Positions 1 to 49,351 of a DNA stretch of 49,351 bases are shown here, piece after piece. The stretch's first letter is position 1. Each line of letters starts with the position of its first letter. The notes beneath the pieces were generated by a model. The model was not told the origin of the DNA and did not search any database. It saw only the letters and a program-made list of their open reading frames with translations. The position numbers and the translations under genes were made by a program. Source of the stretch: Burkholderiales bacterium (GTDB lineage Bacteria > Pseudomonadota > Gammaproteobacteria > Burkholderiales > SG8-41); NCBI GenBank assembly GCA_022843705.1, contig JALHND010000007.1:1-49351 (forward strand), in the 5' to 3' direction.

Positions 1-544
1 TGACGCTTTCCGCAGCCTTGGCGATGTCTTCGTCGGTGTACGGCACGCCGAGCCGGCGCAGGGCGCGCATTTTCGGCGCGACCGACGCGGGGTCGATAAC
101 GGCAGTGGCGAGCCAGGGGTAGGCCGGCATATTTGATTCCGGCACCAGGTCGCGCGGATTGATCAGGTGCACACGATGCCATTCATCGGAGTAACGGCCG
201 CCGACGCGGGCGAGATCGGGACCGGTGCGCTTGCTGCCCCACTGGAAGGGATGGTCATAGACAAACTCCCCGGCGACCGAGTAATGCCCGTAACGTTCGG
301 TTTCGGCACGGAAGGGCCGGATCATCTGCGAGTGGCAGTTGTAGCAGCCCTCGCGGATATAGACATCACGCCCCGACAGTTGCAGCGCGGTGTAGGGCTT
401 GAGGCCGCTGACCGGCTGGGTGGTCGACTTCTGGAAAAACAGCGGCACGATCTCGACCAGGCCGCCAAAGCTGATGGCGACGATGATCAGCACGATCAGC
501 AATCCCAGGTTTTTCTCGATAATCGCATGGCCCGAAGTGCCCAT
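1..544 (-). CDS. ccoO: cbb3-type cytochrome c oxidase subunit II (partial, 3' end outside window)
   Basis: This is the membrane-anchored mono-haem cytochrome c subunit of the high-affinity cbb3 terminal oxidase, which passes electrons to the CcoN catalytic subunit. The N-terminus has one membrane anchor (about residues 13-35), followed by the haem c motif CYNCH near residue 67 and the conserved context [12 protein letters not shown]. About 181 residues are visible and the gene runs off the left edge. The ATG at 544 follows a good AGGAGA ribosome binding site. It lies 47 bp downstream of ccoN in the same direction, so the two are cotranscribed; ccoQ and ccoP would be expected beyond the edge. 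The family assignment is secure. Confidence 0.96.
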
Positions 545-573
545 GTCTTCTCCTGAATAAAAATTCCGTTTAT

Positions 574-590
574 AATCAAATACTTATGAA
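574..590 (-). repeat. 17-bp AT-rich intercistronic element, copy 1 (ccoN-ccoO gap)
   Basis: Read on the minus strand, TTCATAAGTATTTGATT begins one base after the ccoN stop codon and is followed by an AT-rich stretch ending in TTCAGGAG, the ccoO ribosome binding site. An identical 17-mer occupies the same kind of position at 46800-46816. It is seen directly; a role in transcript processing or translation is only inferred. Confidence 0.6.
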
Positions 591-591
591 A

Positions 592-2025
592 TCAGGCGTG
601 GGCCGCAGCAGGGGCCGGAATGGGCGCATCCACCGCCTTCTGCCCGACCACGGTGCGATAGACGTTCCAGCCCATGATCAACGCACCGGCGAAATAGAGC
701 AGGCCGCCGAGCAGTCGCACCGCGTAATAGGGATAGGTGGCCTTCACCGATTCGACGAAGGCATAGGTCAGCGTGCCGTCGGGATTGACCGCGCGCCACA
801 TCAGGCCCTGCATCACGCCGGCAATCCACATCGCCGCGATGTAGAGCACGATGCCGATGGTCGCCACCCAGAAATGCAGCGTCACCAGCTTCATGCTGTG
901 CATCTCGGTGCGGCCGTAGAGCCGCGGGATCAGGTAGTAGAGGCTGCCGAAGGTAACCATGCCGACCCAGCCCAGCGCACCGGAGTGAACGTGGCCGATG
1001 GTCCAGTCGGTGTAGTGCGACAGCGCGTTGACGGTCTTGATCGACATCATCGGCCCCTCGAAGGTCGACATGCCGTAGAACGACAGCGACACCACCAGGA
1101 ACTTGAGGATGGGGTCGGTGCGCAGCTTGTACCAGGCGCCCGACAGGGTCATGATGCCGTTGATCATGCCGCCCCAGGACGGCGCCAGCAGCACCAGCGA
1201 GAAGATCATGCCGATCGACTGCGCCCAGTCCGGCAGCGCGGTGTAATGCAGGTGGTGCGGGCCGGCCCACATGTAGGTGAAAATCAGTGCCCAGAAGTGC
1301 ACCACCGACAGCCGGTAGGAATAGACCGGGCGCCCGGCCTGCTTCGGGATGAAGTAATACATCATGCCGAGGAAACCCGCGGTCAGGAAAAAACCGACCG
1401 CGTTGTGGCCGTACCACCACTGCACCATCGCGTCCTGCACCCCGGCATAGGCCGAATAGGACTTGTCCAGCGTCACCGGCATTGCCGCACTGTTGACCAG
1501 GTGCAGCACGGCGACGGTGATGATGAAGGCGCCGAAAAACCAGTTGGCGACATAGATGTGCGGGGTTTTGCGTTTGGCGATGGTGCCGAAAAACACCACG
1601 GCATAGGACACCCAGACCAGGGTGATCAGCACGTCAATCGGCCACTCCAGCTCCGCGTATTCCTTGCCCGAGGTCATGCCCAGGGGCAGCGTCACCGCCG
1701 CCAGCACGATCACCACCTGCCAGCCCCAGAAGGTGAAAGACGCCAGCCAGTCGCCGAACAGCCTTACATGGCAGGTGCGCTGCACCACGTAGTAGGAGGT
1801 CGCGAACAGCGCCGAGCCGCCAAAGGCGAAAATCACCGCATTGGTATGCAGCGGGCGCAGCCGCCCGTAGGACAGCCAGGGCGCGAGGTTGAGTTCTGGC
1901 CAGATCAGCTGGGCGGCGATGACCAGCCCCACCAGCATGCCGACGATGCCCCAGACCACCGTCATGATCGCGAACTGCCGGACCACGGTGTAGTTGTAGG
2001 TATTAGAGGTCGATGGCGCCTGCAT
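592..2025 (-). CDS. ccoN: cbb3-type cytochrome c oxidase subunit I
   Basis: This is the catalytic haem-copper subunit that reduces oxygen to water at low oxygen tension and pumps protons in the inner membrane. The 477-residue protein has about 12 hydrophobic segments. The expected histidines are present: the low-spin haem region ([14 protein letters not shown]), the active-site region ([10 protein letters not shown]), the Cu-B pair ([12 protein letters not shown]) and the late pair ([10 protein letters not shown]). The ATG at 2025 follows a GGGGAG site. A perfect TTGAT-N4-ATCAA box is centred 67 bp upstream, so expression is expected to rise under oxygen limitation. ccoO follows directly. Confidence 0.98.
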
Positions 2026-2085
2026 GGATGCTCCCCAGCGTATTGATCATGCGCGGCAGCATAATTTCGTCCGGGGAACGGCATC

Positions 2086-2099
2086 TTGATCTACATCAA
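2086..2099. promoter_or_regulatory. Fnr/Dnr box shared by ccoN and uspA
   Basis: TTGAT-CTAC-ATCAA is a perfect match to the Fnr/Anr/Dnr consensus. Its centre (2092.5) is 67.5 bp from the ccoN ATG and 72.5 bp from the uspA ATG. Placing the box at -41.5 puts -10-like hexamers TATGCT (minus strand, 2063-2058) and TATCTT (plus strand, 2122-2127) at the expected spots. One symmetric site may therefore activate both divergent promoters. Confidence 0.85.
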
Positions 2100-2164
2100 C
2101 CCCCGCCGCGTCCGGCGGGACTATCTTGGCACTGTCATCCACGACATTGCCAAGGAGAAGGCCC

Positions 2165-2608
2165 ATGTTCCGCAATATTCTGGTTCCCACTGACGGTTCC
2201 GCGCTGTCGCGCAAGGCGGTCAAGAAGGCCGTCGCACTGGCCAAACTCAGCGGCGCGAAAGTGGCCGGTTTCCACGTCGCACCCGCCTACAAGTTCAATG
2301 TCTATGCCGACTACATTCCGCCCGATTTCATCCTGCCGAAGGAATACGAGGGCAAGGCCAAAAAGATCGCCGCCAAGCACCTCGAGGTGGTGAAAAAGGA
2401 GTGCGCTGCCGCCGGCGTCTCCTGCGCCACCTACTCCGTGTGCAGCGACTTCGCCGCCGACGCCATCATCAAGGCCGCGAAAAAATACAAATGCGACCTG
2501 GTTGCGATGGCCTCGCACGGCCGCAGCGGGCTGTCGAAGCTGCTGATCGGCAGCGAAACCCAGAAAGTACTCGCCGGAATCAAGGTGCCGGTGCTGGTAT
2601 TGCGCTGA
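2165..2608 (+). CDS. UspA-family universal stress protein
   Basis: A single-domain, cytoplasmic universal stress protein of 147 residues. It opens with the typical ILVPTDGS strand-loop and ends with a nucleotide-loop signature of the form A-SH-G-x9-GS (usual form G-x2-G-x9-G-S/T), here with the first glycine replaced by alanine, followed by the PVLVLR C-terminus. Proteins of this family support survival under anoxia and energy stress. The ATG at 2165 was chosen because AAGGAGAAGG lies just upstream and the protein aligns from MFRNI; an in-frame ATG at 2129 would add an atypical extension. It is transcribed divergently from ccoN across the shared Fnr/Dnr box and ends at a strong terminator. 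Confidence 0.92.
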   Translation: MFRNILVPTDGSALSRKAVKKAVALAKLSGAKVAGFHVAPAYKFNVYADYIPPDFILPKEYEGKAKKIAAKHLEVVKKECAAAGVSCATYSVCSDFAADAIIKAAKKYKCDLVAMASHGRSGLSKLLIGSETQKVLAGIKVPVLVLR

Positions 2609-2628
2609 ACACGGCTGCCAACCGCAAA

Positions 2629-2654
2629 AGCCGGGCTCCATGCCCGGTTTTTTT
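2629..2654 (+). terminator. Rho-independent terminator after uspA
   Basis: The stem CCGGGC / GCCCGG (2631-2636 with 2642-2647) has a 5-base loop and is followed by seven T residues. It closes the uspA transcript before the Dnr box of the radical SAM gene. Confidence 0.9.
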
Positions 2655-2679
2655 CGCCCGGAAAGCGGCGGCAGCGGGC

Positions 2680-2693
2680 TTGATGCGAATCAA
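2680..2693. promoter_or_regulatory. Fnr/Dnr box upstream of the radical SAM gene
   Basis: TTGAT-GCGA-ATCAA is a perfect consensus match. Its centre lies 63.5 bp before the ATG at 2750. A -10-like AATAAT at 2715-2720 sits within one base of the position predicted for a class II promoter. Confidence 0.85.
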
Positions 2694-2749
2694 GGACATT
2701 CCCGGAGGGGCGGCAATAATGCGGCTGTCCCCACCTCAGGCCGCCCGCG

Positions 2750-3703
2750 ATGACCATCACCGAACGCATCGACAACATCACCCGCATCCCGCCTGAATTC
2801 CGCTGCGCGCAACCGCCGGCGCCGAAAAGCGTCAAGATCGAGATTTCCCCGCGCTGCAACTACCGCTGCGGCTTCTGCGCGCTGCGCACGCGTGAAGTCC
2901 AGCCCAAATGGGACATGGACTTCCGCCTGTTCCAGCGCATCACGCGGGAGATGCGCGAGGCCGGTGTCGAGGAAATCGGCGTGTTCTACCTCGGTGAATC
3001 CTTCATGAATCCGCGCCTGCTGGTGGACTGCATCGCCTGGACCAAGCAGGAGCTGGGTTTTCCCTACGTTTTCCTGACCTCGAACGCCTCGATGGCCTTT
3101 CCTGAAGCGGTCGAAGCCTGCATGCAGGCCGGGCTGGACTCGCTGAAATGGTCGGTCAACGCTGCAGACGAGGCGCAGTTCGAGCAGATCATGGGTGTGT
3201 CGGGCAAGCTGTTCCACCGCGCGCTGGACAACATCCGTGCCGCCCACGGCCTGCGAGCCGCCGGCGGCTTCAAGACCGGACTTTACGCCTCCTCGATCCG
3301 CTATGACGGCGAGCAGCAACTGCGCATGGAGGCGCTGCTGCGCGAAAAAGTGCTGCCCTGGGTCGACAGCCACTACTGGCTGCCGCTGTATTCGATGGGC
3401 GCATTCGCGACCCAGCGCGAGGAACAGCTCGGATACCGCCCCACCGCCGGCAACCAGGGACGCATCGGCGCCCTGCGCGAGCCCTTGCCCTGCTGGTCGG
3501 CTTTCACCGAAGGCCATGTCACGGCCGAAGGCCGGCTTTCGGCCTGCTGCTTCGACGCCACGGCCCACTGGACCATGGGCGACCTGAACGAGAAGCCGTT
3601 CATGACCGCATGGCATTCCGAAAACTTCACCCGGCTGCGCGCCGCGCACCTGAAGAAGGATGTCCGCGGCACGGTCTGCGAGAACTGCATCGCCTACGAC
3701 TGA
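2750..3703 (+). CDS. Radical SAM protein with SPASM-like C-terminus, function unknown
   Basis: A 317-residue radical SAM enzyme. The S-adenosylmethionine-binding [4Fe-4S] motif C-x3-C-x2-C is at C36, C40 and C43 (sequence CNYRCGFC). The C-terminal third carries C248, a C266-C267 pair, C310 and C313, the pattern of a SPASM or twitch domain holding one or more auxiliary clusters. SPASM enzymes modify peptides or proteins or build cofactors; no small precursor peptide is visible next to this gene. It is shorter than NirJ-type haem d1 enzymes (roughly 390 residues) and no other nir gene is nearby, so I do not call it nirJ. A terminator before it and its own perfect Dnr box make it a separate anaerobic transcription unit just upstream of the regulator gene. 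Confidence 0.85.
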   Translation: MTITERIDNITRIPPEFRCAQPPAPKSVKIEISPRCNYRCGFCALRTREVQPKWDMDFRLFQRITREMREAGVEEIGVFYLGESFMNPRLLVDCIAWTKQELGFPYVFLTSNASMAFPEAVEACMQAGLDSLKWSVNAADEAQFEQIMGVSGKLFHRALDNIRAAHGLRAAGGFKTGLYASSIRYDGEQQLRMEALLREKVLPWVDSHYWLPLYSMGAFATQREEQLGYRPTAGNQGRIGALREPLPCWSAFTEGHVTAEGRLSACCFDATAHWTMGDLNEKPFMTAWHSENFTRLRAAHLKKDVRGTVCENCIAYD

Positions 3704-3729
3704 ACCCTCGCGCCGGGGCACAGGGATTG

Positions 3730-3743
3730 TTGATGCAGGTCAA
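3730..3743. promoter_or_regulatory. Fnr/Dnr box upstream of the dnr-like gene
   Basis: TTGAT-GCAG-GTCAA has one mismatch to the consensus palindrome. A class II start would fall near 3778, with TTCAAT at 3766-3771 as a -10-like hexamer. This implies autoregulation or control by a second Fnr-type protein, and it fixes the likely translation start downstream at 3803. Confidence 0.75.
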
Positions 3744-3802
3744 GCCGCGTGGCGTCATTCGCGGTTTCAATGGCAGGCAGTCTTTCACGCCTGAAAGCTG
3801 CC

Positions 3803-4564
3803 ATGCCTATGAGCCGGGAACCCAAGCGATCCGGAAGCTCCCGCGGGGACAGCACCGCTGACCGCTCCCTCCCCGCGCGCAAGGCCTCCGCGCCGGATGC
3901 AGCCGGCCTGCTCGGACGCACCGCGCTGTTCGGCGGCCTCGATCCCGGAACGCTCACCCGCATCGCCGCCGGAACCACGATGGTCCGGGTGGCGCGCGGC
4001 AGCCTGCTGTTCCGCGCGGGAGACCCCTGCACGGGATTTCACCTGGTCATCGACGGCCGCATCAAGCTGTCGTTGCACAGTGCTCAAGGCGCGGAGCGGG
4101 TTGTCGAGCTGCCGGGGCCAGCCCAGACCTTCGGCGAAGCGGCGATGTTCATGCGCATCCCGTACCGGGTGTCCGCCGAAGCGATTGCCGACAGCCGCCT
4201 GCTGCATGTCGCCGCCAGTACCGTATTCAACGAACTGGAGCAGGATCCGCGGCTGGCTCACCGCATCATCGCCAGCCTCAGCATGCGGCTGCACCGCCTG
4301 GTGGGCGAGATCGAATCGCAGTCGCTGCTGTCCGGCACCCAGCGCGTGGTTGGATACCTGCTGAGCCTGGCGGATCCCGCAGCAACGGACGAAACCCTGG
4401 TCCGCCTGCCGGCACTGAAAAATGTCATCGCATCCCGGCTCAACCTGACGCATGAACATTTCTCGCGCATCCTGCATGCGCTGGCAGCCGCAGGGGTGAT
4501 CGTTCCGGAGGGTGCGGACATCCGGATACCCGACATCGACGCATTGCGCAGGCATCCGGACTGA
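3803..4564 (+). CDS. dnr: Crp/Fnr-family transcription regulator, Dnr-like
   Basis: A 253-residue regulator with an N-terminal cyclic-nucleotide-binding-type beta barrel (about residues 40-150), a dimerisation helix (about 150-178) and a winged helix-turn-helix. The helix-turn-helix holds E218, S221 and R222 as the E-x-x-S-R motif that in Fnr and Dnr contacts TTGAT half-sites. There is only one cysteine (C76), so it cannot bind the Fnr [4Fe-4S] cluster. This, with the similarity around FGEAAMFM, places it with Dnr, the haem-dependent NO-responsive activators of denitrification. The ATG at 3803 was preferred over the GTG at 3749 because the upstream box predicts a transcript starting near 3778. 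It is the probable reader of the boxes in this window. Confidence 0.88.
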   Translation: MPMSREPKRSGSSRGDSTADRSLPARKASAPDAAGLLGRTALFGGLDPGTLTRIAAGTTMVRVARGSLLFRAGDPCTGFHLVIDGRIKLSLHSAQGAERVVELPGPAQTFGEAAMFMRIPYRVSAEAIADSRLLHVAASTVFNELEQDPRLAHRIIASLSMRLHRLVGEIESQSLLSGTQRVVGYLLSLADPAATDETLVRLPALKNVIASRLNLTHEHFSRILHALAAAGVIVPEGADIRIPDIDALRRHPD

Positions 4565-4580
4565 AGAATCGGTGCCCGCG

Positions 4581-4594
4581 GTGATGCATATCAA
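4581..4594. promoter_or_regulatory. Fnr/Dnr box upstream of the nitronate-monooxygenase-like gene
   Basis: GTGAT-GCAT-ATCAA has one mismatch to consensus. It starts 17 bp after the dnr stop codon, and its centre is 55.5 bp before the ATG at 4643. The gene can therefore be induced separately from dnr. Confidence 0.75.
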
Positions 4595-4642
4595 GGCGCC
4601 GCAGCCGGCAAGGCTGCAGCATCGGCTTTTTCCGAACCATCC

Positions 4643-5818
4643 ATGTCCGCAATGAATGCCTCTCCCCTGCCGCAATGGAAATTGCGCCGTCGCACCCTGC
4701 TGCCCGTGGTCCAGGGCGGCATGGGCGTCGGCGTTTCGGCGCACCGCCTTGCCGGAAGCGTCGCCGCGCTGGGCGCGCTCGGCACCCTCTCCAGCGTCGA
4801 CCTGCGCCACCATCATCCGGACCTGCTCGCCCGGACGGACGGTTGCCGGGACGCCGGGCAGCTGAACCGCGTCAATCTGATCGCCCTCGACCGCGAGATC
4901 GGCAAGGCGCTGGCGCTCGCCGGAAATCGCGGGGCAATCGCCGTCAACGTGATGAAGGCGGTGGCGGTCCATGCCGACTATGTGCGCCAGGCCTGCGCCA
5001 GCGGCGCGCACGCCATCGTCATGGGTGCCGGCCTGCCTCTAGACCTGCCCGAACTGACCCGGGATTACCCCGAGGTCGCTTTGATCCCGATCCTGTCCGA
5101 TACCCGCGGCGTCGGCATCGTCGTCAAAAAATGGATGCGCCGGCAGCGCATTCCGGACGCGATCATCATCGAACATCCGCGTTACGCCGGCGGCCATCTC
5201 GGCGCCACCCGCGCGGAGGACATCGGCGATCCGCGCTTCGACTTCGTACGCGTGCTGGAGGAAATCCCGGCCCTGCTCCGCGCTCTCGGGCTCGAATCCG
5301 AAAAAATTCCCCTGATCGCCGCCGGCGGCATACATCGCCACGACCAGGTGCGAGCGCTGCTCGACATGGGTGCGGCCGCAGTGCAGGTGGGCACCGCCTT
5401 CGCGGTCACCGCCGAAGGCGACGCCCATCCTGAATTCAAGCGCGTGCTGGCGGAAGCGCGGCCCGAGGACATTGTCAGCTTCATGAGCGTCGCCGGACTG
5501 CCGGCGCGCGCCGTGCTGACGCCCTGGCTCAGAAACTACCTGCGCCGCGAAAAGGCGCTGCAGTCGCATGCCAAGGCCGACCCCCGCCGCTGCGTGCAGG
5601 GCCTGAACTGCCTGACCGCCTGTGGCCTGCGCGATGGCATCGCCGCCGCGGGGCAGTTCTGCATCGACACCCGCCTCGCCCATGCGCTGCACGGCGATGT
5701 CAAGAAAGGGCTGTTCTTCCGCGGCTCGGAGCCGCTGCCCTTCGGCAAGGCCATCCGGCCAGTGGCCGAACTGCTGGACTACCTGCTGAGCGACATTGTT
5801 CCCGCGGGCGCTGCCTGA
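4643..5818 (+). CDS. Nitronate monooxygenase-like FMN protein with C-terminal cysteine cluster
   Basis: A 391-residue TIM-barrel flavoprotein of the nitronate monooxygenase / 2-nitropropane dioxygenase / enoyl-reductase-like family. Visible signatures are the N-terminal VVQGGMGVGVS, HPRYAGGHLG in the middle, and the phosphate-binding pair AAGGIH and GAAAVQVGTAF. Nitronate monooxygenases oxidise nitroalkane anions with oxygen; relatives reduce enoyl thioesters, so the substrate is open. It carries C317, C323, C327 and C340 (C-x5-C-x3-C-x12-C) after the barrel, which might bind an Fe-S cluster. It has its own Dnr box, and the 3' end converges on the SirB2 gene with a 13-bp gap. The family is certain, the reaction is not. 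Confidence 0.85.
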   Translation: MSAMNASPLPQWKLRRRTLLPVVQGGMGVGVSAHRLAGSVAALGALGTLSSVDLRHHHPDLLARTDGCRDAGQLNRVNLIALDREIGKALALAGNRGAIAVNVMKAVAVHADYVRQACASGAHAIVMGAGLPLDLPELTRDYPEVALIPILSDTRGVGIVVKKWMRRQRIPDAIIIEHPRYAGGHLGATRAEDIGDPRFDFVRVLEEIPALLRALGLESEKIPLIAAGGIHRHDQVRALLDMGAAAVQVGTAFAVTAEGDAHPEFKRVLAEARPEDIVSFMSVAGLPARAVLTPWLRNYLRREKALQSHAKADPRRCVQGLNCLTACGLRDGIAAAGQFCIDTRLAHALHGDVKKGLFFRGSEPLPFGKAIRPVAELLDYLLSDIVPAGAA

Positions 5819-5831
5819 GCCCGGCAGCCTC

Positions 5832-6218
5832 TCAGGCCGCAGTCCACGGCAGCGGACTGCGCGTCAGCGCCACCGCGACGATGTAGAAAAAAACCGCCTG
5901 CGCGGCGAACCATGCCGCAATCCGCTGATTCCGGGTGCGGCCGCGTTTCAGCGCGATCGAGCCGAGGACGATGTAGAGCAGCAGCGCCAGCAGCTTGGCG
6001 GTCAGCCAGCCGGCAACAAAGGGATACTGGCGTATCATCAGCGCCATTGCGACGGCGCTGCCGAGCAGCACCGTATCGACGACATGCGGCAGAATGCGCA
6101 CCCAGCGCAGCCGCAGCCACTCCGGGGAGAACATCATCCAGATGCCGCGCAGCAGGAACAGCGCGTAGCTCACCGCAACGCAGCCGACATGCAGGCTTTT
6201 CAGTGTCAGATAGTCCAT
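5832..6218 (-). CDS. SirB2-family integral membrane protein
   Basis: A 128-residue, four-helix membrane protein of the SirB2 family, opening MDYLTLKSLHVGCVAVSY with a histidine near the start of helix 1 and a basic loop before the last helix. The molecular function of the family is not established. The ATG at 6218 is preferred because GGGAG lies 7 bases upstream; an ATG 15 bases further out has no better site. It is the last gene of the minus-strand run that begins with narK1, 33 bp after the carbonic anhydrase gene, which suggests cotranscription with the nar accessory genes. Confidence 0.85.
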   Translation of the reverse strand: MDYLTLKSLHVGCVAVSYALFLLRGIWMMFSPEWLRLRWVRILPHVVDTVLLGSAVAMALMIRQYPFVAGWLTAKLLALLLYIVLGSIALKRGRTRNQRIAAWFAAQAVFFYIVAVALTRSPLPWTAA

Positions 6219-6251
6219 GCGCGCTCCCGCCACCCGGACGGGAATCGCTGC

Positions 6252-6917
6252 CTACTGCAGCAGATCCACGCCGGCCAGCGGGTCATTCCGGTCTCCGGGC
6301 TGATGCAGGCCCGCATCGAAGGACGAAAACTTTCCGCTTTCGACGTCGAGCACCAGGATCTTGCCCTCCTCGATCAGGTAATGCCAGCCGCGGAGGAACA
6401 GCCGGCCCGCCTCGACGCGCTGGCGCACCATCGGGTAATCCATCAGCCGCTCGAGCTGCAGCGCCACCGAACGCTGCTCGGTGCGCCGCAGTGCCTCCTC
6501 CGACAGCGTGACCGGCAGCACGGCGTCCCGGCCGAGATCCAGCCACTTCGCCATGTGCCGCGCTTCCGCCGGCACATCGGTATAGAGTGCGCGCACCGCG
6601 CCGCAATGGCTGTGTCCGCAGACCACGATTTCACTGACATTGAGATTCAGCACCGCGAACTCCACCGCCGCCGCCGTGCCGTGATAACCCTGCGAGGCGT
6701 CGTAAGGCGGCACGAAGTTGCCGACATTGCGCACGATGAAAAGCTCGCCGGGGCCGCTGTCCATGATCAGGTACGGCAGCACCCGGGAGTCCGAGCAACC
6801 GATGAACAGCACCGTGGGATGCTGCCCTTGCTCGACGAGGTGGCGGAACTGGCTGCGCAGGCGCGGAAAATAGCGTGTCTGGAAGCGCCGCAGCCGGCGC
6901 AGGATTTCATCGCTCAT
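6252..6917 (-). CDS. Beta-class carbonic anhydrase
   Basis: A 221-residue zinc enzyme interconverting CO2 and bicarbonate. The ligand and catalytic set of the beta class is complete: C41, D43 and R45 in GCSDSR, and H102 and C105 in GHSHCG. The VRNVGN segment and the GTAAAVEFAV helix are also typical. There is no signal peptide, so it should be cytoplasmic. It lies 27 bp downstream of the thioredoxin/NnrS-like fusion gene in the same direction. The link to nitrate respiration is not obvious; CO2/bicarbonate or pH balance during anaerobic respiration is one possibility. Confidence 0.93.
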   Translation of the reverse strand: MSDEILRRLRRFQTRYFPRLRSQFRHLVEQGQHPTVLFIGCSDSRVLPYLIMDSGPGELFIVRNVGNFVPPYDASQGYHGTAAAVEFAVLNLNVSEIVVCGHSHCGAVRALYTDVPAEARHMAKWLDLGRDAVLPVTLSEEALRRTEQRSVALQLERLMDYPMVRQRVEAGRLFLRGWHYLIEEGKILVLDVESGKFSSFDAGLHQPGDRNDPLAGVDLLQ

Positions 6918-6944
6918 GCAACCCCGCGAATCCGGTGATTCCGT

Positions 6945-7646
6945 TCATTCCTGCAACTCCTGTTGATTGACGCGGCCGACTGCCTCCTGCACGGGCCACA
7001 ACAAGGGCATTATGCGCGCCGCGAACACCGCCAGCGCGGCCCATCCGAGGAGACCGCCGGAGATCGCCAGCGCCGGCAGACCGGCAGCCAGCCCGCCCAA
7101 AAACATCAGCAGTCCGGCATGGTGCAGGCCGAACTGCAGCCAGGCAACAGTACCCGACGCAATGGGCCTGCCGGTGAACCGCGGCAGCATGTGCGCCCCC
7201 AGGCCGTAGATCAGCGTCTGCACGAAACCGGCGGTGAAGAGATGCAGCCCGATGCCGCGCAGCAGGCCTTCCGCTGTCAGCGTTCCCTGCCATGCCAGCC
7301 ACAATGCGCCCGCCAGAAACCAGAGCATGGCACTGGACACGAACCATCGATTGTCTGCGGAGAGCGTGATTCCCGCATGACGGCGTGCAGCCCGGCGCCG
7401 CGGCGCCGCCGCCAGCATCTGCCGCACCTCCGCCAGGCTCTGCACACCCACCGCCTTCAACTCGCCATCGATCGCGACGGCGGGTATCGTGCGCACGCGC
7501 AGGCGGTGGGCCAGTTCCCGGCCCGCGGTCTGGTTGAGGTCGAGGACCGCGAATTCGATTTCCCGCTCGGCAGCCACCTGCATCCAAACCTGTTCCGCCT
7601 GCGGACAGGTCGGACACCACTCGGATACCAGCAACTCAACCTTCAC
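6945..7646 (-). CDS. Thioredoxin-fold domain fused to an NnrS-like membrane domain
   Basis: A 233-residue fusion. Residues 1-80 form a small thioredoxin/glutaredoxin-like domain with an active-site C11-P-T-C14 and the cis-proline loop T-I-P at 53-55. After a basic linker (82-90) come about four membrane helices (103-215) resembling half of an NnrS protein: YGLGAHMLPRFTGRP at 147-161 with H135, H152 and the H175-H176 pair as possible haem or metal ligands. The motif YG-x-G-x-H-x2-P-R-F-x-G is shared with the 133-residue protein at 8116-8517, so the two membrane domains are related. The start is a GTG at 7646 behind GGGAGG. No signal sequence precedes the thioredoxin domain, so it should face the cytoplasm. 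A redox role coupled to the membrane domain is inference. Confidence 0.8.
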   Translation of the reverse strand: MKVELLVSEWCPTCPQAEQVWMQVAAEREIEFAVLDLNQTAGRELAHRLRVRTIPAVAIDGELKAVGVQSLAEVRQMLAAAPRRRAARRHAGITLSADNRWFVSSAMLWFLAGALWLAWQGTLTAEGLLRGIGLHLFTAGFVQTLIYGLGAHMLPRFTGRPIASGTVAWLQFGLHHAGLLMFLGGLAAGLPALAISGGLLGWAALAVFAARIMPLLWPVQEAVGRVNQQELQE

Positions 7647-7659
7647 GCCGCCTCCCGGT

Positions 7660-8112
7660 TCACTGTGCGCAACGCATGCACTGAACGTCGTAGCGGTCGA
7701 TCCACGACTTCAGCCCCCCGACTGCAGCCCGCCCGGTCGCGAGATGATCGAGTGCATGCGCCGGATCATCCGGTCTGAACAGCACCAGCCAGGCTTCCGT
7801 GTAGGGGGCGATGTTCACCAGGTCCGGGCGCTCGAGCACCCGCTCGTTGCGCTCGACAATCACGCCGTCGAATGGCGCCGGTATCCCGCCTGCCCACTTC
7901 CCCGACTCGAGCCGTGCCAGGGGCTTCCTGCGCTGACGCCGGGAACCAGGCGGCCTGATCGAAACATGCTGGATCCGCCCGGCCATGGTTTGCGAGGGGT
8001 CGGTGATGCCGATCCGGAACAATCCCTCCGCTTCCGGCCTGACCCAGATGTAATCGAGGTCATACCAGAGGTCTTCCGGCAGTTCGCATCCTCGGTATTC
8101 GGTGACAGCCAT
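7660..8112 (-). CDS. GcvH-like lipoyl-carrier protein with C-terminal CxxC
   Basis: A 150-residue protein whose core matches the glycine cleavage H protein fold. The segment LESGK at 68-72 aligns with the H-protein E-S-V-K lipoylation site (K72 is the predicted lipoyl lysine), and P98-D-L-V-N then A-P-Y-x-E-A-W-L follow the usual spacing. No gcvT, gcvP or lipoate ligase gene lies nearby, so it is an orphan. The C-terminal extension after residue 115 is unusual and ends in C145-M-R-C148. It lies three bases after the half-NnrS gene and 13 bp before the thioredoxin fusion, so the three are surely cotranscribed. Orphan H-protein homologues carry lipoate in sulfur-oxidation systems; here a dithiol relay is my inference. 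Confidence 0.82.
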   Translation of the reverse strand: MAVTEYRGCELPEDLWYDLDYIWVRPEAEGLFRIGITDPSQTMAGRIQHVSIRPPGSRRQRRKPLARLESGKWAGGIPAPFDGVIVERNERVLERPDLVNIAPYTEAWLVLFRPDDPAHALDHLATGRAAVGGLKSWIDRYDVQCMRCAQ

Positions 8113-8115
8113 GGA

Positions 8116-8517
8116 TCAACTCCGGTCCAGAGGGGAACGCCAGCGCACTGTCAGCAGCATGTTGATGCCGAACAGGGCCATCGCGGCTACGGTGAGGGCG
8201 CCGCCAAGAGCCGTCAGCCAGTTGTCATATATCACCCACCCTGCGACCATCAGCGGCAATCCGGCATTGGCGAGCCAGAACTGGACCATCGCCACCCGTT
8301 CGGAGCGCAGCGGATAGCCGCCGAAGCGGGGAATCACGTGCAGTCCCACGCCGTAGATGATCATCAGCACGAAGCCGAGCATCATCATGTGCCCGTGGAT
8401 GCGCAGCACATTGCCCGGCACCAGTTGCGGATCAATGAGCCGCATCAGCATCAGCAACCCGCCGAGCAGGCCGTACACCAGGCCGATGGTGACGTAGAGC
8501 CGGTTACGCCGGTGCAT
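8116..8517 (-). CDS. Small NnrS-like four-helix membrane protein
   Basis: A 133-residue protein with four hydrophobic helices (about 8-26, 44-62, 78-97 and 103-122). Helix 2 carries H41, H43 and H60 in the context HGHMMMLGFV and YGVGLHVIPRFGG. The YG-x-G-x-H-x2-P-R-F-x-G motif recurs in the thioredoxin fusion downstream, and the position after nnrS supports an origin as a half-length NnrS relative. The histidines suggest haem or copper binding. The ATG at 8517 follows GGGAGA at 8 bases. It is 35 bp after nnrS and almost abuts the GcvH-like gene. No tested function is known to me. Confidence 0.75.
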   Translation of the reverse strand: MHRRNRLYVTIGLVYGLLGGLLMLMRLIDPQLVPGNVLRIHGHMMMLGFVLMIIYGVGLHVIPRFGGYPLRSERVAMVQFWLANAGLPLMVAGWVIYDNWLTALGGALTVAAMALFGINMLLTVRWRSPLDRS

Positions 8518-8552
8518 CACATGTCTCCCGCCGTCAGGCCGCCACGGCTCCG

Positions 8553-9698
8553 CTAACCGGGCTTGCCATCGAGGCGCGGTCGCGTGAGTATCGGCCAGTA
8601 ACGGAGCACATAAATGCCGAAGGCTGCAGCCCACAGCAGGCCCGAAACCTGGATGCCGGGCAGATACCATGACGGCAGCATGGCGCCGAACACCCGTATC
8701 AGCGCCGCGGCCTGGATCAGCAGGAAACAGGCCAGCTCGAAACCATCGGCGCGCAAGGGCCGTCCCGTATGGCCGCGCGCGGTGCGGGTCATCATGCCGA
8801 GAGTCATTCCGCCGATGGCGCCCACGGTCAGCGCGTGTATGGCATGGGTTTCGGCCACCCAGCCGACTGCAGCGAAGGCGCGCAAGGCAAGGTAGACGAC
8901 GATCCAGGCATAGGCCGCATGCAGGATCCACACCAGCGGGGTCGACAGCGTCCGCCAGGACCGCCACAGCAGCAGACGCAGGCCATGCGCGAAGGTCGCG
9001 ACCAGCGCGATGGCGGCGAGTACGGCCGCATCCGGCTGAAGCAGATCGGCGGCGAAGAGCATGAGCACCGAAGCCAGCGCCAGCCTCTCGATCCACAGCT
9101 GGCGGGTCGCGCCGGCGCCGGGCACCCCGTTGTTGGTGAACATCGGAATCACCCGCCCGCCGATCACCGCCATGATGAACAGCATCACGTCCAGCCCCAG
9201 CACCAGGCTCACGCGCGGTGGCAGCACCAGCACATCCAGCAGGGTGAGGTGCAGCGCGGCAACCAGCGCCGCCATCAGCAACAGCAAACCGACGAAGAAA
9301 TAGTTGCGTGCATTGCGTGCACGCCACAGCGGCAGTGCTATGGCCAGTGCCAGCGCCGCCGGAAATGCCGCGTTGGCCGCTGCGGCGAGCCCGCCCCAGG
9401 GCGTCAACACCAGCACGCGCCCGGCCACCCACAGCGCCGCCAGCGCCATCAGCGGAACGCCGGCCGGCGTCGGCTGCCCGGTCCATGCGCGCACCGCCGT
9501 CAGCAGAAAGCCGGCGACGACGGCCAGCGTATAACCGAAGAGCATCTCGTGGCCATGCCATAACGGGCCCTGGAGATAGGCGTTCTCCAGCAGGCCCGAC
9601 AGCTGCGCGACCCACAGCAGGATGGTGGCCACACTGAACAGGCTGGCCAGCAGGTAAAACGGCCGGAACCCGAGATTCCACAGCGCAAACTTGCCCAT
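8553..9698 (-). CDS. nnrS: NnrS family haem-copper membrane protein
   Basis: A 381-residue, roughly 12-helix inner-membrane protein of the NnrS family. Members contain haem and copper, are induced with nitrite/NO reduction and protect against nitrosative stress. The family signature is clear at the N-terminus (LGFRPFYLLAS, then PLWHGHEMLFGY), at GGRVIPMFTNN and at HALTVGAIGGMTLGMM followed by ARGHTGRPL. The ATG at 9698 is preferred over a TTG four codons earlier because GAGGGG lies just upstream. It follows the unknown gene by 8 bp and belongs to the nar run, so it should be made when nitrite and NO appear. Confidence 0.95.
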   Translation of the reverse strand: MGKFALWNLGFRPFYLLASLFSVATILLWVAQLSGLLENAYLQGPLWHGHEMLFGYTLAVVAGFLLTAVRAWTGQPTPAGVPLMALAALWVAGRVLVLTPWGGLAAAANAAFPAALALAIALPLWRARNARNYFFVGLLLLMAALVAALHLTLLDVLVLPPRVSLVLGLDVMLFIMAVIGGRVIPMFTNNGVPGAGATRQLWIERLALASVLMLFAADLLQPDAAVLAAIALVATFAHGLRLLLWRSWRTLSTPLVWILHAAYAWIVVYLALRAFAAVGWVAETHAIHALTVGAIGGMTLGMMTRTARGHTGRPLRADGFELACFLLIQAAALIRVFGAMLPSWYLPGIQVSGLLWAAAFGIYVLRYWPILTRPRLDGKPG

Positions 9699-9706
9699 TG
9701 CGCCCC

Positions 9707-10147
9707 TCAATCCAGCAGCAGCGGACGTCCCTGCCGGTCAAACGGCAGGAAGGATGCGACGGCACCCGCCTTGATCGCCTCGATCATCCGGTCCAGTGAG
9801 CGACCTGCACTGGCGCTGTCCGGCGCCCGGCCATTGCGGCCCGACAGTGCCGCGACAAACACCACCGACCAGTCGCGGCCGAATTGCCGGGACTCCTCGG
9901 CCAGCGCGGCAAAACCGGACAGCTCCTCCGGCAACTTGTCCACGCTCATCAGCGGCACCAGCGCCCCGCCCTCGCCTTCATGAAAACGGGCGTGCTGTTC
10001 CGGTGTGCTGTCTTCGGGCAGTTCCGCAGCCGCAAACACGAACAACAGGCGCTGCGGCTCGGGCTGCTGGCGCGCCGCCTGCAGCAGGTCCTCAAAACTC
10101 GCGATGCCCCTGCCCGCGTCTGCGGCCCCCGCCGCCGGACCCGCCAT
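9707..10147 (-). CDS. Conserved-looking protein of unknown function in the nar operon
   Basis: A 146-residue soluble protein, acidic, without signal peptide or membrane segment. It begins with a low-complexity Gly/Ala stretch, then SFEDLLQAARQQPEPQRLLFVF, and ends with a Ser/Gly-rich loop (ALSGRNGR) and a compact tail (AIKAGAVASFLPFDRQGRP). I do not recognise a defined domain. The start codon overlaps the stop of the parvulin gene (TGATG), and nnrS begins 8 bp further on, so translation is probably coupled to the nitrate reductase genes. A role in nitrate reductase maturation or NO defence is only a guess from context. Confidence 0.7.
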   Translation of the reverse strand: MAGPAAGAADAGRGIASFEDLLQAARQQPEPQRLLFVFAAAELPEDSTPEQHARFHEGEGGALVPLMSVDKLPEELSGFAALAEESRQFGRDWSVVFVAALSGRNGRAPDSASAGRSLDRMIEAIKAGAVASFLPFDRQGRPLLLD

Positions 10148-10935
10148 CACTGCACCAGCGGCGTGTCGGCCGCATCCAGATCAATGCCGCGGATATCCGC
10201 CTGCCCGGCGAGCAGAGACAGGTACTGCCGCAAGGCCGTCACGAAAGTCTGCTGGCGCAGGCTGTTCGCCACCGCCCCGCGCACCTCCTCGAAGGACTGT
10301 GCCTTGCCCGGCTCGCGCGCCAGCACCTCGACAACATGCAGGCCGAAGCGGCTGTGCACCAGACGCGGCAGCACGCCCACTTCGCTGCGGCCGAACAGTT
10401 CCCGCGCAAACTCCGGGGCGCAGTCTTCGGCCCTCAACCAGCCGAGGTCGCCGCCGTCAGCGGCGCTGGGACAGTTCGACAACTCACGGGCGGCGCTGGC
10501 AAAGACGCCGGCAGACTTTCCGTCGTGGCAGCGCACATCGAGCAGCGCGATTTCCGCGCGCTGGCGCAAGGCGGCGACATCCATGCCCGCAGTGACCGCA
10601 AACAGGATATGCCGGGCATGCACCCGTTCGCCGGTCTGGTAACTGCCGGCATGGGCGGCATGGTGGCGGCGGCAATCGGCCCCCGAGGGCTCGGGGACCG
10701 CGATTTCCCGGTCCAGCAGCTTCTGGATCGCTTCCGCTGCGGCTTCGCTGATGACGCCATCGACAGGTGCCTCGTCTTCGGCATCAAGCAGACCTGCAGC
10801 CTGTGCTGCCTGCCGCAACAGCTCGGTACAGGCACGCTGGCGCAGATCCTCCGCGGAGATAGTTTCTCCCGGGACATGAAGGGCTCGGCCGTTGACGCTG
10901 GCCGGGACTGTTTCGTTGCGGGTTTCGGCAATCAT
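10147..10935 (-). CDS. Parvulin-type peptidyl-prolyl isomerase of the nar operon
   Basis: A 262-residue protein with an N-terminal helical region (about 20-90, NifM-like) and a C-terminal rotamase domain recognisable by ERVHARHILF, DGGDLGWL, FGRSEVGVLPRLVHSRFGLHVVEV. There is no signal peptide, so it should act in the cytoplasm, plausibly on NarG/NarH folding before membrane attachment. Parvulin genes directly after narGHJI are familiar in betaproteobacteria. The ATG at 10935 has GGGAG at 8 bases; the ATG at 10941 would sit too close to it. It follows narI by 14 bp and overlaps the next gene. Confidence 0.88.
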   Translation of the reverse strand: MIAETRNETVPASVNGRALHVPGETISAEDLRQRACTELLRQAAQAAGLLDAEDEAPVDGVISEAAAEAIQKLLDREIAVPEPSGADCRRHHAAHAGSYQTGERVHARHILFAVTAGMDVAALRQRAEIALLDVRCHDGKSAGVFASAARELSNCPSAADGGDLGWLRAEDCAPEFARELFGRSEVGVLPRLVHSRFGLHVVEVLAREPGKAQSFEEVRGAVANSLRQQTFVTALRQYLSLLAGQADIRGIDLDAADTPLVQ

Positions 10936-10949
10936 GGTCATCGCTCCCT

Positions 10950-11690
10950 TCAGGCGCCGGGCTGGCGCGGCTGCTGATGGCCCGCCGGCAGGTTGAGCCG
11001 GCGCCCCCTCACCAGTTGATGCGGCCGCAACAGGTAGAACACGGTCGCAAACCCGCTCCACACATGGACCAGCCGGCTGAACGGGAACAGCAGGAAAATG
11101 GTCATGCCCAGCACCAGGTGCACCTTGTACGGCCAGTCCAGCGCAACCAGACCCTCGGCCCCGCCGACGCGGAAGGTGAACACACGCTGCGCCCAGTCGG
11201 ACAGCACCAGCATCACGCTGCCGTCGGAGTGGGAGAACGAATACGGCAACGTGATCAGGCCCAGTACCAGTTGCACCCAGAGGATGATCAGGATCGCAAG
11301 ATCGGTGCGGTGGCTGGTCAGGCGGATGCGCGGGTCGAAGATCCGGCGGTGGATCAGCAGCGTCAGGCCGACGAAGCAGACGACTCCGGCAATGCCGCCG
11401 GCAACGATGGCCACCAGCTGTTTCTGCGCCGGCGTGATGAAGGGCTCATAGACCCAGTGCGGCGTCAGCAGGCCGACGAAATGGCCGAAGAACAGGAACA
11501 GGATGCCGACATGGAACAGGTTGCTGCCCCAGCGCAGGGTCCCCGTACGCAGCATCTGCGACGAGTCGCTTTTCCAGGTGTACTGGTCGCGGTCGTAACG
11601 CGCGAGGCTGCCCACCAGGAACACCGTCATGCAGATGTACGGATAGGCGCTGAAAAAAAACAGGTGGAGATAGGTTTCGAAGGTGGTCAT
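10950..11690 (-). CDS. narI: Respiratory nitrate reductase gamma subunit (cytochrome b)
   Basis: The di-haem b membrane subunit of NarGHI, which oxidises quinol on the periplasmic side and passes electrons to NarH. The 246-residue protein has five hydrophobic segments and the histidines expected as haem ligands (FHVGILFLFFGHFVG in helix 2; KVHLVLG and RLVHVWS in helix 5). The ATG overlaps the narJ stop codon (ATGA), so translation is coupled. Confidence 0.97.
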   Translation of the reverse strand: MTTFETYLHLFFFSAYPYICMTVFLVGSLARYDRDQYTWKSDSSQMLRTGTLRWGSNLFHVGILFLFFGHFVGLLTPHWVYEPFITPAQKQLVAIVAGGIAGVVCFVGLTLLIHRRIFDPRIRLTSHRTDLAILIILWVQLVLGLITLPYSFSHSDGSVMLVLSDWAQRVFTFRVGGAEGLVALDWPYKVHLVLGMTIFLLFPFSRLVHVWSGFATVFYLLRPHQLVRGRRLNLPAGHQQPRQPGA

Positions 11691-12379
11691 GCTGCGGCTC
11701 CCGTGTCGGGTTTGCGTCGTACCAGATGGATGGGCTGGACCCGGTCCGGCCGTGCCTGCCCTTTTACCGAGCAGCCGTCAAAGGCCGGCGGCTCGCTCCA
11801 GCTCTCGTCGAGCGGTGGTTCTGCGGCCGGCGTGATTGCGGTCGGCTTCTCGCCGGCGATTTCGAGCAGCGCGGCCGCCACTGCGGCATAACGTGTTCCG
11901 CGCTGGGCCAGCGCGGCATGCAGCGCATCCAGGATGTGGGCGATCTCGCCAAGAAAGGCGCGCGCCTCGCGCGGCGGCTGTGTCGAGGCAAACTCGAGCA
12001 CCGCCGGCAGGTAATCCGGCAGTTCGCCCGGCTCAAGGAACAGACCCGCCTGCTCGTAGGTCTGCGCGAGGTCGATCATCGCCGGACCGCGATCGCGTGA
12101 ATCGCCATGTACATGCTCGAAGAGGTGCAGCGAGGTCGCACGCCCGCAGTCGAAGATCTGCACGTATTCCGCTTCAGCCTCCAGCGGATCGGCCAGCATC
12201 AGCGAGTTGATCAGCCCGCCGAGTTCGGCCAGCCGCGGCACCGGCACCGCGGATTCCTCGTGCAGCGCCTTGAGCATGTCCGGCAGTTGCGCCCTCAGCG
12301 CGGCATCCGGGTAACCCAGCAGCGCGGACAGCACGCGCAGGCTGCGGGATGCGGCGGGAGCCCTGTTCAGGATGGCCAT
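11687..12379 (-). CDS. narJ: Nitrate reductase molybdenum cofactor assembly chaperone
   Basis: A 230-residue cytoplasmic chaperone of the NarJ/TorD type that binds the NarG N-terminus and allows molybdenum cofactor insertion before the NarGH complex docks to NarI. The helical body contains EYVQIFDCGRATSLHLFEHVHGD, the best conserved stretch of the family, and LEPGELPDYLPAVLEF. The last 60 residues are Pro/Glu-rich and variable. It starts two bases after the narH stop codon and overlaps narI. Confidence 0.96.
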   Translation of the reverse strand: MAILNRAPAASRSLRVLSALLGYPDAALRAQLPDMLKALHEESAVPVPRLAELGGLINSLMLADPLEAEAEYVQIFDCGRATSLHLFEHVHGDSRDRGPAMIDLAQTYEQAGLFLEPGELPDYLPAVLEFASTQPPREARAFLGEIAHILDALHAALAQRGTRYAAVAAALLEIAGEKPTAITPAAEPPLDESWSEPPAFDGCSVKGQARPDRVQPIHLVRRKPDTGAAA

Positions 12380-12381
12380 GG

Positions 12382-13905
12382 TCAGACCTCCAGCTTCACG
12401 GGGATGGTGCGCTTCTTCTCGCTGCCGAACAGGCTGGTCTCGGTAGTGCCTTCGGAACAACCGTTGCCGAAGGAGAAGCCGCAGCTGCCGCGGACGTTGA
12501 AGGCGTTCTCGGCGTACTCGCGGTGCGTGCTCGGAATCACGAAGCGGTCTTCGTAGTTGGCGATGGCCATGATGCGGTACATGTCCTCGACCGTTTCCAC
12601 CGACAGACCGGCCTGCTGCAGCACCGCTTCGTTGCGCCTGCCCTCGACATGCTTGTCGCGCTGGTAGGCGCGCATCGCCAGCATCCGCTGCAGCGCACGC
12701 TCGACCGGCAGGGTGTCGCCGGCGGTCAGCAGGTTGGCCAGGTACTTCACCGGGATGCGCAACTGGCTGACATCGGGGATGCCGCCGCTGAGGCCAAGGT
12801 GTCCGGCATTGGCCGCGGCACTGATCGGCGACAGCGGCGGCACATACCAGACCATCGGCAGCGTACGGTACTCCGGGTGCAGCGGCAGCGCGACCTTCCA
12901 CTCCACCGCCATCTTGTAGACCGGGCTGTTGCGCGCGGCTTCCATCCAGTTGTCGGGAATCCCGTCGGCCCGCGCCTGGGCAATGACCTGCGGGTCGTTG
13001 GGGTCGAGGAAGATGCCCAGCTGTGCCTGGTAGAGGTCGCGGTCATGCTCGGTGGACGCCGCCTCGGCAATACGGTCGGCATCGTAGAGCAGCACGCCGA
13101 GGTAGCGGATGCGGCCGACGCAGGTCTCCGAACACACGGTCGGCTGGCCCGCCTCGATGCGCGGGTAGCAGAAAATGCACTTTTCGGCCTTGCCGCTTTT
13201 CCAGTTGTAGTAGATCTTCTTGTAGGGACAGCCGCTGACGCACATCCGCCAGCCGCGGCACTTGTCCTGGTCGATCAGCACGATGCCGTCCTCCTCGCGC
13301 TTGTAGATCGATCCCGAAGGGCAGGATGCGACACAGGCCGGATTGAGGCAGTGCTCGCACAGCCGCGGCAGGTACATCATGAAGGTGTTCTCGAACTCGC
13401 CGTACATCTGCTTCTGGATGTCGTCGAAATTCCTGTCGGCGCTGCGCTTCGAGAACTCGCCGCCGAGGATCTCCTCCCAGTTAGGCCCCCACACGATCTT
13501 GTCCATCTGCATGCCGGTGATCAGGCTGCGCGGACGCGCGGTCGGGCTCGCCTTCATCTCCGGCGCGTTCTGCAGGTGCGCATAGTCGAAGGTGAAAGGC
13601 TCGTAATAATCATCGATCTCCGGCAGGTTCGGATTGGCGAAGATCTTCATCAGCAGCTTCCACTTGCCGCCCTGCCGCGGCTCGATCGAGCCGTCGGCAC
13701 GGCGCACCCAGCCGCCGTTCCACTTGTCCTGGTTCTCCCATTCCTTGGGGTAACCGATGCCGGGCTTGGTCTCGACGTTGTTGAACCAGGCATACTCCAT
13801 GCCGGGCCTGCTGGTCCACACGTTCTTGCAGGTCACCGAACAGGTGTGGCAGCCGATGCACTTGTCGAGGTTGAGCACCATGCCGATCTGGGCGCGGATT
13901 TTCAT
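12382..13905 (-). CDS. narH: Respiratory nitrate reductase beta subunit
   Basis: The 507-residue Fe-S subunit that relays electrons from NarI to NarG. Four cysteine groups are visible: CIGCHTCSVTC near residue 19, CEHCLNPACVASC, CRGWRMCVSGC and CIFCYPRIEAGQPTVCSETC. In the third group a tryptophan replaces the second cysteine, as in known NarH proteins where this site holds a [3Fe-4S] cluster; the others hold [4Fe-4S] clusters. The start overlaps the narG stop by four bases. Confidence 0.98.
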   Translation of the reverse strand: MKIRAQIGMVLNLDKCIGCHTCSVTCKNVWTSRPGMEYAWFNNVETKPGIGYPKEWENQDKWNGGWVRRADGSIEPRQGGKWKLLMKIFANPNLPEIDDYYEPFTFDYAHLQNAPEMKASPTARPRSLITGMQMDKIVWGPNWEEILGGEFSKRSADRNFDDIQKQMYGEFENTFMMYLPRLCEHCLNPACVASCPSGSIYKREEDGIVLIDQDKCRGWRMCVSGCPYKKIYYNWKSGKAEKCIFCYPRIEAGQPTVCSETCVGRIRYLGVLLYDADRIAEAASTEHDRDLYQAQLGIFLDPNDPQVIAQARADGIPDNWMEAARNSPVYKMAVEWKVALPLHPEYRTLPMVWYVPPLSPISAAANAGHLGLSGGIPDVSQLRIPVKYLANLLTAGDTLPVERALQRMLAMRAYQRDKHVEGRRNEAVLQQAGLSVETVEDMYRIMAIANYEDRFVIPSTHREYAENAFNVRGSCGFSFGNGCSEGTTETSLFGSEKKRTIPVKLEV

Positions 13906-16900
13906 GCGTTTTCTCCGTCTGACTGGACTGCGGCGACACGCTCTGCCCCGACCGGCGTGTCCAGCCAGTCGATGCGCTTCATCTTGCGCACGACGACGAA
14001 CTCGTCGCGGTTGGTGCCTATGGTGCCGTAGTAGTTGAAACCGTAGCTGAACTGGGCGTAGCCGCCGATCATGTGCGTGGGCTTCAGCACGATGCGGGTC
14101 ACCGAGTTGTGGATACCACCGCGCACGCCGGTGATTTCGGACCCCGGGGTGTTCACGATCTTCTCCTGCGCGTGGTACATCATCACCATGCCGGGGTTGA
14201 CGCGCTGGCTGACCACCGCACGCGCCGCAATCGCGCCATTGATGTTGAACAGCTCCACCCAGTCGTTGTCGACGATGTCTGCGCGCTTCGCGTCATCCTC
14301 CGACAGCCAGATGATCGGGCCGCCACGCGACAGCGTCAGCATCATCAGGTTGTCGGTGTAGGTGGAATGGATCCCCCACTTCTGGTGCGGCGTGATGAAG
14401 TTGAGCAGAATCTCCGGATTGCCGTTGCTGCGGATGCCGTGAATGCCGGCGGTGGTCTTCAGGTCCACCGGCGGGCGGTAACTCGACAGGTTTTCGCCGA
14501 AAGCACGGATCCACGGGTGGTCGAGGTAGAACTGCTGGCGGCCGGTCAGCGTGCGCCAGGGAATCAGCTCGTGCACGTTGGTGTAGCCGGCGTTGTAGGA
14601 TACCGTCTCGCTTTCGATGCCGCTCCAGGTCGGCGAGGAGATGATCTTGCGCGGCTGGGCCTGGATGTCGCGGAAGCGGATTTTCTCGTCCTCGCGATGC
14701 AGCGCCAGGTGCCGGTGATCGCGGCCGGTGGCCTTGCCCAGCGCTTCCCAGGCCTTGACCGCGACATGGCCGTTGGTTTCCGGCGCCAGCTGCAGCACCA
14801 CTTCGCAGGCGTCGATGTCGGTCTCGATCCGCGGCAGGCCCTTGGTCGGGCCATCCTCGCGCACGACGCCGTTCAGCTCGCCCAGCTGGCCGACCTCGGT
14901 CTGGGTATTCCAGGCGATGCCCTTGCCGCCGTTGCCGACCTTGGTCATCAGCGGCCCCAGCGCGGTGAATCTTTTGTATACATTGGGATAGTCGCGCTCG
15001 ACCACAGCAATCTGCGGTGCCGTCTTGCCCGGAACCAGCTCGCACTCGCCGCGTTTCCAGTCCTTGACGTCCAGCGCCTGCCCGAGTTCGGCAGGACTGT
15101 CATGCATCAGCGGGGTCAGCACCAGTTCCTTCTCGACGCCGAGGTGGCCGGGACAGAGTTCGCTGAATTTTTTCGCAAAACCCTTGTAGATGTCCCAGTC
15201 GGATCGCGACTGCCAGGCGGGATCCACTGCCGTGGACAGCGGGTGGATGAAGGGATGCATGTCGCTGGTGTTGAGGTCGTTTTTCTCGTACCAGGTCGCC
15301 GTCGGCAGCACGATGTCCGAATAAAGGCAGGTCGTGCTCATGCGGAAATCCAGCGTCACCAGCAGGTCGAGCTTGCCCTCCGGCGCCTGCTCGTGCCAGG
15401 CCACTTCCTGCGGCTTCGCGTCGCCTGCGCCGAGGTCCTTGCCCTGCACGCCGTTGCTGGTGCCGAGCAGGTGCTTCAGGAAATACTCGTGCCCCTTGCC
15501 GCTGGAGCCCAGCAGGTTGGACCGCCAGACGAACAGGTTGCGCGGCCAGTTGGCCGGATGGTCGGGGTCGCCGCAGCTCATTTTCAGCGAGCCGTCCTTC
15601 AGCGCCTTCACCGCGTAGTCCTTGGGGTCCATGCCCGCCGCCTGCGCGTCGCGCACCACCTGCAGCGGATTGGTCTGCAGCTGCGGCGCCGAAGGCAGCC
15701 AGCCCATGCGCTCGGCGCGCACGTTGTAGTCGATCATGCTGCCGCCCCATTGCTTGCGGTCGGCCAGCGGCGACAGCACTTCGTCGACGCCGAGCTTCTC
15801 GTAGCGCCACTGGTCGGTGTGGGCATAGAAGAAACTGGTCGAATTCTGCTGCCGCGGCGGCCGGATCCAGTCGAGCGCGAAGGCCAGCGCCGTCCAGCCG
15901 GTCTGCGGCCGCAGCTTTTCCTGGCCGACGTAATGCGCCCAGCCGCCGCCGCTCTTGCCGATGCAGCCGCAGAGCATCAGCATGTTGATGACACCGCGGT
16001 AGTTCATGTCGCTGTGGTACCAGTGATTCATAGCCGCGCCGATGATCACCATCGAACGACCCTGGGTCTTGTCGGCATTGTCGGCAAACTGGCGCGCCAC
16101 CGTGATCACCTGGTCGCGCGGCACGCCGGTGATCTGCTCCTGCCAGGCCGGGGTGTAAGGCACGTTGTCGTCGTAATCCTTCGCGCAGTTCTCGCCGGCG
16201 ATGCCGCGTGCGACGCCATACTGCGCGACCTGCAGGTCGAACACCGTCGCCACCAGTGCCTCGCCGCCGGCCAGCGTCAGGCGGCGCACGGGTACCGCGC
16301 GCGACAGCACATCGCTTTGCCGGTTGGCCTGAAAATGTTCGCGATCGATGCCGCCGAAATAGGGGAAACCGACAACGGCGGTATCCGCCGCATCGCTTGC
16401 GCCCTCCAGCACGGACAGTTGCAGCCGGGTTTCCGTCCCGCTGCGTGCATCCCTGGTCTCGAGATTCCAGCGGCCGGCATCGGCACGTCCTTCCGGCCCC
16501 CAGCGGAATCCGATCGATCCGTGATGCAGCACCACCTTGCCGTCATCTGCACAGGCCACGGTCTTCCATTCCGCGTTGTTGTCCTGGCCCAGCCGGTCGG
16601 CAAAATCGGCGGCGCGCACATAACGGTCCGGCACCATGATCTTCCCGCCATCGGGCAACACATGCTCCTTCAGCATCACCAGCATCGGCAGGTCGGTGTA
16701 GCGCCGCGCGTAATCGTCGAAATAGGCGCTGCGACGGTCGAAATAGAACTCCTTCAGGATCACGTGGCCCATCGCCATCGCCAGCGCGGCGTCGGTGCCC
16801 TGCTTGGGATGCAGCCAGAGGTCCGACAGCTTGGCGACCTCCGAATAATCCGGGGTAATCGCCACCGTCTTGGTGCCCTTGTAGCGCACCTCGGTGAAAA

Positions 16901-17696
16901 AGTGCGCATCGGGGGTGCGCGTCTGCGGCACGTTGGAACCCCAGGCGATGATGAAATTCGAGTTGTACCAGTCCGCCGACTCCGGCACATCGGTCTGCTC
17001 GCCCCAGATCTGCGGGCTGGCCGGCGGCAGATCGCAATACCAGTCGTAGAAGCTCATGCAAACACCGCCGATCAGGCTCAGGTAGCGGCTGCCCGCGGCA
17101 TAACTGACCATCGACATCGCCGGGATCGGCGAAAAACCGATCACCCGGTCGGGACCGTACTTGCCGATGGTGTAGATGTTGGCCGCGGCGATGATTTCGT
17201 TGACCTCGTCCCAGCCCGAACGCACGAAACCGCCGAGGCCGCGCACGCGCTGGTAATCGCGCCGCGCCTCCTCGGACTCGACAATCGATGCCCAGGCCTC
17301 GACCGGCCCCTTGTCAAGGCGAGCTGCGCGCCAGCGCTTGAGCAGGCGACCGCGCACCATCGGATACTTCACCCGGTTGGCGCTGTAGAGGTACCAGCTG
17401 TAACTCGCGCCGCGGGCGCAGCCCCGCGGCTCGTGGTTGGGCATGTCCCAGCGCGTGCGCGGATAGTCGGTCTGCTGGGTCTCCCAGGTAACGATGCCGC
17501 CCTTGACGTGGATTTTCCAGGAGCAGGATCCGGTGCAGTTCACGCCATGGGTGGAGCGCACGATCTTGTCGCTCGCCCAGCGATTGCGGTAGGCATCCTC
17601 CCAGGTGCGATCCTCGCCGCTGGTCAGGCCGTGGCCATCGGCGAAGGATTCCCGAGGGGTCGCAAAGTAGTTCAGTCGGTCAAGGAAATGGCTCAT
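13902..17696 (-). CDS. narG: Respiratory nitrate reductase alpha subunit (molybdopterin)
   Basis: The 1264-residue catalytic subunit reduces nitrate to nitrite in the cytoplasm with bis-MGD molybdenum. Ligands of the FS0 cluster are H50, C54, C58 and C93, and D222 in YCDLPPASPQ is the expected molybdenum ligand; this numbering is within one residue of the E. coli enzyme. The protein is full length and lacks a working Tat signal, as expected for membrane-bound Nar. It lies 49 bp after narK2 and overlaps narH. Confidence 0.99.
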   Translation of the reverse strand: MSHFLDRLNYFATPRESFADGHGLTSGEDRTWEDAYRNRWASDKIVRSTHGVNCTGSCSWKIHVKGGIVTWETQQTDYPRTRWDMPNHEPRGCARGASYSWYLYSANRVKYPMVRGRLLKRWRAARLDKGPVEAWASIVESEEARRDYQRVRGLGGFVRSGWDEVNEIIAAANIYTIGKYGPDRVIGFSPIPAMSMVSYAAGSRYLSLIGGVCMSFYDWYCDLPPASPQIWGEQTDVPESADWYNSNFIIAWGSNVPQTRTPDAHFFTEVRYKGTKTVAITPDYSEVAKLSDLWLHPKQGTDAALAMAMGHVILKEFYFDRRSAYFDDYARRYTDLPMLVMLKEHVLPDGGKIMVPDRYVRAADFADRLGQDNNAEWKTVACADDGKVVLHHGSIGFRWGPEGRADAGRWNLETRDARSGTETRLQLSVLEGASDAADTAVVGFPYFGGIDREHFQANRQSDVLSRAVPVRRLTLAGGEALVATVFDLQVAQYGVARGIAGENCAKDYDDNVPYTPAWQEQITGVPRDQVITVARQFADNADKTQGRSMVIIGAAMNHWYHSDMNYRGVINMLMLCGCIGKSGGGWAHYVGQEKLRPQTGWTALAFALDWIRPPRQQNSTSFFYAHTDQWRYEKLGVDEVLSPLADRKQWGGSMIDYNVRAERMGWLPSAPQLQTNPLQVVRDAQAAGMDPKDYAVKALKDGSLKMSCGDPDHPANWPRNLFVWRSNLLGSSGKGHEYFLKHLLGTSNGVQGKDLGAGDAKPQEVAWHEQAPEGKLDLLVTLDFRMSTTCLYSDIVLPTATWYEKNDLNTSDMHPFIHPLSTAVDPAWQSRSDWDIYKGFAKKFSELCPGHLGVEKELVLTPLMHDSPAELGQALDVKDWKRGECELVPGKTAPQIAVVERDYPNVYKRFTALGPLMTKVGNGGKGIAWNTQTEVGQLGELNGVVREDGPTKGLPRIETDIDACEVVLQLAPETNGHVAVKAWEALGKATGRDHRHLALHREDEKIRFRDIQAQPRKIISSPTWSGIESETVSYNAGYTNVHELIPWRTLTGRQQFYLDHPWIRAFGENLSSYRPPVDLKTTAGIHGIRSNGNPEILLNFITPHQKWGIHSTYTDNLMMLTLSRGGPIIWLSEDDAKRADIVDNDWVELFNINGAIAARAVVSQRVNPGMVMMYHAQEKIVNTPGSEITGVRGGIHNSVTRIVLKPTHMIGGYAQFSYGFNYYGTIGTNRDEFVVVRKMKRIDWLDTPVGAERVAAVQSDGENA

Positions 17697-17745
17697 CTCT
17701 GCCTCATCAAGCGGTTGATCGTTGTTCGGAGGGCGAATGCGGTGT

Positions 17746-19164
17746 TCAGCACGGCATTTCCGCGTCGCGGCGCGCGTAATACCACCAGGTCATCGCAATG
17801 CAGCTGAGGTAAAACACGATGAAAATCCACAGCGCGACCTCGGGTCCGCCGGTCGCGGCAATCGAGGTGCCGTAGCTCTTGGGTATGAAGAATCCGCCAT
17901 AGGCACCGATGGCGCCGGTGAAGCCGAGCACCGCGGCAGCCTCCTTGTTGCCGTCGCGGATCGCCTGCTCGCGGGCCGGCTCGCCCTTGCCTTCCGCGTC
18001 GCGCAGCCGCTCGGTCAGGAAAATGACCGGGATCATGCGGAAGGTCGAACCGTTGCCGATGCCGGTGGTCAGGAACAGCAGCATGAAACAGGCGAAGAAA
18101 CCGGCGAAACTGCCGCCGGAGGGCCCCGAGGGCAGGAAATAGAGCACGCCGCCGACGGCAATCGCCATCACCACGAAGTTCCAGAAGGTCACGATCGCGC
18201 CTCCGAGCTTGTCGGACAGCCAGCCGCCGAAGGGACGGATCACCGCGCCGACCAGCGGACCCATCCAGGCATACTGCAAGGCATTGATTTCCGGGAACTG
18301 CGACTTGATCAGCAGCGGGAATCCCGCCGAATAACCGATGAAGGATCCGAAGGTGCCGAGGTACAGCCAGCACATCAGCCAGTTGTGCTTGCGCCGGAAG
18401 ATCACCGCCTGGTCGGAAAACGAGGCCTTGGCATCGGCAATGTCATTCATGCCGAACCACGAGGCCACCGCGCAGATCGCGATGAAGGGCACCCAGACGA
18501 AGGCCGCGTTCTGCGCCCAGATTTCGACCTGCTGCCCTGCCTTGTTGACGATCAGCGCGGGATCACCCTGGAAGGCCAGCCAGATCGGCATGGTCACCAC
18601 CAGCGGGGCAAGGAACTGCACCGACGAGACGCCAAGGTTGCCGAGACCGGCATTGAGACCCAGCGCCGAGCCCTTGCGCTCCTTCGGGAAAAAGAAGCTG
18701 ATGTTGGCCATCGATGAGGAGAAGTTGCCGCCACCGAGACCGCATAGCAGCGCGAGAATCAGCATCGTCGGAAAGGTGGTCGAGGTGTCCTGCACGGCAA
18801 TGCCGATGCCTATCGCGGGAATCAGCAGCGAGGCGGTCGACAGCGCGGTCCAGCGCCGGCCGCCGAAGATCGGCACCATGAACGAGTAGAAAATGCGCAG
18901 CGTCGCCCCCGACAGCGCCGGCGCGGCAGCCAGCCAGAACAGCTGATTGGTCGTGAACTTGAAGCCGAGCGCGTTGAGGTTGACCGCAACCACGCTCCAC
19001 AGCTGCCATACCGCAAAGGCGAGAAACAGGCTGGGAATCGAGATCCAGAGGTTGATGTTGGCAATGGCACGGCCCTGCTGCTCCCAGAACACCTTGTCTT
19101 CCGGTGTCCACACGTTCAGCACTCGGCCGCGGGCGGGTTTTTCGGTAACCGATGGCGTAGTCAT
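17746..19164 (-). CDS. narK2: NarK-type nitrate/nitrite transporter (NarK2-like)
   Basis: A 472-residue major-facilitator transporter of the nitrate/nitrite porter family with about 12 membrane helices. Typical glycine-rich nitrate-signature stretches are present (LCGLGGGNFSSSMANISFFFP and GFTGAIGAYGGFFIP). Its longer N-terminus and its position directly before narG resemble the NarK2 branch, thought to exchange nitrate for nitrite. The ATG at 19164 follows AAGGA. narK1 lies 28 bp upstream. Nitrate/nitrite antiport is inferred from the family. Confidence 0.92.
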   Translation of the reverse strand: MTTPSVTEKPARGRVLNVWTPEDKVFWEQQGRAIANINLWISIPSLFLAFAVWQLWSVVAVNLNALGFKFTTNQLFWLAAAPALSGATLRIFYSFMVPIFGGRRWTALSTASLLIPAIGIGIAVQDTSTTFPTMLILALLCGLGGGNFSSSMANISFFFPKERKGSALGLNAGLGNLGVSSVQFLAPLVVTMPIWLAFQGDPALIVNKAGQQVEIWAQNAAFVWVPFIAICAVASWFGMNDIADAKASFSDQAVIFRRKHNWLMCWLYLGTFGSFIGYSAGFPLLIKSQFPEINALQYAWMGPLVGAVIRPFGGWLSDKLGGAIVTFWNFVVMAIAVGGVLYFLPSGPSGGSFAGFFACFMLLFLTTGIGNGSTFRMIPVIFLTERLRDAEGKGEPAREQAIRDGNKEAAAVLGFTGAIGAYGGFFIPKSYGTSIAATGGPEVALWIFIVFYLSCIAMTWWYYARRDAEMPC

Positions 19165-19192
19165 GCGGATTCCTTTTGAAATGTTCCGGCGC

Positions 19193-20455
19193 TCAGCCTG
19201 CGCGCGATACGGCAAGCGGCGACCTGCTCCCGGCATTGCGCAGCGGCACGATCTCGGTCCAGTACATCCATACCAGCGACACCAGCGTGACGCCCCACAT
19301 CAGCATGAAAATCGTGCTGTTGACGCCGGTAATGTCGACCAGCGCGCCAAACATGATCGGCAGCAGGAAGCCGCCCATGCCGCCGGCCAGACCGACGATG
19401 CCGGAGACCACGCCGATGTTGTGCGAGTACTCGTCGGAGATGTATTTGAAGACCGATGCCTTGCCCACGGCCCAGGCCACGCCCATCACGAACATCAGCG
19501 CGGTGAACACCCAGACGTTGAGGCCGATGTGGAAGGACATGTCGCCCTTCGCGGTGCGGATCACCAGATCGGTCTGCGGATAGGACAGGAAGAACAGGCA
19601 GACCCATGAAATCAGCATCACCCACCAGGTCACCGGGTGCGCGCCGAAGCGGTCCGACAGCCAGCCGCCGATCGCGCGCAGCACGCCGCCGGGCAGCGAG
19701 AAACAGGCGGCCAGCAGCGCGGCCGCGCGGATGTCGAAGCCGTATTCGGTGATGTAGTACTTGGTCATCCACAGCGACAGCGCGACGTAGCCGCCGAAGA
19801 CGATGGAGTAGTACTGGCAGAGCTTCCAGACATTCGGATCCTTCAGCACCGCCAGCTGCTCCCTCATGGTCACGGATTTCGGCACCACGTGGGATTCGTC
19901 GTGGTGCGAGAGGAACCAGAAAGCCAGCGCAGTTACCAGCATCGCCGCGGCATAGACCTTGGGCACCATGGTCCAGCCGTAGGCGACAACCAGCACCGGC
20001 GCCACGAACTTGGTCACGGCCGCCCCGGAATTGCCGGCACCGAACACGCCCATTGCCATGCCCTGCCGGCTTTTGTCGAACCAGCGCGCGACATAGGCGA
20101 TGCCCACCGAGAACGAACCGCCGGCAAGTCCGACGAACAACCCGAGCACGAGGAAATGCCAGTACAGCGTTGCTTCGCTGATCAGCCAGATCGGCACCAC
20201 GGTGCACAGCATCAGGATGAAAAACACGATGCGGCCGCCGAACTTGTCGGTCCACATGCCCAGCGGCAGGCGGATCAGCGAGCCGGTCAGCACCGGCATC
20301 GCGGCCAGCAGGCCGAATTCGGTTTCGTTGAGGCCCAGCGTTTTCTTGATCGGGATGCCGATCACCGCAAACATCATCCACACCATGAAACACACGGTGA
20401 AAGCCAGCGTGCTGCCGCCGAGTACCGACCACTGCCGGGTTGCCTGGGATGTCAT
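19193..20455 (-). CDS. narK1: NarK-type nitrate transporter (NarK1-like)
   Basis: A 420-residue, 12-helix major-facilitator nitrate transporter, shorter than its neighbour. The nitrate signatures GLAGGSFSVGIAYVARWF and GIVGLAGGMGGFLLP are clear. NarK1-type porters are generally assigned nitrate/proton symport, which starts respiration when no nitrite is yet available for exchange. The ATG at 20455 follows GGAAAGGG at 7 bases; an ATG at 20482 would add nine residues with a poorer site. It is the first gene of the nar run and follows the leader at 20456-20637. Confidence 0.92.
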   Translation of the reverse strand: MTSQATRQWSVLGGSTLAFTVCFMVWMMFAVIGIPIKKTLGLNETEFGLLAAMPVLTGSLIRLPLGMWTDKFGGRIVFFILMLCTVVPIWLISEATLYWHFLVLGLFVGLAGGSFSVGIAYVARWFDKSRQGMAMGVFGAGNSGAAVTKFVAPVLVVAYGWTMVPKVYAAAMLVTALAFWFLSHHDESHVVPKSVTMREQLAVLKDPNVWKLCQYYSIVFGGYVALSLWMTKYYITEYGFDIRAAALLAACFSLPGGVLRAIGGWLSDRFGAHPVTWWVMLISWVCLFFLSYPQTDLVIRTAKGDMSFHIGLNVWVFTALMFVMGVAWAVGKASVFKYISDEYSHNIGVVSGIVGLAGGMGGFLLPIMFGALVDITGVNSTIFMLMWGVTLVSLVWMYWTEIVPLRNAGSRSPLAVSRAG

Positions 20456-20637
20456 TGCCGCGCCCTTTCCATGTCCATGCATGGAAGGTAGTGCGCCGGG
20501 GCGGACGACGATATTCGCCGGAAGGCGGTCATCACGAAGCCATGCGCACTAGGCGCAGCCGTGTTGACTAATACGAAAGGACTAGGGGCGCGAAGGATGC
20601 CACGGCATCCTTGAGAAAAATATATAAGTACTTGTTT
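20456..20637 (-). promoter_or_regulatory. Leader and promoter region of the narK1-narK2-narGHJI run
   Basis: This 182-bp gap between narL and narK1 is the only room for a nar promoter. It holds an AT-rich patch (20611-20637), a hairpin GGATGC-CACG-GCATCC (20595-20610) and a degenerate Fnr-like palindrome TTGAC-TAAT-ACGAA (20564-20577, 7 of 10 positions), centred 115 bp before the narK1 ATG at 20455. One heptamer ATAAGTA (20624-20630, reverse complement TACTTAT) fits the NarL consensus TACYYMT. The sites are weak matches and no clear -10 or -35 stands out. Confidence 0.45.
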
Positions 20638-21297
20638 TTATTGATATTTTTTTGATACGCCGTGCTCGACGGCATAAACCGCCGCCTGCACGCGGCTGCG
20701 CAGGCCCAGCTTGCGCAGGATGTTCTGCACGTGGATCTTGACCGTGCTTTCGGCGAGGTCGAATTCGCGGGCAATCGCCTTGTTGCTTTCGCCGCGCGCC
20801 AGGGCAACAAGGATTTCGCGCTCGCGCGGGCTGAGTTGTTCATGATCCTCGCGCGGCGGACCCGCGGCACCGCGCTTCAAACCCGCCACCAGCTTTCCGG
20901 TCATTTCCGGCGAAATCACCGAGTCTCCCGCCGCGGCCCTGCGGATGGCATCGACAAAATAATCGGCATCGATGTTCTTCAGCAGGTAACCCGCGGCACC
21001 GGCCTGCAGCGTGCCGAGCAGGTCTTCCGCATCCTCCGAAACCGTCAGCATCAGCACCCGCGTATCCGGCAATTCCTCGGACAGCGTTTTCACCACCTCG
21101 CGTCCGCTCGCGCCCGGCATGTGCATGTCGAGCAGCACAACGTCGGGGCACAGCTGACGCGCCTGCTGCACGCCGTCGAGCCCGTCAGCCGCCTCGCCGA
21201 CCACCTCGATATCGGGCTGGCGCGCCAGCAGCGCGCGGATGCCGCTGCGGAACAGCTGGTGGTCATCAACCAGCAGCACGCGCAGCCGGCCGCTCAT
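20638..21297 (-). CDS. narL: Nitrate/nitrite response regulator NarL
   Basis: A 219-residue response regulator. The receiver domain (1-120) has the acidic pair D11-D12, the phosphorylation site D57 in LLDMHMPG, T85 and K107. The LuxR/NarL helix-turn-helix (about 150-212) contains LSPREREILVALARG and NKAIARE-D--ESTVKIHVQNILRKL. It activates nar genes in response to nitrate through its kinase NarX. The start overlaps the narX stop by four bases. It lies directly upstream of the nar run. Confidence 0.95.
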   Translation of the reverse strand: MSGRLRVLLVDDHQLFRSGIRALLARQPDIEVVGEAADGLDGVQQARQLCPDVVLLDMHMPGASGREVVKTLSEELPDTRVLMLTVSEDAEDLLGTLQAGAAGYLLKNIDADYFVDAIRRAAAGDSVISPEMTGKLVAGLKRGAAGPPREDHEQLSPREREILVALARGESNKAIAREFDLAESTVKIHVQNILRKLGLRSRVQAAVYAVEHGVSKKYQ

Positions 21298-23267
21298 GCC
21301 GGCACTCCGTGCGGCCGCACCGCCGCCTGCGCCGCGGCCTGCACCACGGGCAGGATCAGCGTCACCGTGGTGCCGCCGTCACCGGAACGGATCTCGATGC
21401 GGCCGCCGATGCGCTGCGCCCTCTCCTGCATGATGCGCAGGCCGATATGCCCGTCGGAAGCCGCCGCAGCAGCAGAGACATCGAAACCGTGACCATCGTC
21501 GCGGACGGTGAAGCGGTAGTCCGCGTCACGCTGCACCGCGAGCGACACCCTGCCGGCGCCGGCGTGTTTGCGCACGTTGGAGAGCGCCTCCTGCAGGATA
21601 TGCAGCACCTGCAGCTGGGTTTCCGCCTGCAGCGGCACCCCCGTTCCGTCATCCTCGAAGCTTGTCGCCAGACCCGACTGCCGGCCGAAGCGCTCGAGCA
21701 TGTGGCGCAGGGCGCTGCCGATGTCCTCCTCCTGCTTCACACGCACGCGGAAATGGGTCAGCAGCTCCCGCACATCGTCGTAACTTTCCTGCACACCCTC
21801 GCGGATTCGGCCGAGCACCTCCTCAATCTCGCCGCGGGCATCGCGCTGCAGCGAATCCTCGAGCATCTGCACCTGCAGGTTGAGAAAGGCCAGGGATTGC
21901 GCGATGGAATCGTGGAGCTCCCGCGCCAGCAGGCTGCGCTCCTCGTAGACCGCGAGCTCGCGGTCCCGCGATGCCAGGTGCCGGTTCTCGATCGCCACGC
22001 CGAGATGCTGGCCGAGAGCTTCGAGCATCTGCCGGTCCTCGGCCGTGATCCGGTGCGGCATGCTGAAATAGAGATTGAACACGCCCAGCAGCTCGCCTTT
22101 CAGGCGGATGGGAAAAATGGCGACGACCCGGTAACCGGCCTTGCGGCAGTCGGCGGCGATGTCTGGCGCGATCTCGTCCAGCGAGTCGACTTCGCTGCGC
22201 GCGCGCAGAGCAGCCACGCCGCACAGGCACTCCCCCATGTCGATGCAGCGCTCTTCCGATGCAAATTCTGCCGAAAGGCCCTCGTGGGCATAAAGATGCA
22301 GGCGCCGGGTTTCGGCGTCGAACAGCCGCACCGCGCCGCCAGTGGCACCGTGGAGCACCATCAGCCGGCGCAGGAAACCACGACACAGCTCCTCGGTCAC
22401 TGCAGGCTCGTTGAGCAGTTGCGCGACGCCATAAAGCTCGGCCAGTTCACGGTTGCGATCGGCCAGATCGCGGGTTTTCTCTGCGACACGCTCCTCCAGC
22501 GTGGCATAAAGATCCTGCAGGTGGCTCGCCATGCGGTTGAAACCCTCCGCCAGCTCGCCGAACTCGTCGCGCGTCTCGACCGGCAGCCGGACCGCGAAAT
22601 CACCCGCAGTCATCCGCTGCATGCCGCCGGCCAGCCCCTCAACCGGCCGCACCACCAGCAGGAACATCAGCTGGATCAGCGCCACGGTGCCGACCAGAGC
22701 AAGCAGGATCAGCCCGAACTGCATGTAGCGCAGGATCGCGATGTTGCGCGCATTGTGCGTCTCGGCCAGCCGCACGACCTGGTCGATGCGCTCCACGAAA
22801 GACTCGACGGCGGTGCGCAATTCAGGCATCAGTTGCGCCCGCTGCAGTGCATCGCCACCAGCGATCCGCAACACCAGCGGCTTGAAGGTCTGCTGCCATT
22901 GCCGCTCGACCCCAACCAGTTCGGCGAGTATTTCGCCGTCCCTCGGCAGCACCAGCGGCCGTACCGGATCCCCGGCTTTCAGGCCGGCAAGCACCTCCTC
23001 GAAACGCCGTAACTCCGTTGCCAGCTCGACGCTGGCACCGGAATCCGTGCCCTGCGGATCCTGCGAGAGCAGGTAGGCAATGCGGTAGGAACGCATGCGC
23101 TCGCTGCCCATGTCATTGATGACCGCAGCACCACCCTCCAGTTTCCAGGATTCATAAAGCGTAAAACCGACAGCAGTCAGCGCCACCGAGAAAAAGGCGA
23201 TCGCCATCCAGAACAGCTTGACGCTCAGTTTCGGTCTGGGCAGGGGGACAGACAAATGCAACTCCAT
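21294..23267 (-). CDS. narX: Nitrate/nitrite sensor histidine kinase NarX
   Basis: A 657-residue membrane sensor. TM1 (about 17-37) is followed at once by a P-box-like nitrate-binding stretch (INDMGSERMRSYRIAYLL, residues 50-67), then a periplasmic helical domain, TM2 (about 178-200), a HAMP segment, a GAF-like region with several cysteines, and a HisKA_3/HATPase module. The phosphorylated histidine lies in ARELHDSIAQSLAFLN and the N-box region is in LSNVRKHA. It phosphorylates NarL when nitrate binds. It lies 30 bp after ccoS in the same direction and overlaps narL. Confidence 0.94.
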   Translation of the reverse strand: MELHLSVPLPRPKLSVKLFWMAIAFFSVALTAVGFTLYESWKLEGGAAVINDMGSERMRSYRIAYLLSQDPQGTDSGASVELATELRRFEEVLAGLKAGDPVRPLVLPRDGEILAELVGVERQWQQTFKPLVLRIAGGDALQRAQLMPELRTAVESFVERIDQVVRLAETHNARNIAILRYMQFGLILLALVGTVALIQLMFLLVVRPVEGLAGGMQRMTAGDFAVRLPVETRDEFGELAEGFNRMASHLQDLYATLEERVAEKTRDLADRNRELAELYGVAQLLNEPAVTEELCRGFLRRLMVLHGATGGAVRLFDAETRRLHLYAHEGLSAEFASEERCIDMGECLCGVAALRARSEVDSLDEIAPDIAADCRKAGYRVVAIFPIRLKGELLGVFNLYFSMPHRITAEDRQMLEALGQHLGVAIENRHLASRDRELAVYEERSLLARELHDSIAQSLAFLNLQVQMLEDSLQRDARGEIEEVLGRIREGVQESYDDVRELLTHFRVRVKQEEDIGSALRHMLERFGRQSGLATSFEDDGTGVPLQAETQLQVLHILQEALSNVRKHAGAGRVSLAVQRDADYRFTVRDDGHGFDVSAAAAASDGHIGLRIMQERAQRIGGRIEIRSGDGGTTVTLILPVVQAAAQAAVRPHGVPA

Positions 23268-23297
23268 GGCCGGCGGATCACGGTTGACCGCACCATG

Positions 23298-23450
23298 TTA
23301 ACCCTTGTCCTCGTCGTCATCCATCAGAATTCGGTGCGCCGGCCCTTCCATGTCGTCGAACTGCCCGCTTTTCAGCGCCCACCAAAAAACGGCACCGATC
23401 GCGAACACCAGCACCACGCTCAGTGGAATCAGCAGATAGAGGATCTCCAT
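23298..23450 (-). CDS. ccoS: cbb3 oxidase assembly protein CcoS
   Basis: A 50-residue single-helix protein. It opens MEILYLLIPLSVVLVF, continues with WWALKSGQFDDMEGPAHRIL, which is the signature of CcoS/FixS, and ends in an acidic tail DDDED. CcoS is needed for maturation of the CcoN cofactors. It follows the DASS transporter by 11 bp and precedes narX by 30 bp. Normally ccoS directly follows ccoI; here the transporter gene sits between them. Confidence 0.93.
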   Translation of the reverse strand: MEILYLLIPLSVVLVFAIGAVFWWALKSGQFDDMEGPAHRILMDDDEDKG

Positions 23451-23461
23451 GTATGCGCCGG

Positions 23462-24949
23462 CTAGACGTAACCCAGCCAGGACCACCAGGTCGCACCCAG
23501 CAGCAGCACCAGCAGGTATCCGAAAACGGTAAGCACGAGGCCGGTGCGCACGAAATCGCGCACGGTGAAGGTGTCCGTGCCGTAGGCCACCATGTTCTGC
23601 GGCGCATTCACCGGCAGTATGAAACCGAAGCTCACCACGAACTGCAGCAGCAGCGTCATGCCGATCACATTGAGCCCCGGGGTCTGCACGTTCTGCAGCA
23701 CGCTGATGATGATCGGGATCATTGCCGAAGCCAGCGCGGTGGCGCTGGCAAAACCGAGGTGGATCACGATCAGGAACAGCGACATCACCGCGAGGATCAT
23801 CAGCACCGGCATGTTCTGCAGCCCGAAACCGGCCACGATGATGTTGGCCAGCCAGCCCGCCGCTTTCGTCTGCAGCAAGGCGGTGCCGAGGCTGATGCCG
23901 ACCCCGAACAGCACCACCGTTCCCCAGGGAATGCGGTTCTGCACCTGCTTCCAGTCCATGATGCCGATGCCGGGCAGGAACATCAGCGCGATCGCGGCCA
24001 CCGTTGTCGATGCGGTGTCGAAGGGATGCAGCACCTTCTCGGTGGACCACAACGCGAGCAGGCCCAGCGAAATCACCAGCAGCTTTTTCTCCGCCGGCGT
24101 GGTCGGCCCGAGTTCGGCCAGAGCGCCGCGGATCGCCTCGCGACCGCCCTGCACTTCTTCGGTCTCCGGGGGCATCATCCGCACCATCACGAAATAGAGC
24201 ACGACCGACATTGCGATCGACCACGGTGCCGCGGCGATCAGCCAGTCGAGCCAGGTCACCGTGCCCTTGAGCATTTTTTCGATGAATCCGGCCGCCACCA
24301 TGTTCTGTGCCGCGGCGGTTTTGACACCGACGTTCCAGATGCTCGCCGACTGCGCGGTGGTGATCATCAGCAGCCCGGCAAAACGGCTTTTTCGGTCGAC
24401 ACCGAACGCCAGGATGATGCCCATGATGATCGGCACCAGGCAGGCCACGCGCGCGGTGGTGCTGGGCACGAAAAACGACAGCACGATGCCCACCAGGATC
24501 GCGCCGATGACCACCCTTCGAGTACCGGCACCGACCTTCGACAGGATCCACAGTGCTATGCGTTTGTCGAGCCCGGTAACCGTCATCGCCGCCGACAGGA
24601 AGAGTGCCGCCGCCACCAGCGCCAGTGCCGTGTTGGCGAAGCCACCCAGCGCCAGTGTCAGCGCGGGACCGGTGCCGAGAGCCGCTTCCGGTTTGGCGAC
24701 GCTCGGCGCAAGTCCGAGCAGGAAAGCCATCAGCGCGGCGATCATCACTGCGCTGATCGCGTAATCCACGGCCTCGGTCATCCACAGGATCACCGCAAAC
24801 AGCAGCACACCCAGCATGTACTGGCCGGCAACCGGCAGGCCCTGCGGTTGCGGCAACAGCACCACGACCAGCAGTGCTGCAACAGCCAGCCAGATTCCCC
24901 AGGTTCGTGACGGAGCGGCCTTCGCCGGGGCGCCTGATGCTGTCACCAT
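23462..24949 (-). CDS. SLC13/DASS-family anion:cation symporter
   Basis: A 495-residue membrane protein with about 12-14 helices. The C-terminal family signature is visible as VSFGFILPVNAPQNMVAYG, and a matching earlier hairpin lies around SFFVPSTTARVACLVP. The family imports di- and tricarboxylates, sulfate or related anions with sodium; the substrate cannot be read from sequence. The ATG at 24949 has a strong GGAGG site. A perfect Dnr box overlaps the end of ccoI and gives this gene its own likely anaerobic promoter. It separates ccoI from ccoS, which are usually adjacent. Confidence 0.88.
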   Translation of the reverse strand: MVTASGAPAKAAPSRTWGIWLAVAALLVVVLLPQPQGLPVAGQYMLGVLLFAVILWMTEAVDYAISAVMIAALMAFLLGLAPSVAKPEAALGTGPALTLALGGFANTALALVAAALFLSAAMTVTGLDKRIALWILSKVGAGTRRVVIGAILVGIVLSFFVPSTTARVACLVPIIMGIILAFGVDRKSRFAGLLMITTAQSASIWNVGVKTAAAQNMVAAGFIEKMLKGTVTWLDWLIAAAPWSIAMSVVLYFVMVRMMPPETEEVQGGREAIRGALAELGPTTPAEKKLLVISLGLLALWSTEKVLHPFDTASTTVAAIALMFLPGIGIMDWKQVQNRIPWGTVVLFGVGISLGTALLQTKAAGWLANIIVAGFGLQNMPVLMILAVMSLFLIVIHLGFASATALASAMIPIIISVLQNVQTPGLNVIGMTLLLQFVVSFGFILPVNAPQNMVAYGTDTFTVRDFVRTGLVLTVFGYLLVLLLGATWWSWLGYV

Positions 24950-25009
24950 GTCTCACCTCCTCCGCTTGAATGAACCGGAACAGTCTCTGCCTGCCCCGGC
25001 ATCCGGGTA

Positions 25010-25023
25010 TTGATGCAGATCAA
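25010..25023. promoter_or_regulatory. Fnr/Dnr box overlapping the ccoI stop codon
   Basis: TTGAT-GCAG-ATCAA is a perfect consensus match. The right half overlaps the last bases of ccoI including its TGA (25020-25022). The centre is 67.5 bp before the DASS transporter ATG, the same distance as for ccoN. A weak -10-like hexamer is possible near 24982-24987. Confidence 0.8.
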
Positions 25024-27488
25024 GCGGTGCGGGTTGCCCGTCGCGAGAGGCGCAGCGCATTCAGCACCACCAGCAGGGAACTCGCCGACATGCCGATCGC
25101 CGCGACCAGCGGTGTCACCAGCCCGGCCATGGCCAGGGGCAGCGCCACTGCATTGTAGGCCACGGCCCAGCCCAGGTTCTGGCGGATCACGCGCAGCGTC
25201 CGCCGCGCTGCATGCACGGTATCCGCCAGCACGTCGAGGCGGTCGGTCAGCAGGATGATGTCGGCACTGATCTGCGCCAGTTCCGTGCCGCTGCCGGGCG
25301 CGATCGACACCTGTGCGCGCGCCAGCACCGGCGCATCGTTGACGCCGTCACCGACCATCGCGACAACGGCGCCGCGGGCCTGCAGTTTCTCCACATAGGC
25401 CAGCTTGTCCTCCGGCGAGGCCGCTCCGAGATGTTCGGCAATGCCCAGTTCACAGGCGGTGTGCGCAACCCGCTGCCTGCGGTCGCCGGAGAGCAGCGCA
25501 AGCTGAGCGCCGCCGGCCTCGAGGTCACGGACCAGCGCCGCCGCGTCGTGACGCACCACGTCGTCGAGCAAAAACAACGCGATCCAGCCGTGTTCGTCGC
25601 CCAGGGCAACCACCGCAATGGCATCGGGTACGCAGTCGAGATCGGCGGGCAGCGCCCGTCCGTGCAGTTCCGCGACAAACCGGGGACTCCCGACGCGCAG
25701 CAGCCGGCCGCTGACCGCACCCTCGATGCCCTGCCCGGTCACCGCGCGAACCCTGGTGGCCACCGGATGGACGCCGTTGGCCGCCGCCACCAGCGCGAGG
25801 CCGACCGGGTGTTCTGACCAGGATTCGATCGCGGCTGCCAGTGCCAGAGACTGTGCGCGCGTTTCGCCTGCCAGCGGCCTGACTTCCGCCAGCACCATGC
25901 GGCCGCTGGTCAGCGTGCCGGTCTTGTCGAACACGAAATGGGTCGCACGCGCCAGGGTCTCCAGAGCGGTGCCGCGGGTCACCAGCACACCCGCGCGGTA
26001 AGCCGCACCGGTGGCCGCCGTCAGCGCTGCGGGAGTGGCCAGCGACAGCGCGCAGGGACAGGTCACCACCAGCATCGACACCGCAACCCACAGCGCGCGC
26101 TGGGGATCGATTTGCCACCACACGGCAAAAGTCGCCAGCGTCAGCAGCAGCAGCACGGCCACGAACCAGTGCGCGACATGGTCGGCCAGCTGCGCGATGC
26201 GCGGCTTTTCGGTCTGTGCGCGATCCATCAGGCGTACGATGCCGGCCAGCACGGTGTCTTCGCCGATGCGGGTCACCCGCATCGTCACCACGCCGTCGAG
26301 ATTCACCGCCCCTCCGGTCAGCGCGTCACCGGGACGCTTGGCGACCGGCCGCGATTCACCGGTCAGCAGCGCCTCGTCGGACTTGCTGCTGCCTTCGACA
26401 ACCACGCCGTCGGCAGGAAACGACTCGCCCGGCCGCACGCGCAGCAGGTCGCCCGGACGCAGTGCCGCGGCCGCAACACGCTCGCAGGCGCCGCCCTCGA
26501 GCATCCTTTCCGCAGTGGCGGGCACCAGGCGCACCAGGCGTTCCTGGGTCCGCACCGCCTTCGCGCGTGCCTCCATCTCGAGGAAACGCGCGCCGAGCAG
26601 CAGGAAAACGAACATCGACACCGAATCGAAATAGACGGCGCCGGACGCGGTCCACGTCGCATAAACGCTGGCCACAAAGGCAATCAGGATGCCCAGCGTG
26701 ACCGGCACATCCATGCCGACACGCCGGCGGCGCAGGTCGCGCCATGCACCATCGTAGAAAGGCAGCGCCGACCACAGGGCCACCGGCAGGGTCAGCACCA
26801 GGCTGGCGATGCGCATCAACTGCTCGATGTCCGGCGTCATCGCGCCCCCGGCGATGTACACCGGGACCGCATACATCATCACCTGCATCATGCTGAAACC
26901 GGCGATAAACAGGCGCCACAGCAGGATGCCGCGTTCGCGGCGCAAGCGCTCCTCGGCCCGCCCGGCATCATAGGGCTGGGCCGAATAACCGAGCCCGGCA
27001 ACGGCGCCAAGGATGGCACTCAAGGTGGTGGCGCGGGAATCCCAGCGCACGCGGGCACGCCGCGTCGCATAGTTCAGCGACACCGCCGATACGCCGGCAA
27101 GGCGCGCCAGGCGTTGCTCGATCAGCCAGATGCAGGCTGCGCAGGTCACGCCGTCAATCAGCAGGGAGGCCTCTTTTTCATGCCCTGCGGCATCCCTGAC
27201 AAAGTTGCGCTGCACCTCGGGCAGGTCGTACACGCCGAGTTCCGCCGGGATTCCCGCCGCGCCCTGCGCCGACGGCGCCATCGCCGTGCGGTTGCGGTAA
27301 TAGGCGCCGAGGCCGTTATCGATGATGGTCTGCGCGACGGCCTGGCAGCCGCGGCAGCAGGCCGGGCGTTCGAGATTGTCCACACGCACCGGGAAAGCGG
27401 CATTGCCGACGGGCAGTCCGCAATGGAAACACCCCGCGGCGGAATCCGTCGCGGGGTGTTCTCCGGAAAACGGCGTTGCCGCCGTCAT
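25020..27488 (-). CDS. ccoI: Copper-translocating P1B-type ATPase for cbb3 assembly (CcoI/FixI type)
   Basis: An 822-residue P-type ATPase that moves copper across the inner membrane for the CcoN Cu-B centre. In order: an N-terminal cysteine-rich metal-binding region (C20, C23, C44, C45, C48), a heavy-metal-associated domain with GVTCAAC, membrane helices, the actuator TGES, the ion-binding TCPCALSLATP in helix 6, the phosphorylation motif DKTGTLT, the SEHP motif and GDGVNDAP. The cysteine-rich N-terminus and the nearby ccoS and ccoN support CcoI rather than a detoxifying CopA. It starts 11 bp after ompW; a strong hairpin covers codons 10-21. Confidence 0.93.
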   Translation of the reverse strand: MTAATPFSGEHPATDSAAGCFHCGLPVGNAAFPVRVDNLERPACCRGCQAVAQTIIDNGLGAYYRNRTAMAPSAQGAAGIPAELGVYDLPEVQRNFVRDAAGHEKEASLLIDGVTCAACIWLIEQRLARLAGVSAVSLNYATRRARVRWDSRATTLSAILGAVAGLGYSAQPYDAGRAEERLRRERGILLWRLFIAGFSMMQVMMYAVPVYIAGGAMTPDIEQLMRIASLVLTLPVALWSALPFYDGAWRDLRRRRVGMDVPVTLGILIAFVASVYATWTASGAVYFDSVSMFVFLLLGARFLEMEARAKAVRTQERLVRLVPATAERMLEGGACERVAAAALRPGDLLRVRPGESFPADGVVVEGSSKSDEALLTGESRPVAKRPGDALTGGAVNLDGVVTMRVTRIGEDTVLAGIVRLMDRAQTEKPRIAQLADHVAHWFVAVLLLLTLATFAVWWQIDPQRALWVAVSMLVVTCPCALSLATPAALTAATGAAYRAGVLVTRGTALETLARATHFVFDKTGTLTSGRMVLAEVRPLAGETRAQSLALAAAIESWSEHPVGLALVAAANGVHPVATRVRAVTGQGIEGAVSGRLLRVGSPRFVAELHGRALPADLDCVPDAIAVVALGDEHGWIALFLLDDVVRHDAAALVRDLEAGGAQLALLSGDRRQRVAHTACELGIAEHLGAASPEDKLAYVEKLQARGAVVAMVGDGVNDAPVLARAQVSIAPGSGTELAQISADIILLTDRLDVLADTVHAARRTLRVIRQNLGWAVAYNAVALPLAMAGLVTPLVAAIGMSASSLLVVLNALRLSRRATRTA
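27428..27460 (-). other. 11-bp perfect RNA hairpin inside the 5' coding region of ccoI
   Basis: AACACCCCGCG (27428-27438) pairs without mismatch to CGCGGGGTGTT (27450-27460) around an 11-base loop. It lies about 28 bases inside ccoI and about 40 bases after the ompW stop. No U tract follows, so it is not a standard terminator. It may tune ccoI translation or protect the upstream ompW message. Confidence 0.55.
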
Positions 27489-27498
27489 GTCCTTGCCA

Positions 27499-28095
27499 TC
27501 AGAATTTCATCCCCACGCCCACGCCCAGCAACAGCGGATTGATCTTGAAGTTTGCCGCAGTGGCACCGGTCGCGGTGAGCCTGACATCGGTGTCGATCCA
27601 GATTTTCTTCAGGTCGATGTTGAGAAAAAACGTCTTGTTCAGCGGAATGTCGACACCCAGCTGCAGGGCGCCGCCCCAGCTGTTCTTTTCAACCGTGGCC
27701 GCGCCGTTGAGCAGGCTGATATCGTAAAAACGCGTGTAGTTGACGCCCGCGCCCACATAAGGGCGGAACGACGCGCTTTCAGGCGAGAAATGATACTGCA
27801 GTGTCAGCGTGGGCGGCAGCAGCGCCACGGAACCGATGTTCGCACCCGCCGAGGTGATCGTGTGCTTCTTCGTCGCAAGGATCAGCTCGAGGCCGAGGTT
27901 TCGGGTCACGAAATAGGTAAAGTCGAGTTCCAGCGTGGTTTCAGTGCTGGCATTCAGGTTCAGTGCCGAGGAACTGGCATCCGGATTGATGTTGATGACG
28001 CGCGCACGCGCCAGCCAGTCACCCTGCGCGGCCTGTGCCGCACCCGCCATCATGCCGATTGCCAGCACAGCCGGCAGCCAAGACCATCGTTTCAT
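27499..28095 (-). CDS. ompW: OmpW-family outer membrane protein
   Basis: A 198-residue outer-membrane beta-barrel of the OmpW family. The N-terminus is a signal peptide (MKRWSWLPAVLAIGMMAGAAQA). The mature part alternates short strands with typical stretches (WLARARVININPDAS, LELDFTYFVTRNLGLEL, LPPTLTLQYHF, PYVGAGVNYTRFYD) and ends in phenylalanine, as barrel proteins do. OmpW forms a hydrophobic channel and is Fnr-controlled in enterobacteria. The ATG at 28095 is preceded by GGGAGAAG. A near-perfect box lies 82 bp upstream with a TAGGAT -10 at the predicted place. ccoI follows 11 bp downstream. Confidence 0.95.
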   Translation of the reverse strand: MKRWSWLPAVLAIGMMAGAAQAAQGDWLARARVININPDASSSALNLNASTETTLELDFTYFVTRNLGLELILATKKHTITSAGANIGSVALLPPTLTLQYHFSPESASFRPYVGAGVNYTRFYDISLLNGAATVEKNSWGGALQLGVDIPLNKTFFLNIDLKKIWIDTDVRLTATGATAANFKINPLLLGVGVGMKF

Positions 28096-28170
28096 CTGCT
28101 TCTCCCAGTTGTCAGTCGTTTGCGAAGCGAACATGCAATGCGATCCTAAGCGGGAGACTTGCGGGGCATG

Positions 28171-28184
28171 TTGACCCAAATCAA
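28171..28184. promoter_or_regulatory. Fnr/Dnr box upstream of ompW
   Basis: TTGAC-CCAA-ATCAA has one mismatch to consensus. For the minus strand a -41.5 site predicts a start near 28136, and TAGGAT (28148-28143) falls exactly at -12 to -7. The box is 49 bp before aat on the plus strand, but no convincing -10 exists there. Confidence 0.75.
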
Positions 28185-28226
28185 ATACCCTGCACAGCCG
28201 CAGGGTTGTCCTTTTAAAATGACGGC

Positions 28227-28925
28227 ATGATTCCCTGGCTGGAAAGTAACGACCCCTTCCCGCCGCTGGCACAGGCGCTGCGCGAACCCAACGGCCTGCT
28301 GGCAGCCGGCGGGACGCTGGATGCCGAGCGGCTGCTCAGCGCGTACCGCAGCGGCATCTTCCCCTGGTACGGCGAAGACCAGCCGGTGTTGTGGTGGAGT
28401 CCGGACCCGCGCATGGTGCTGTTCCCGGAGGAATTCCGCCTGCCGCGCTCGCTCGCCAAGCGGATGCGCCGCGGCGACCATGAAATCCGGATCGACACCG
28501 CATTCGAAGCAGTGATGCGCGCCTGCGCCGCGCCGCGCGGTGACGGCGCCGGCACCTGGATCACCGGCGAGATGATCAGCGCCTACTGCACGCTGCACCG
28601 CATGGGACATGCGCATTCGGTCGAGACCTGGATTGACGGAGAACTCGCCGGCGGGCTCTACGGCATTGCGCTGGGCCGGATGTTCTACGGTGAATCCATG
28701 TTCACCCGGGTTGCGGATGCCTCCAAGATCGCACTGGCCAGCCTGGTGCGCCGGCTGCAGAGCCGGCAGTTCGGCATGATCGACTGCCAGATGAACACCG
28801 CACACCTTGCCCGTTTTGGCGCGCGCGAAATACCGCGGGACGATTTCTCGCGGCGCCTTGCGGAATTGGTAAACTGTCCGGCACCCGCTGATGTCTGGCA
28901 CCCTGAAGAAGCCCCGACTGACTGA
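28227..28925 (+). CDS. aat: Leucyl/phenylalanyl-tRNA--protein transferase
   Basis: A 232-residue cytoplasmic enzyme that adds Leu or Phe from aminoacyl-tRNA to N-terminal Lys or Arg, making substrates for ClpS/ClpAP. Typical features are the N-terminal [19 protein letters not shown], the YRSGIFPWY motif, [10 protein letters not shown] and [18 protein letters not shown]. The length matches the family. bpt follows, the usual N-end-rule pair in these bacteria. Confidence 0.97.
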
Positions 28926-28935
28926 ACTCGCAGCT

Positions 28936-29661
28936 GTGACCTACCTTTCCGAATTTCCGCTCTCGGTGCTGCAGTTCTACGCGACTGCACCGTATCCGTG
29001 CAGCTATCTGCCGGAGCGCATGGCACGATCGCAGGTCGCCACGCCCAGCCACCTGATCGACGGCCCGGTCTACAGCGAACTGGTGCGCGCCGGTTTTCGC
29101 CGCAGCGGCGCCTTCACCTACCGCCCCCATTGCGACCGCTGCCGGTCCTGCGTGCCGGTGCGGGTGAACGTCGAGGACTTCCGCGCGAGCCGCAGCCAGC
29201 GCCGCGCCTGGAAACGCCATGACGGCCTCGAATCCCGGATGCTCGATCTGAAATACCATCCCGAGCACTATGCGCTGTACCTGCGCTACCAGGCCAGGCG
29301 CCATGCCGGCGGCGGCATGGACCAGGACAGCCGCGAGCAGTACCGGCACTTCCTGCTGCAGAGCAATGTCGACTCCCGGCTGGTCGAATTCCGCGAAAAC
29401 GGTGTGCTGCGCATGGTCAGCATCCTCGATCAATTGCAGGACGGGGTTTCTTCGGTGTACACCTTTTTCGATCCCGGGGTGGCCGGCGCCAGCTTCGGCA
29501 CCTACAACATCCTGTGGCAGGTCGAACTGTGCCGCCGGCTCGACCTGCCCTACCTCTATCTGGGCTACTGGATAGAACAGAGCCGGAAGATGTCCTACAA
29601 GATACAGTTCCAGCCGATGGAAGGCCTGGTCGACGGCCGCTGGCAGGCGCTGGCCGGCTGA
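28936..29661 (+). CDS. bpt: Bacterial aspartate/glutamate leucyltransferase
   Basis: A 241-residue homologue of eukaryotic arginyl-tRNA-protein transferases that in bacteria attaches leucine to N-terminal Asp or Glu, feeding ClpS-dependent proteolysis. Visible motifs are [10 protein letters not shown]-like [43 protein letters not shown] with its cysteine group, and [15 protein letters not shown] near the end. I chose GTG at 28936 because homologues begin at this point and it lies just after the aat stop; an ATG at 28891 overlaps aat and would add 15 residues. It is coupled to aat. Confidence 0.93.
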
Positions 29662-29698
29662 ACAGCGCCGGACCGGCACAAGCCGGTACAATGCAGGC

Positions 29699-30718
29699 AT
29701 GTATACCCTGCTCCGCCCCCTGCTGTTCGCGCTGGACGCCGAGTCCGCGCATCACCTGACCCTGGAATCACTGCGACTTGCCGGCCCGCTGGCACAGCTC
29801 TGCGTGCCCCGTGTTGCGGCGGCTCCGCGCACCGTCATGGGACTGGAATTTCCGAATCCGGTGGGCCTTGCCGCCGGCCTCGACAAGAACGGCGACTACA
29901 TCGACGCCCTTGCAGGGCTCGGCTTCGGTTTCATCGAAATCGGCACCGTGACGCCGCGGCCACAGCCCGGCAATCCGCGGCCGCGGATGTTCCGCCTGCC
30001 GGCCGCGCGCGCGGTGATCAACCGCATGGGTTTCAACAACAACGGCGTCGATGCGCTGCTTGCCAACGTCAGGCGCGCGCGGTTCCGCGGCATCCTCGGC
30101 ATCAACATCGGCAAGAACTTCGACACGCCGATCGAACGTGCCGCAGAGGATTACCTGGCCTGCCTGCGCAAGGTGTATGAACATGCCAGCTACGTCACCG
30201 TCAACATTTCCTCGCCCAACACCAAAAATCTGCGCCAGCTGCAGCAGGGCGACGAACTGGGTCTGCTGCTGTCCGCGCTGCGTGAAGAACGCGAAAGACT
30301 CTCAGACATCCACGGCAGACGTGTACCGCTGGCGCTGAAAATCGCACCCGATCTTGATCCGTCACAGATCACGGCCATCGCCGGGCTGCTGATCACCTAC
30401 GGCATCGACGCGGTCATCGCCACCAACACGACCGTGACGCGCGACGCGGTTGCCCACCTGCCCCATGGCGGCGAAACCGGCGGCCTCAGCGGCGCCCCGC
30501 TCACCGCGCAGGCGCAGAGCGTCACCGAGCAGCTGGTGGCAGCGCTCGACGGTGCGGTGCCGGTAATCGGGGTCGGCGGCATCATGAATGGCAGTGATGC
30601 CGCGGCGCGGATCCGCGCAGGTGCCAGTCTGGTGCAGCTGTACACCGGACTGGTTTACGCGGGGCCCGCGCTGGTGGGGCATTGCGCCGAAGCCATCGGC
30701 AGGCTGAAATCGTGCTGA
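29699..30718 (+). CDS. pyrD: Dihydroorotate dehydrogenase (quinone), class 2
   Basis: A 339-residue membrane-associated FMN enzyme of pyrimidine synthesis that oxidises dihydroorotate and reduces quinone. The N-terminal amphipathic region ([16 protein letters not shown]) marks class 2. Other signatures are [48 protein letters not shown] with the catalytic serine region, ATNTTVTRD and [11 protein letters not shown]. The 3' end overlaps ald by seven bases. Confidence 0.97.
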
Positions 30719-31824
30719 TCGGCGTACCCCGGGAAATCAAGGACCACGAATACCGGGTTGGCGCCACGCCGGACGGGGTGCAGGCCCTCGTTACCGCAGG
30801 TCATGCCGTAAGGGTCGAAACGGAGGCCGGGACACGCGTCGGATTTTCCGATAATGACTATCGGGCCGCCGGTGCGACCATTGCGGCACGGGCAGAGGAA
30901 GTTTATGCCGCAGAGCTGGTCATCAAGGTCAAGGAAATCCAGCGCAGCGAGTTTCCACTGCTGAAGCGCGGACAAATCATTTATGGTTATCACCATTTCG
31001 CGCCGGACCGGAAACTTCTGGAGGCCATGCTGGCAGCCGGTGTGGCCAGCATGGCCTATGAAACCATCACCGACGATGCGGGACGGCTTCCGCTGCTGAC
31101 GCCGATGTCGCAGATCGCCGGCCGGCTCGCGCCGCAAGCCGGGGCCTGGGCACTGCAGATGGCCAACGGCGGCAGCGGCGTGCTTCTCGGGGGCGTCCCG
31201 GGTGTGCTTCCGGCCAATGTGCTGATCATCGGCGGCGGCACCGTGGGCGAAAATGCGGCGCGCATCGCGATCGGCATGGGCGCCGGCGTAACCATGCTCG
31301 ATCGCAGTGCTGCCCGCCTGGCGGAACTCGAAGCGCTGTTCGGCGGACGCCTGAAAAGCGCGATTTCCTCGCCCCGGGCGTTGCGCACCCTGCTGCCGGA
31401 CCAGGACCTGGTGATCGGCGCGGTGCTGCTGCCCGGTGCACTTGCGCCGCGGCTCGTTTTCAGGGACGACCTGAAACGCATGCGCCCGGGTTCGGTGATC
31501 GTTGATGTCGCGATCGACCAGGGCGGCATCTGCGAAACCTCGCGCCCGACCTCGCACACCCGGCCTCTTTATGCCGAAGAAAACATCGTCCACTACTGCG
31601 TGCCGAACATGCCGTCGGCTGTCGCGCGCACGGCAACACTCGCGCTGACACAGGCCACGCTGCCCCACGCCCTGGCCATCGCCGGCCGCGGATTGCGCGA
31701 GGCCGTGCTGCAGGACCGGCATCTCGCGTCGGGATTGCAGACCTGCGCCGGGCATGTCACCCATGCCGATCTCGCCCGTGACAGCGGACTGCCGTTTGTT
31801 GCCGCAGCCGATGCATTGCCGTGA
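30712..31824 (+). CDS. ald: Alanine dehydrogenase
   Basis: A 370-residue NAD-dependent enzyme that interconverts alanine with pyruvate and ammonia. It begins [16 protein letters not shown], has the lysine/histidine region [16 protein letters not shown] and YHHFA, the dinucleotide-binding fold [14 protein letters not shown] and the C-terminal [16 protein letters not shown]. The start is a GTG at 30712 inside the end of pyrD, where the family sequence begins. The stop overlaps the GTG of the next gene. Confidence 0.95.
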
Positions 31825-32441
31825 ACCCGACAGCCGACGCCATCGACGCATTGCTGCCGCAGACCCAGTGCCGGCAATGCGGTTACGGCGGATGTCGTCC
31901 CTATGCGGAGGCCGTGGCCGCCGGCACGGCAACCATCAATCGCTGTCCCCCCGGGGGCACGGAACTCATCGCTGAACTGTCTGCATTGCTGGGCAAGCCT
32001 GCGCTGCCGCTGGACAATGCACTCGGCGAACCGGGACCGCCGGCGACCGCAGTCATCGACGAGGAACTGTGCATCGGCTGCACACTGTGCATCGCTGCCT
32101 GCCCGGTGGATGCCATCGTCGGCGCACGACGCCTGATGCATACGGTAATCTCTGCCGAGTGCACCGGCTGCGCGCTGTGCCTGCCGCCCTGCCCTGTCGA
32201 CTGCATCGTCCTGCGTCCCACCGGCGCGGCACGCGACCGCAGCCGGCAACGCCAGGAAGCAGTCATCCTGCGCGAAAAACACCTCGCCCGGATGCGCCGC
32301 CTCTCTGCCAGGCAGGCGCAGCGGCGCAGAACCGTACTCCCTGGAGATACCTCGCCGGCATTACTGCGGAAACGCAAAACACTGGATCGCGCGCTCGCGC
32401 GGGCGCGGGCACGTCTTGCCGGCAGGCGCGCGGGGCCTTGA
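31821..32441 (+). CDS. rsxB: Stand-alone RsxB/RnfB-type ferredoxin-like protein
   Basis: A 206-residue soluble Fe-S protein. The N-terminal Fe-S domain has C17-x2-C20-x4-C25 and C42 ([16 protein letters not shown]), as in RnfB. Two ferredoxin motifs follow: [12 protein letters not shown] and [12 protein letters not shown]. The N-terminal membrane anchor of true RnfB is missing and no other rnf/rsx gene is next to it. The C-terminal 70 residues are very rich in arginine. It starts with GTG overlapping the ald stop (GTGA). An electron carrier is likely; the partner is unknown. nth, often near rnfB, is 1.6 kb downstream. Confidence 0.88.
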
Positions 32442-32458
32442 CCGGCGGAAAGACCCGC

Positions 32459-33433
32459 TCAACGGCCAAAAAGACCACGCAGCAGCTGTCCCGGATCGAT
32501 ACCGATGCCGCTGCCTCCCTTCGGCGGCTGCGCGGATGAGGCGGGTTGCTGCTCCGCCAGGCCGCGTGCGCCGCCGGCAGGAAGGGGGTTGGCGGCACGC
32601 ATCGGCCCGGCACCGGCCGCCACGCGGCGGATGTCCAGCTCGCGCCCTGCCGGAAGCTTGGCCAGCACGGGGGTCAGCGCGGCGCCGAGTTGTTCCAGGC
32701 GCTCGCCCGGCAGCGGGTGGGTCTTGAAGAGCAATGCCAGCGAACCGTCGCCAGCACCCCGCGCAGCCAGTTTGTGCAGCACGTCGACGAGGCCGAAGGG
32801 GTTGTAACCGGCCCGCGCCGCGAGCACCACGCCGATGGCATCCGCCTCGTACTCCGCGCTTTTGTCGAGACCGCGGGCAAACACTTCGGCGCCGGTACCG
32901 ATCATGTTGTTGACCAGCGCCGAACGGTTGTCGCGCTGCGCCAGCTGCGCGCCTGCGGACAGCGCGGCGCTCTTCTGCATGACGGTGACGTGGTGACGGC
33001 GCACGACATGGGCAATTTCATGGGCCAGCACGCCGGCAAGCTGGGCCTCGTTGTCGAGGATTTCGTAGAGGCCGCGGGTCAGCATCACGTAACCGCCGGG
33101 TGCGGCAAAGGCGTTGATCGACGCCGTGTCGATAACGGCAAAACGCCAGGGCAGGTCCGGACGTTCGCCCTGCACGGCAATCCAGCGCCCCACGCGGTTG
33201 ACATAAGCCTGCAGCGCCGGATCGTTGACCAGCGGCGCGGCCCCCAGCATGCGGCCGGCAATCTCGCGGCCCATGGTCTGCTCTTCCTGCTCACTGACGC
33301 CGGCGACTGCGGTCACGGCATCACGGCCGATGCTGAACAGGCGGTTGAGATCAATGTTCTGCGCCTGGGCCGCGGTCGCCGCACCCAGCATTGCCGCCCA
33401 TGCCATGGCATGCAGGCCACCTGCAGAAATCAT
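32459..33433 (-). CDS. M48-family metalloprotease, exported
   Basis: A 324-residue secreted or periplasmic zinc protease. A signal peptide (MISAGGLHAMAWAAMLGAATAAQA) precedes an M48 domain with the HExxH zinc motif HEIAHVVRRH near residue 137 and the second ligand region EYEADAIGVVLAARAGY. The THPLPGERLEQL stretch is typical of the BepA/LoiP-like branch, which helps outer-membrane protein quality control. The last 60 residues are Gly/Pro-rich. Its ATG overlaps the stop codon of the SH3-like gene (ATGA), so the two are translated together. Confidence 0.92.
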   Translation of the reverse strand: MISAGGLHAMAWAAMLGAATAAQAQNIDLNRLFSIGRDAVTAVAGVSEQEEQTMGREIAGRMLGAAPLVNDPALQAYVNRVGRWIAVQGERPDLPWRFAVIDTASINAFAAPGGYVMLTRGLYEILDNEAQLAGVLAHEIAHVVRRHHVTVMQKSAALSAGAQLAQRDNRSALVNNMIGTGAEVFARGLDKSAEYEADAIGVVLAARAGYNPFGLVDVLHKLAARGAGDGSLALLFKTHPLPGERLEQLGAALTPVLAKLPAGRELDIRRVAAGAGPMRAANPLPAGGARGLAEQQPASSAQPPKGGSGIGIDPGQLLRGLFGR

Positions 33434-33993
33434 TGCAGTCTCCCCGAACCGTCTCCGTCCGCTGCTGCGGCGGCGGCCGGTTGCGACAGATAATCGATTC
33501 GTGTCGCACTCAATCCGGCGCCGCCGGCATGTTCCTCGGCCTGCTCGCGGCTGGCGGCAAAACCGTCCAGCGCCTGCAGTTGGCCGCCATCGAACTGCGC
33601 CTGTTTCAGATCCTCCTCGTCCAGACCGCGAATGCCGATTGTTGCCGTAACGTTGACCTTCTGCCGCGGCGCGAACACCCGCCCCAGCACGGATCCCGCG
33701 CCCGCACCCTCGCCGGCACTGCCGGCAGGCGCGCCGAAACGTACATTGAAGGAATACAGCCATCCGGTCGCGGTCGCGGTCTTGACCTGCACCCAGGCGC
33801 CCTGGCGGGCCAGCGCCTCTCCTGCAGCGCCCCGGGCAAAATTGGCCACCACGGCCGCATCGGTGCGGGGTTCGGCGCGCACAACGCTGTCGCGCTCTAC
33901 GGTCACCGGTTCGGCGGTCACGAGTGCCGCATGTGCCGCCAGCAACCCGGCCAGGGCCCATCTGCACACCGTTTTTGCCGCCCGCTGAGACAC
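33430..33993 (-). CDS. Exported SH3-like domain protein
   Basis: A 187-residue exported protein. A signal peptide (about 1-28, ending in LVTAEP) is followed by a bacterial SH3-like domain: ERDSVVRAEPRTDAAVVANFARG, then GAWVQVKTATATGWLYSFNVRFG. The remainder is a helical, acidic region with no recognised domain. The GTG at 33993 was chosen because GGGAGA precedes it and a TATAAT (minus strand, 34028-34023) fits as its -10; a far upstream ATG would lie before that promoter. It is the first gene of a pair with the M48 protease and may target it to peptidoglycan. Confidence 0.82.
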   Translation of the reverse strand: MSQRAAKTVCRWALAGLLAAHAALVTAEPVTVERDSVVRAEPRTDAAVVANFARGAAGEALARQGAWVQVKTATATGWLYSFNVRFGAPAGSAGEGAGAGSVLGRVFAPRQKVNVTATIGIRGLDEEDLKQAQFDGGQLQALDGFAASREQAEEHAGGAGLSATRIDYLSQPAAAAAADGDGSGRLQ

Positions 33994-34062
33994 TGCGGAT
34001 CTCCCGTAGTTTGACAGGCCATTATAATCACGCCCACACATTCAGACCATGCCTGCCGCCCC

Positions 34063-34707
34063 TTGAATCCCGCCAAGCGCAAGACCATTTTCGGGCGTTT
34101 CCGCGCCGCCAATCCCGAACCGCGGGGTGAACTGGAATATGCCTCGGCCTTCGAACTGCTGGTCGCTGTGATCCTTTCCGCTCAGGCGACCGACAAAAGC
34201 GTGAACCTGGCCACGCGCGGACTCTACAGGAAGGCCAACACCCCGCAATCACTGCAGAAACTGGGCGTATCCGGCCTGGAGCAATACATCAAGAGCATCG
34301 GCCTCTACCGCACCAAGGCCAAAAACATCATTGCCACCTGCGGCATCCTGCTCGAAAAACATGGCGGCGAAGTGCCGCGGGACCGCGAGGCGCTCGAGGC
34401 CTTGCCCGGGGTCGGCCGCAAAACCGCGAATGTCGTGCTCAACATCGCCTTCGGTGAACCGACGATCGCCGTCGATACCCACATTTTCCGCATCGCCAAC
34501 CGTACCGGGCTGGCGCCGGGAAAGGATCCGCTGGCCGTGGAACGCAAGCTGCTCAAAGTGACGCCGGAAGAGTTCCGCCTGCATGCGCACCATTGGCTGA
34601 TCCTGCACGGCCGCTACATCTGCACTGCGCGCAAGCCGCGCTGCCCGGAATGCCTGATCAGCGACCTTTGCGAATTCCGCGGCAAAACCGCGGCCCCCGT
34701 GGCATAA
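34063..34707 (+). CDS. nth: Endonuclease III (DNA glycosylase/AP lyase)
   Basis: A 214-residue base-excision repair enzyme that removes oxidised pyrimidines. The helix-hairpin-helix LPGVGRKTANVVLN contains the catalytic lysine, and the catalytic aspartate is in VDTHIFRIANR. The C-terminal [4Fe-4S] loop C-x6-C-x2-C-x5-C is complete (CTARKPRCPECLISDLC). The start appears to be TTG at 34063, which begins MNPAKRKTIF as homologues do. A two-way terminator follows. Confidence 0.96.
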   Translation: MNPAKRKTIFGRFRAANPEPRGELEYASAFELLVAVILSAQATDKSVNLATRGLYRKANTPQSLQKLGVSGLEQYIKSIGLYRTKAKNIIATCGILLEKHGGEVPRDREALEALPGVGRKTANVVLNIAFGEPTIAVDTHIFRIANRTGLAPGKDPLAVERKLLKVTPEEFRLHAHHWLILHGRYICTARKPRCPECLISDLCEFRGKTAAPVA

Positions 34708-34744
34708 AAAAACCGCGCATGCCTTGCCGGCAGCGCGGTTTTTT
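34705..34744. terminator. Bidirectional terminator between nth and the cytochrome c genes
   Basis: AACCGCGC and its partner GCGCGGTT form the stem, flanked by an A run on the left and a T run on the right. It can therefore stop both nth (plus) and the cytochrome genes (minus), which converge here. Confidence 0.88.
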
Positions 34745-34763
34745 CTTGCGGACCCTGCGGCGG

Positions 34764-35090
34764 TCAGTATTTGACGGTCAGGCCCTGCTGGCGCGAGTAG
34801 AACGCGGCCAGATCTTCGATGTCGCGCTTGGACAGGCTGGCTGCCAGCGGCGCCATGATCGCGTTCTTGCGCTCACCCGACTTGTAATCCGACAGCGCCT
34901 TGACCAGGTAATCGTAATGCTGCCCGGCAAGCCGCGGGAAATCCGCAACAGCGCTGTTGCCGTCCGGTCCGTGGCAGGCGGCGCAGGTTTTCGACTTTTC
35001 CTTGCCCGCTGCAGGGTTGGCGGCATGCGCCGTGGCACCGGCAAAAACCGCAGCGGTGCCGGCGATCCACAACATTTTGCTGATCATCAT
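34764..35090 (-). CDS. Small periplasmic cytochrome c (class I)
   Basis: A 108-residue exported mono-haem cytochrome c. The signal peptide ends at AHA, the haem motif is CAACHG near residue 37, and IMAPLAA provides a likely methionine ligand. The sequence FPRLAGQHYDYLVKALSDYKSGER is characteristic of cytochrome c-553/c4-like subunits. ATG 35090 is preferred, behind GAGGGG. It lies eight bases after its paralogue and ends at the shared terminator. Confidence 0.93.
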   Translation of the reverse strand: MMISKMLWIAGTAAVFAGATAHAANPAAGKEKSKTCAACHGPDGNSAVADFPRLAGQHYDYLVKALSDYKSGERKNAIMAPLAASLSKRDIEDLAAFYSRQQGLTVKY

Positions 35091-35098
35091 TGCGCCCC

Positions 35099-35443
35099 TC
35101 ATTTCGAAGCCGCCTGCACCGCAGGTGCCGCGTAGTATGCCGCAACGTCGGCCATGTCCTGCTCCGACAGGCCCGCGGCAATGGCGCGCATCGACGGATG
35201 GGTGCGGTCACCGTTCTTGTAGGCCTGCAGCGCCTTGACGATATAGGCGGCGTGCTGGCCACCCAGCTTGGGCACGTTGTAGGTCACGGGAAACGCGGTC
35301 TTGTAGCCGGGAATGCCGTGGCAGCCGATGCACATCGAAACCTTTTCCTTGCTGGCGGCCGGATTGGCTTCCGCAGCCACCGACAGGGCCGGTGACAGTG
35401 CGGTCAGCCCCAGGCACAGGCTGATGGCGGGTATCCGTTTCAT
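35099..35443 (-). CDS. Small periplasmic cytochrome c (class I), paralogue
   Basis: A 114-residue exported mono-haem cytochrome c with a signal peptide (MKRIPAISLCLGLTALSPALSVAAEA) and the haem motif CIGCHG. The segment VPKLGGQHAAYIVKALQAYKNGDR aligns with that of the downstream cytochrome, so the two arose by tandem duplication or form the two halves of a c4-like electron carrier. The ATG at 35443 follows AGGAAAGAG. It is the first gene of the pair; the promoter lies in the 95-bp gap to the SulP gene. Confidence 0.93.
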   Translation of the reverse strand: MKRIPAISLCLGLTALSPALSVAAEANPAASKEKVSMCIGCHGIPGYKTAFPVTYNVPKLGGQHAAYIVKALQAYKNGDRTHPSMRAIAAGLSEQDMADVAAYYAAPAVQAASK

Positions 35444-35502
35444 GAAAGCGCTCTTTCCTGTTTTTGGACGTTGCAGGGCGCAGATTATAGCCCAAAAGAT
35501 TT

Positions 35503-35533
35503 GCTGATTGCCCAGCAAAATTAGCTGATTGCC
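35503..35533. repeat. Direct repeat GCTGATTGCC, 21-bp spacing
   Basis: GCTGATTGCC occurs at 35503-35512 and again at 35524-35533 in the divergent gap between the cytochrome c pair and the first SulP gene. A 21-bp period equals two helical turns, as expected of an operator bound on one DNA face. The cognate protein is unknown. Confidence 0.45.
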
Positions 35534-35538
35534 GAGTC

Positions 35539-37416
35539 ATGGCTCCATGTCTGATAATCGGCACAGTCGCATCGGGAAACCCATTGAAGTTTTCATTCCT
35601 CACTGCGCACGAACTGCAAACGTTCGCGCTAAGGCTTTTTCCGTTCCTGCAATGGTGGCCGATGGTCGACCGCCGGACCCTGCGCGCCGACGCGCTGGCC
35701 GGCCTGACCGGTGCGGCGGTCGTGCTGCCGCAGGGCGTCGCCTTCGCGACCATCGCCGGCCTGCCGCCGGAATACGGGCTTTACGCGGCCATGGTTCCCG
35801 CGGTCATCGCCGCCCTGTTCGGATCGAGCTGGCACCTGGTATCGGGCCCCACGACCGCAATCTCGATCGTCATCTACTCGACGATGAGCGGCATCGCCGT
35901 GCCCGGCACCCCCGAATACATCCGCCTGGTGCTGATGGTGACCTTCCTCACCGGCATCTTCCAGCTGGCCATGGGGCTGGCGCGCATGGGCGCGCTGGTC
36001 AACTTCATCTCCCATACCGTCGTGCTCGGATTCACCGCCGGCGCCGGCCTGCTGATCATGAGCACCCAGCTGCCGCACTTCCTCGGCATCCCGATGCCCC
36101 GCGGCATCTCCTTCGCGGAGACGCTGCAGCTGACGGCGGCCGGCATCGACCAGATCAACTGGTACGTGGCATCGGTCGGCACGCTCACCCTGCTCGTCGG
36201 CGTGTTCGTGCGGCGGCGCTACCGGCGCCTGCCCTACATGATCGTGGCCATGATCGCCGGCAGCCTGTATACCGCTGCGCTGGGACTGATTCCGCAGCTT
36301 GACGCGCGCAACCAGATCGAAACCGTCAAGGCGCTGTCCGGGATATTCCCCCAGTTTTCGGCACCGGATTTTTCGCTGGAATCCCTGCGCAAGACCGCAT
36401 CCATCGCCGTGGCAATCACCATGCTCGGCCTGACCGAGGCCGTGTCCATCGCGCGCGCCATTGCCGTGCGCTCGGAGCAGCGCATCGACGGCAACCAGGA
36501 ATTCATCGGCCAGGGCCTGTCCAACATCGCCGGCAGTTTCTTTTCCGCCTACGCCTCCAGCGGCTCGTTCAACCGCAGCGGCGTCAATTACGAGGCAGGG
36601 GCGCGCACACCGCTGGCGGCCGTGCTCTCCTCCGTATTCCTGCTGTTGATCGTGCTGCTGGTGGCTCCGCTGGTGCAGTTCCTGCCCGTGCCGACGATGG
36701 CCGGCATCCTGTTCATGGTTGCCTGGGGCCTGATCGACATCGCGCAGATCCGCAACATCATCCGCACCAGCCTGCCGGAGAGCATCGTCCTCGGCGTCAC
36801 GCTGCTGGCCACGCTGTTCGTGCAGCTCGAGTTCGCCATCTATGCCGGCATCCTGCTGTCGCTGATGCTGTACCTGAAGCGCACCTCGCACCCGGTGATA
36901 CTCGACGTCAAACCCGATCCGGAGGAAGGCAGCTACCACTACTCGGCGGACACCGGACTGCCCGACTGCCCGCAGCTGAAGTGTGTACGCATCAACGGTT
37001 CGCTGTTTTTCGGGGCAGTCGACCATGCGCAGCAGATACTGCAGAAATACGGCGAACGCACGCCGCAGAAACACCTGCTGATCGTTGCCAGCGGCATCAA
37101 CTTCGTCGACGTCGCCGGCGCGGAAATGCTCGCCCACGAAGCCAAACGCCGGAGGCGGGCAGGCGGCGGCCTTTATTTCTACCGGATCAAGGATGAGGTT
37201 GTCCGCCTGCTCAAACGCGGCGGCTACATGCGCGACATCGGCGAGGACCATGTCTTCCCGGTGAAACACCCGGCACTGGCGACCATCTACCCCCGGCTGG
37301 ACGTCGCGACCTGCCGCGACTGCAGGCTGCGCATATTCCGTGAATGCCGTGACCGGCTTCCCGACGGCTCGCCACGCAACGAACCGGCGCAGACTTCAGC
37401 GGGGTCGGCAGCATGA
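35539..37416 (+). CDS. SulP-family anion transporter with STAS domain (first of tandem pair)
   Basis: A 625-residue inner-membrane transporter of the SulP/SLC26 family, which move sulfate, bicarbonate or other anions. The membrane part begins at ALAGLTGAAVVLPQGVAFATIAGLPPEYGLYAAM and includes SGPTTAISIVIYSTMSG. The STAS domain is C-terminal (LKCVRINGSLFFGAVDHAQQIL, then GINFVDVAGAEMLAHEA). The last 40 residues contain a cysteine-rich piece (CRDCRLRIFREC). The start is uncertain: ATG at 35539 is used, but TTG at 35584, behind GGGAAA, is a fair alternative. It overlaps the second transporter by four bases (ATGA). Confidence 0.9.
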   Translation: MAPCLIIGTVASGNPLKFSFLTAHELQTFALRLFPFLQWWPMVDRRTLRADALAGLTGAAVVLPQGVAFATIAGLPPEYGLYAAMVPAVIAALFGSSWHLVSGPTTAISIVIYSTMSGIAVPGTPEYIRLVLMVTFLTGIFQLAMGLARMGALVNFISHTVVLGFTAGAGLLIMSTQLPHFLGIPMPRGISFAETLQLTAAGIDQINWYVASVGTLTLLVGVFVRRRYRRLPYMIVAMIAGSLYTAALGLIPQLDARNQIETVKALSGIFPQFSAPDFSLESLRKTASIAVAITMLGLTEAVSIARAIAVRSEQRIDGNQEFIGQGLSNIAGSFFSAYASSGSFNRSGVNYEAGARTPLAAVLSSVFLLLIVLLVAPLVQFLPVPTMAGILFMVAWGLIDIAQIRNIIRTSLPESIVLGVTLLATLFVQLEFAIYAGILLSLMLYLKRTSHPVILDVKPDPEEGSYHYSADTGLPDCPQLKCVRINGSLFFGAVDHAQQILQKYGERTPQKHLLIVASGINFVDVAGAEMLAHEAKRRRRAGGGLYFYRIKDEVVRLLKRGGYMRDIGEDHVFPVKHPALATIYPRLDVATCRDCRLRIFRECRDRLPDGSPRNEPAQTSAGSAA

Positions 37417-39557
37417 AGATGCGCGATCGGATATTTCCGTTCCTGCGCTGGCTGCCGCTGCGCGGCACGACCCTGCGCGCCGACGCCATTGCAGGCGCCA
37501 CGGTGGCGATGGTGCTGATCCCGCAATCCATGGCCTATGCCCAGCTCGCGGGACTTCCGGCCTACTACGGACTTTATGCCGCCTTCCTGCCGGTGATCAT
37601 CGGCGCAATGTGGGGCTCTTCGCACCAGCTCGCCACCGGGCCGGTGGCGATGGTCTCGCTGCTGACCGGGTCGGCACTGGCCCAGTTCGCCGCACCGGGA
37701 ACCGCGCAATTCATCGCACTGGCGATCCTGCTGGCGCTGATGGTCGGCGTGATGGAATTGGCAATGGGACTGTTCCGTCTGGGCGCCATTGTCAATTTCC
37801 TTTCCCATCCGGTCATCGTCGGCTTCACCAATGCGGCGGCGATCATCATCGCGCTGTCCCAGTTCAACAAGCTGCTGGGTGTCCACAGCGCGCGTTCAGA
37901 CCGCTTTCTGGCCGATGTGTGGGACGTGCTGCTGCGCGTCGGCGACACCCACCTGCCGACGCTGGCCATGGGCCTGCTCGCGCTGGCGGTAATGCTGCTG
38001 GTGCGCCGTTACCGGCCGGCCTGGCCAGGCGTGCTGATCGCCGTTGCGCTCACCACGGCACTGAGCTGGGCCACCGGTTTCGAGCGCAATGGCGAAGCAG
38101 GCCCGGCCAACTTCCGCGACCCCCAGGTCCGCAACGTGATCGACTCGCTGGTGGCCCTCTCCGCGCGCAGCGGCGTGCTGCGCCAGGAAACGGCGGCGAA
38201 GACCGGCGAGATCGACGATCTGTTCGTCAGCAGCGGGGCCGCCCACCCGCGCCTGATCATGCTCAATGCCGACCTCGAATTCCTCAGGCTGGAGCTGCGC
38301 GCGGTGGAAGCCGAACAGCGCGTGCGTTTTGCCGAGCTGCGGCGGCTGCGCTTCAGCCGCGTCACGGACGATTCCGGCGCAGTTTCCTATCATCTCTCGG
38401 GAACCGCACCGCCGGATGCGGCCAGCGACCGCCGGCGCTGGACCATTTCCGCGATCGACGGCACCCGCATCAGCATGAAGGGCGGCGGCGAAGTGGTCGG
38501 CCGCGTGCCGGCCGGGATTCCTGATCCGGCGCTGCCGCAGTTCGACTGGGACACCCTGATCAAGCTGCTGCCGACAGCGCTGATCATCGCACTGGTCGGT
38601 TTCATGGAGGCCATTTCCATCGCCAAGTCGATGGCCACGCGCACCAGGCAGCGCATTGATCCCAACCAGGAACTGGTCGGGCAGGGGCTGGCCAACATCG
38701 TAGGCAGCCTGTTCCAGGCCTTTCCGGTCAGCGGCTCGTTCTCGCGGTCCGCGGTCAATCTGGCCGCCGGTGCGGCCAGCGGCATGTCATCGGTGGTTGC
38801 CGGCGCCATTGTCCTTGTCACGCTGCTGCTGTTCACGCCGCTGCTCTACCACCTGCCGCAGGCGGCCCTGGCGGCGATCATCATGCTTGCCGTGTTCAAC
38901 CTGGTGAATGTCCCCGCGCTGCTGCACGCCTGGAAAGCACACCGCCACGACGGCATAGCCGCGGTGGTGACCTTTCTCGCCACTCTCAGTTTCGCGCCCC
39001 ACCTCGACACCGGCATCCTGATCGGCGCGGCGCTGGCGATCGTGCTCTATCTCTACCGCACCATGCGCCCGCGGGTCGCCGTGCTCGGTCGCCACCCCGA
39101 CGGCACACTGCGCGACGCGCAACTGTTCGGACTGCCCACCAGCGAACGCCTGATCGTCATCCGCTTCGACGGCTCCCTGTTTTTTGCCAACGTGCCCTAC
39201 TTCGAGGATGTGATCCTCGACCAGGCCGCGAAACACCCGGAGGCGCGTTACATCCTGATCGTCGGCGACGCCATCAACGAACTCGATGCGTCAGGGGAGG
39301 AAATGATCAGGCACCTTGCCCGGCGCCTTCAGGACAACGGCGTGACCATGGTGTTCAGCGGGCTTAAACGGCAGGTGCTCGGCATCATGGAGAAAACCGG
39401 ACTCTACGCGTCGATAGGCGCCCAGCATTTTTTCCGGACCGAGGACATGGCCCTGGAGGCCATCTCGCAATGGCTGCATGATCCCGCATTCGACGAAAAA
39501 TTCTTTCCACTGCGGGTGGCAGCAGGGGGGACCGGGACAGCCACTGCGGAAAAGTGA
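37413..39557 (+). CDS. SulP-family anion transporter with large insertion and STAS domain (second of pair)
   Basis: A 714-residue paralogue of the preceding gene. The core is standard (ATVAMVLIPQSMAYAQLAGLPAYYGLYAAF; SHQLATGPVAMVSLLTGSAL; FMEAISIAKSMATRTRQRIDPNQELVGQG; STAS with VIRFDGSLFFANVPYFEDVI). Between the helix ending near residue 225 and the usual VVGRVPAGIPDPALP segment there is an extra stretch of about 130 residues (roughly 233-362). It contains a predicted coiled coil (LEFLRLELRAVEAEQRVRF). Most SulP proteins have only a short loop here. It is translationally coupled to the first transporter. Confidence 0.92.
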   Translation: MKMRDRIFPFLRWLPLRGTTLRADAIAGATVAMVLIPQSMAYAQLAGLPAYYGLYAAFLPVIIGAMWGSSHQLATGPVAMVSLLTGSALAQFAAPGTAQFIALAILLALMVGVMELAMGLFRLGAIVNFLSHPVIVGFTNAAAIIIALSQFNKLLGVHSARSDRFLADVWDVLLRVGDTHLPTLAMGLLALAVMLLVRRYRPAWPGVLIAVALTTALSWATGFERNGEAGPANFRDPQVRNVIDSLVALSARSGVLRQETAAKTGEIDDLFVSSGAAHPRLIMLNADLEFLRLELRAVEAEQRVRFAELRRLRFSRVTDDSGAVSYHLSGTAPPDAASDRRRWTISAIDGTRISMKGGGEVVGRVPAGIPDPALPQFDWDTLIKLLPTALIIALVGFMEAISIAKSMATRTRQRIDPNQELVGQGLANIVGSLFQAFPVSGSFSRSAVNLAAGAASGMSSVVAGAIVLVTLLLFTPLLYHLPQAALAAIIMLAVFNLVNVPALLHAWKAHRHDGIAAVVTFLATLSFAPHLDTGILIGAALAIVLYLYRTMRPRVAVLGRHPDGTLRDAQLFGLPTSERLIVIRFDGSLFFANVPYFEDVILDQAAKHPEARYILIVGDAINELDASGEEMIRHLARRLQDNGVTMVFSGLKRQVLGIMEKTGLYASIGAQHFFRTEDMALEAISQWLHDPAFDEKFFPLRVAAGGTGTATAEK

Positions 39558-39645
39558 ACGGAAACCCGTGACAATGCCACCGGGTCATCGGCCGCGCGGC
39601 GCCTGCCACTATAATGTGCGCCCACGACCCCGGAGCACAGCTCTC

Positions 39646-40200
39646 ATGGCAAACCGCCTTTCGAAAATAGTCACCCGCACCGGGGACGACGGCAGCACCG
39701 GCCTGTCATCGGGCAGCCGCATCGGCAAGGACCACAGGCGCGTTGCCGCGATGGGGGATGTCGATGAACTGAACAGCGCCATTGGCGTGTTGCTCGCCGA
39801 GGAGTTGCCCCCGGCGGTGCGCAGCGCGCTGACCGGCATACAGCACGACCTCTTTGACCTCGGCGGAGAACTCAGCCTGCCGGGTCATGCGCTGGTCGGC
39901 GAAACACATCTGCAGCGCATCGACGGCCTGATCGGCGGCTTCAACGGTGAATTGCCGCCCCTGCGGGAGTTCGTGCTGCCGGGCGGGACCCGTGCCGCCG
40001 CACTGGCCCATGTGGCGCGCACCGTGTGCCGCCGCGCCGAACGCACGCTGGTCGCGCTGGCCGGCGAGGAATCCATCGGCCCCCTGCCCGTGCAGTATCT
40101 CAACCGCCTGTCCGACCTGCTGTTTGTGCTTGCACGGACCTGCAACCGCGCAGGCGGCAAAGGCGACGTGTTGTGGCAACAGGGCCGTGATCGCGGCTGA
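39646..40200 (+). CDS. Cob(I)alamin adenosyltransferase, PduO type
   Basis: A 184-residue trimeric enzyme that transfers adenosyl from ATP to cob(I)alamin. The N-terminal ATP-binding stretch KIVTRTGDDGSTGLSSGSRIGKDHRRVAAMGDVDELNSAIG is diagnostic, as are RRAERTLVAL and LNRLSDLLFVLARTCN. ATG 39646 starts the conserved MANRLSKI; a TATAAT-like -10 lies at 39610-39615. It converges with the BtuF-like gene, a matching cobalamin function. Confidence 0.96.
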   Translation: MANRLSKIVTRTGDDGSTGLSSGSRIGKDHRRVAAMGDVDELNSAIGVLLAEELPPAVRSALTGIQHDLFDLGGELSLPGHALVGETHLQRIDGLIGGFNGELPPLREFVLPGGTRAAALAHVARTVCRRAERTLVALAGEESIGPLPVQYLNRLSDLLFVLARTCNRAGGKGDVLWQQGRDRG

Positions 40201-40211
40201 TTGCCGTCTGC

Positions 40212-41102
40212 TCAGCGCCGCGCGGCACGCACCGCGTCAAGATGCATGCAGACCTGCCGCGCGCCCTCCAGCAGGCGCGGTGTCGGGCGCTGGATCAGAT
40301 CCGGCGCAATGTGGTGCGCCGGCATCATTGACAGCGGCGGCGGCAGGCCCGCCCAGCGCGCGGCAAAGGTGGTGGCCGTCTCCGCGGAACTGCCGCCGAG
40401 TGCCACTTCCGGTCGCGCCGCGAGCAGGGCTTCCCGCGAAACCTCTGGCGTCAGCGGCCGCAGCCCGCCGAACACGTTGATGCCGCCGCACAAATCAATG
40501 ATTTCGCTGATCACATGCCGCCCGTTGACGGTCATCAGCGGCGCCGGCCAGATCTCGTAAAACACGCGCACCGGAGTACCTGCACGGCGGCGGGCACGCA
40601 GCTCGCCCAGTCCGCGGGCAAATGCCGCGCGGGCGGCGGCCCCGGTGCCCGGCGTGCCGGCCAGCACGGCAAGGGCCTCGATACCGCGCCCCACCTCCTC
40701 CAGCCTGGCGGCATCGGAAACAAACACCGGCAAGCCGGCTCGCTCGATCCGCGCGACCGTTTCGGCCGGCGTACCGCTGCGCCACGCGAGCACCAGGTCG
40801 GGTTTCAGTACAAGCAGGCGCTCGACATCGACATGCAGCGCATCGCCCACCACCGGCAGTGACCTTGCCTCGGGGGGATGGTTGCTGAAGCGCGCGACAC
40901 CCGCGAGCCGGGCACCGGCGCCGGCCGCAAAAACCAGCTCCGTCAGGTGCGGCGTCAGCGTGACCATGCGCTGCGCCGGCCGCTGCAGGCGAATGATGAC
41001 GCCGCGATCATCGGTGACCTCGACCGGTTCGCCCCGCAACGGCGCTGCAGCCATTGCAAATGCAAAGGCCGCAACAACGCGCAACCGCCATTGCCGGCTC
41101 AA
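40212..41102 (-). CDS. btuF: BtuF-like cobalamin-binding periplasmic protein
   Basis: A 296-residue helical-backbone metal/cobalamin receptor of the TroA/BtuF superfamily. The two lobes are recognisable from RMVTLTPHLTELVFAAGAGARLAGVARFSNHPPEA and VNGRHVISEIIDLCGGINVFGGL. The neighbouring cobalamin adenosyltransferase supports cobalamin rather than iron-siderophore binding. I chose TTG at 41102: it gives a clean signal peptide (LSRQWRLRVVAAFAFAMAAA), whereas the ATG at 41177 lies inside a perfect TATAAT (41181-41176) that looks like its promoter. No btuC or btuD gene is in the window. Confidence 0.82.
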   Translation of the reverse strand: MSRQWRLRVVAAFAFAMAAAPLRGEPVEVTDDRGVIIRLQRPAQRMVTLTPHLTELVFAAGAGARLAGVARFSNHPPEARSLPVVGDALHVDVERLLVLKPDLVLAWRSGTPAETVARIERAGLPVFVSDAARLEEVGRGIEALAVLAGTPGTGAAARAAFARGLGELRARRRAGTPVRVFYEIWPAPLMTVNGRHVISEIIDLCGGINVFGGLRPLTPEVSREALLAARPEVALGGSSAETATTFAARWAGLPPPLSMMPAHHIAPDLIQRPTPRLLEGARQVCMHLDAVRAARR

Positions 41103-41252
41103 GAAACACCGCCCTGTTGCCGTAAGAACCTTTGGGCACCCGCGCGCGCAGACTGCAGCGGAATCAATAAATTTCATTATAAACAACAGCTTGGATTGTG
41201 ATTATTCGGCTGTGAAGCTGCCGGCCGGGGCAGCGCCGCAGCCGGAACTTCC

Positions 41253-43598
41253 ATGAACACACCTGACACCATCAGTAACGGTCGTTACCGCATCGAGGGC
41301 ACGCTGGGTCGGGGCGCACAGGGCACAGTCTACCTTGCCCGCGACACGCACCTCGAGCGCGCAGTCGCGCTGAAATCGGTGGGCCGCGGACGCGGGGCCG
41401 CCGATCGCGCGCACCGATTGCTGGCAGAGGCACGCGCGCTGGGCCAGTTGAATCATCCCCATCTCGCCACCGTTTTCGACGCGCTCGAACACGATGGCAG
41501 CCATTACCTGGTGCTCGAATACGTCGACGGCGAAACCGTTGATGCCTGCCTGCGCCGGCGCGGCGCGCTCGACCGCAATACCGCCGCGGAAATCGCGCTG
41601 CAGGTGCTCGACGGCCTGGCGCACGCCCACGACAGGAACATCGTCCACCGCGACGTCAAACCGTCGAACGTGGTCATCGACCGTTCCGGCAAGGCGCGGC
41701 TGATCGATTTCGGAATTGCGGTGGCGGAAGGCACCCTCAATGCGCCGGCCGGCACGCCGCAATATGCGGCTCCGGAAGCGCTGGACGAACAGGCCGCGGG
41801 CAAGGCGGCGGACGTGTTCTCGATGTCGCTGGTGCTCTACGAAATGCTCACCGGGCGCCCCGCGGTCGCCGGCGCCAGCCCTTTCGAGATCATGCACAAG
41901 ATCGCCAACCTGCCGATCCCCGCGCCCTCGTCGATCAGGCCCGACATCGATGAAAGGCTGGACGACATCGTGCTGAAGGGGCTGATCAAGAAACGCGAGG
42001 ACCGTTATCCCGATGCGCTCGCGATGCACCGGGCACTGCAATCGTACCTGCATCCGGAACAGGAAGGCGGCACCGGCTCCTCCACGTCAAAAAACCAGCG
42101 CGCGCTGGACTTCGTCCTGATGCGCATGCGCGTCAAGAGCAGCTTCCCCGCGCTGTCCCGGACCATCAGCACCATCAACCGGATCGCCGCCAGCGACGAC
42201 GAAAGCATGCAGACGCTGGCCACCGCGCTGCTCAAGGATTTTTCACTCACCAACAAGCTGCTGCGGATGGTCAACTCGTCAACCTACGGCCAGTTCGGCG
42301 GCAATATCAGCACGATATCCCGGGCAGTGATGATTCTCGGCTTCGACACCGTGCGCAACCTCGCGGTGACGCTGATCCTCCTGGAACACCTCCAGAACAG
42401 GCATCAGGCGGGTGAACTGCGCAGCGAGGTGGTGCGCTCGCTGTTCAACGGCATAACGACGCGGCGGCTGCTCGGCCCCGCCGGAGGCGGCGATGCGGAA
42501 GAGGGTTTCATCTGCGGCGTTTTTTTCAACCTCGGCCGCCTGCTCGCGATGTATTACCTGTACGACGAGTGGATCGAGATCGGCAGGCGCATGCGTGCAG
42601 GTGCCAGCGAACATGATGCCGCCTGTGCCGTGCTCGGGCTGTCCCTGGAGGAACTCGGCACCGGTGTCGCGCGCAGCTGGAACCTGCCTGAACGCATGGT
42701 GCGCAGCATGGAGCGCATTACGGGATCATTGCCGCAGGCGGCGGGCCGCAACAACCTGCGCATCGCAGCCAACGTCGGCGACATGCTCTGCCGCATCGCC
42801 TCGCATACGGAACCCGGGGAGAAGGCGCGGCACCTGGATGACCTCGTGCGCCGCTGCAGGCCACGCCTGCAGATGACGGCCCGGGATTACGCCGCGGTGG
42901 TCGAGGAAAGCGTGGAAAAATTCAACGAAGAGGCGCGCCTGCTGATCAACGACCATTCCAGGGGGCCGATGCTGGAAACCATACGCATCTGGTCTTCCGG
43001 GAACCCCGCCGGTGAACCACCCGCCCCTGCGGATGGCGCAGCAGCGGCGGCTCCTCAGACAGCAGCGGCGGCGGCGCCCGACGACGCCGGCTCCTGCACG
43101 ATTCTCACCGCCGGCATCCAGGACATCACCAGCACGCTGGTCAACGGCTGCAGCCTGAATGATGTGCTGCACATGGTCCTTGAAACGATGTACCGCGGCA
43201 TCGGTTTTGATCGTGTGCTGCTGGCCCTGCGCGAGCCCCGTGGCACCCGCTTCAGCGGGCGGTTCGGTTTCGGCACCGGAAACGAAGATGTGGTGAAGGC
43301 TTTCTGCTTCGACATGCACGACCATTCCGACGTCTTCCAGCTGGCCGCAGGCAAGTGTGTCGACCTGGTGATCGCGGACAGCACCGTGGACAACATCCGG
43401 GGGCGGATTCCGGAATGGCATCACAGGCAGGTGCGCGCGCGCAGTTTCATCGTGCTGCCGCTGGCTGTCGACAAACGCTGCGTCGGCCTGCTTTACGGCG
43501 ATCGCCTGCAGGCCGGATCGCCGGCAATCGGCACAACCTCGATGGGATTGCTGAAAACGCTGCGCAACCAGGCAGTGCTTGCCTTCCGCCAGCGCTAG
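41253..43598 (+). CDS. Ser/Thr protein kinase - HDOD - GAF protein
   Basis: A 781-residue soluble signalling protein with three domains. Residues 12-266 are a complete eukaryotic-type kinase: glycine loop GRGAQGTVY (19-27), K41, HRDVKPSN with D134 and N139, DFG at 152-154, APE at 173-175. Residues about 283-490 are an HDOD domain (SSFPALSRTISTINRIAA, LLKDFSLTNKLLRMVNSS, ISTISRAVMILGFDTVRNLAV). After an Ala/Pro-rich linker (about 592-615) comes a GAF-type domain to the end. HDOD proteins serve in signalling and stress; the order suggests small-ligand sensing feeding a kinase. It shares its CTAG stop with the convergent CNB-domain gene. Confidence 0.9.
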   Translation: MNTPDTISNGRYRIEGTLGRGAQGTVYLARDTHLERAVALKSVGRGRGAADRAHRLLAEARALGQLNHPHLATVFDALEHDGSHYLVLEYVDGETVDACLRRRGALDRNTAAEIALQVLDGLAHAHDRNIVHRDVKPSNVVIDRSGKARLIDFGIAVAEGTLNAPAGTPQYAAPEALDEQAAGKAADVFSMSLVLYEMLTGRPAVAGASPFEIMHKIANLPIPAPSSIRPDIDERLDDIVLKGLIKKREDRYPDALAMHRALQSYLHPEQEGGTGSSTSKNQRALDFVLMRMRVKSSFPALSRTISTINRIAASDDESMQTLATALLKDFSLTNKLLRMVNSSTYGQFGGNISTISRAVMILGFDTVRNLAVTLILLEHLQNRHQAGELRSEVVRSLFNGITTRRLLGPAGGGDAEEGFICGVFFNLGRLLAMYYLYDEWIEIGRRMRAGASEHDAACAVLGLSLEELGTGVARSWNLPERMVRSMERITGSLPQAAGRNNLRIAANVGDMLCRIASHTEPGEKARHLDDLVRRCRPRLQMTARDYAAVVEESVEKFNEEARLLINDHSRGPMLETIRIWSSGNPAGEPPAPADGAAAAAPQTAAAAAPDDAGSCTILTAGIQDITSTLVNGCSLNDVLHMVLETMYRGIGFDRVLLALREPRGTRFSGRFGFGTGNEDVVKAFCFDMHDHSDVFQLAAGKCVDLVIADSTVDNIRGRIPEWHHRQVRARSFIVLPLAVDKRCVGLLYGDRLQAGSPAIGTTSMGLLKTLRNQAVLAFRQR

Positions 43599-44146
43599 AT
43601 TTGCTGGCGCGCCTCTTCCATCACCCGCAGCAGGCGGGCGCTGGTCTGGCGCAAGCGCAGGGACAGCATGGTGACCATCTTCACGAGGATCTTCGAGCCC
43701 AGACCCGGATGGTCGAGGATGATTTTTGCCATGTTGTCGCGGGTCAGCACGGCAAAGGTGGTCGGTTGCGAGGCCATGCAGGTCGCGAAACGCGGCTCAC
43801 CGTCGATCATCGACATCTCGCCCAGCGTCATGCCCGGGCCGGCGCTGGTCATGTGCTGCTGCTCGGCGCGATGGCTTTTTTTCAGGATGTCCACCTCGCC
43901 GTCAACGATCAGCACCATGAAATCGCCTTCGTCGCCCTCGCGGATCAGGATTTCCCCGGGCTGCGCGCGATAGACCTCCATGTAGGCGGCCAGTATCGAA
44001 ATGTCATCCTGGGAGAACTCGGCGAAAAACTGGGATTTGCCGACCAGCCCGAAAATCTCCCCGGCGATGGCCGAACCGCCCCCGACCCGCTCCAGTTTCG
44101 AGAGGTTGCTTTGGTCGGCCAGCGCTCCGGGATCATCTTGGGCCAT
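43595..44146 (-). CDS. Cyclic-nucleotide-binding-domain protein without DNA-binding domain
   Basis: A 183-residue protein with a CNB/Crp-type beta barrel (about residues 35-150: FFAEFSQDDISILAAYMEVYRAQPGEILIREGDEGDFMVLIVDGEVDIL, then GMTLGEMSMIDGEPRFATCMA). The last 30 residues form a helix (LSLRLRQTSARLLRVMEEARQQI) with no helix-turn-helix. It probably acts by binding a ligand or partner, not DNA. The stop codon overlaps that of the kinase gene; aroG is upstream on the same strand. Confidence 0.85.
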   Translation of the reverse strand: MAQDDPGALADQSNLSKLERVGGGSAIAGEIFGLVGKSQFFAEFSQDDISILAAYMEVYRAQPGEILIREGDEGDFMVLIVDGEVDILKKSHRAEQQHMTSAGPGMTLGEMSMIDGEPRFATCMASQPTTFAVLTRDNMAKIILDHPGLGSKILVKMVTMLSLRLRQTSARLLRVMEEARQQI

Positions 44147-44199
44147 GATGGCTTCAGCAGTGGTTGGATTGCCTGTTGGAGGATGCCCCGGGCACGCGG

Positions 44200-45270
44200 T
44201 CAGTCGGCCGAAACCGCCTTGAGGCGGCGTTTGCGCACGCCGTCGGCGAGCGTTTCGAGCAGTGTCCTGCTCTCTTCCCAGCCGATGCAACCGTCGGTGA
44301 TGCTGACACCGTAGGCCAGCGCCTTGCCCGGCACCAGATCCTGCCGTCCGGCCTTGAGGTGGCTTTCGACCATGACACCGAAGATGCGGTCATCACCGCC
44401 GGCAATCTGCCGCGCGACATCCTGACCGACATCAACCTGTTTTTCCGGCTTTTTGCTGCTGTTGCTGTGGCTGAAATCGATCATGATGCGCGCCGGGATG
44501 CCGGCTTCGGCCAGGCCGCGGCCCGCCGCGTCGACGCTGGCGGCGTCATAGTTCGGCGCCTTGCCGCCGCGCAGGATCACGTGGCAGTCCTCGTTGCCGG
44601 TGGTCGACACGATCGCCGAGTGGCCGGCCTTGGTGACCGACAGGAAATGGTGCGGCGCCTGCGCCGCACGGATGGCGTCGATCGCGATCTTGATGTTGCC
44701 GTCGGTGCCGTTCTTGAACCCGACCGGGCAGGACAGGCCGGAAGCCAGTTCGCGGTGAATCTGCGATTCGGTGGTGCGCGCGCCGATGGCCCCCCAGGAC
44801 ACGAGGTCGGCAATGTATTGCGGCGTGATCATGTCGAGAAATTCGCAGCCGACCGGCATGCCGCTTTCATTGAGTTCCAGCAGCAGTTCACGGGCGATCT
44901 TCAGGCCTTCGTTGATGCGGAAGCTGCCATCGAGATTCGGATCGTTGATCAGTCCTTTCCAGCCCACCGTGGTGCGCGGTTTCTCGAAATACACACGCAT
45001 CACCACCAACAGGTCGGCGGCCAGTTTCTTCTTGGCCTCCAGCAGCTTGCCGGCGTATTCCTTGGCGGCCTTCACATCATGGACCGAACACGGCCCCATG
45101 ATCACCAGCAGCCGGTCATCGGCACCGTGGAGTATGCGATGGATGTCCCGGCGCGCCTCAAAGGTCGCGTTGGCCGCCTTTTCGCTGAGCGGAATCTCCC
45201 GCAACAGGTGCGTCGGAGGCGTCAGTTCCTTGATTTCCTTGATCCGCAGATCGTCAGTCTGATGCAGCAT
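44200..45270 (-). CDS. aroG: 3-deoxy-7-phosphoheptulonate synthase, class I
   Basis: A 356-residue enzyme that condenses phosphoenolpyruvate with erythrose-4-phosphate, the first step of aromatic amino acid synthesis. Signatures are VIMGPCSVHD, RVYFEKPRTTVGWKGLINDP, GARTTESQIHRELASG, PVGFKNGTDG and GVMVESHLKAGRQD. The length matches the AroF/G/H group; which amino acid inhibits it cannot be read. A Lys/Glu-rich N-terminus starts at the ATG at 45270. Confidence 0.97.
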   Translation of the reverse strand: MLHQTDDLRIKEIKELTPPTHLLREIPLSEKAANATFEARRDIHRILHGADDRLLVIMGPCSVHDVKAAKEYAGKLLEAKKKLAADLLVVMRVYFEKPRTTVGWKGLINDPNLDGSFRINEGLKIARELLLELNESGMPVGCEFLDMITPQYIADLVSWGAIGARTTESQIHRELASGLSCPVGFKNGTDGNIKIAIDAIRAAQAPHHFLSVTKAGHSAIVSTTGNEDCHVILRGGKAPNYDAASVDAAGRGLAEAGIPARIMIDFSHSNSSKKPEKQVDVGQDVARQIAGGDDRIFGVMVESHLKAGRQDLVPGKALAYGVSITDGCIGWEESRTLLETLADGVRKRRLKAVSAD

Positions 45271-45326
45271 TGCAATCCCAACTTTCCATTAAATTCAATG
45301 CATTATAAACGAATACCGGTTCCGGC

Positions 45327-46769
45327 CTAGACCGTGCCACCGACCGTCAGGCCGTCAATGCGCAGTGTCGGCTGGCCCACGCCCACCGGCACGCTCTGGC
45401 CCTCCTTGCCGCAGGTTCCGACGCCGGTGTCGAGCCGCATGTCGTTGCCGATCATCGACACCCGGGTCAGCGCATCCGGGCCGTTGCCGATCAGCGTCGC
45501 GCCCTTGACCGGATAAGCCAGCTTGCCGTTCTCGATCATCCACGCCTCGGAAGCCGAAAACACGAACTTGCCGCTGGTGATGTCGACCTGGCCGCCGCCG
45601 AAGTTGACCGCGTAGAGCCCGCGGTCGACCGAGGCGATGATCTCCTGCGGATCGCGGTTGCCGTTGAGCATGTAGGTGTTGGTCATCCGCGGCATCGGCA
45701 CGTGGGCGTAGGACTCGCGCCGGCCATTGCCCGTCGGCGCCACGCCCATCAGGCGGGCATTCATCGCATCCTGCAGGTAGCCGCGCAGCACGCCATCCTC
45801 GATCAGCACGTTGTGCTGCGTCGGGTTGCCCTCGTCATCGACATTCAGCGAACCGCGCCGCCGCGCCATGGTGCCGTCATCGACAACCGTGACGCCGGGC
45901 GCGGCCACGCGTTCGCCGATGCGCCCGCTGAACGCCGAGGTGCCCTTGCGGTTGAAATCGCCCTCAAGCCCGTGACCGACCGCCTCGTGCAGCAACACAC
46001 CGGGCCAGCCCGGTCCCAGCACCACGGTCATCGTGCCGGCCGGTGCCGGCCGCGCATCGAGATTGACCAGCGCCTGCTGCACGGCTTTCTGTGCATAGTC
46101 GCGCAGCAGCTCTTCGGTGAAATAGCCGTAGTCAAAACGTCCGCCGCCGCCGGCGCTGCCCTGCTCGCGCCGGCCGTCGGCCTCGACAATGACCTGCAGC
46201 GAAAGCCGCACCAGCGGCCGCACGTCGGCAGCCTGCATGCCGTCGCTGCGCGCCACCATCACCACCTCGTATTCGCCGGCCAGCGAGGCCATGACCTGGG
46301 TCACCCGCGGATCAAGCCCGCGCGCAATGCGCTCCAGCCGCTCGAGCAGCGCCACCTTTTCCGGTGCGCCGAGACTCGCCAGCGGATCCTGCGGCGCATA
46401 CAGGGCTCGCAGTTCACCCTGGCGGGCAATGGCGGTGCTGCCGGCGCCGCCCTGGCGGGCTATTGCCCGTGTCGCCTGCGCAGCCGACTGCAAGGCGTTG
46501 AAGCTGATGTCATCGGAATAGGCAAAGGCGGTTTTTTCGCCGCTGACCGCGCGCACGCCGACACCCTGATCGATGTTGAAACTGCCGGACTTGACGATGC
46601 CTTCTTCAAGGCTCCAGGACTCGCTGCGTGAATACTGGAAGTAGAGGTCGGCATAGTCGACACGATGCGCCAGCATCTGGCCAAACACCGCCTGCAGCCG
46701 CCCCTCGTCCAGCGCATGCGGCGCCAGCAGCACGGCGCTGGCGGTTTCAAAAATGTTGGCAGATTGCAT
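45327..46769 (-). CDS. tldD: Metalloprotease TldD
   Basis: A 480-residue subunit of the TldD/TldE zinc protease, which cleaves unfolded peptides and matures some ribosomal peptides. The zinc motif HExxxH is [12 protein letters not shown], and [24 protein letters not shown] and [15 protein letters not shown] are typical. TldE (PmbA) is not in the window. It lies 47 bp after the nitrilase gene with an AT-rich element between. Confidence 0.97.
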
Positions 46770-46799
46770 GTCGAGTCAGCTTCCTGAAAATATTAATAA

Positions 46800-46816
46800 A
46801 ATCAAATACTTATGAA
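46800..46816 (-). repeat. 17-bp AT-rich intercistronic element, copy 2 (nitrilase-tldD gap)
   Basis: Identical to the 17-mer at 574-590, on the same strand relative to the genes. It begins immediately after the nitrilase stop codon and is followed by TTATTAATATTTTCAGGA, ending in the tldD ribosome binding site, as the first copy ends in TTCAGGAG before ccoO. Confidence 0.6.
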
Positions 46817-47695
46817 TTACCGCCCCAGGCTGCGGTGTTGCAGCGCCGGCAGACTCTGGCGCAGACGTTGTATATGGGTACGGTTCATCCCGGCGACAAC
46901 CACACCGGAGCCGCGCGGCAGGCGATCAAGGACCACGCCCCAGGGATCGACAATCATCGAATCGCCGTGGGTTTCGCGGCCGTTGACATGATAACCGCCC
47001 TGCGCCGGCGCCAGCACATAGGCCAGGTTTTCGATGGCGCGGGCGCGGATCAGCGTCTCCCAGTGCGCCTTGCCCGTGGTTTCGGTGAAGGCCGAAGGCA
47101 CCAGGATCAGGTCCACCTCGCCCATTGCCCGGTAGAGTTCGGGGAAACGCAGGTCATAACAGATCGACAGGCCGATGCGGCCGAACGGTGAATCGAAGGC
47201 CACGACCTTTTTGCCGTGTTCTATGGTGCGCTCCTCGGAATACTTCTCCCGGCCCATCTCGAAACCGAAGAGGTGGATCTTGTCGTAACGCGCGACACAG
47301 TTGCCCTGGTCATCGTAGACCAGGCTGGTGTTGAGCACCTTGTCATTCGACGAGGCGACCAGCGGCACCGAACCGCCGACAATCCAGACACCATGGCTGC
47401 GCGCCGTCTGCGCGAGGAATTCCTGTATCGGTCCGCTGCCGTATTCCTCGCGCACCGCGACCTTGTCCGTATCCTTCATGCCCATGATGCCGAAATACTC
47501 GGGCAGCGCGACCAGGCGCGCGCCCTGCGCGGCGGCAATCTCGATCAGGCGCGCGGCCTCCCTCAGATTGGCCTCCACCCGCGGCCCCGAAGCCATCTGC
47601 ACCGCGGCGATCCGCATTGCACCGGCATCGCTGCGGTCTGCGCCGCGCACCGCGCCCTTGTTCTGCACCATGGTCGATCCCAGCCTTGCACTCAT
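46817..47695 (-). CDS. Carbon-nitrogen hydrolase (nitrilase superfamily)
   Basis: A 292-residue amidase-like enzyme. The Glu-Lys-Cys triad is visible in LPEYFG, YDKIHLFGF and ICYDLRFPELYR, with VPSAFTETTGKAHWETLIRARAIEN after it. This matches the Nit1/YafV-like group, whose members deaminate glutathione or act as omega-amidases. Start ATG 47695; the conserved part begins MRIAAVQM at residue 27, where an ATG at 47617 is an alternative. The gene sits between yhdP/small protein and tldD, a familiar betaproteobacterial order. Confidence 0.93.
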   Translation of the reverse strand: MSARLGSTMVQNKGAVRGADRSDAGAMRIAAVQMASGPRVEANLREAARLIEIAAAQGARLVALPEYFGIMGMKDTDKVAVREEYGSGPIQEFLAQTARSHGVWIVGGSVPLVASSNDKVLNTSLVYDDQGNCVARYDKIHLFGFEMGREKYSEERTIEHGKKVVAFDSPFGRIGLSICYDLRFPELYRAMGEVDLILVPSAFTETTGKAHWETLIRARAIENLAYVLAPAQGGYHVNGRETHGDSMIVDPWGVVLDRLPRGSGVVVAGMNRTHIQRLRQSLPALQHRSLGR

Positions 47696-47705
47696 ACCTG
47701 TTCAC

Positions 47706-48029
47706 TCATTCGCTGACCTCAATCCGCAATCCCGTCGCCGCGGGGTCGGCGCGCAACACAAGCCGAGCACTGTCCACCGCCAGCGCCACCAGCCAGGCCC
47801 GCAGTTCCTCGGCCTGCAACAGCGCCTCCTGCCGCACACCATGAACGATGACCAGGCGCGAACCCTTCCGCGCATGATGGTCGGCAACCGCCTGCCGGAT
47901 CACATCCTGCGCCATCACCGCGGCCGCCGAACGCGGACGGTCCCACAGTTCGGGCGGCACCGTCGCCGCCACGGCGGCGGTGCCGGACAGCAGCAGCGCT
48001 GCGCCGGCCAGGCAGCCGGAAAAATTCAT
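47706..48029 (-). CDS. Small exported protein of unknown function
   Basis: A 107-residue protein with a signal peptide (MNFSGCLAGAALLLSGTAAVAA). The mature part is about 85 residues, mostly helical with a hydrophobic core (RLVIVHG, WLVALAV, RLVLRADP); I recognise no domain. The ATG overlaps the stop of the yhdP-like gene by four bases, so translation is coupled. The nitrilase gene begins 10 bp later. The cysteine at residue 6 does not form a lipobox. Confidence 0.7.
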   Translation of the reverse strand: MNFSGCLAGAALLLSGTAAVAATVPPELWDRPRSAAAVMAQDVIRQAVADHHARKGSRLVIVHGVRQEALLQAEELRAWLVALAVDSARLVLRADPAATGLRIEVSE

Positions 48030-49351
48030 GGGGCCTCCTGCGGCGCCGGCTGCAGACGCTCGACCCTGGCCACCAGCGGATCTGACCAGGTGCCGGTGAC
48101 GTCATATTCGTAGGCGGCGATCTGGTCCAGCGGATCCCGCAGCAGCTTCTGCGCGACGAAGGCGGCAAGCCCCGCGATCGGCCCGCCGATCAGCGCGCCG
48201 GCCACCGACACCGTATCCGACAGCTGCGGGTTGATTCTCACGCGCAGCGCCTGCGTCTCCTTCGCCAGGTCAACCTGGCCGGACATGTTGATGCGCGCCG
48301 CGGGACCGGTGATGCGCAGGTTGTCGGTGCTGGCGATGCCGTTGTTGACCTTGATCGCGCCGACAATCTCGTCAAATGCCAGACCCTCGCTGAATATGTC
48401 GCGAAAATCGAGCGAGATGCGCCGCGGCAGCGACTGCAGGCTGAGGATCCCCAGCAGCTTGCCGATGCCCGGCTCGAGCTTGATGAACTGTCCCTTGCCG
48501 GCGTCGAGGACGAAATTGCCGTTGAGCGTCGGGTAATCCAGTTTCTGCGGGCTGCCCGACCAGGCGAGGCTGCCCTCGATCTTGGCAACACCTCGGCGCA
48601 CGCCCTCGGGGTAACCGTAACGCGTCAGCAGCCGGCCGATGTCGTTGACATCGAGGCGGATATTGGCCTGCACCCGCGGCCGCGTCAGCCAGGCCTGCCA
48701 CAGGCCATCGATGCTCAACTGGCTCTCCGGGGTGACCAGCAGCAGCTTCTCGATGCGCCAGTCCCGCTGCTGCGGCACGGCCTGCAGTTCAAGCTTGCCC
48801 AGCGGCCTTCCGGCAATCAGCAGTTCGTCAATCAGCACATCGAGCCCCGGCAACTCGGGGGCCCTGGCCTCGGCAGCCGGGGCAGGCTGCGCGGGTACGG
48901 CCGGCGCAACCGCTTCGGCCGCGGGCAGGTTGAGCCGGCGCAGCCGCGCGGTGAGCCGCGCCTTGCCCTGCCCCCGCCAGCCCAGCGCACCCTCGATGTC
49001 ACGGCCGCGGATGCTCGCCTGCAGCACCCCGGACTGCTGTGCCGCCTTGATGCCGATGTCCGGAAAACGGCGCTCGAAAACGCGCACCTCGTCGATGCGC
49101 AGGTCGACCGAGGACAACGTGAGTCCGCCATCACGGGTTTCCGCATCGCCGGAGAGGGCCAGCCATTCGTTGAAATCCAGGGTCCTGATCACGCCCGACA
49201 CCGCAATGCCCGGCCGCTGCGGCTCGCCGGCAGCCCCCTCGCCGAAACGCAGCACACCGCGCTCGATCCGCGCATCCCTGCCCTCGCCGCGCCTGAGCAG
49301 CACCATGCTGGCAATGTTGCCCGCGGTCGCCGCAATGCGCTCCTCGCGCGG
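48026..49351 (-). CDS. yhdP: YhdP-family AsmA-like protein (partial, 5' end outside window)
   Basis: The C-terminal 441 residues of a large AsmA-like protein. Such proteins form long beta-grooves across the periplasm and move phospholipid to the outer membrane. Recognisable family pieces are LNGNFVLDAGKGQFIKLEPGIGKLLGILSLQSLPRRISLDFRDIFSEGLAFDEI and IGGPIAGLAAFVAQKLLRDPLDQIAAYEYDVTGTW. The frame stays open to the right edge and the N-terminus is missing. A Pro/Ala-rich insert lies at about 170-200 of the visible part. It is the head of the group small protein - nitrilase - tldD. Confidence 0.92.
   Translation of the reverse strand, partial: PREERIAATAGNIASMVLLRRGEGRDARIERGVLRFGEGAAGEPQRPGIAVSGVIRTLDFNEWLALSGDAETRDGGLTLSSVDLRIDEVRVFERRFPDIGIKAAQQSGVLQASIRGRDIEGALGWRGQGKARLTARLRRLNLPAAEAVAPAVPAQPAPAAEARAPELPGLDVLIDELLIAGRPLGKLELQAVPQQRDWRIEKLLLVTPESQLSIDGLWQAWLTRPRVQANIRLDVNDIGRLLTRYGYPEGVRRGVAKIEGSLAWSGSPQKLDYPTLNGNFVLDAGKGQFIKLEPGIGKLLGILSLQSLPRRISLDFRDIFSEGLAFDEIVGAIKVNNGIASTDNLRITGPAARINMSGQVDLAKETQALRVRINPQLSDTVSVAGALIGGPIAGLAAFVAQKLLRDPLDQIAAYEYDVTGTWSDPLVARVERLQPAPQEAP

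What the first reader, a model, noticed from the sequence alone, without database searches (positions are those of the whole stretch)
5832..10147. Nar-linked accessory module combining NnrS, two half-NnrS domains, a lipoyl carrier and a thioredoxin fold
Directly after narGHJI and a parvulin gene come, on the same strand and with gaps of 3-35 bp: an unknown 146-residue protein, NnrS, a 133-residue half-NnrS-like protein, a GcvH-like protein with a lipoyl-lysine site (K72), a thioredoxin/half-NnrS fusion, a beta-carbonic anhydrase and SirB2. NnrS is known for nitrosative-stress defence. A lipoyl arm (dithiol), a CxxC thioredoxin and histidine-rich membrane helices together suggest a membrane dithiol relay that handles NO or nitrosated thiols formed during nitrate respiration. 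The gene content is seen; the pathway is inference, and I know of no description of it.
Basis: partly seen in the sequence, partly recalled or inferred. Interest (0 to 1): 0.78.

Follow-up and report, generated by a model that had tools for sequence, protein, structure and literature searches.

The report
Lipoyl–thioredoxin membrane module of sulfur bacteria
Three neighbouring genes, for a lipoate-type carrier protein and two haem-protein-like membrane halves (one bearing a thioredoxin), travel together in sulfur-oxidizing bacteria, often behind a DNA site typical of oxygen- or nitric-oxide-sensing regulators, pointing to an unexplored link between sulfur oxidation and nitric oxide or low oxygen.

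Summary
The gene content is as described, but the conserved unit is smaller: half-NnrS (HN), lipoyl protein (LBP), thioredoxin/half-NnrS (TrxHN), all three in that order in 32 of 40 loci; nar genes occur in the DNA held for 5.

LBP is not GcvH but a third type of LbpA, the lipoyl carrier of sHdr sulfur oxidation, grouping with LbpA1 (98/98) and bearing an extra C-terminal cysteine that makes CxxC. In a 399-genome draw, 17 genomes with LBP, and one with LBP cut by a contig end, are all among the 33 with sHdrB1.

TrxHN's membrane part fits the C-half of NnrS; HN fits the N-half weakly. An FNR/DNR box precedes HN (at most 1 mismatch in 36 of 52 loci; 64 of 2,732 control windows), with a DNR-like regulator and hemerythrins at some loci. 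An Acidithiobacillus plasmid carries LBP and free thioredoxin among globin, hcp, NnrS and sHdrB1.

Best reading: an NO- or low-oxygen-induced dithiol relay serving lipoyl-based sulfur oxidation. The NO idea gains support, the nar idea does not. The mechanism is untested.

The parts
8116..8517 (-). HN: half-NnrS of 133 aa, four predicted helices; H41, H43, H60 invariant in 34 aligned sequences
   Evidence: weak match to NnrS N-half; AF2, mean pLDDT 77.5; cbb3 oxidase and NO reductase lead the PDB matches, E above 0.1
7660..8112 (-). LBP: LbpA-type lipoyl carrier of 150 aa; K72 in ESGKW, C9, C-terminal C145-M-R-C148
   Evidence: tree; column counts
6945..7646 (-). TrxHN: thioredoxin domain (WCPTC) fused to a half-NnrS of four helices; H135, H152 invariant in 32 aligned sequences
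   Evidence: matches NnrS C-half; AF2, mean pLDDT 88.8
8553..9698 (-). full-length NnrS; neighbour here, not a regular member
9707..10147 (-). 146-aa protein of unknown function; 5 of 7 matching plasmid records annotate it 'ribonucleotide reductase subunit alpha'
6252..6917 (-). beta-carbonic anhydrase, neighbour
5832..6233 (-). SirB2-family membrane protein, neighbour; matches in 9 of 40 loci, two of them short
10147..11061 (-). parvulin-type peptidyl-prolyl isomerase downstream of narI (longest frame; the real start may be further in)
3749..4564 (+). Crp/Fnr-family regulator, best solved match DNR
   Evidence: 3dkw, E 4.8e-36
25010..25023 (.). perfect FNR/DNR box TTGAT-N4-ATCAA ahead of the minus-strand transporter gene that starts at 24949; may serve the nar run (inferred)

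Best explanation
The functional unit is HN-LBP-TrxHN, a three-gene module of sHdr-type sulfur oxidizers under control of a DNR/FNR-type regulator. LBP is a third type of LbpA, loaded on K72 with lipoate by the sLpl/LipS pathway of these organisms. HN and TrxHN form a split, NnrS-like membrane unit with haem-type histidines and a cytoplasmic thioredoxin domain. When NO appears or oxygen falls, the module is made. The dihydrolipoyl arm and the CMRC pair of LBP exchange a dithiol/disulfide (or pull NO or sulfane sulfur off modified thiols) with the WCxxC of TrxHN, and the electrons or the NO end at the membrane haems. It thereby protects, or keeps running, lipoyl-bound sulfur oxidation. Shown here by sequence: the unit, LbpA kinship, the CxxC, NnrS kinship (well for TrxHN, weakly for HN), the box, DNR-like regulators at the loci tested, nesting within sHdr genomes. 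Inferred: lipoylation, haem, HN-TrxHN pairing, electron direction, NO as the signal, protection as the purpose.
For: HN-LBP-TrxHN in this order in 32 of 40 loci. LBP groups with LbpA1 (98/98), apart from LbpA2 and GcvH, and has both LbpA cysteines plus C148, present in 28 of 28 trio LBPs and 0 of 17 LbpA1. The 17 genomes of 399 with trio-type LBP, and an 18th whose LBP is cut by a contig end, are all among the 33 with sHdrB1. All 33 LBP-bearing genomes among the 39 tested have sHdrB1 or sLpl. hhalign: TrxHN membrane part to NnrS C-half E 4e-9, HN to N-half E 7e-5. Box with at most 1 mismatch upstream of HN in 36 of 52 loci against 64 of 2,732 random windows. The regulator divergent from the Sulfuriferula module best matches DNR, E 1e-36. 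Hemerythrin matches in 19 of 59 loci (three proteins confirmed as PF01814). Second configuration on an Acidithiobacillus ferrooxidans plasmid: globin, FAD oxidoreductase, Trx, hemerythrin, LBP, DUF2249, hemerythrin, sHdrB1, Crp/Fnr regulator, hcp, NnrS, with boxes. Published: DNR binds TTGATnnnnATCAA, and nnrS and dnrN are core genes of NO regulons (PMC1274295, passages).
Against: No experiment. The box cannot tell FNR (oxygen) from DNR (NO), and 11 of the loci are closely related Thioalkalivibrio. Boxes are missing (3 or more mismatches) ahead of HN in L083, L084, L085, L098, L099, L113, L118, L124 and L127. 28 of 39 module genomes showed no NarG and 29 of 39 no PF02239 protein, so NO would often have to come from elsewhere (NirK not searched). 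The LBP/WCxxC match is one event on the tree. 15 of 33 sHdrB1 genomes lack the LBP. Three LBP genomes showed no sHdrB1, and two sHdrB1 genomes have HN-TrxHN without LBP (L103, L104). The Acidithiobacillus plasmids have LBP and Trx without HN or the TrxHN membrane part, so these are not obligatory. HN matches NnrS only over 39 columns; the two halves of NnrS do not match each other (E 0.75), while HN and TrxHN match each other strongly (E 1e-22), so 'split NnrS' is not a simple cut of NnrS. HN falls below both Pfam cut-offs and its Foldseek E-values exceed 0.1.
Confidence: 0.4

Rival explanations
1. Electron exit, not defence: at low oxygen (FNR signal) lipoyl-LBP collects electrons from sulfane-sulfur oxidation and passes them through Trx and the HN/TrxHN haems to quinone, a branch of sHdr sulfur oxidation.
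For: LBP is LbpA-type and nested in sHdr genomes; HN resembles part of cbb3 oxidase and NO reductase; a gene in the rhodanese position directly downstream in 9 Thioalkalivibrio loci, one of them confirmed as PF00581; in the window the module follows nar.
Against: Hemerythrins, DNR-like regulators and the plasmid with hcp, globin and NnrS fit stress better; no quinone site was shown; no membrane part on the Acidithiobacillus plasmids.
Confidence: 0.25
2. Spare part: LBP is an NO-tolerant stand-in for LbpA1, like the extra sHdrB1 copies, so that sHdr works while its normal parts are damaged.
For: LBP groups with LbpA1; extra sHdrB1 copies, alone in the stretches fetched, lie next to DUF2249 in L170 and L171 and near DUF2249 on the Acidithiobacillus plasmid, with FNR/DNR-like boxes nearby in L171 and on the plasmid.
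Against: Does not explain the tie to Trx and to the NnrS-like halves, nor the added CxxC.
Confidence: 0.15
3. Thiol-redox or haem assembly factor for respiratory enzymes (Nar, cbb3).
For: Next to narGHJI and a parvulin in the window; Trx fused to a membrane part.
Against: nar genes in 5 of 40 loci and NarG in 11 of 39 genomes; restriction to sHdr genomes is unexplained.
Confidence: 0.07
4. One reading: a relay for NO and nitrosated thiols made during the cell's own nitrate respiration.
For: Gene order in the window and in L083, L084, L098.
Against: NarG in 11 and PF02239 proteins in 10 of 39 module genomes.
Confidence: 0.05

Closest known systems
LbpA1/LbpA2 of the sHdr pathway (PMC6067878: section 6 and passages; PMC10332631: passages)
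   Same: Lipoyl lysine in ESGKW, conserved N-terminal and C-terminal cysteines, sHdrB1 and sLpl in most of the genomes tested
   Different: Set apart in the tree (own monophyly unresolved), C-terminal CxxC, no sHdr genes beside it in the 40 loci, partners Trx and NnrS-like halves
NnrS (PF05940)
   Same: TrxHN membrane part resembles the C-half, HN weakly the N-half
   Different: Two genes, a thioredoxin domain added, HN below the Pfam cut-off and TrxHN not listed by Pfam
cbb3 oxidase / NO reductase catalytic subunits (PF00115)
   Same: HN aligns over 57 residues with the window's own CcoN-like protein, H41 and H43 on its H-x-H; they lead its PDB matches, E above 0.1
   Different: Four helices only; below the Pfam cut-off
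DNR/FNR regulons of nitrogen-oxide stress (PMC1274295, passages)
   Same: Box TTGAT-N4-ATCAA, DNR-like regulator, hemerythrin and NnrS neighbours
   Different: No lipoyl carrier in the passages seen

Membership tests
LbpA (sHdr lipoate-binding protein) | strictly conserved lipoyl lysine | tested here: met
   K72 in 28 of 28
LbpA (sHdr lipoate-binding protein) | conserved cysteine near each end, absent from GcvH | tested here: met
   C9 and C145 in 28 of 28; gaps at these columns in 7 of 7 GcvH
LbpA (sHdr lipoate-binding protein) | groups with LbpA rather than GcvH | tested here: met
   98/98 with LbpA1; GcvH apart at 100/99; the program warned of long branches
LbpA (sHdr lipoate-binding protein) | encoded in or beside an shdr cluster (how the published set was drawn, not a property of the protein) | tested here: not met
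   next to nar in the window; no convincing sHdr gene in the 40 loci (one 27% match over 75 aa); beside one sHdrB1 gene on the A. ferrooxidans plasmid. I therefore call it LbpA-type, not LbpA1 or LbpA2
LbpA (sHdr lipoate-binding protein) | lipoylated by sLpl | not testable with these tools
   sLpl matches in 35 of 39 genomes
GcvH of the glycine cleavage system | NCBIfam cut-offs for GcvH (TIGR00527 115.85 bits, NF002270 117 bits) | tested here: not met
   68.6 and 95.2 bits; note that the own LbpA2 passes NF002270 with 129.8, so this model does not separate LbpA from GcvH well
NnrS | PF05940 over the cut-off (28 bits), full length | tested here: not met
   HN 21.2 bits over profile 13-129 of 371; TrxHN not listed
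NnrS | haem and copper bound | not testable with these tools
   conserved histidines only
Haem-copper oxidase subunit I (COX1) | PF00115 over the cut-off (34.8 bits) | tested here: not met
   34.1 bits
DNR/FNR regulon | box TTGAT-N4-ATCAA upstream | tested here: met
   21 of 52 perfect, 36 of 52 with at most 1 mismatch; not ahead of HN in nine loci, among them the nar-embedded L083, L084, L098
DNR/FNR regulon | response to NO rather than oxygen | not testable with these tools
   two regulators best match DNR

The most novel reading that the evidence does not exclude
An NO-inducible enzyme system that uses protein-bound lipoate: lipoyl-LBP and thioredoxin strip NO (or nitrosated sulfane sulfur) from the sulfur-oxidation carriers and hand it, or the electrons, to a split NnrS-like haem unit; that is, a lipoate-dependent denitrosylase or NO reductase, which would also give NnrS relatives a reaction.
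Probability: 0.22. Interest if true: 0.85.

Novelty: new variant of a known kind. Interest (0 to 1): 0.64.

Why it matters
It adds a third kind of LbpA, with its own redox motif, to the sHdr sulfur-oxidation system, and ties lipoate-based sulfur oxidation to an FNR/DNR-type circuit. The chemistry of NnrS is, to my knowledge (recalled), unsettled; an NnrS-like unit in two pieces, one fused to thioredoxin and paired with a lipoyl donor, suggests what an electron partner could be and makes this testable with three small genes. It also shows that a protein annotated 'glycine cleavage system protein H' in three Acidithiobacillus plasmid records is probably something else.

Tried and rejected
Filing LBP as GcvH: rejected. 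Nar specificity: rejected. Treating the 146-aa protein, carbonic anhydrase and SirB2 as parts of the module: not conserved with it. A phylogeny-corrected test of LBP against WCxxC and of LBP against sHdr: one independent pair each, so no power. Phylum-wide survey with the TrxHN alignment: only the own genome among 398 at E 1e-25; it says that the module is rare, no more. Phage records, searched with the plasmid LBP: 11 records; the five rows shown are 31-37.5% identical. Plasmid records with HN: three short Thermus matches. Structure search with TrxHN: thioredoxins, fusion constructs and unrelated proteins. Paper searches for NnrS with lipoyl and nitrate (none), GcvH (2 papers), sulfur oxidation with thioredoxin (none) and lipoate (2 papers): I saw listings, and none describes this combination as far as titles and abstract starts show; PMC12423496 was read in passages and names NnrS once. 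The listings were seen as lists only, apart from the papers cited.

Names of the own sHdr and lipoate genes were first my recognition; bear them out as relatives (HdrB, HdrA and HdrC models, DsrE, LipS1, LipS2, lipoate ligase), all below NCBI's equivalog cut-offs (for example LipS1 190.8 of 230 bits, LipS2 195.3 of 270, HdrB 115.8 of 450).

Rows dropped: duplicates L130, L131, L140; broken or cut L113, L121, L129, L132; second copy L098. In the tree the duplicates L042-L046, L051, L052 and the cut L023 were left out; also L016. L119's WCxxC was set by hand from its first fragment, because an ambiguous base splits the frame. Of the LBPs 28, of the TrxHN 32 and of the HN 34 went into the alignments, the window's included. 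One search translated four NnrS rows on the wrong strand; redone. The three 399-genome draws have the same size and the same listed handles; I could not check every unlisted genome.


Full report
What is there. Searches confirm the gene run: narGHJI, a parvulin-type isomerase, a 146-aa unknown, NnrS, a 133-aa half-NnrS (HN), a 150-aa GcvH-like protein (LBP), a 233-aa thioredoxin/half-NnrS fusion (TrxHN), beta-carbonic anhydrase and SirB2, all on the minus strand with short gaps. LBP has K72 in ESGKW. The window lies in a 3.4-Mb genome in 247 contigs.

The conserved unit. In 100 relatives, LBP homologues of 61-89% identity occur in five genomes, one of them with two copies, besides short pieces in two more. 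In those five genomes LBP lies between HN and TrxHN, not always near nar. A scan of named genomes with the TrxHN alignment gave 40 loci in 39 genomes. HN, LBP and TrxHN are all present in this order in 32; two have LBP-TrxHN without HN (L102, L105), four HN-TrxHN without LBP (L101, L103, L104, L118), and two are rearranged (L113, L121). Named sources with LBP include Sulfuriferula, Sideroxydans, a Thiobacillus and 11 Thioalkalivibrio loci; the Gallionellaceae and Sulfuricella loci lack LBP. In the DNA held, nar genes are found in five loci and full-length NnrS in four. So the trio is the unit, and nar is one of several neighbours.

What LBP is. The next homologues after the trio LBPs are genes, often in pairs. 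In the own genome such a pair stands beside a DsrE-like gene and relatives of LipS1, lipoate ligase and LipS2, and a contig that ends within the start of such a gene carries HdrB-, HdrA- and HdrC-like genes (all below NCBI's equivalog cut-offs). This matches the published LbpA1/LbpA2 of the sHdr sulfur-oxidation system (PMC6067878, section 6; PMC10332631, passages). In a tree of 80 rows, trio LBP and LbpA1 form one group (98/98), LbpA2 another (97/91), with GcvH apart (100/99); whether the trio LBPs are one clade against LbpA1 is unresolved (in 35% of bootstrap trees), and the program warned of long branches. Published LbpA traits are the lipoyl lysine and one cysteine near each end. Trio LBPs have all three in 28 of 28, and a second C-terminal cysteine, C148, giving CxxC, found in 0 of 17 LbpA1. 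All 42 distinct full-length copies have ESGKW and a C-terminal C[M/L]RC.

Link to sHdr. In draws of 399 genomes of the order, HN occurs in 27, sHdrB1 in 33 and trio-type LBP in 17, the own genome included each time; an 18th has its LBP cut by the contig end (L132). All 18 are in the sHdrB1 set (Fisher p 1.5e-22, not corrected for kinship). Of the nine HN genomes without LBP, three have sHdrB1 and six do not. In the 39 genomes of the named loci, sHdrB1 is found in 34, sLpl in 35, NnrS in 28, NarG in 11 and cytochrome-cd1-type proteins in 10 (copper nitrite reductase not searched). All 33 LBP-bearing genomes of the 39 have sHdrB1 or sLpl. Against this: 15 of the 33 sHdrB1 genomes lack LBP, and three LBP genomes showed no sHdrB1.

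HN and TrxHN. With NnrS profiles built from 24 sequences, the TrxHN membrane part fits the C-half (E 4e-9; N-half 0.017). HN fits the N-half better than the C-half (E 7e-5 over 39 columns, against 1.4e-3 over 112), which is weak. HN and the TrxHN membrane part fit each other far better (E 1e-22), while the two NnrS halves do not fit each other (E 0.75). So the pair is NnrS-like and in two pieces, but not simply NnrS cut in two. These are single-pair values. AF2 gives TrxHN a thioredoxin-like domain and four long helices (mean pLDDT 88.8) and HN four helices (77.5). HN's leading PDB matches are cbb3 oxidase and NO reductase, with E above 0.1, and H41/H43 align with the H-x-H of the window's CcoN-like protein. 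TrxHN begins directly with the thioredoxin domain, and basic residues precede its first helix while the next loop has none, which places the Trx domain in the cytoplasm (inference; no signal-peptide program was run). Haem binding is inferred.

LBP and Trx go together. Of 51 rows, 41 have LBP and WCxxC and 10 have neither. Of those 10, seven keep a CxxC without the tryptophan and three lack the domain. The tree counts one change for each, so this is a single event. Another pairing comes from three Acidithiobacillus ferrooxidans plasmid records: a free thioredoxin (51% to the TrxHN domain, WCPVC), one hemerythrin gene, then a trio-type LBP (55% to the window's, 60% to a Thioalkalivibrio LBP, ESGKW, QCMRC), without HN or the TrxHN membrane part (one record looked at in detail).

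Regulation and company. TTGAT-N4-ATCAA lies within 300 bp upstream of HN, mostly at about -65 to -85, perfect in 21 and with at most one mismatch in 36 of 52 loci, against 15 and 64 of 2,732 random windows of the same loci; ten perfect ones are from close Thioalkalivibrio. Nine loci have no such site (three or more mismatches), among them the nar-embedded L083, L084 and L098. A Crp/Fnr-type gene lies divergently just upstream of HN in 13 of 40 loci. The one of the Sulfuriferula locus L088 and the window's own at 3749 best match DNR. PMC1274295 (passages) gives this motif for the NO-responsive DNR and lists nnrS and dnrN among core genes. The same motif serves FNR, so oxygen cannot be excluded. 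Hemerythrin matches lie in 19 of 59 scanned loci, duplicates included, and a rhodanese-type gene follows TrxHN in 9 Thioalkalivibrio loci. The Acidithiobacillus plasmid has globin, FAD oxidoreductase, Trx, hemerythrin, LBP, DUF2249, hemerythrin, sHdrB1 (79% to the own sHdrB1) and further on a Crp/Fnr regulator (34% to that of L088), hcp, a second oxidoreductase and NnrS, with box-like sites 105, 89 and 78 bp before globin (1 mismatch), DUF2249 (1 mismatch) and hcp (perfect), and a fourth inside the NnrS gene.

Mechanism. The most economical reading is an NO- or low-oxygen-induced dithiol relay: lipoyl-LBP and its CMRC pair exchange with the Trx domain, and the NnrS-like halves take electrons or NO at the membrane, in service of lipoyl-bound sulfur oxidation. 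Each chemical step is inferred. The electron-exit and spare-part rivals are not excluded.

Novelty. The parts belong to known families; the combination was not found in the searches. I rate it a new variant of a known kind. After the recount I left the odds as they were.

Noticed in passing
L170:9219, L171:9249; L169:16364-17704: Extra sHdrB1 genes, alone in the stretches fetched, next to a DUF2249 gene in two genomes of the order and near one on an A. ferrooxidans plasmid, with FNR/DNR-like boxes nearby in L171 and on the plasmid: perhaps stress-induced spare sHdr parts.
   Followed up: partly
L169 (NZ_CP040512.1) 11659-27861: Stretch of an Acidithiobacillus ferrooxidans plasmid joining globin, hemerythrins, hcp, NnrS, LBP, Trx and sHdrB1.
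   Followed up: partly
L113:4416-5006; L121:6685-7014: Apparent in-frame deletions: the start of LBP fused to the TrxHN membrane part, and the start of HN fused to the end of TrxHN; recombination between similar stretches or an assembly effect.
   Followed up: no
L123-L128: HN and a TrxHN-like gene without LBP in six genomes of one genus without sHdrB1; the Trx motif is xCPFC (four loci) or the domain is missing (L124, L127).
   Followed up: partly
L046, L051: LbpA2-LipS1-sLpl-GGR-LipS2-type clusters in two genomes (G094, G073) whose fetched stretch shows no sHdr match; G073 had no sHdrB1.
   Followed up: no
L135:1917, L136:8871: A second, divergent sLpl-like ligase (33-35%) near the trio; second copies of 29-39% occur in 15 of the 39 genomes.
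   Followed up: no
window 9707-10147: Relatives of the 146-aa protein are annotated 'ribonucleotide reductase subunit alpha' in 5 of 7 plasmid records, probably a wrong name for so small a protein.
   Followed up: no
window 2086-2099, 2680-2693, 25010-25023: Perfect FNR/DNR boxes between the CcoN-like and Usp genes, ahead of the radical SAM gene and ahead of a sulfate-symporter-type gene.
   Followed up: no
L037 and L038: One genome carries two copies of the trio, one beside nar and one without nar in the 20 kb fetched.
   Followed up: partly
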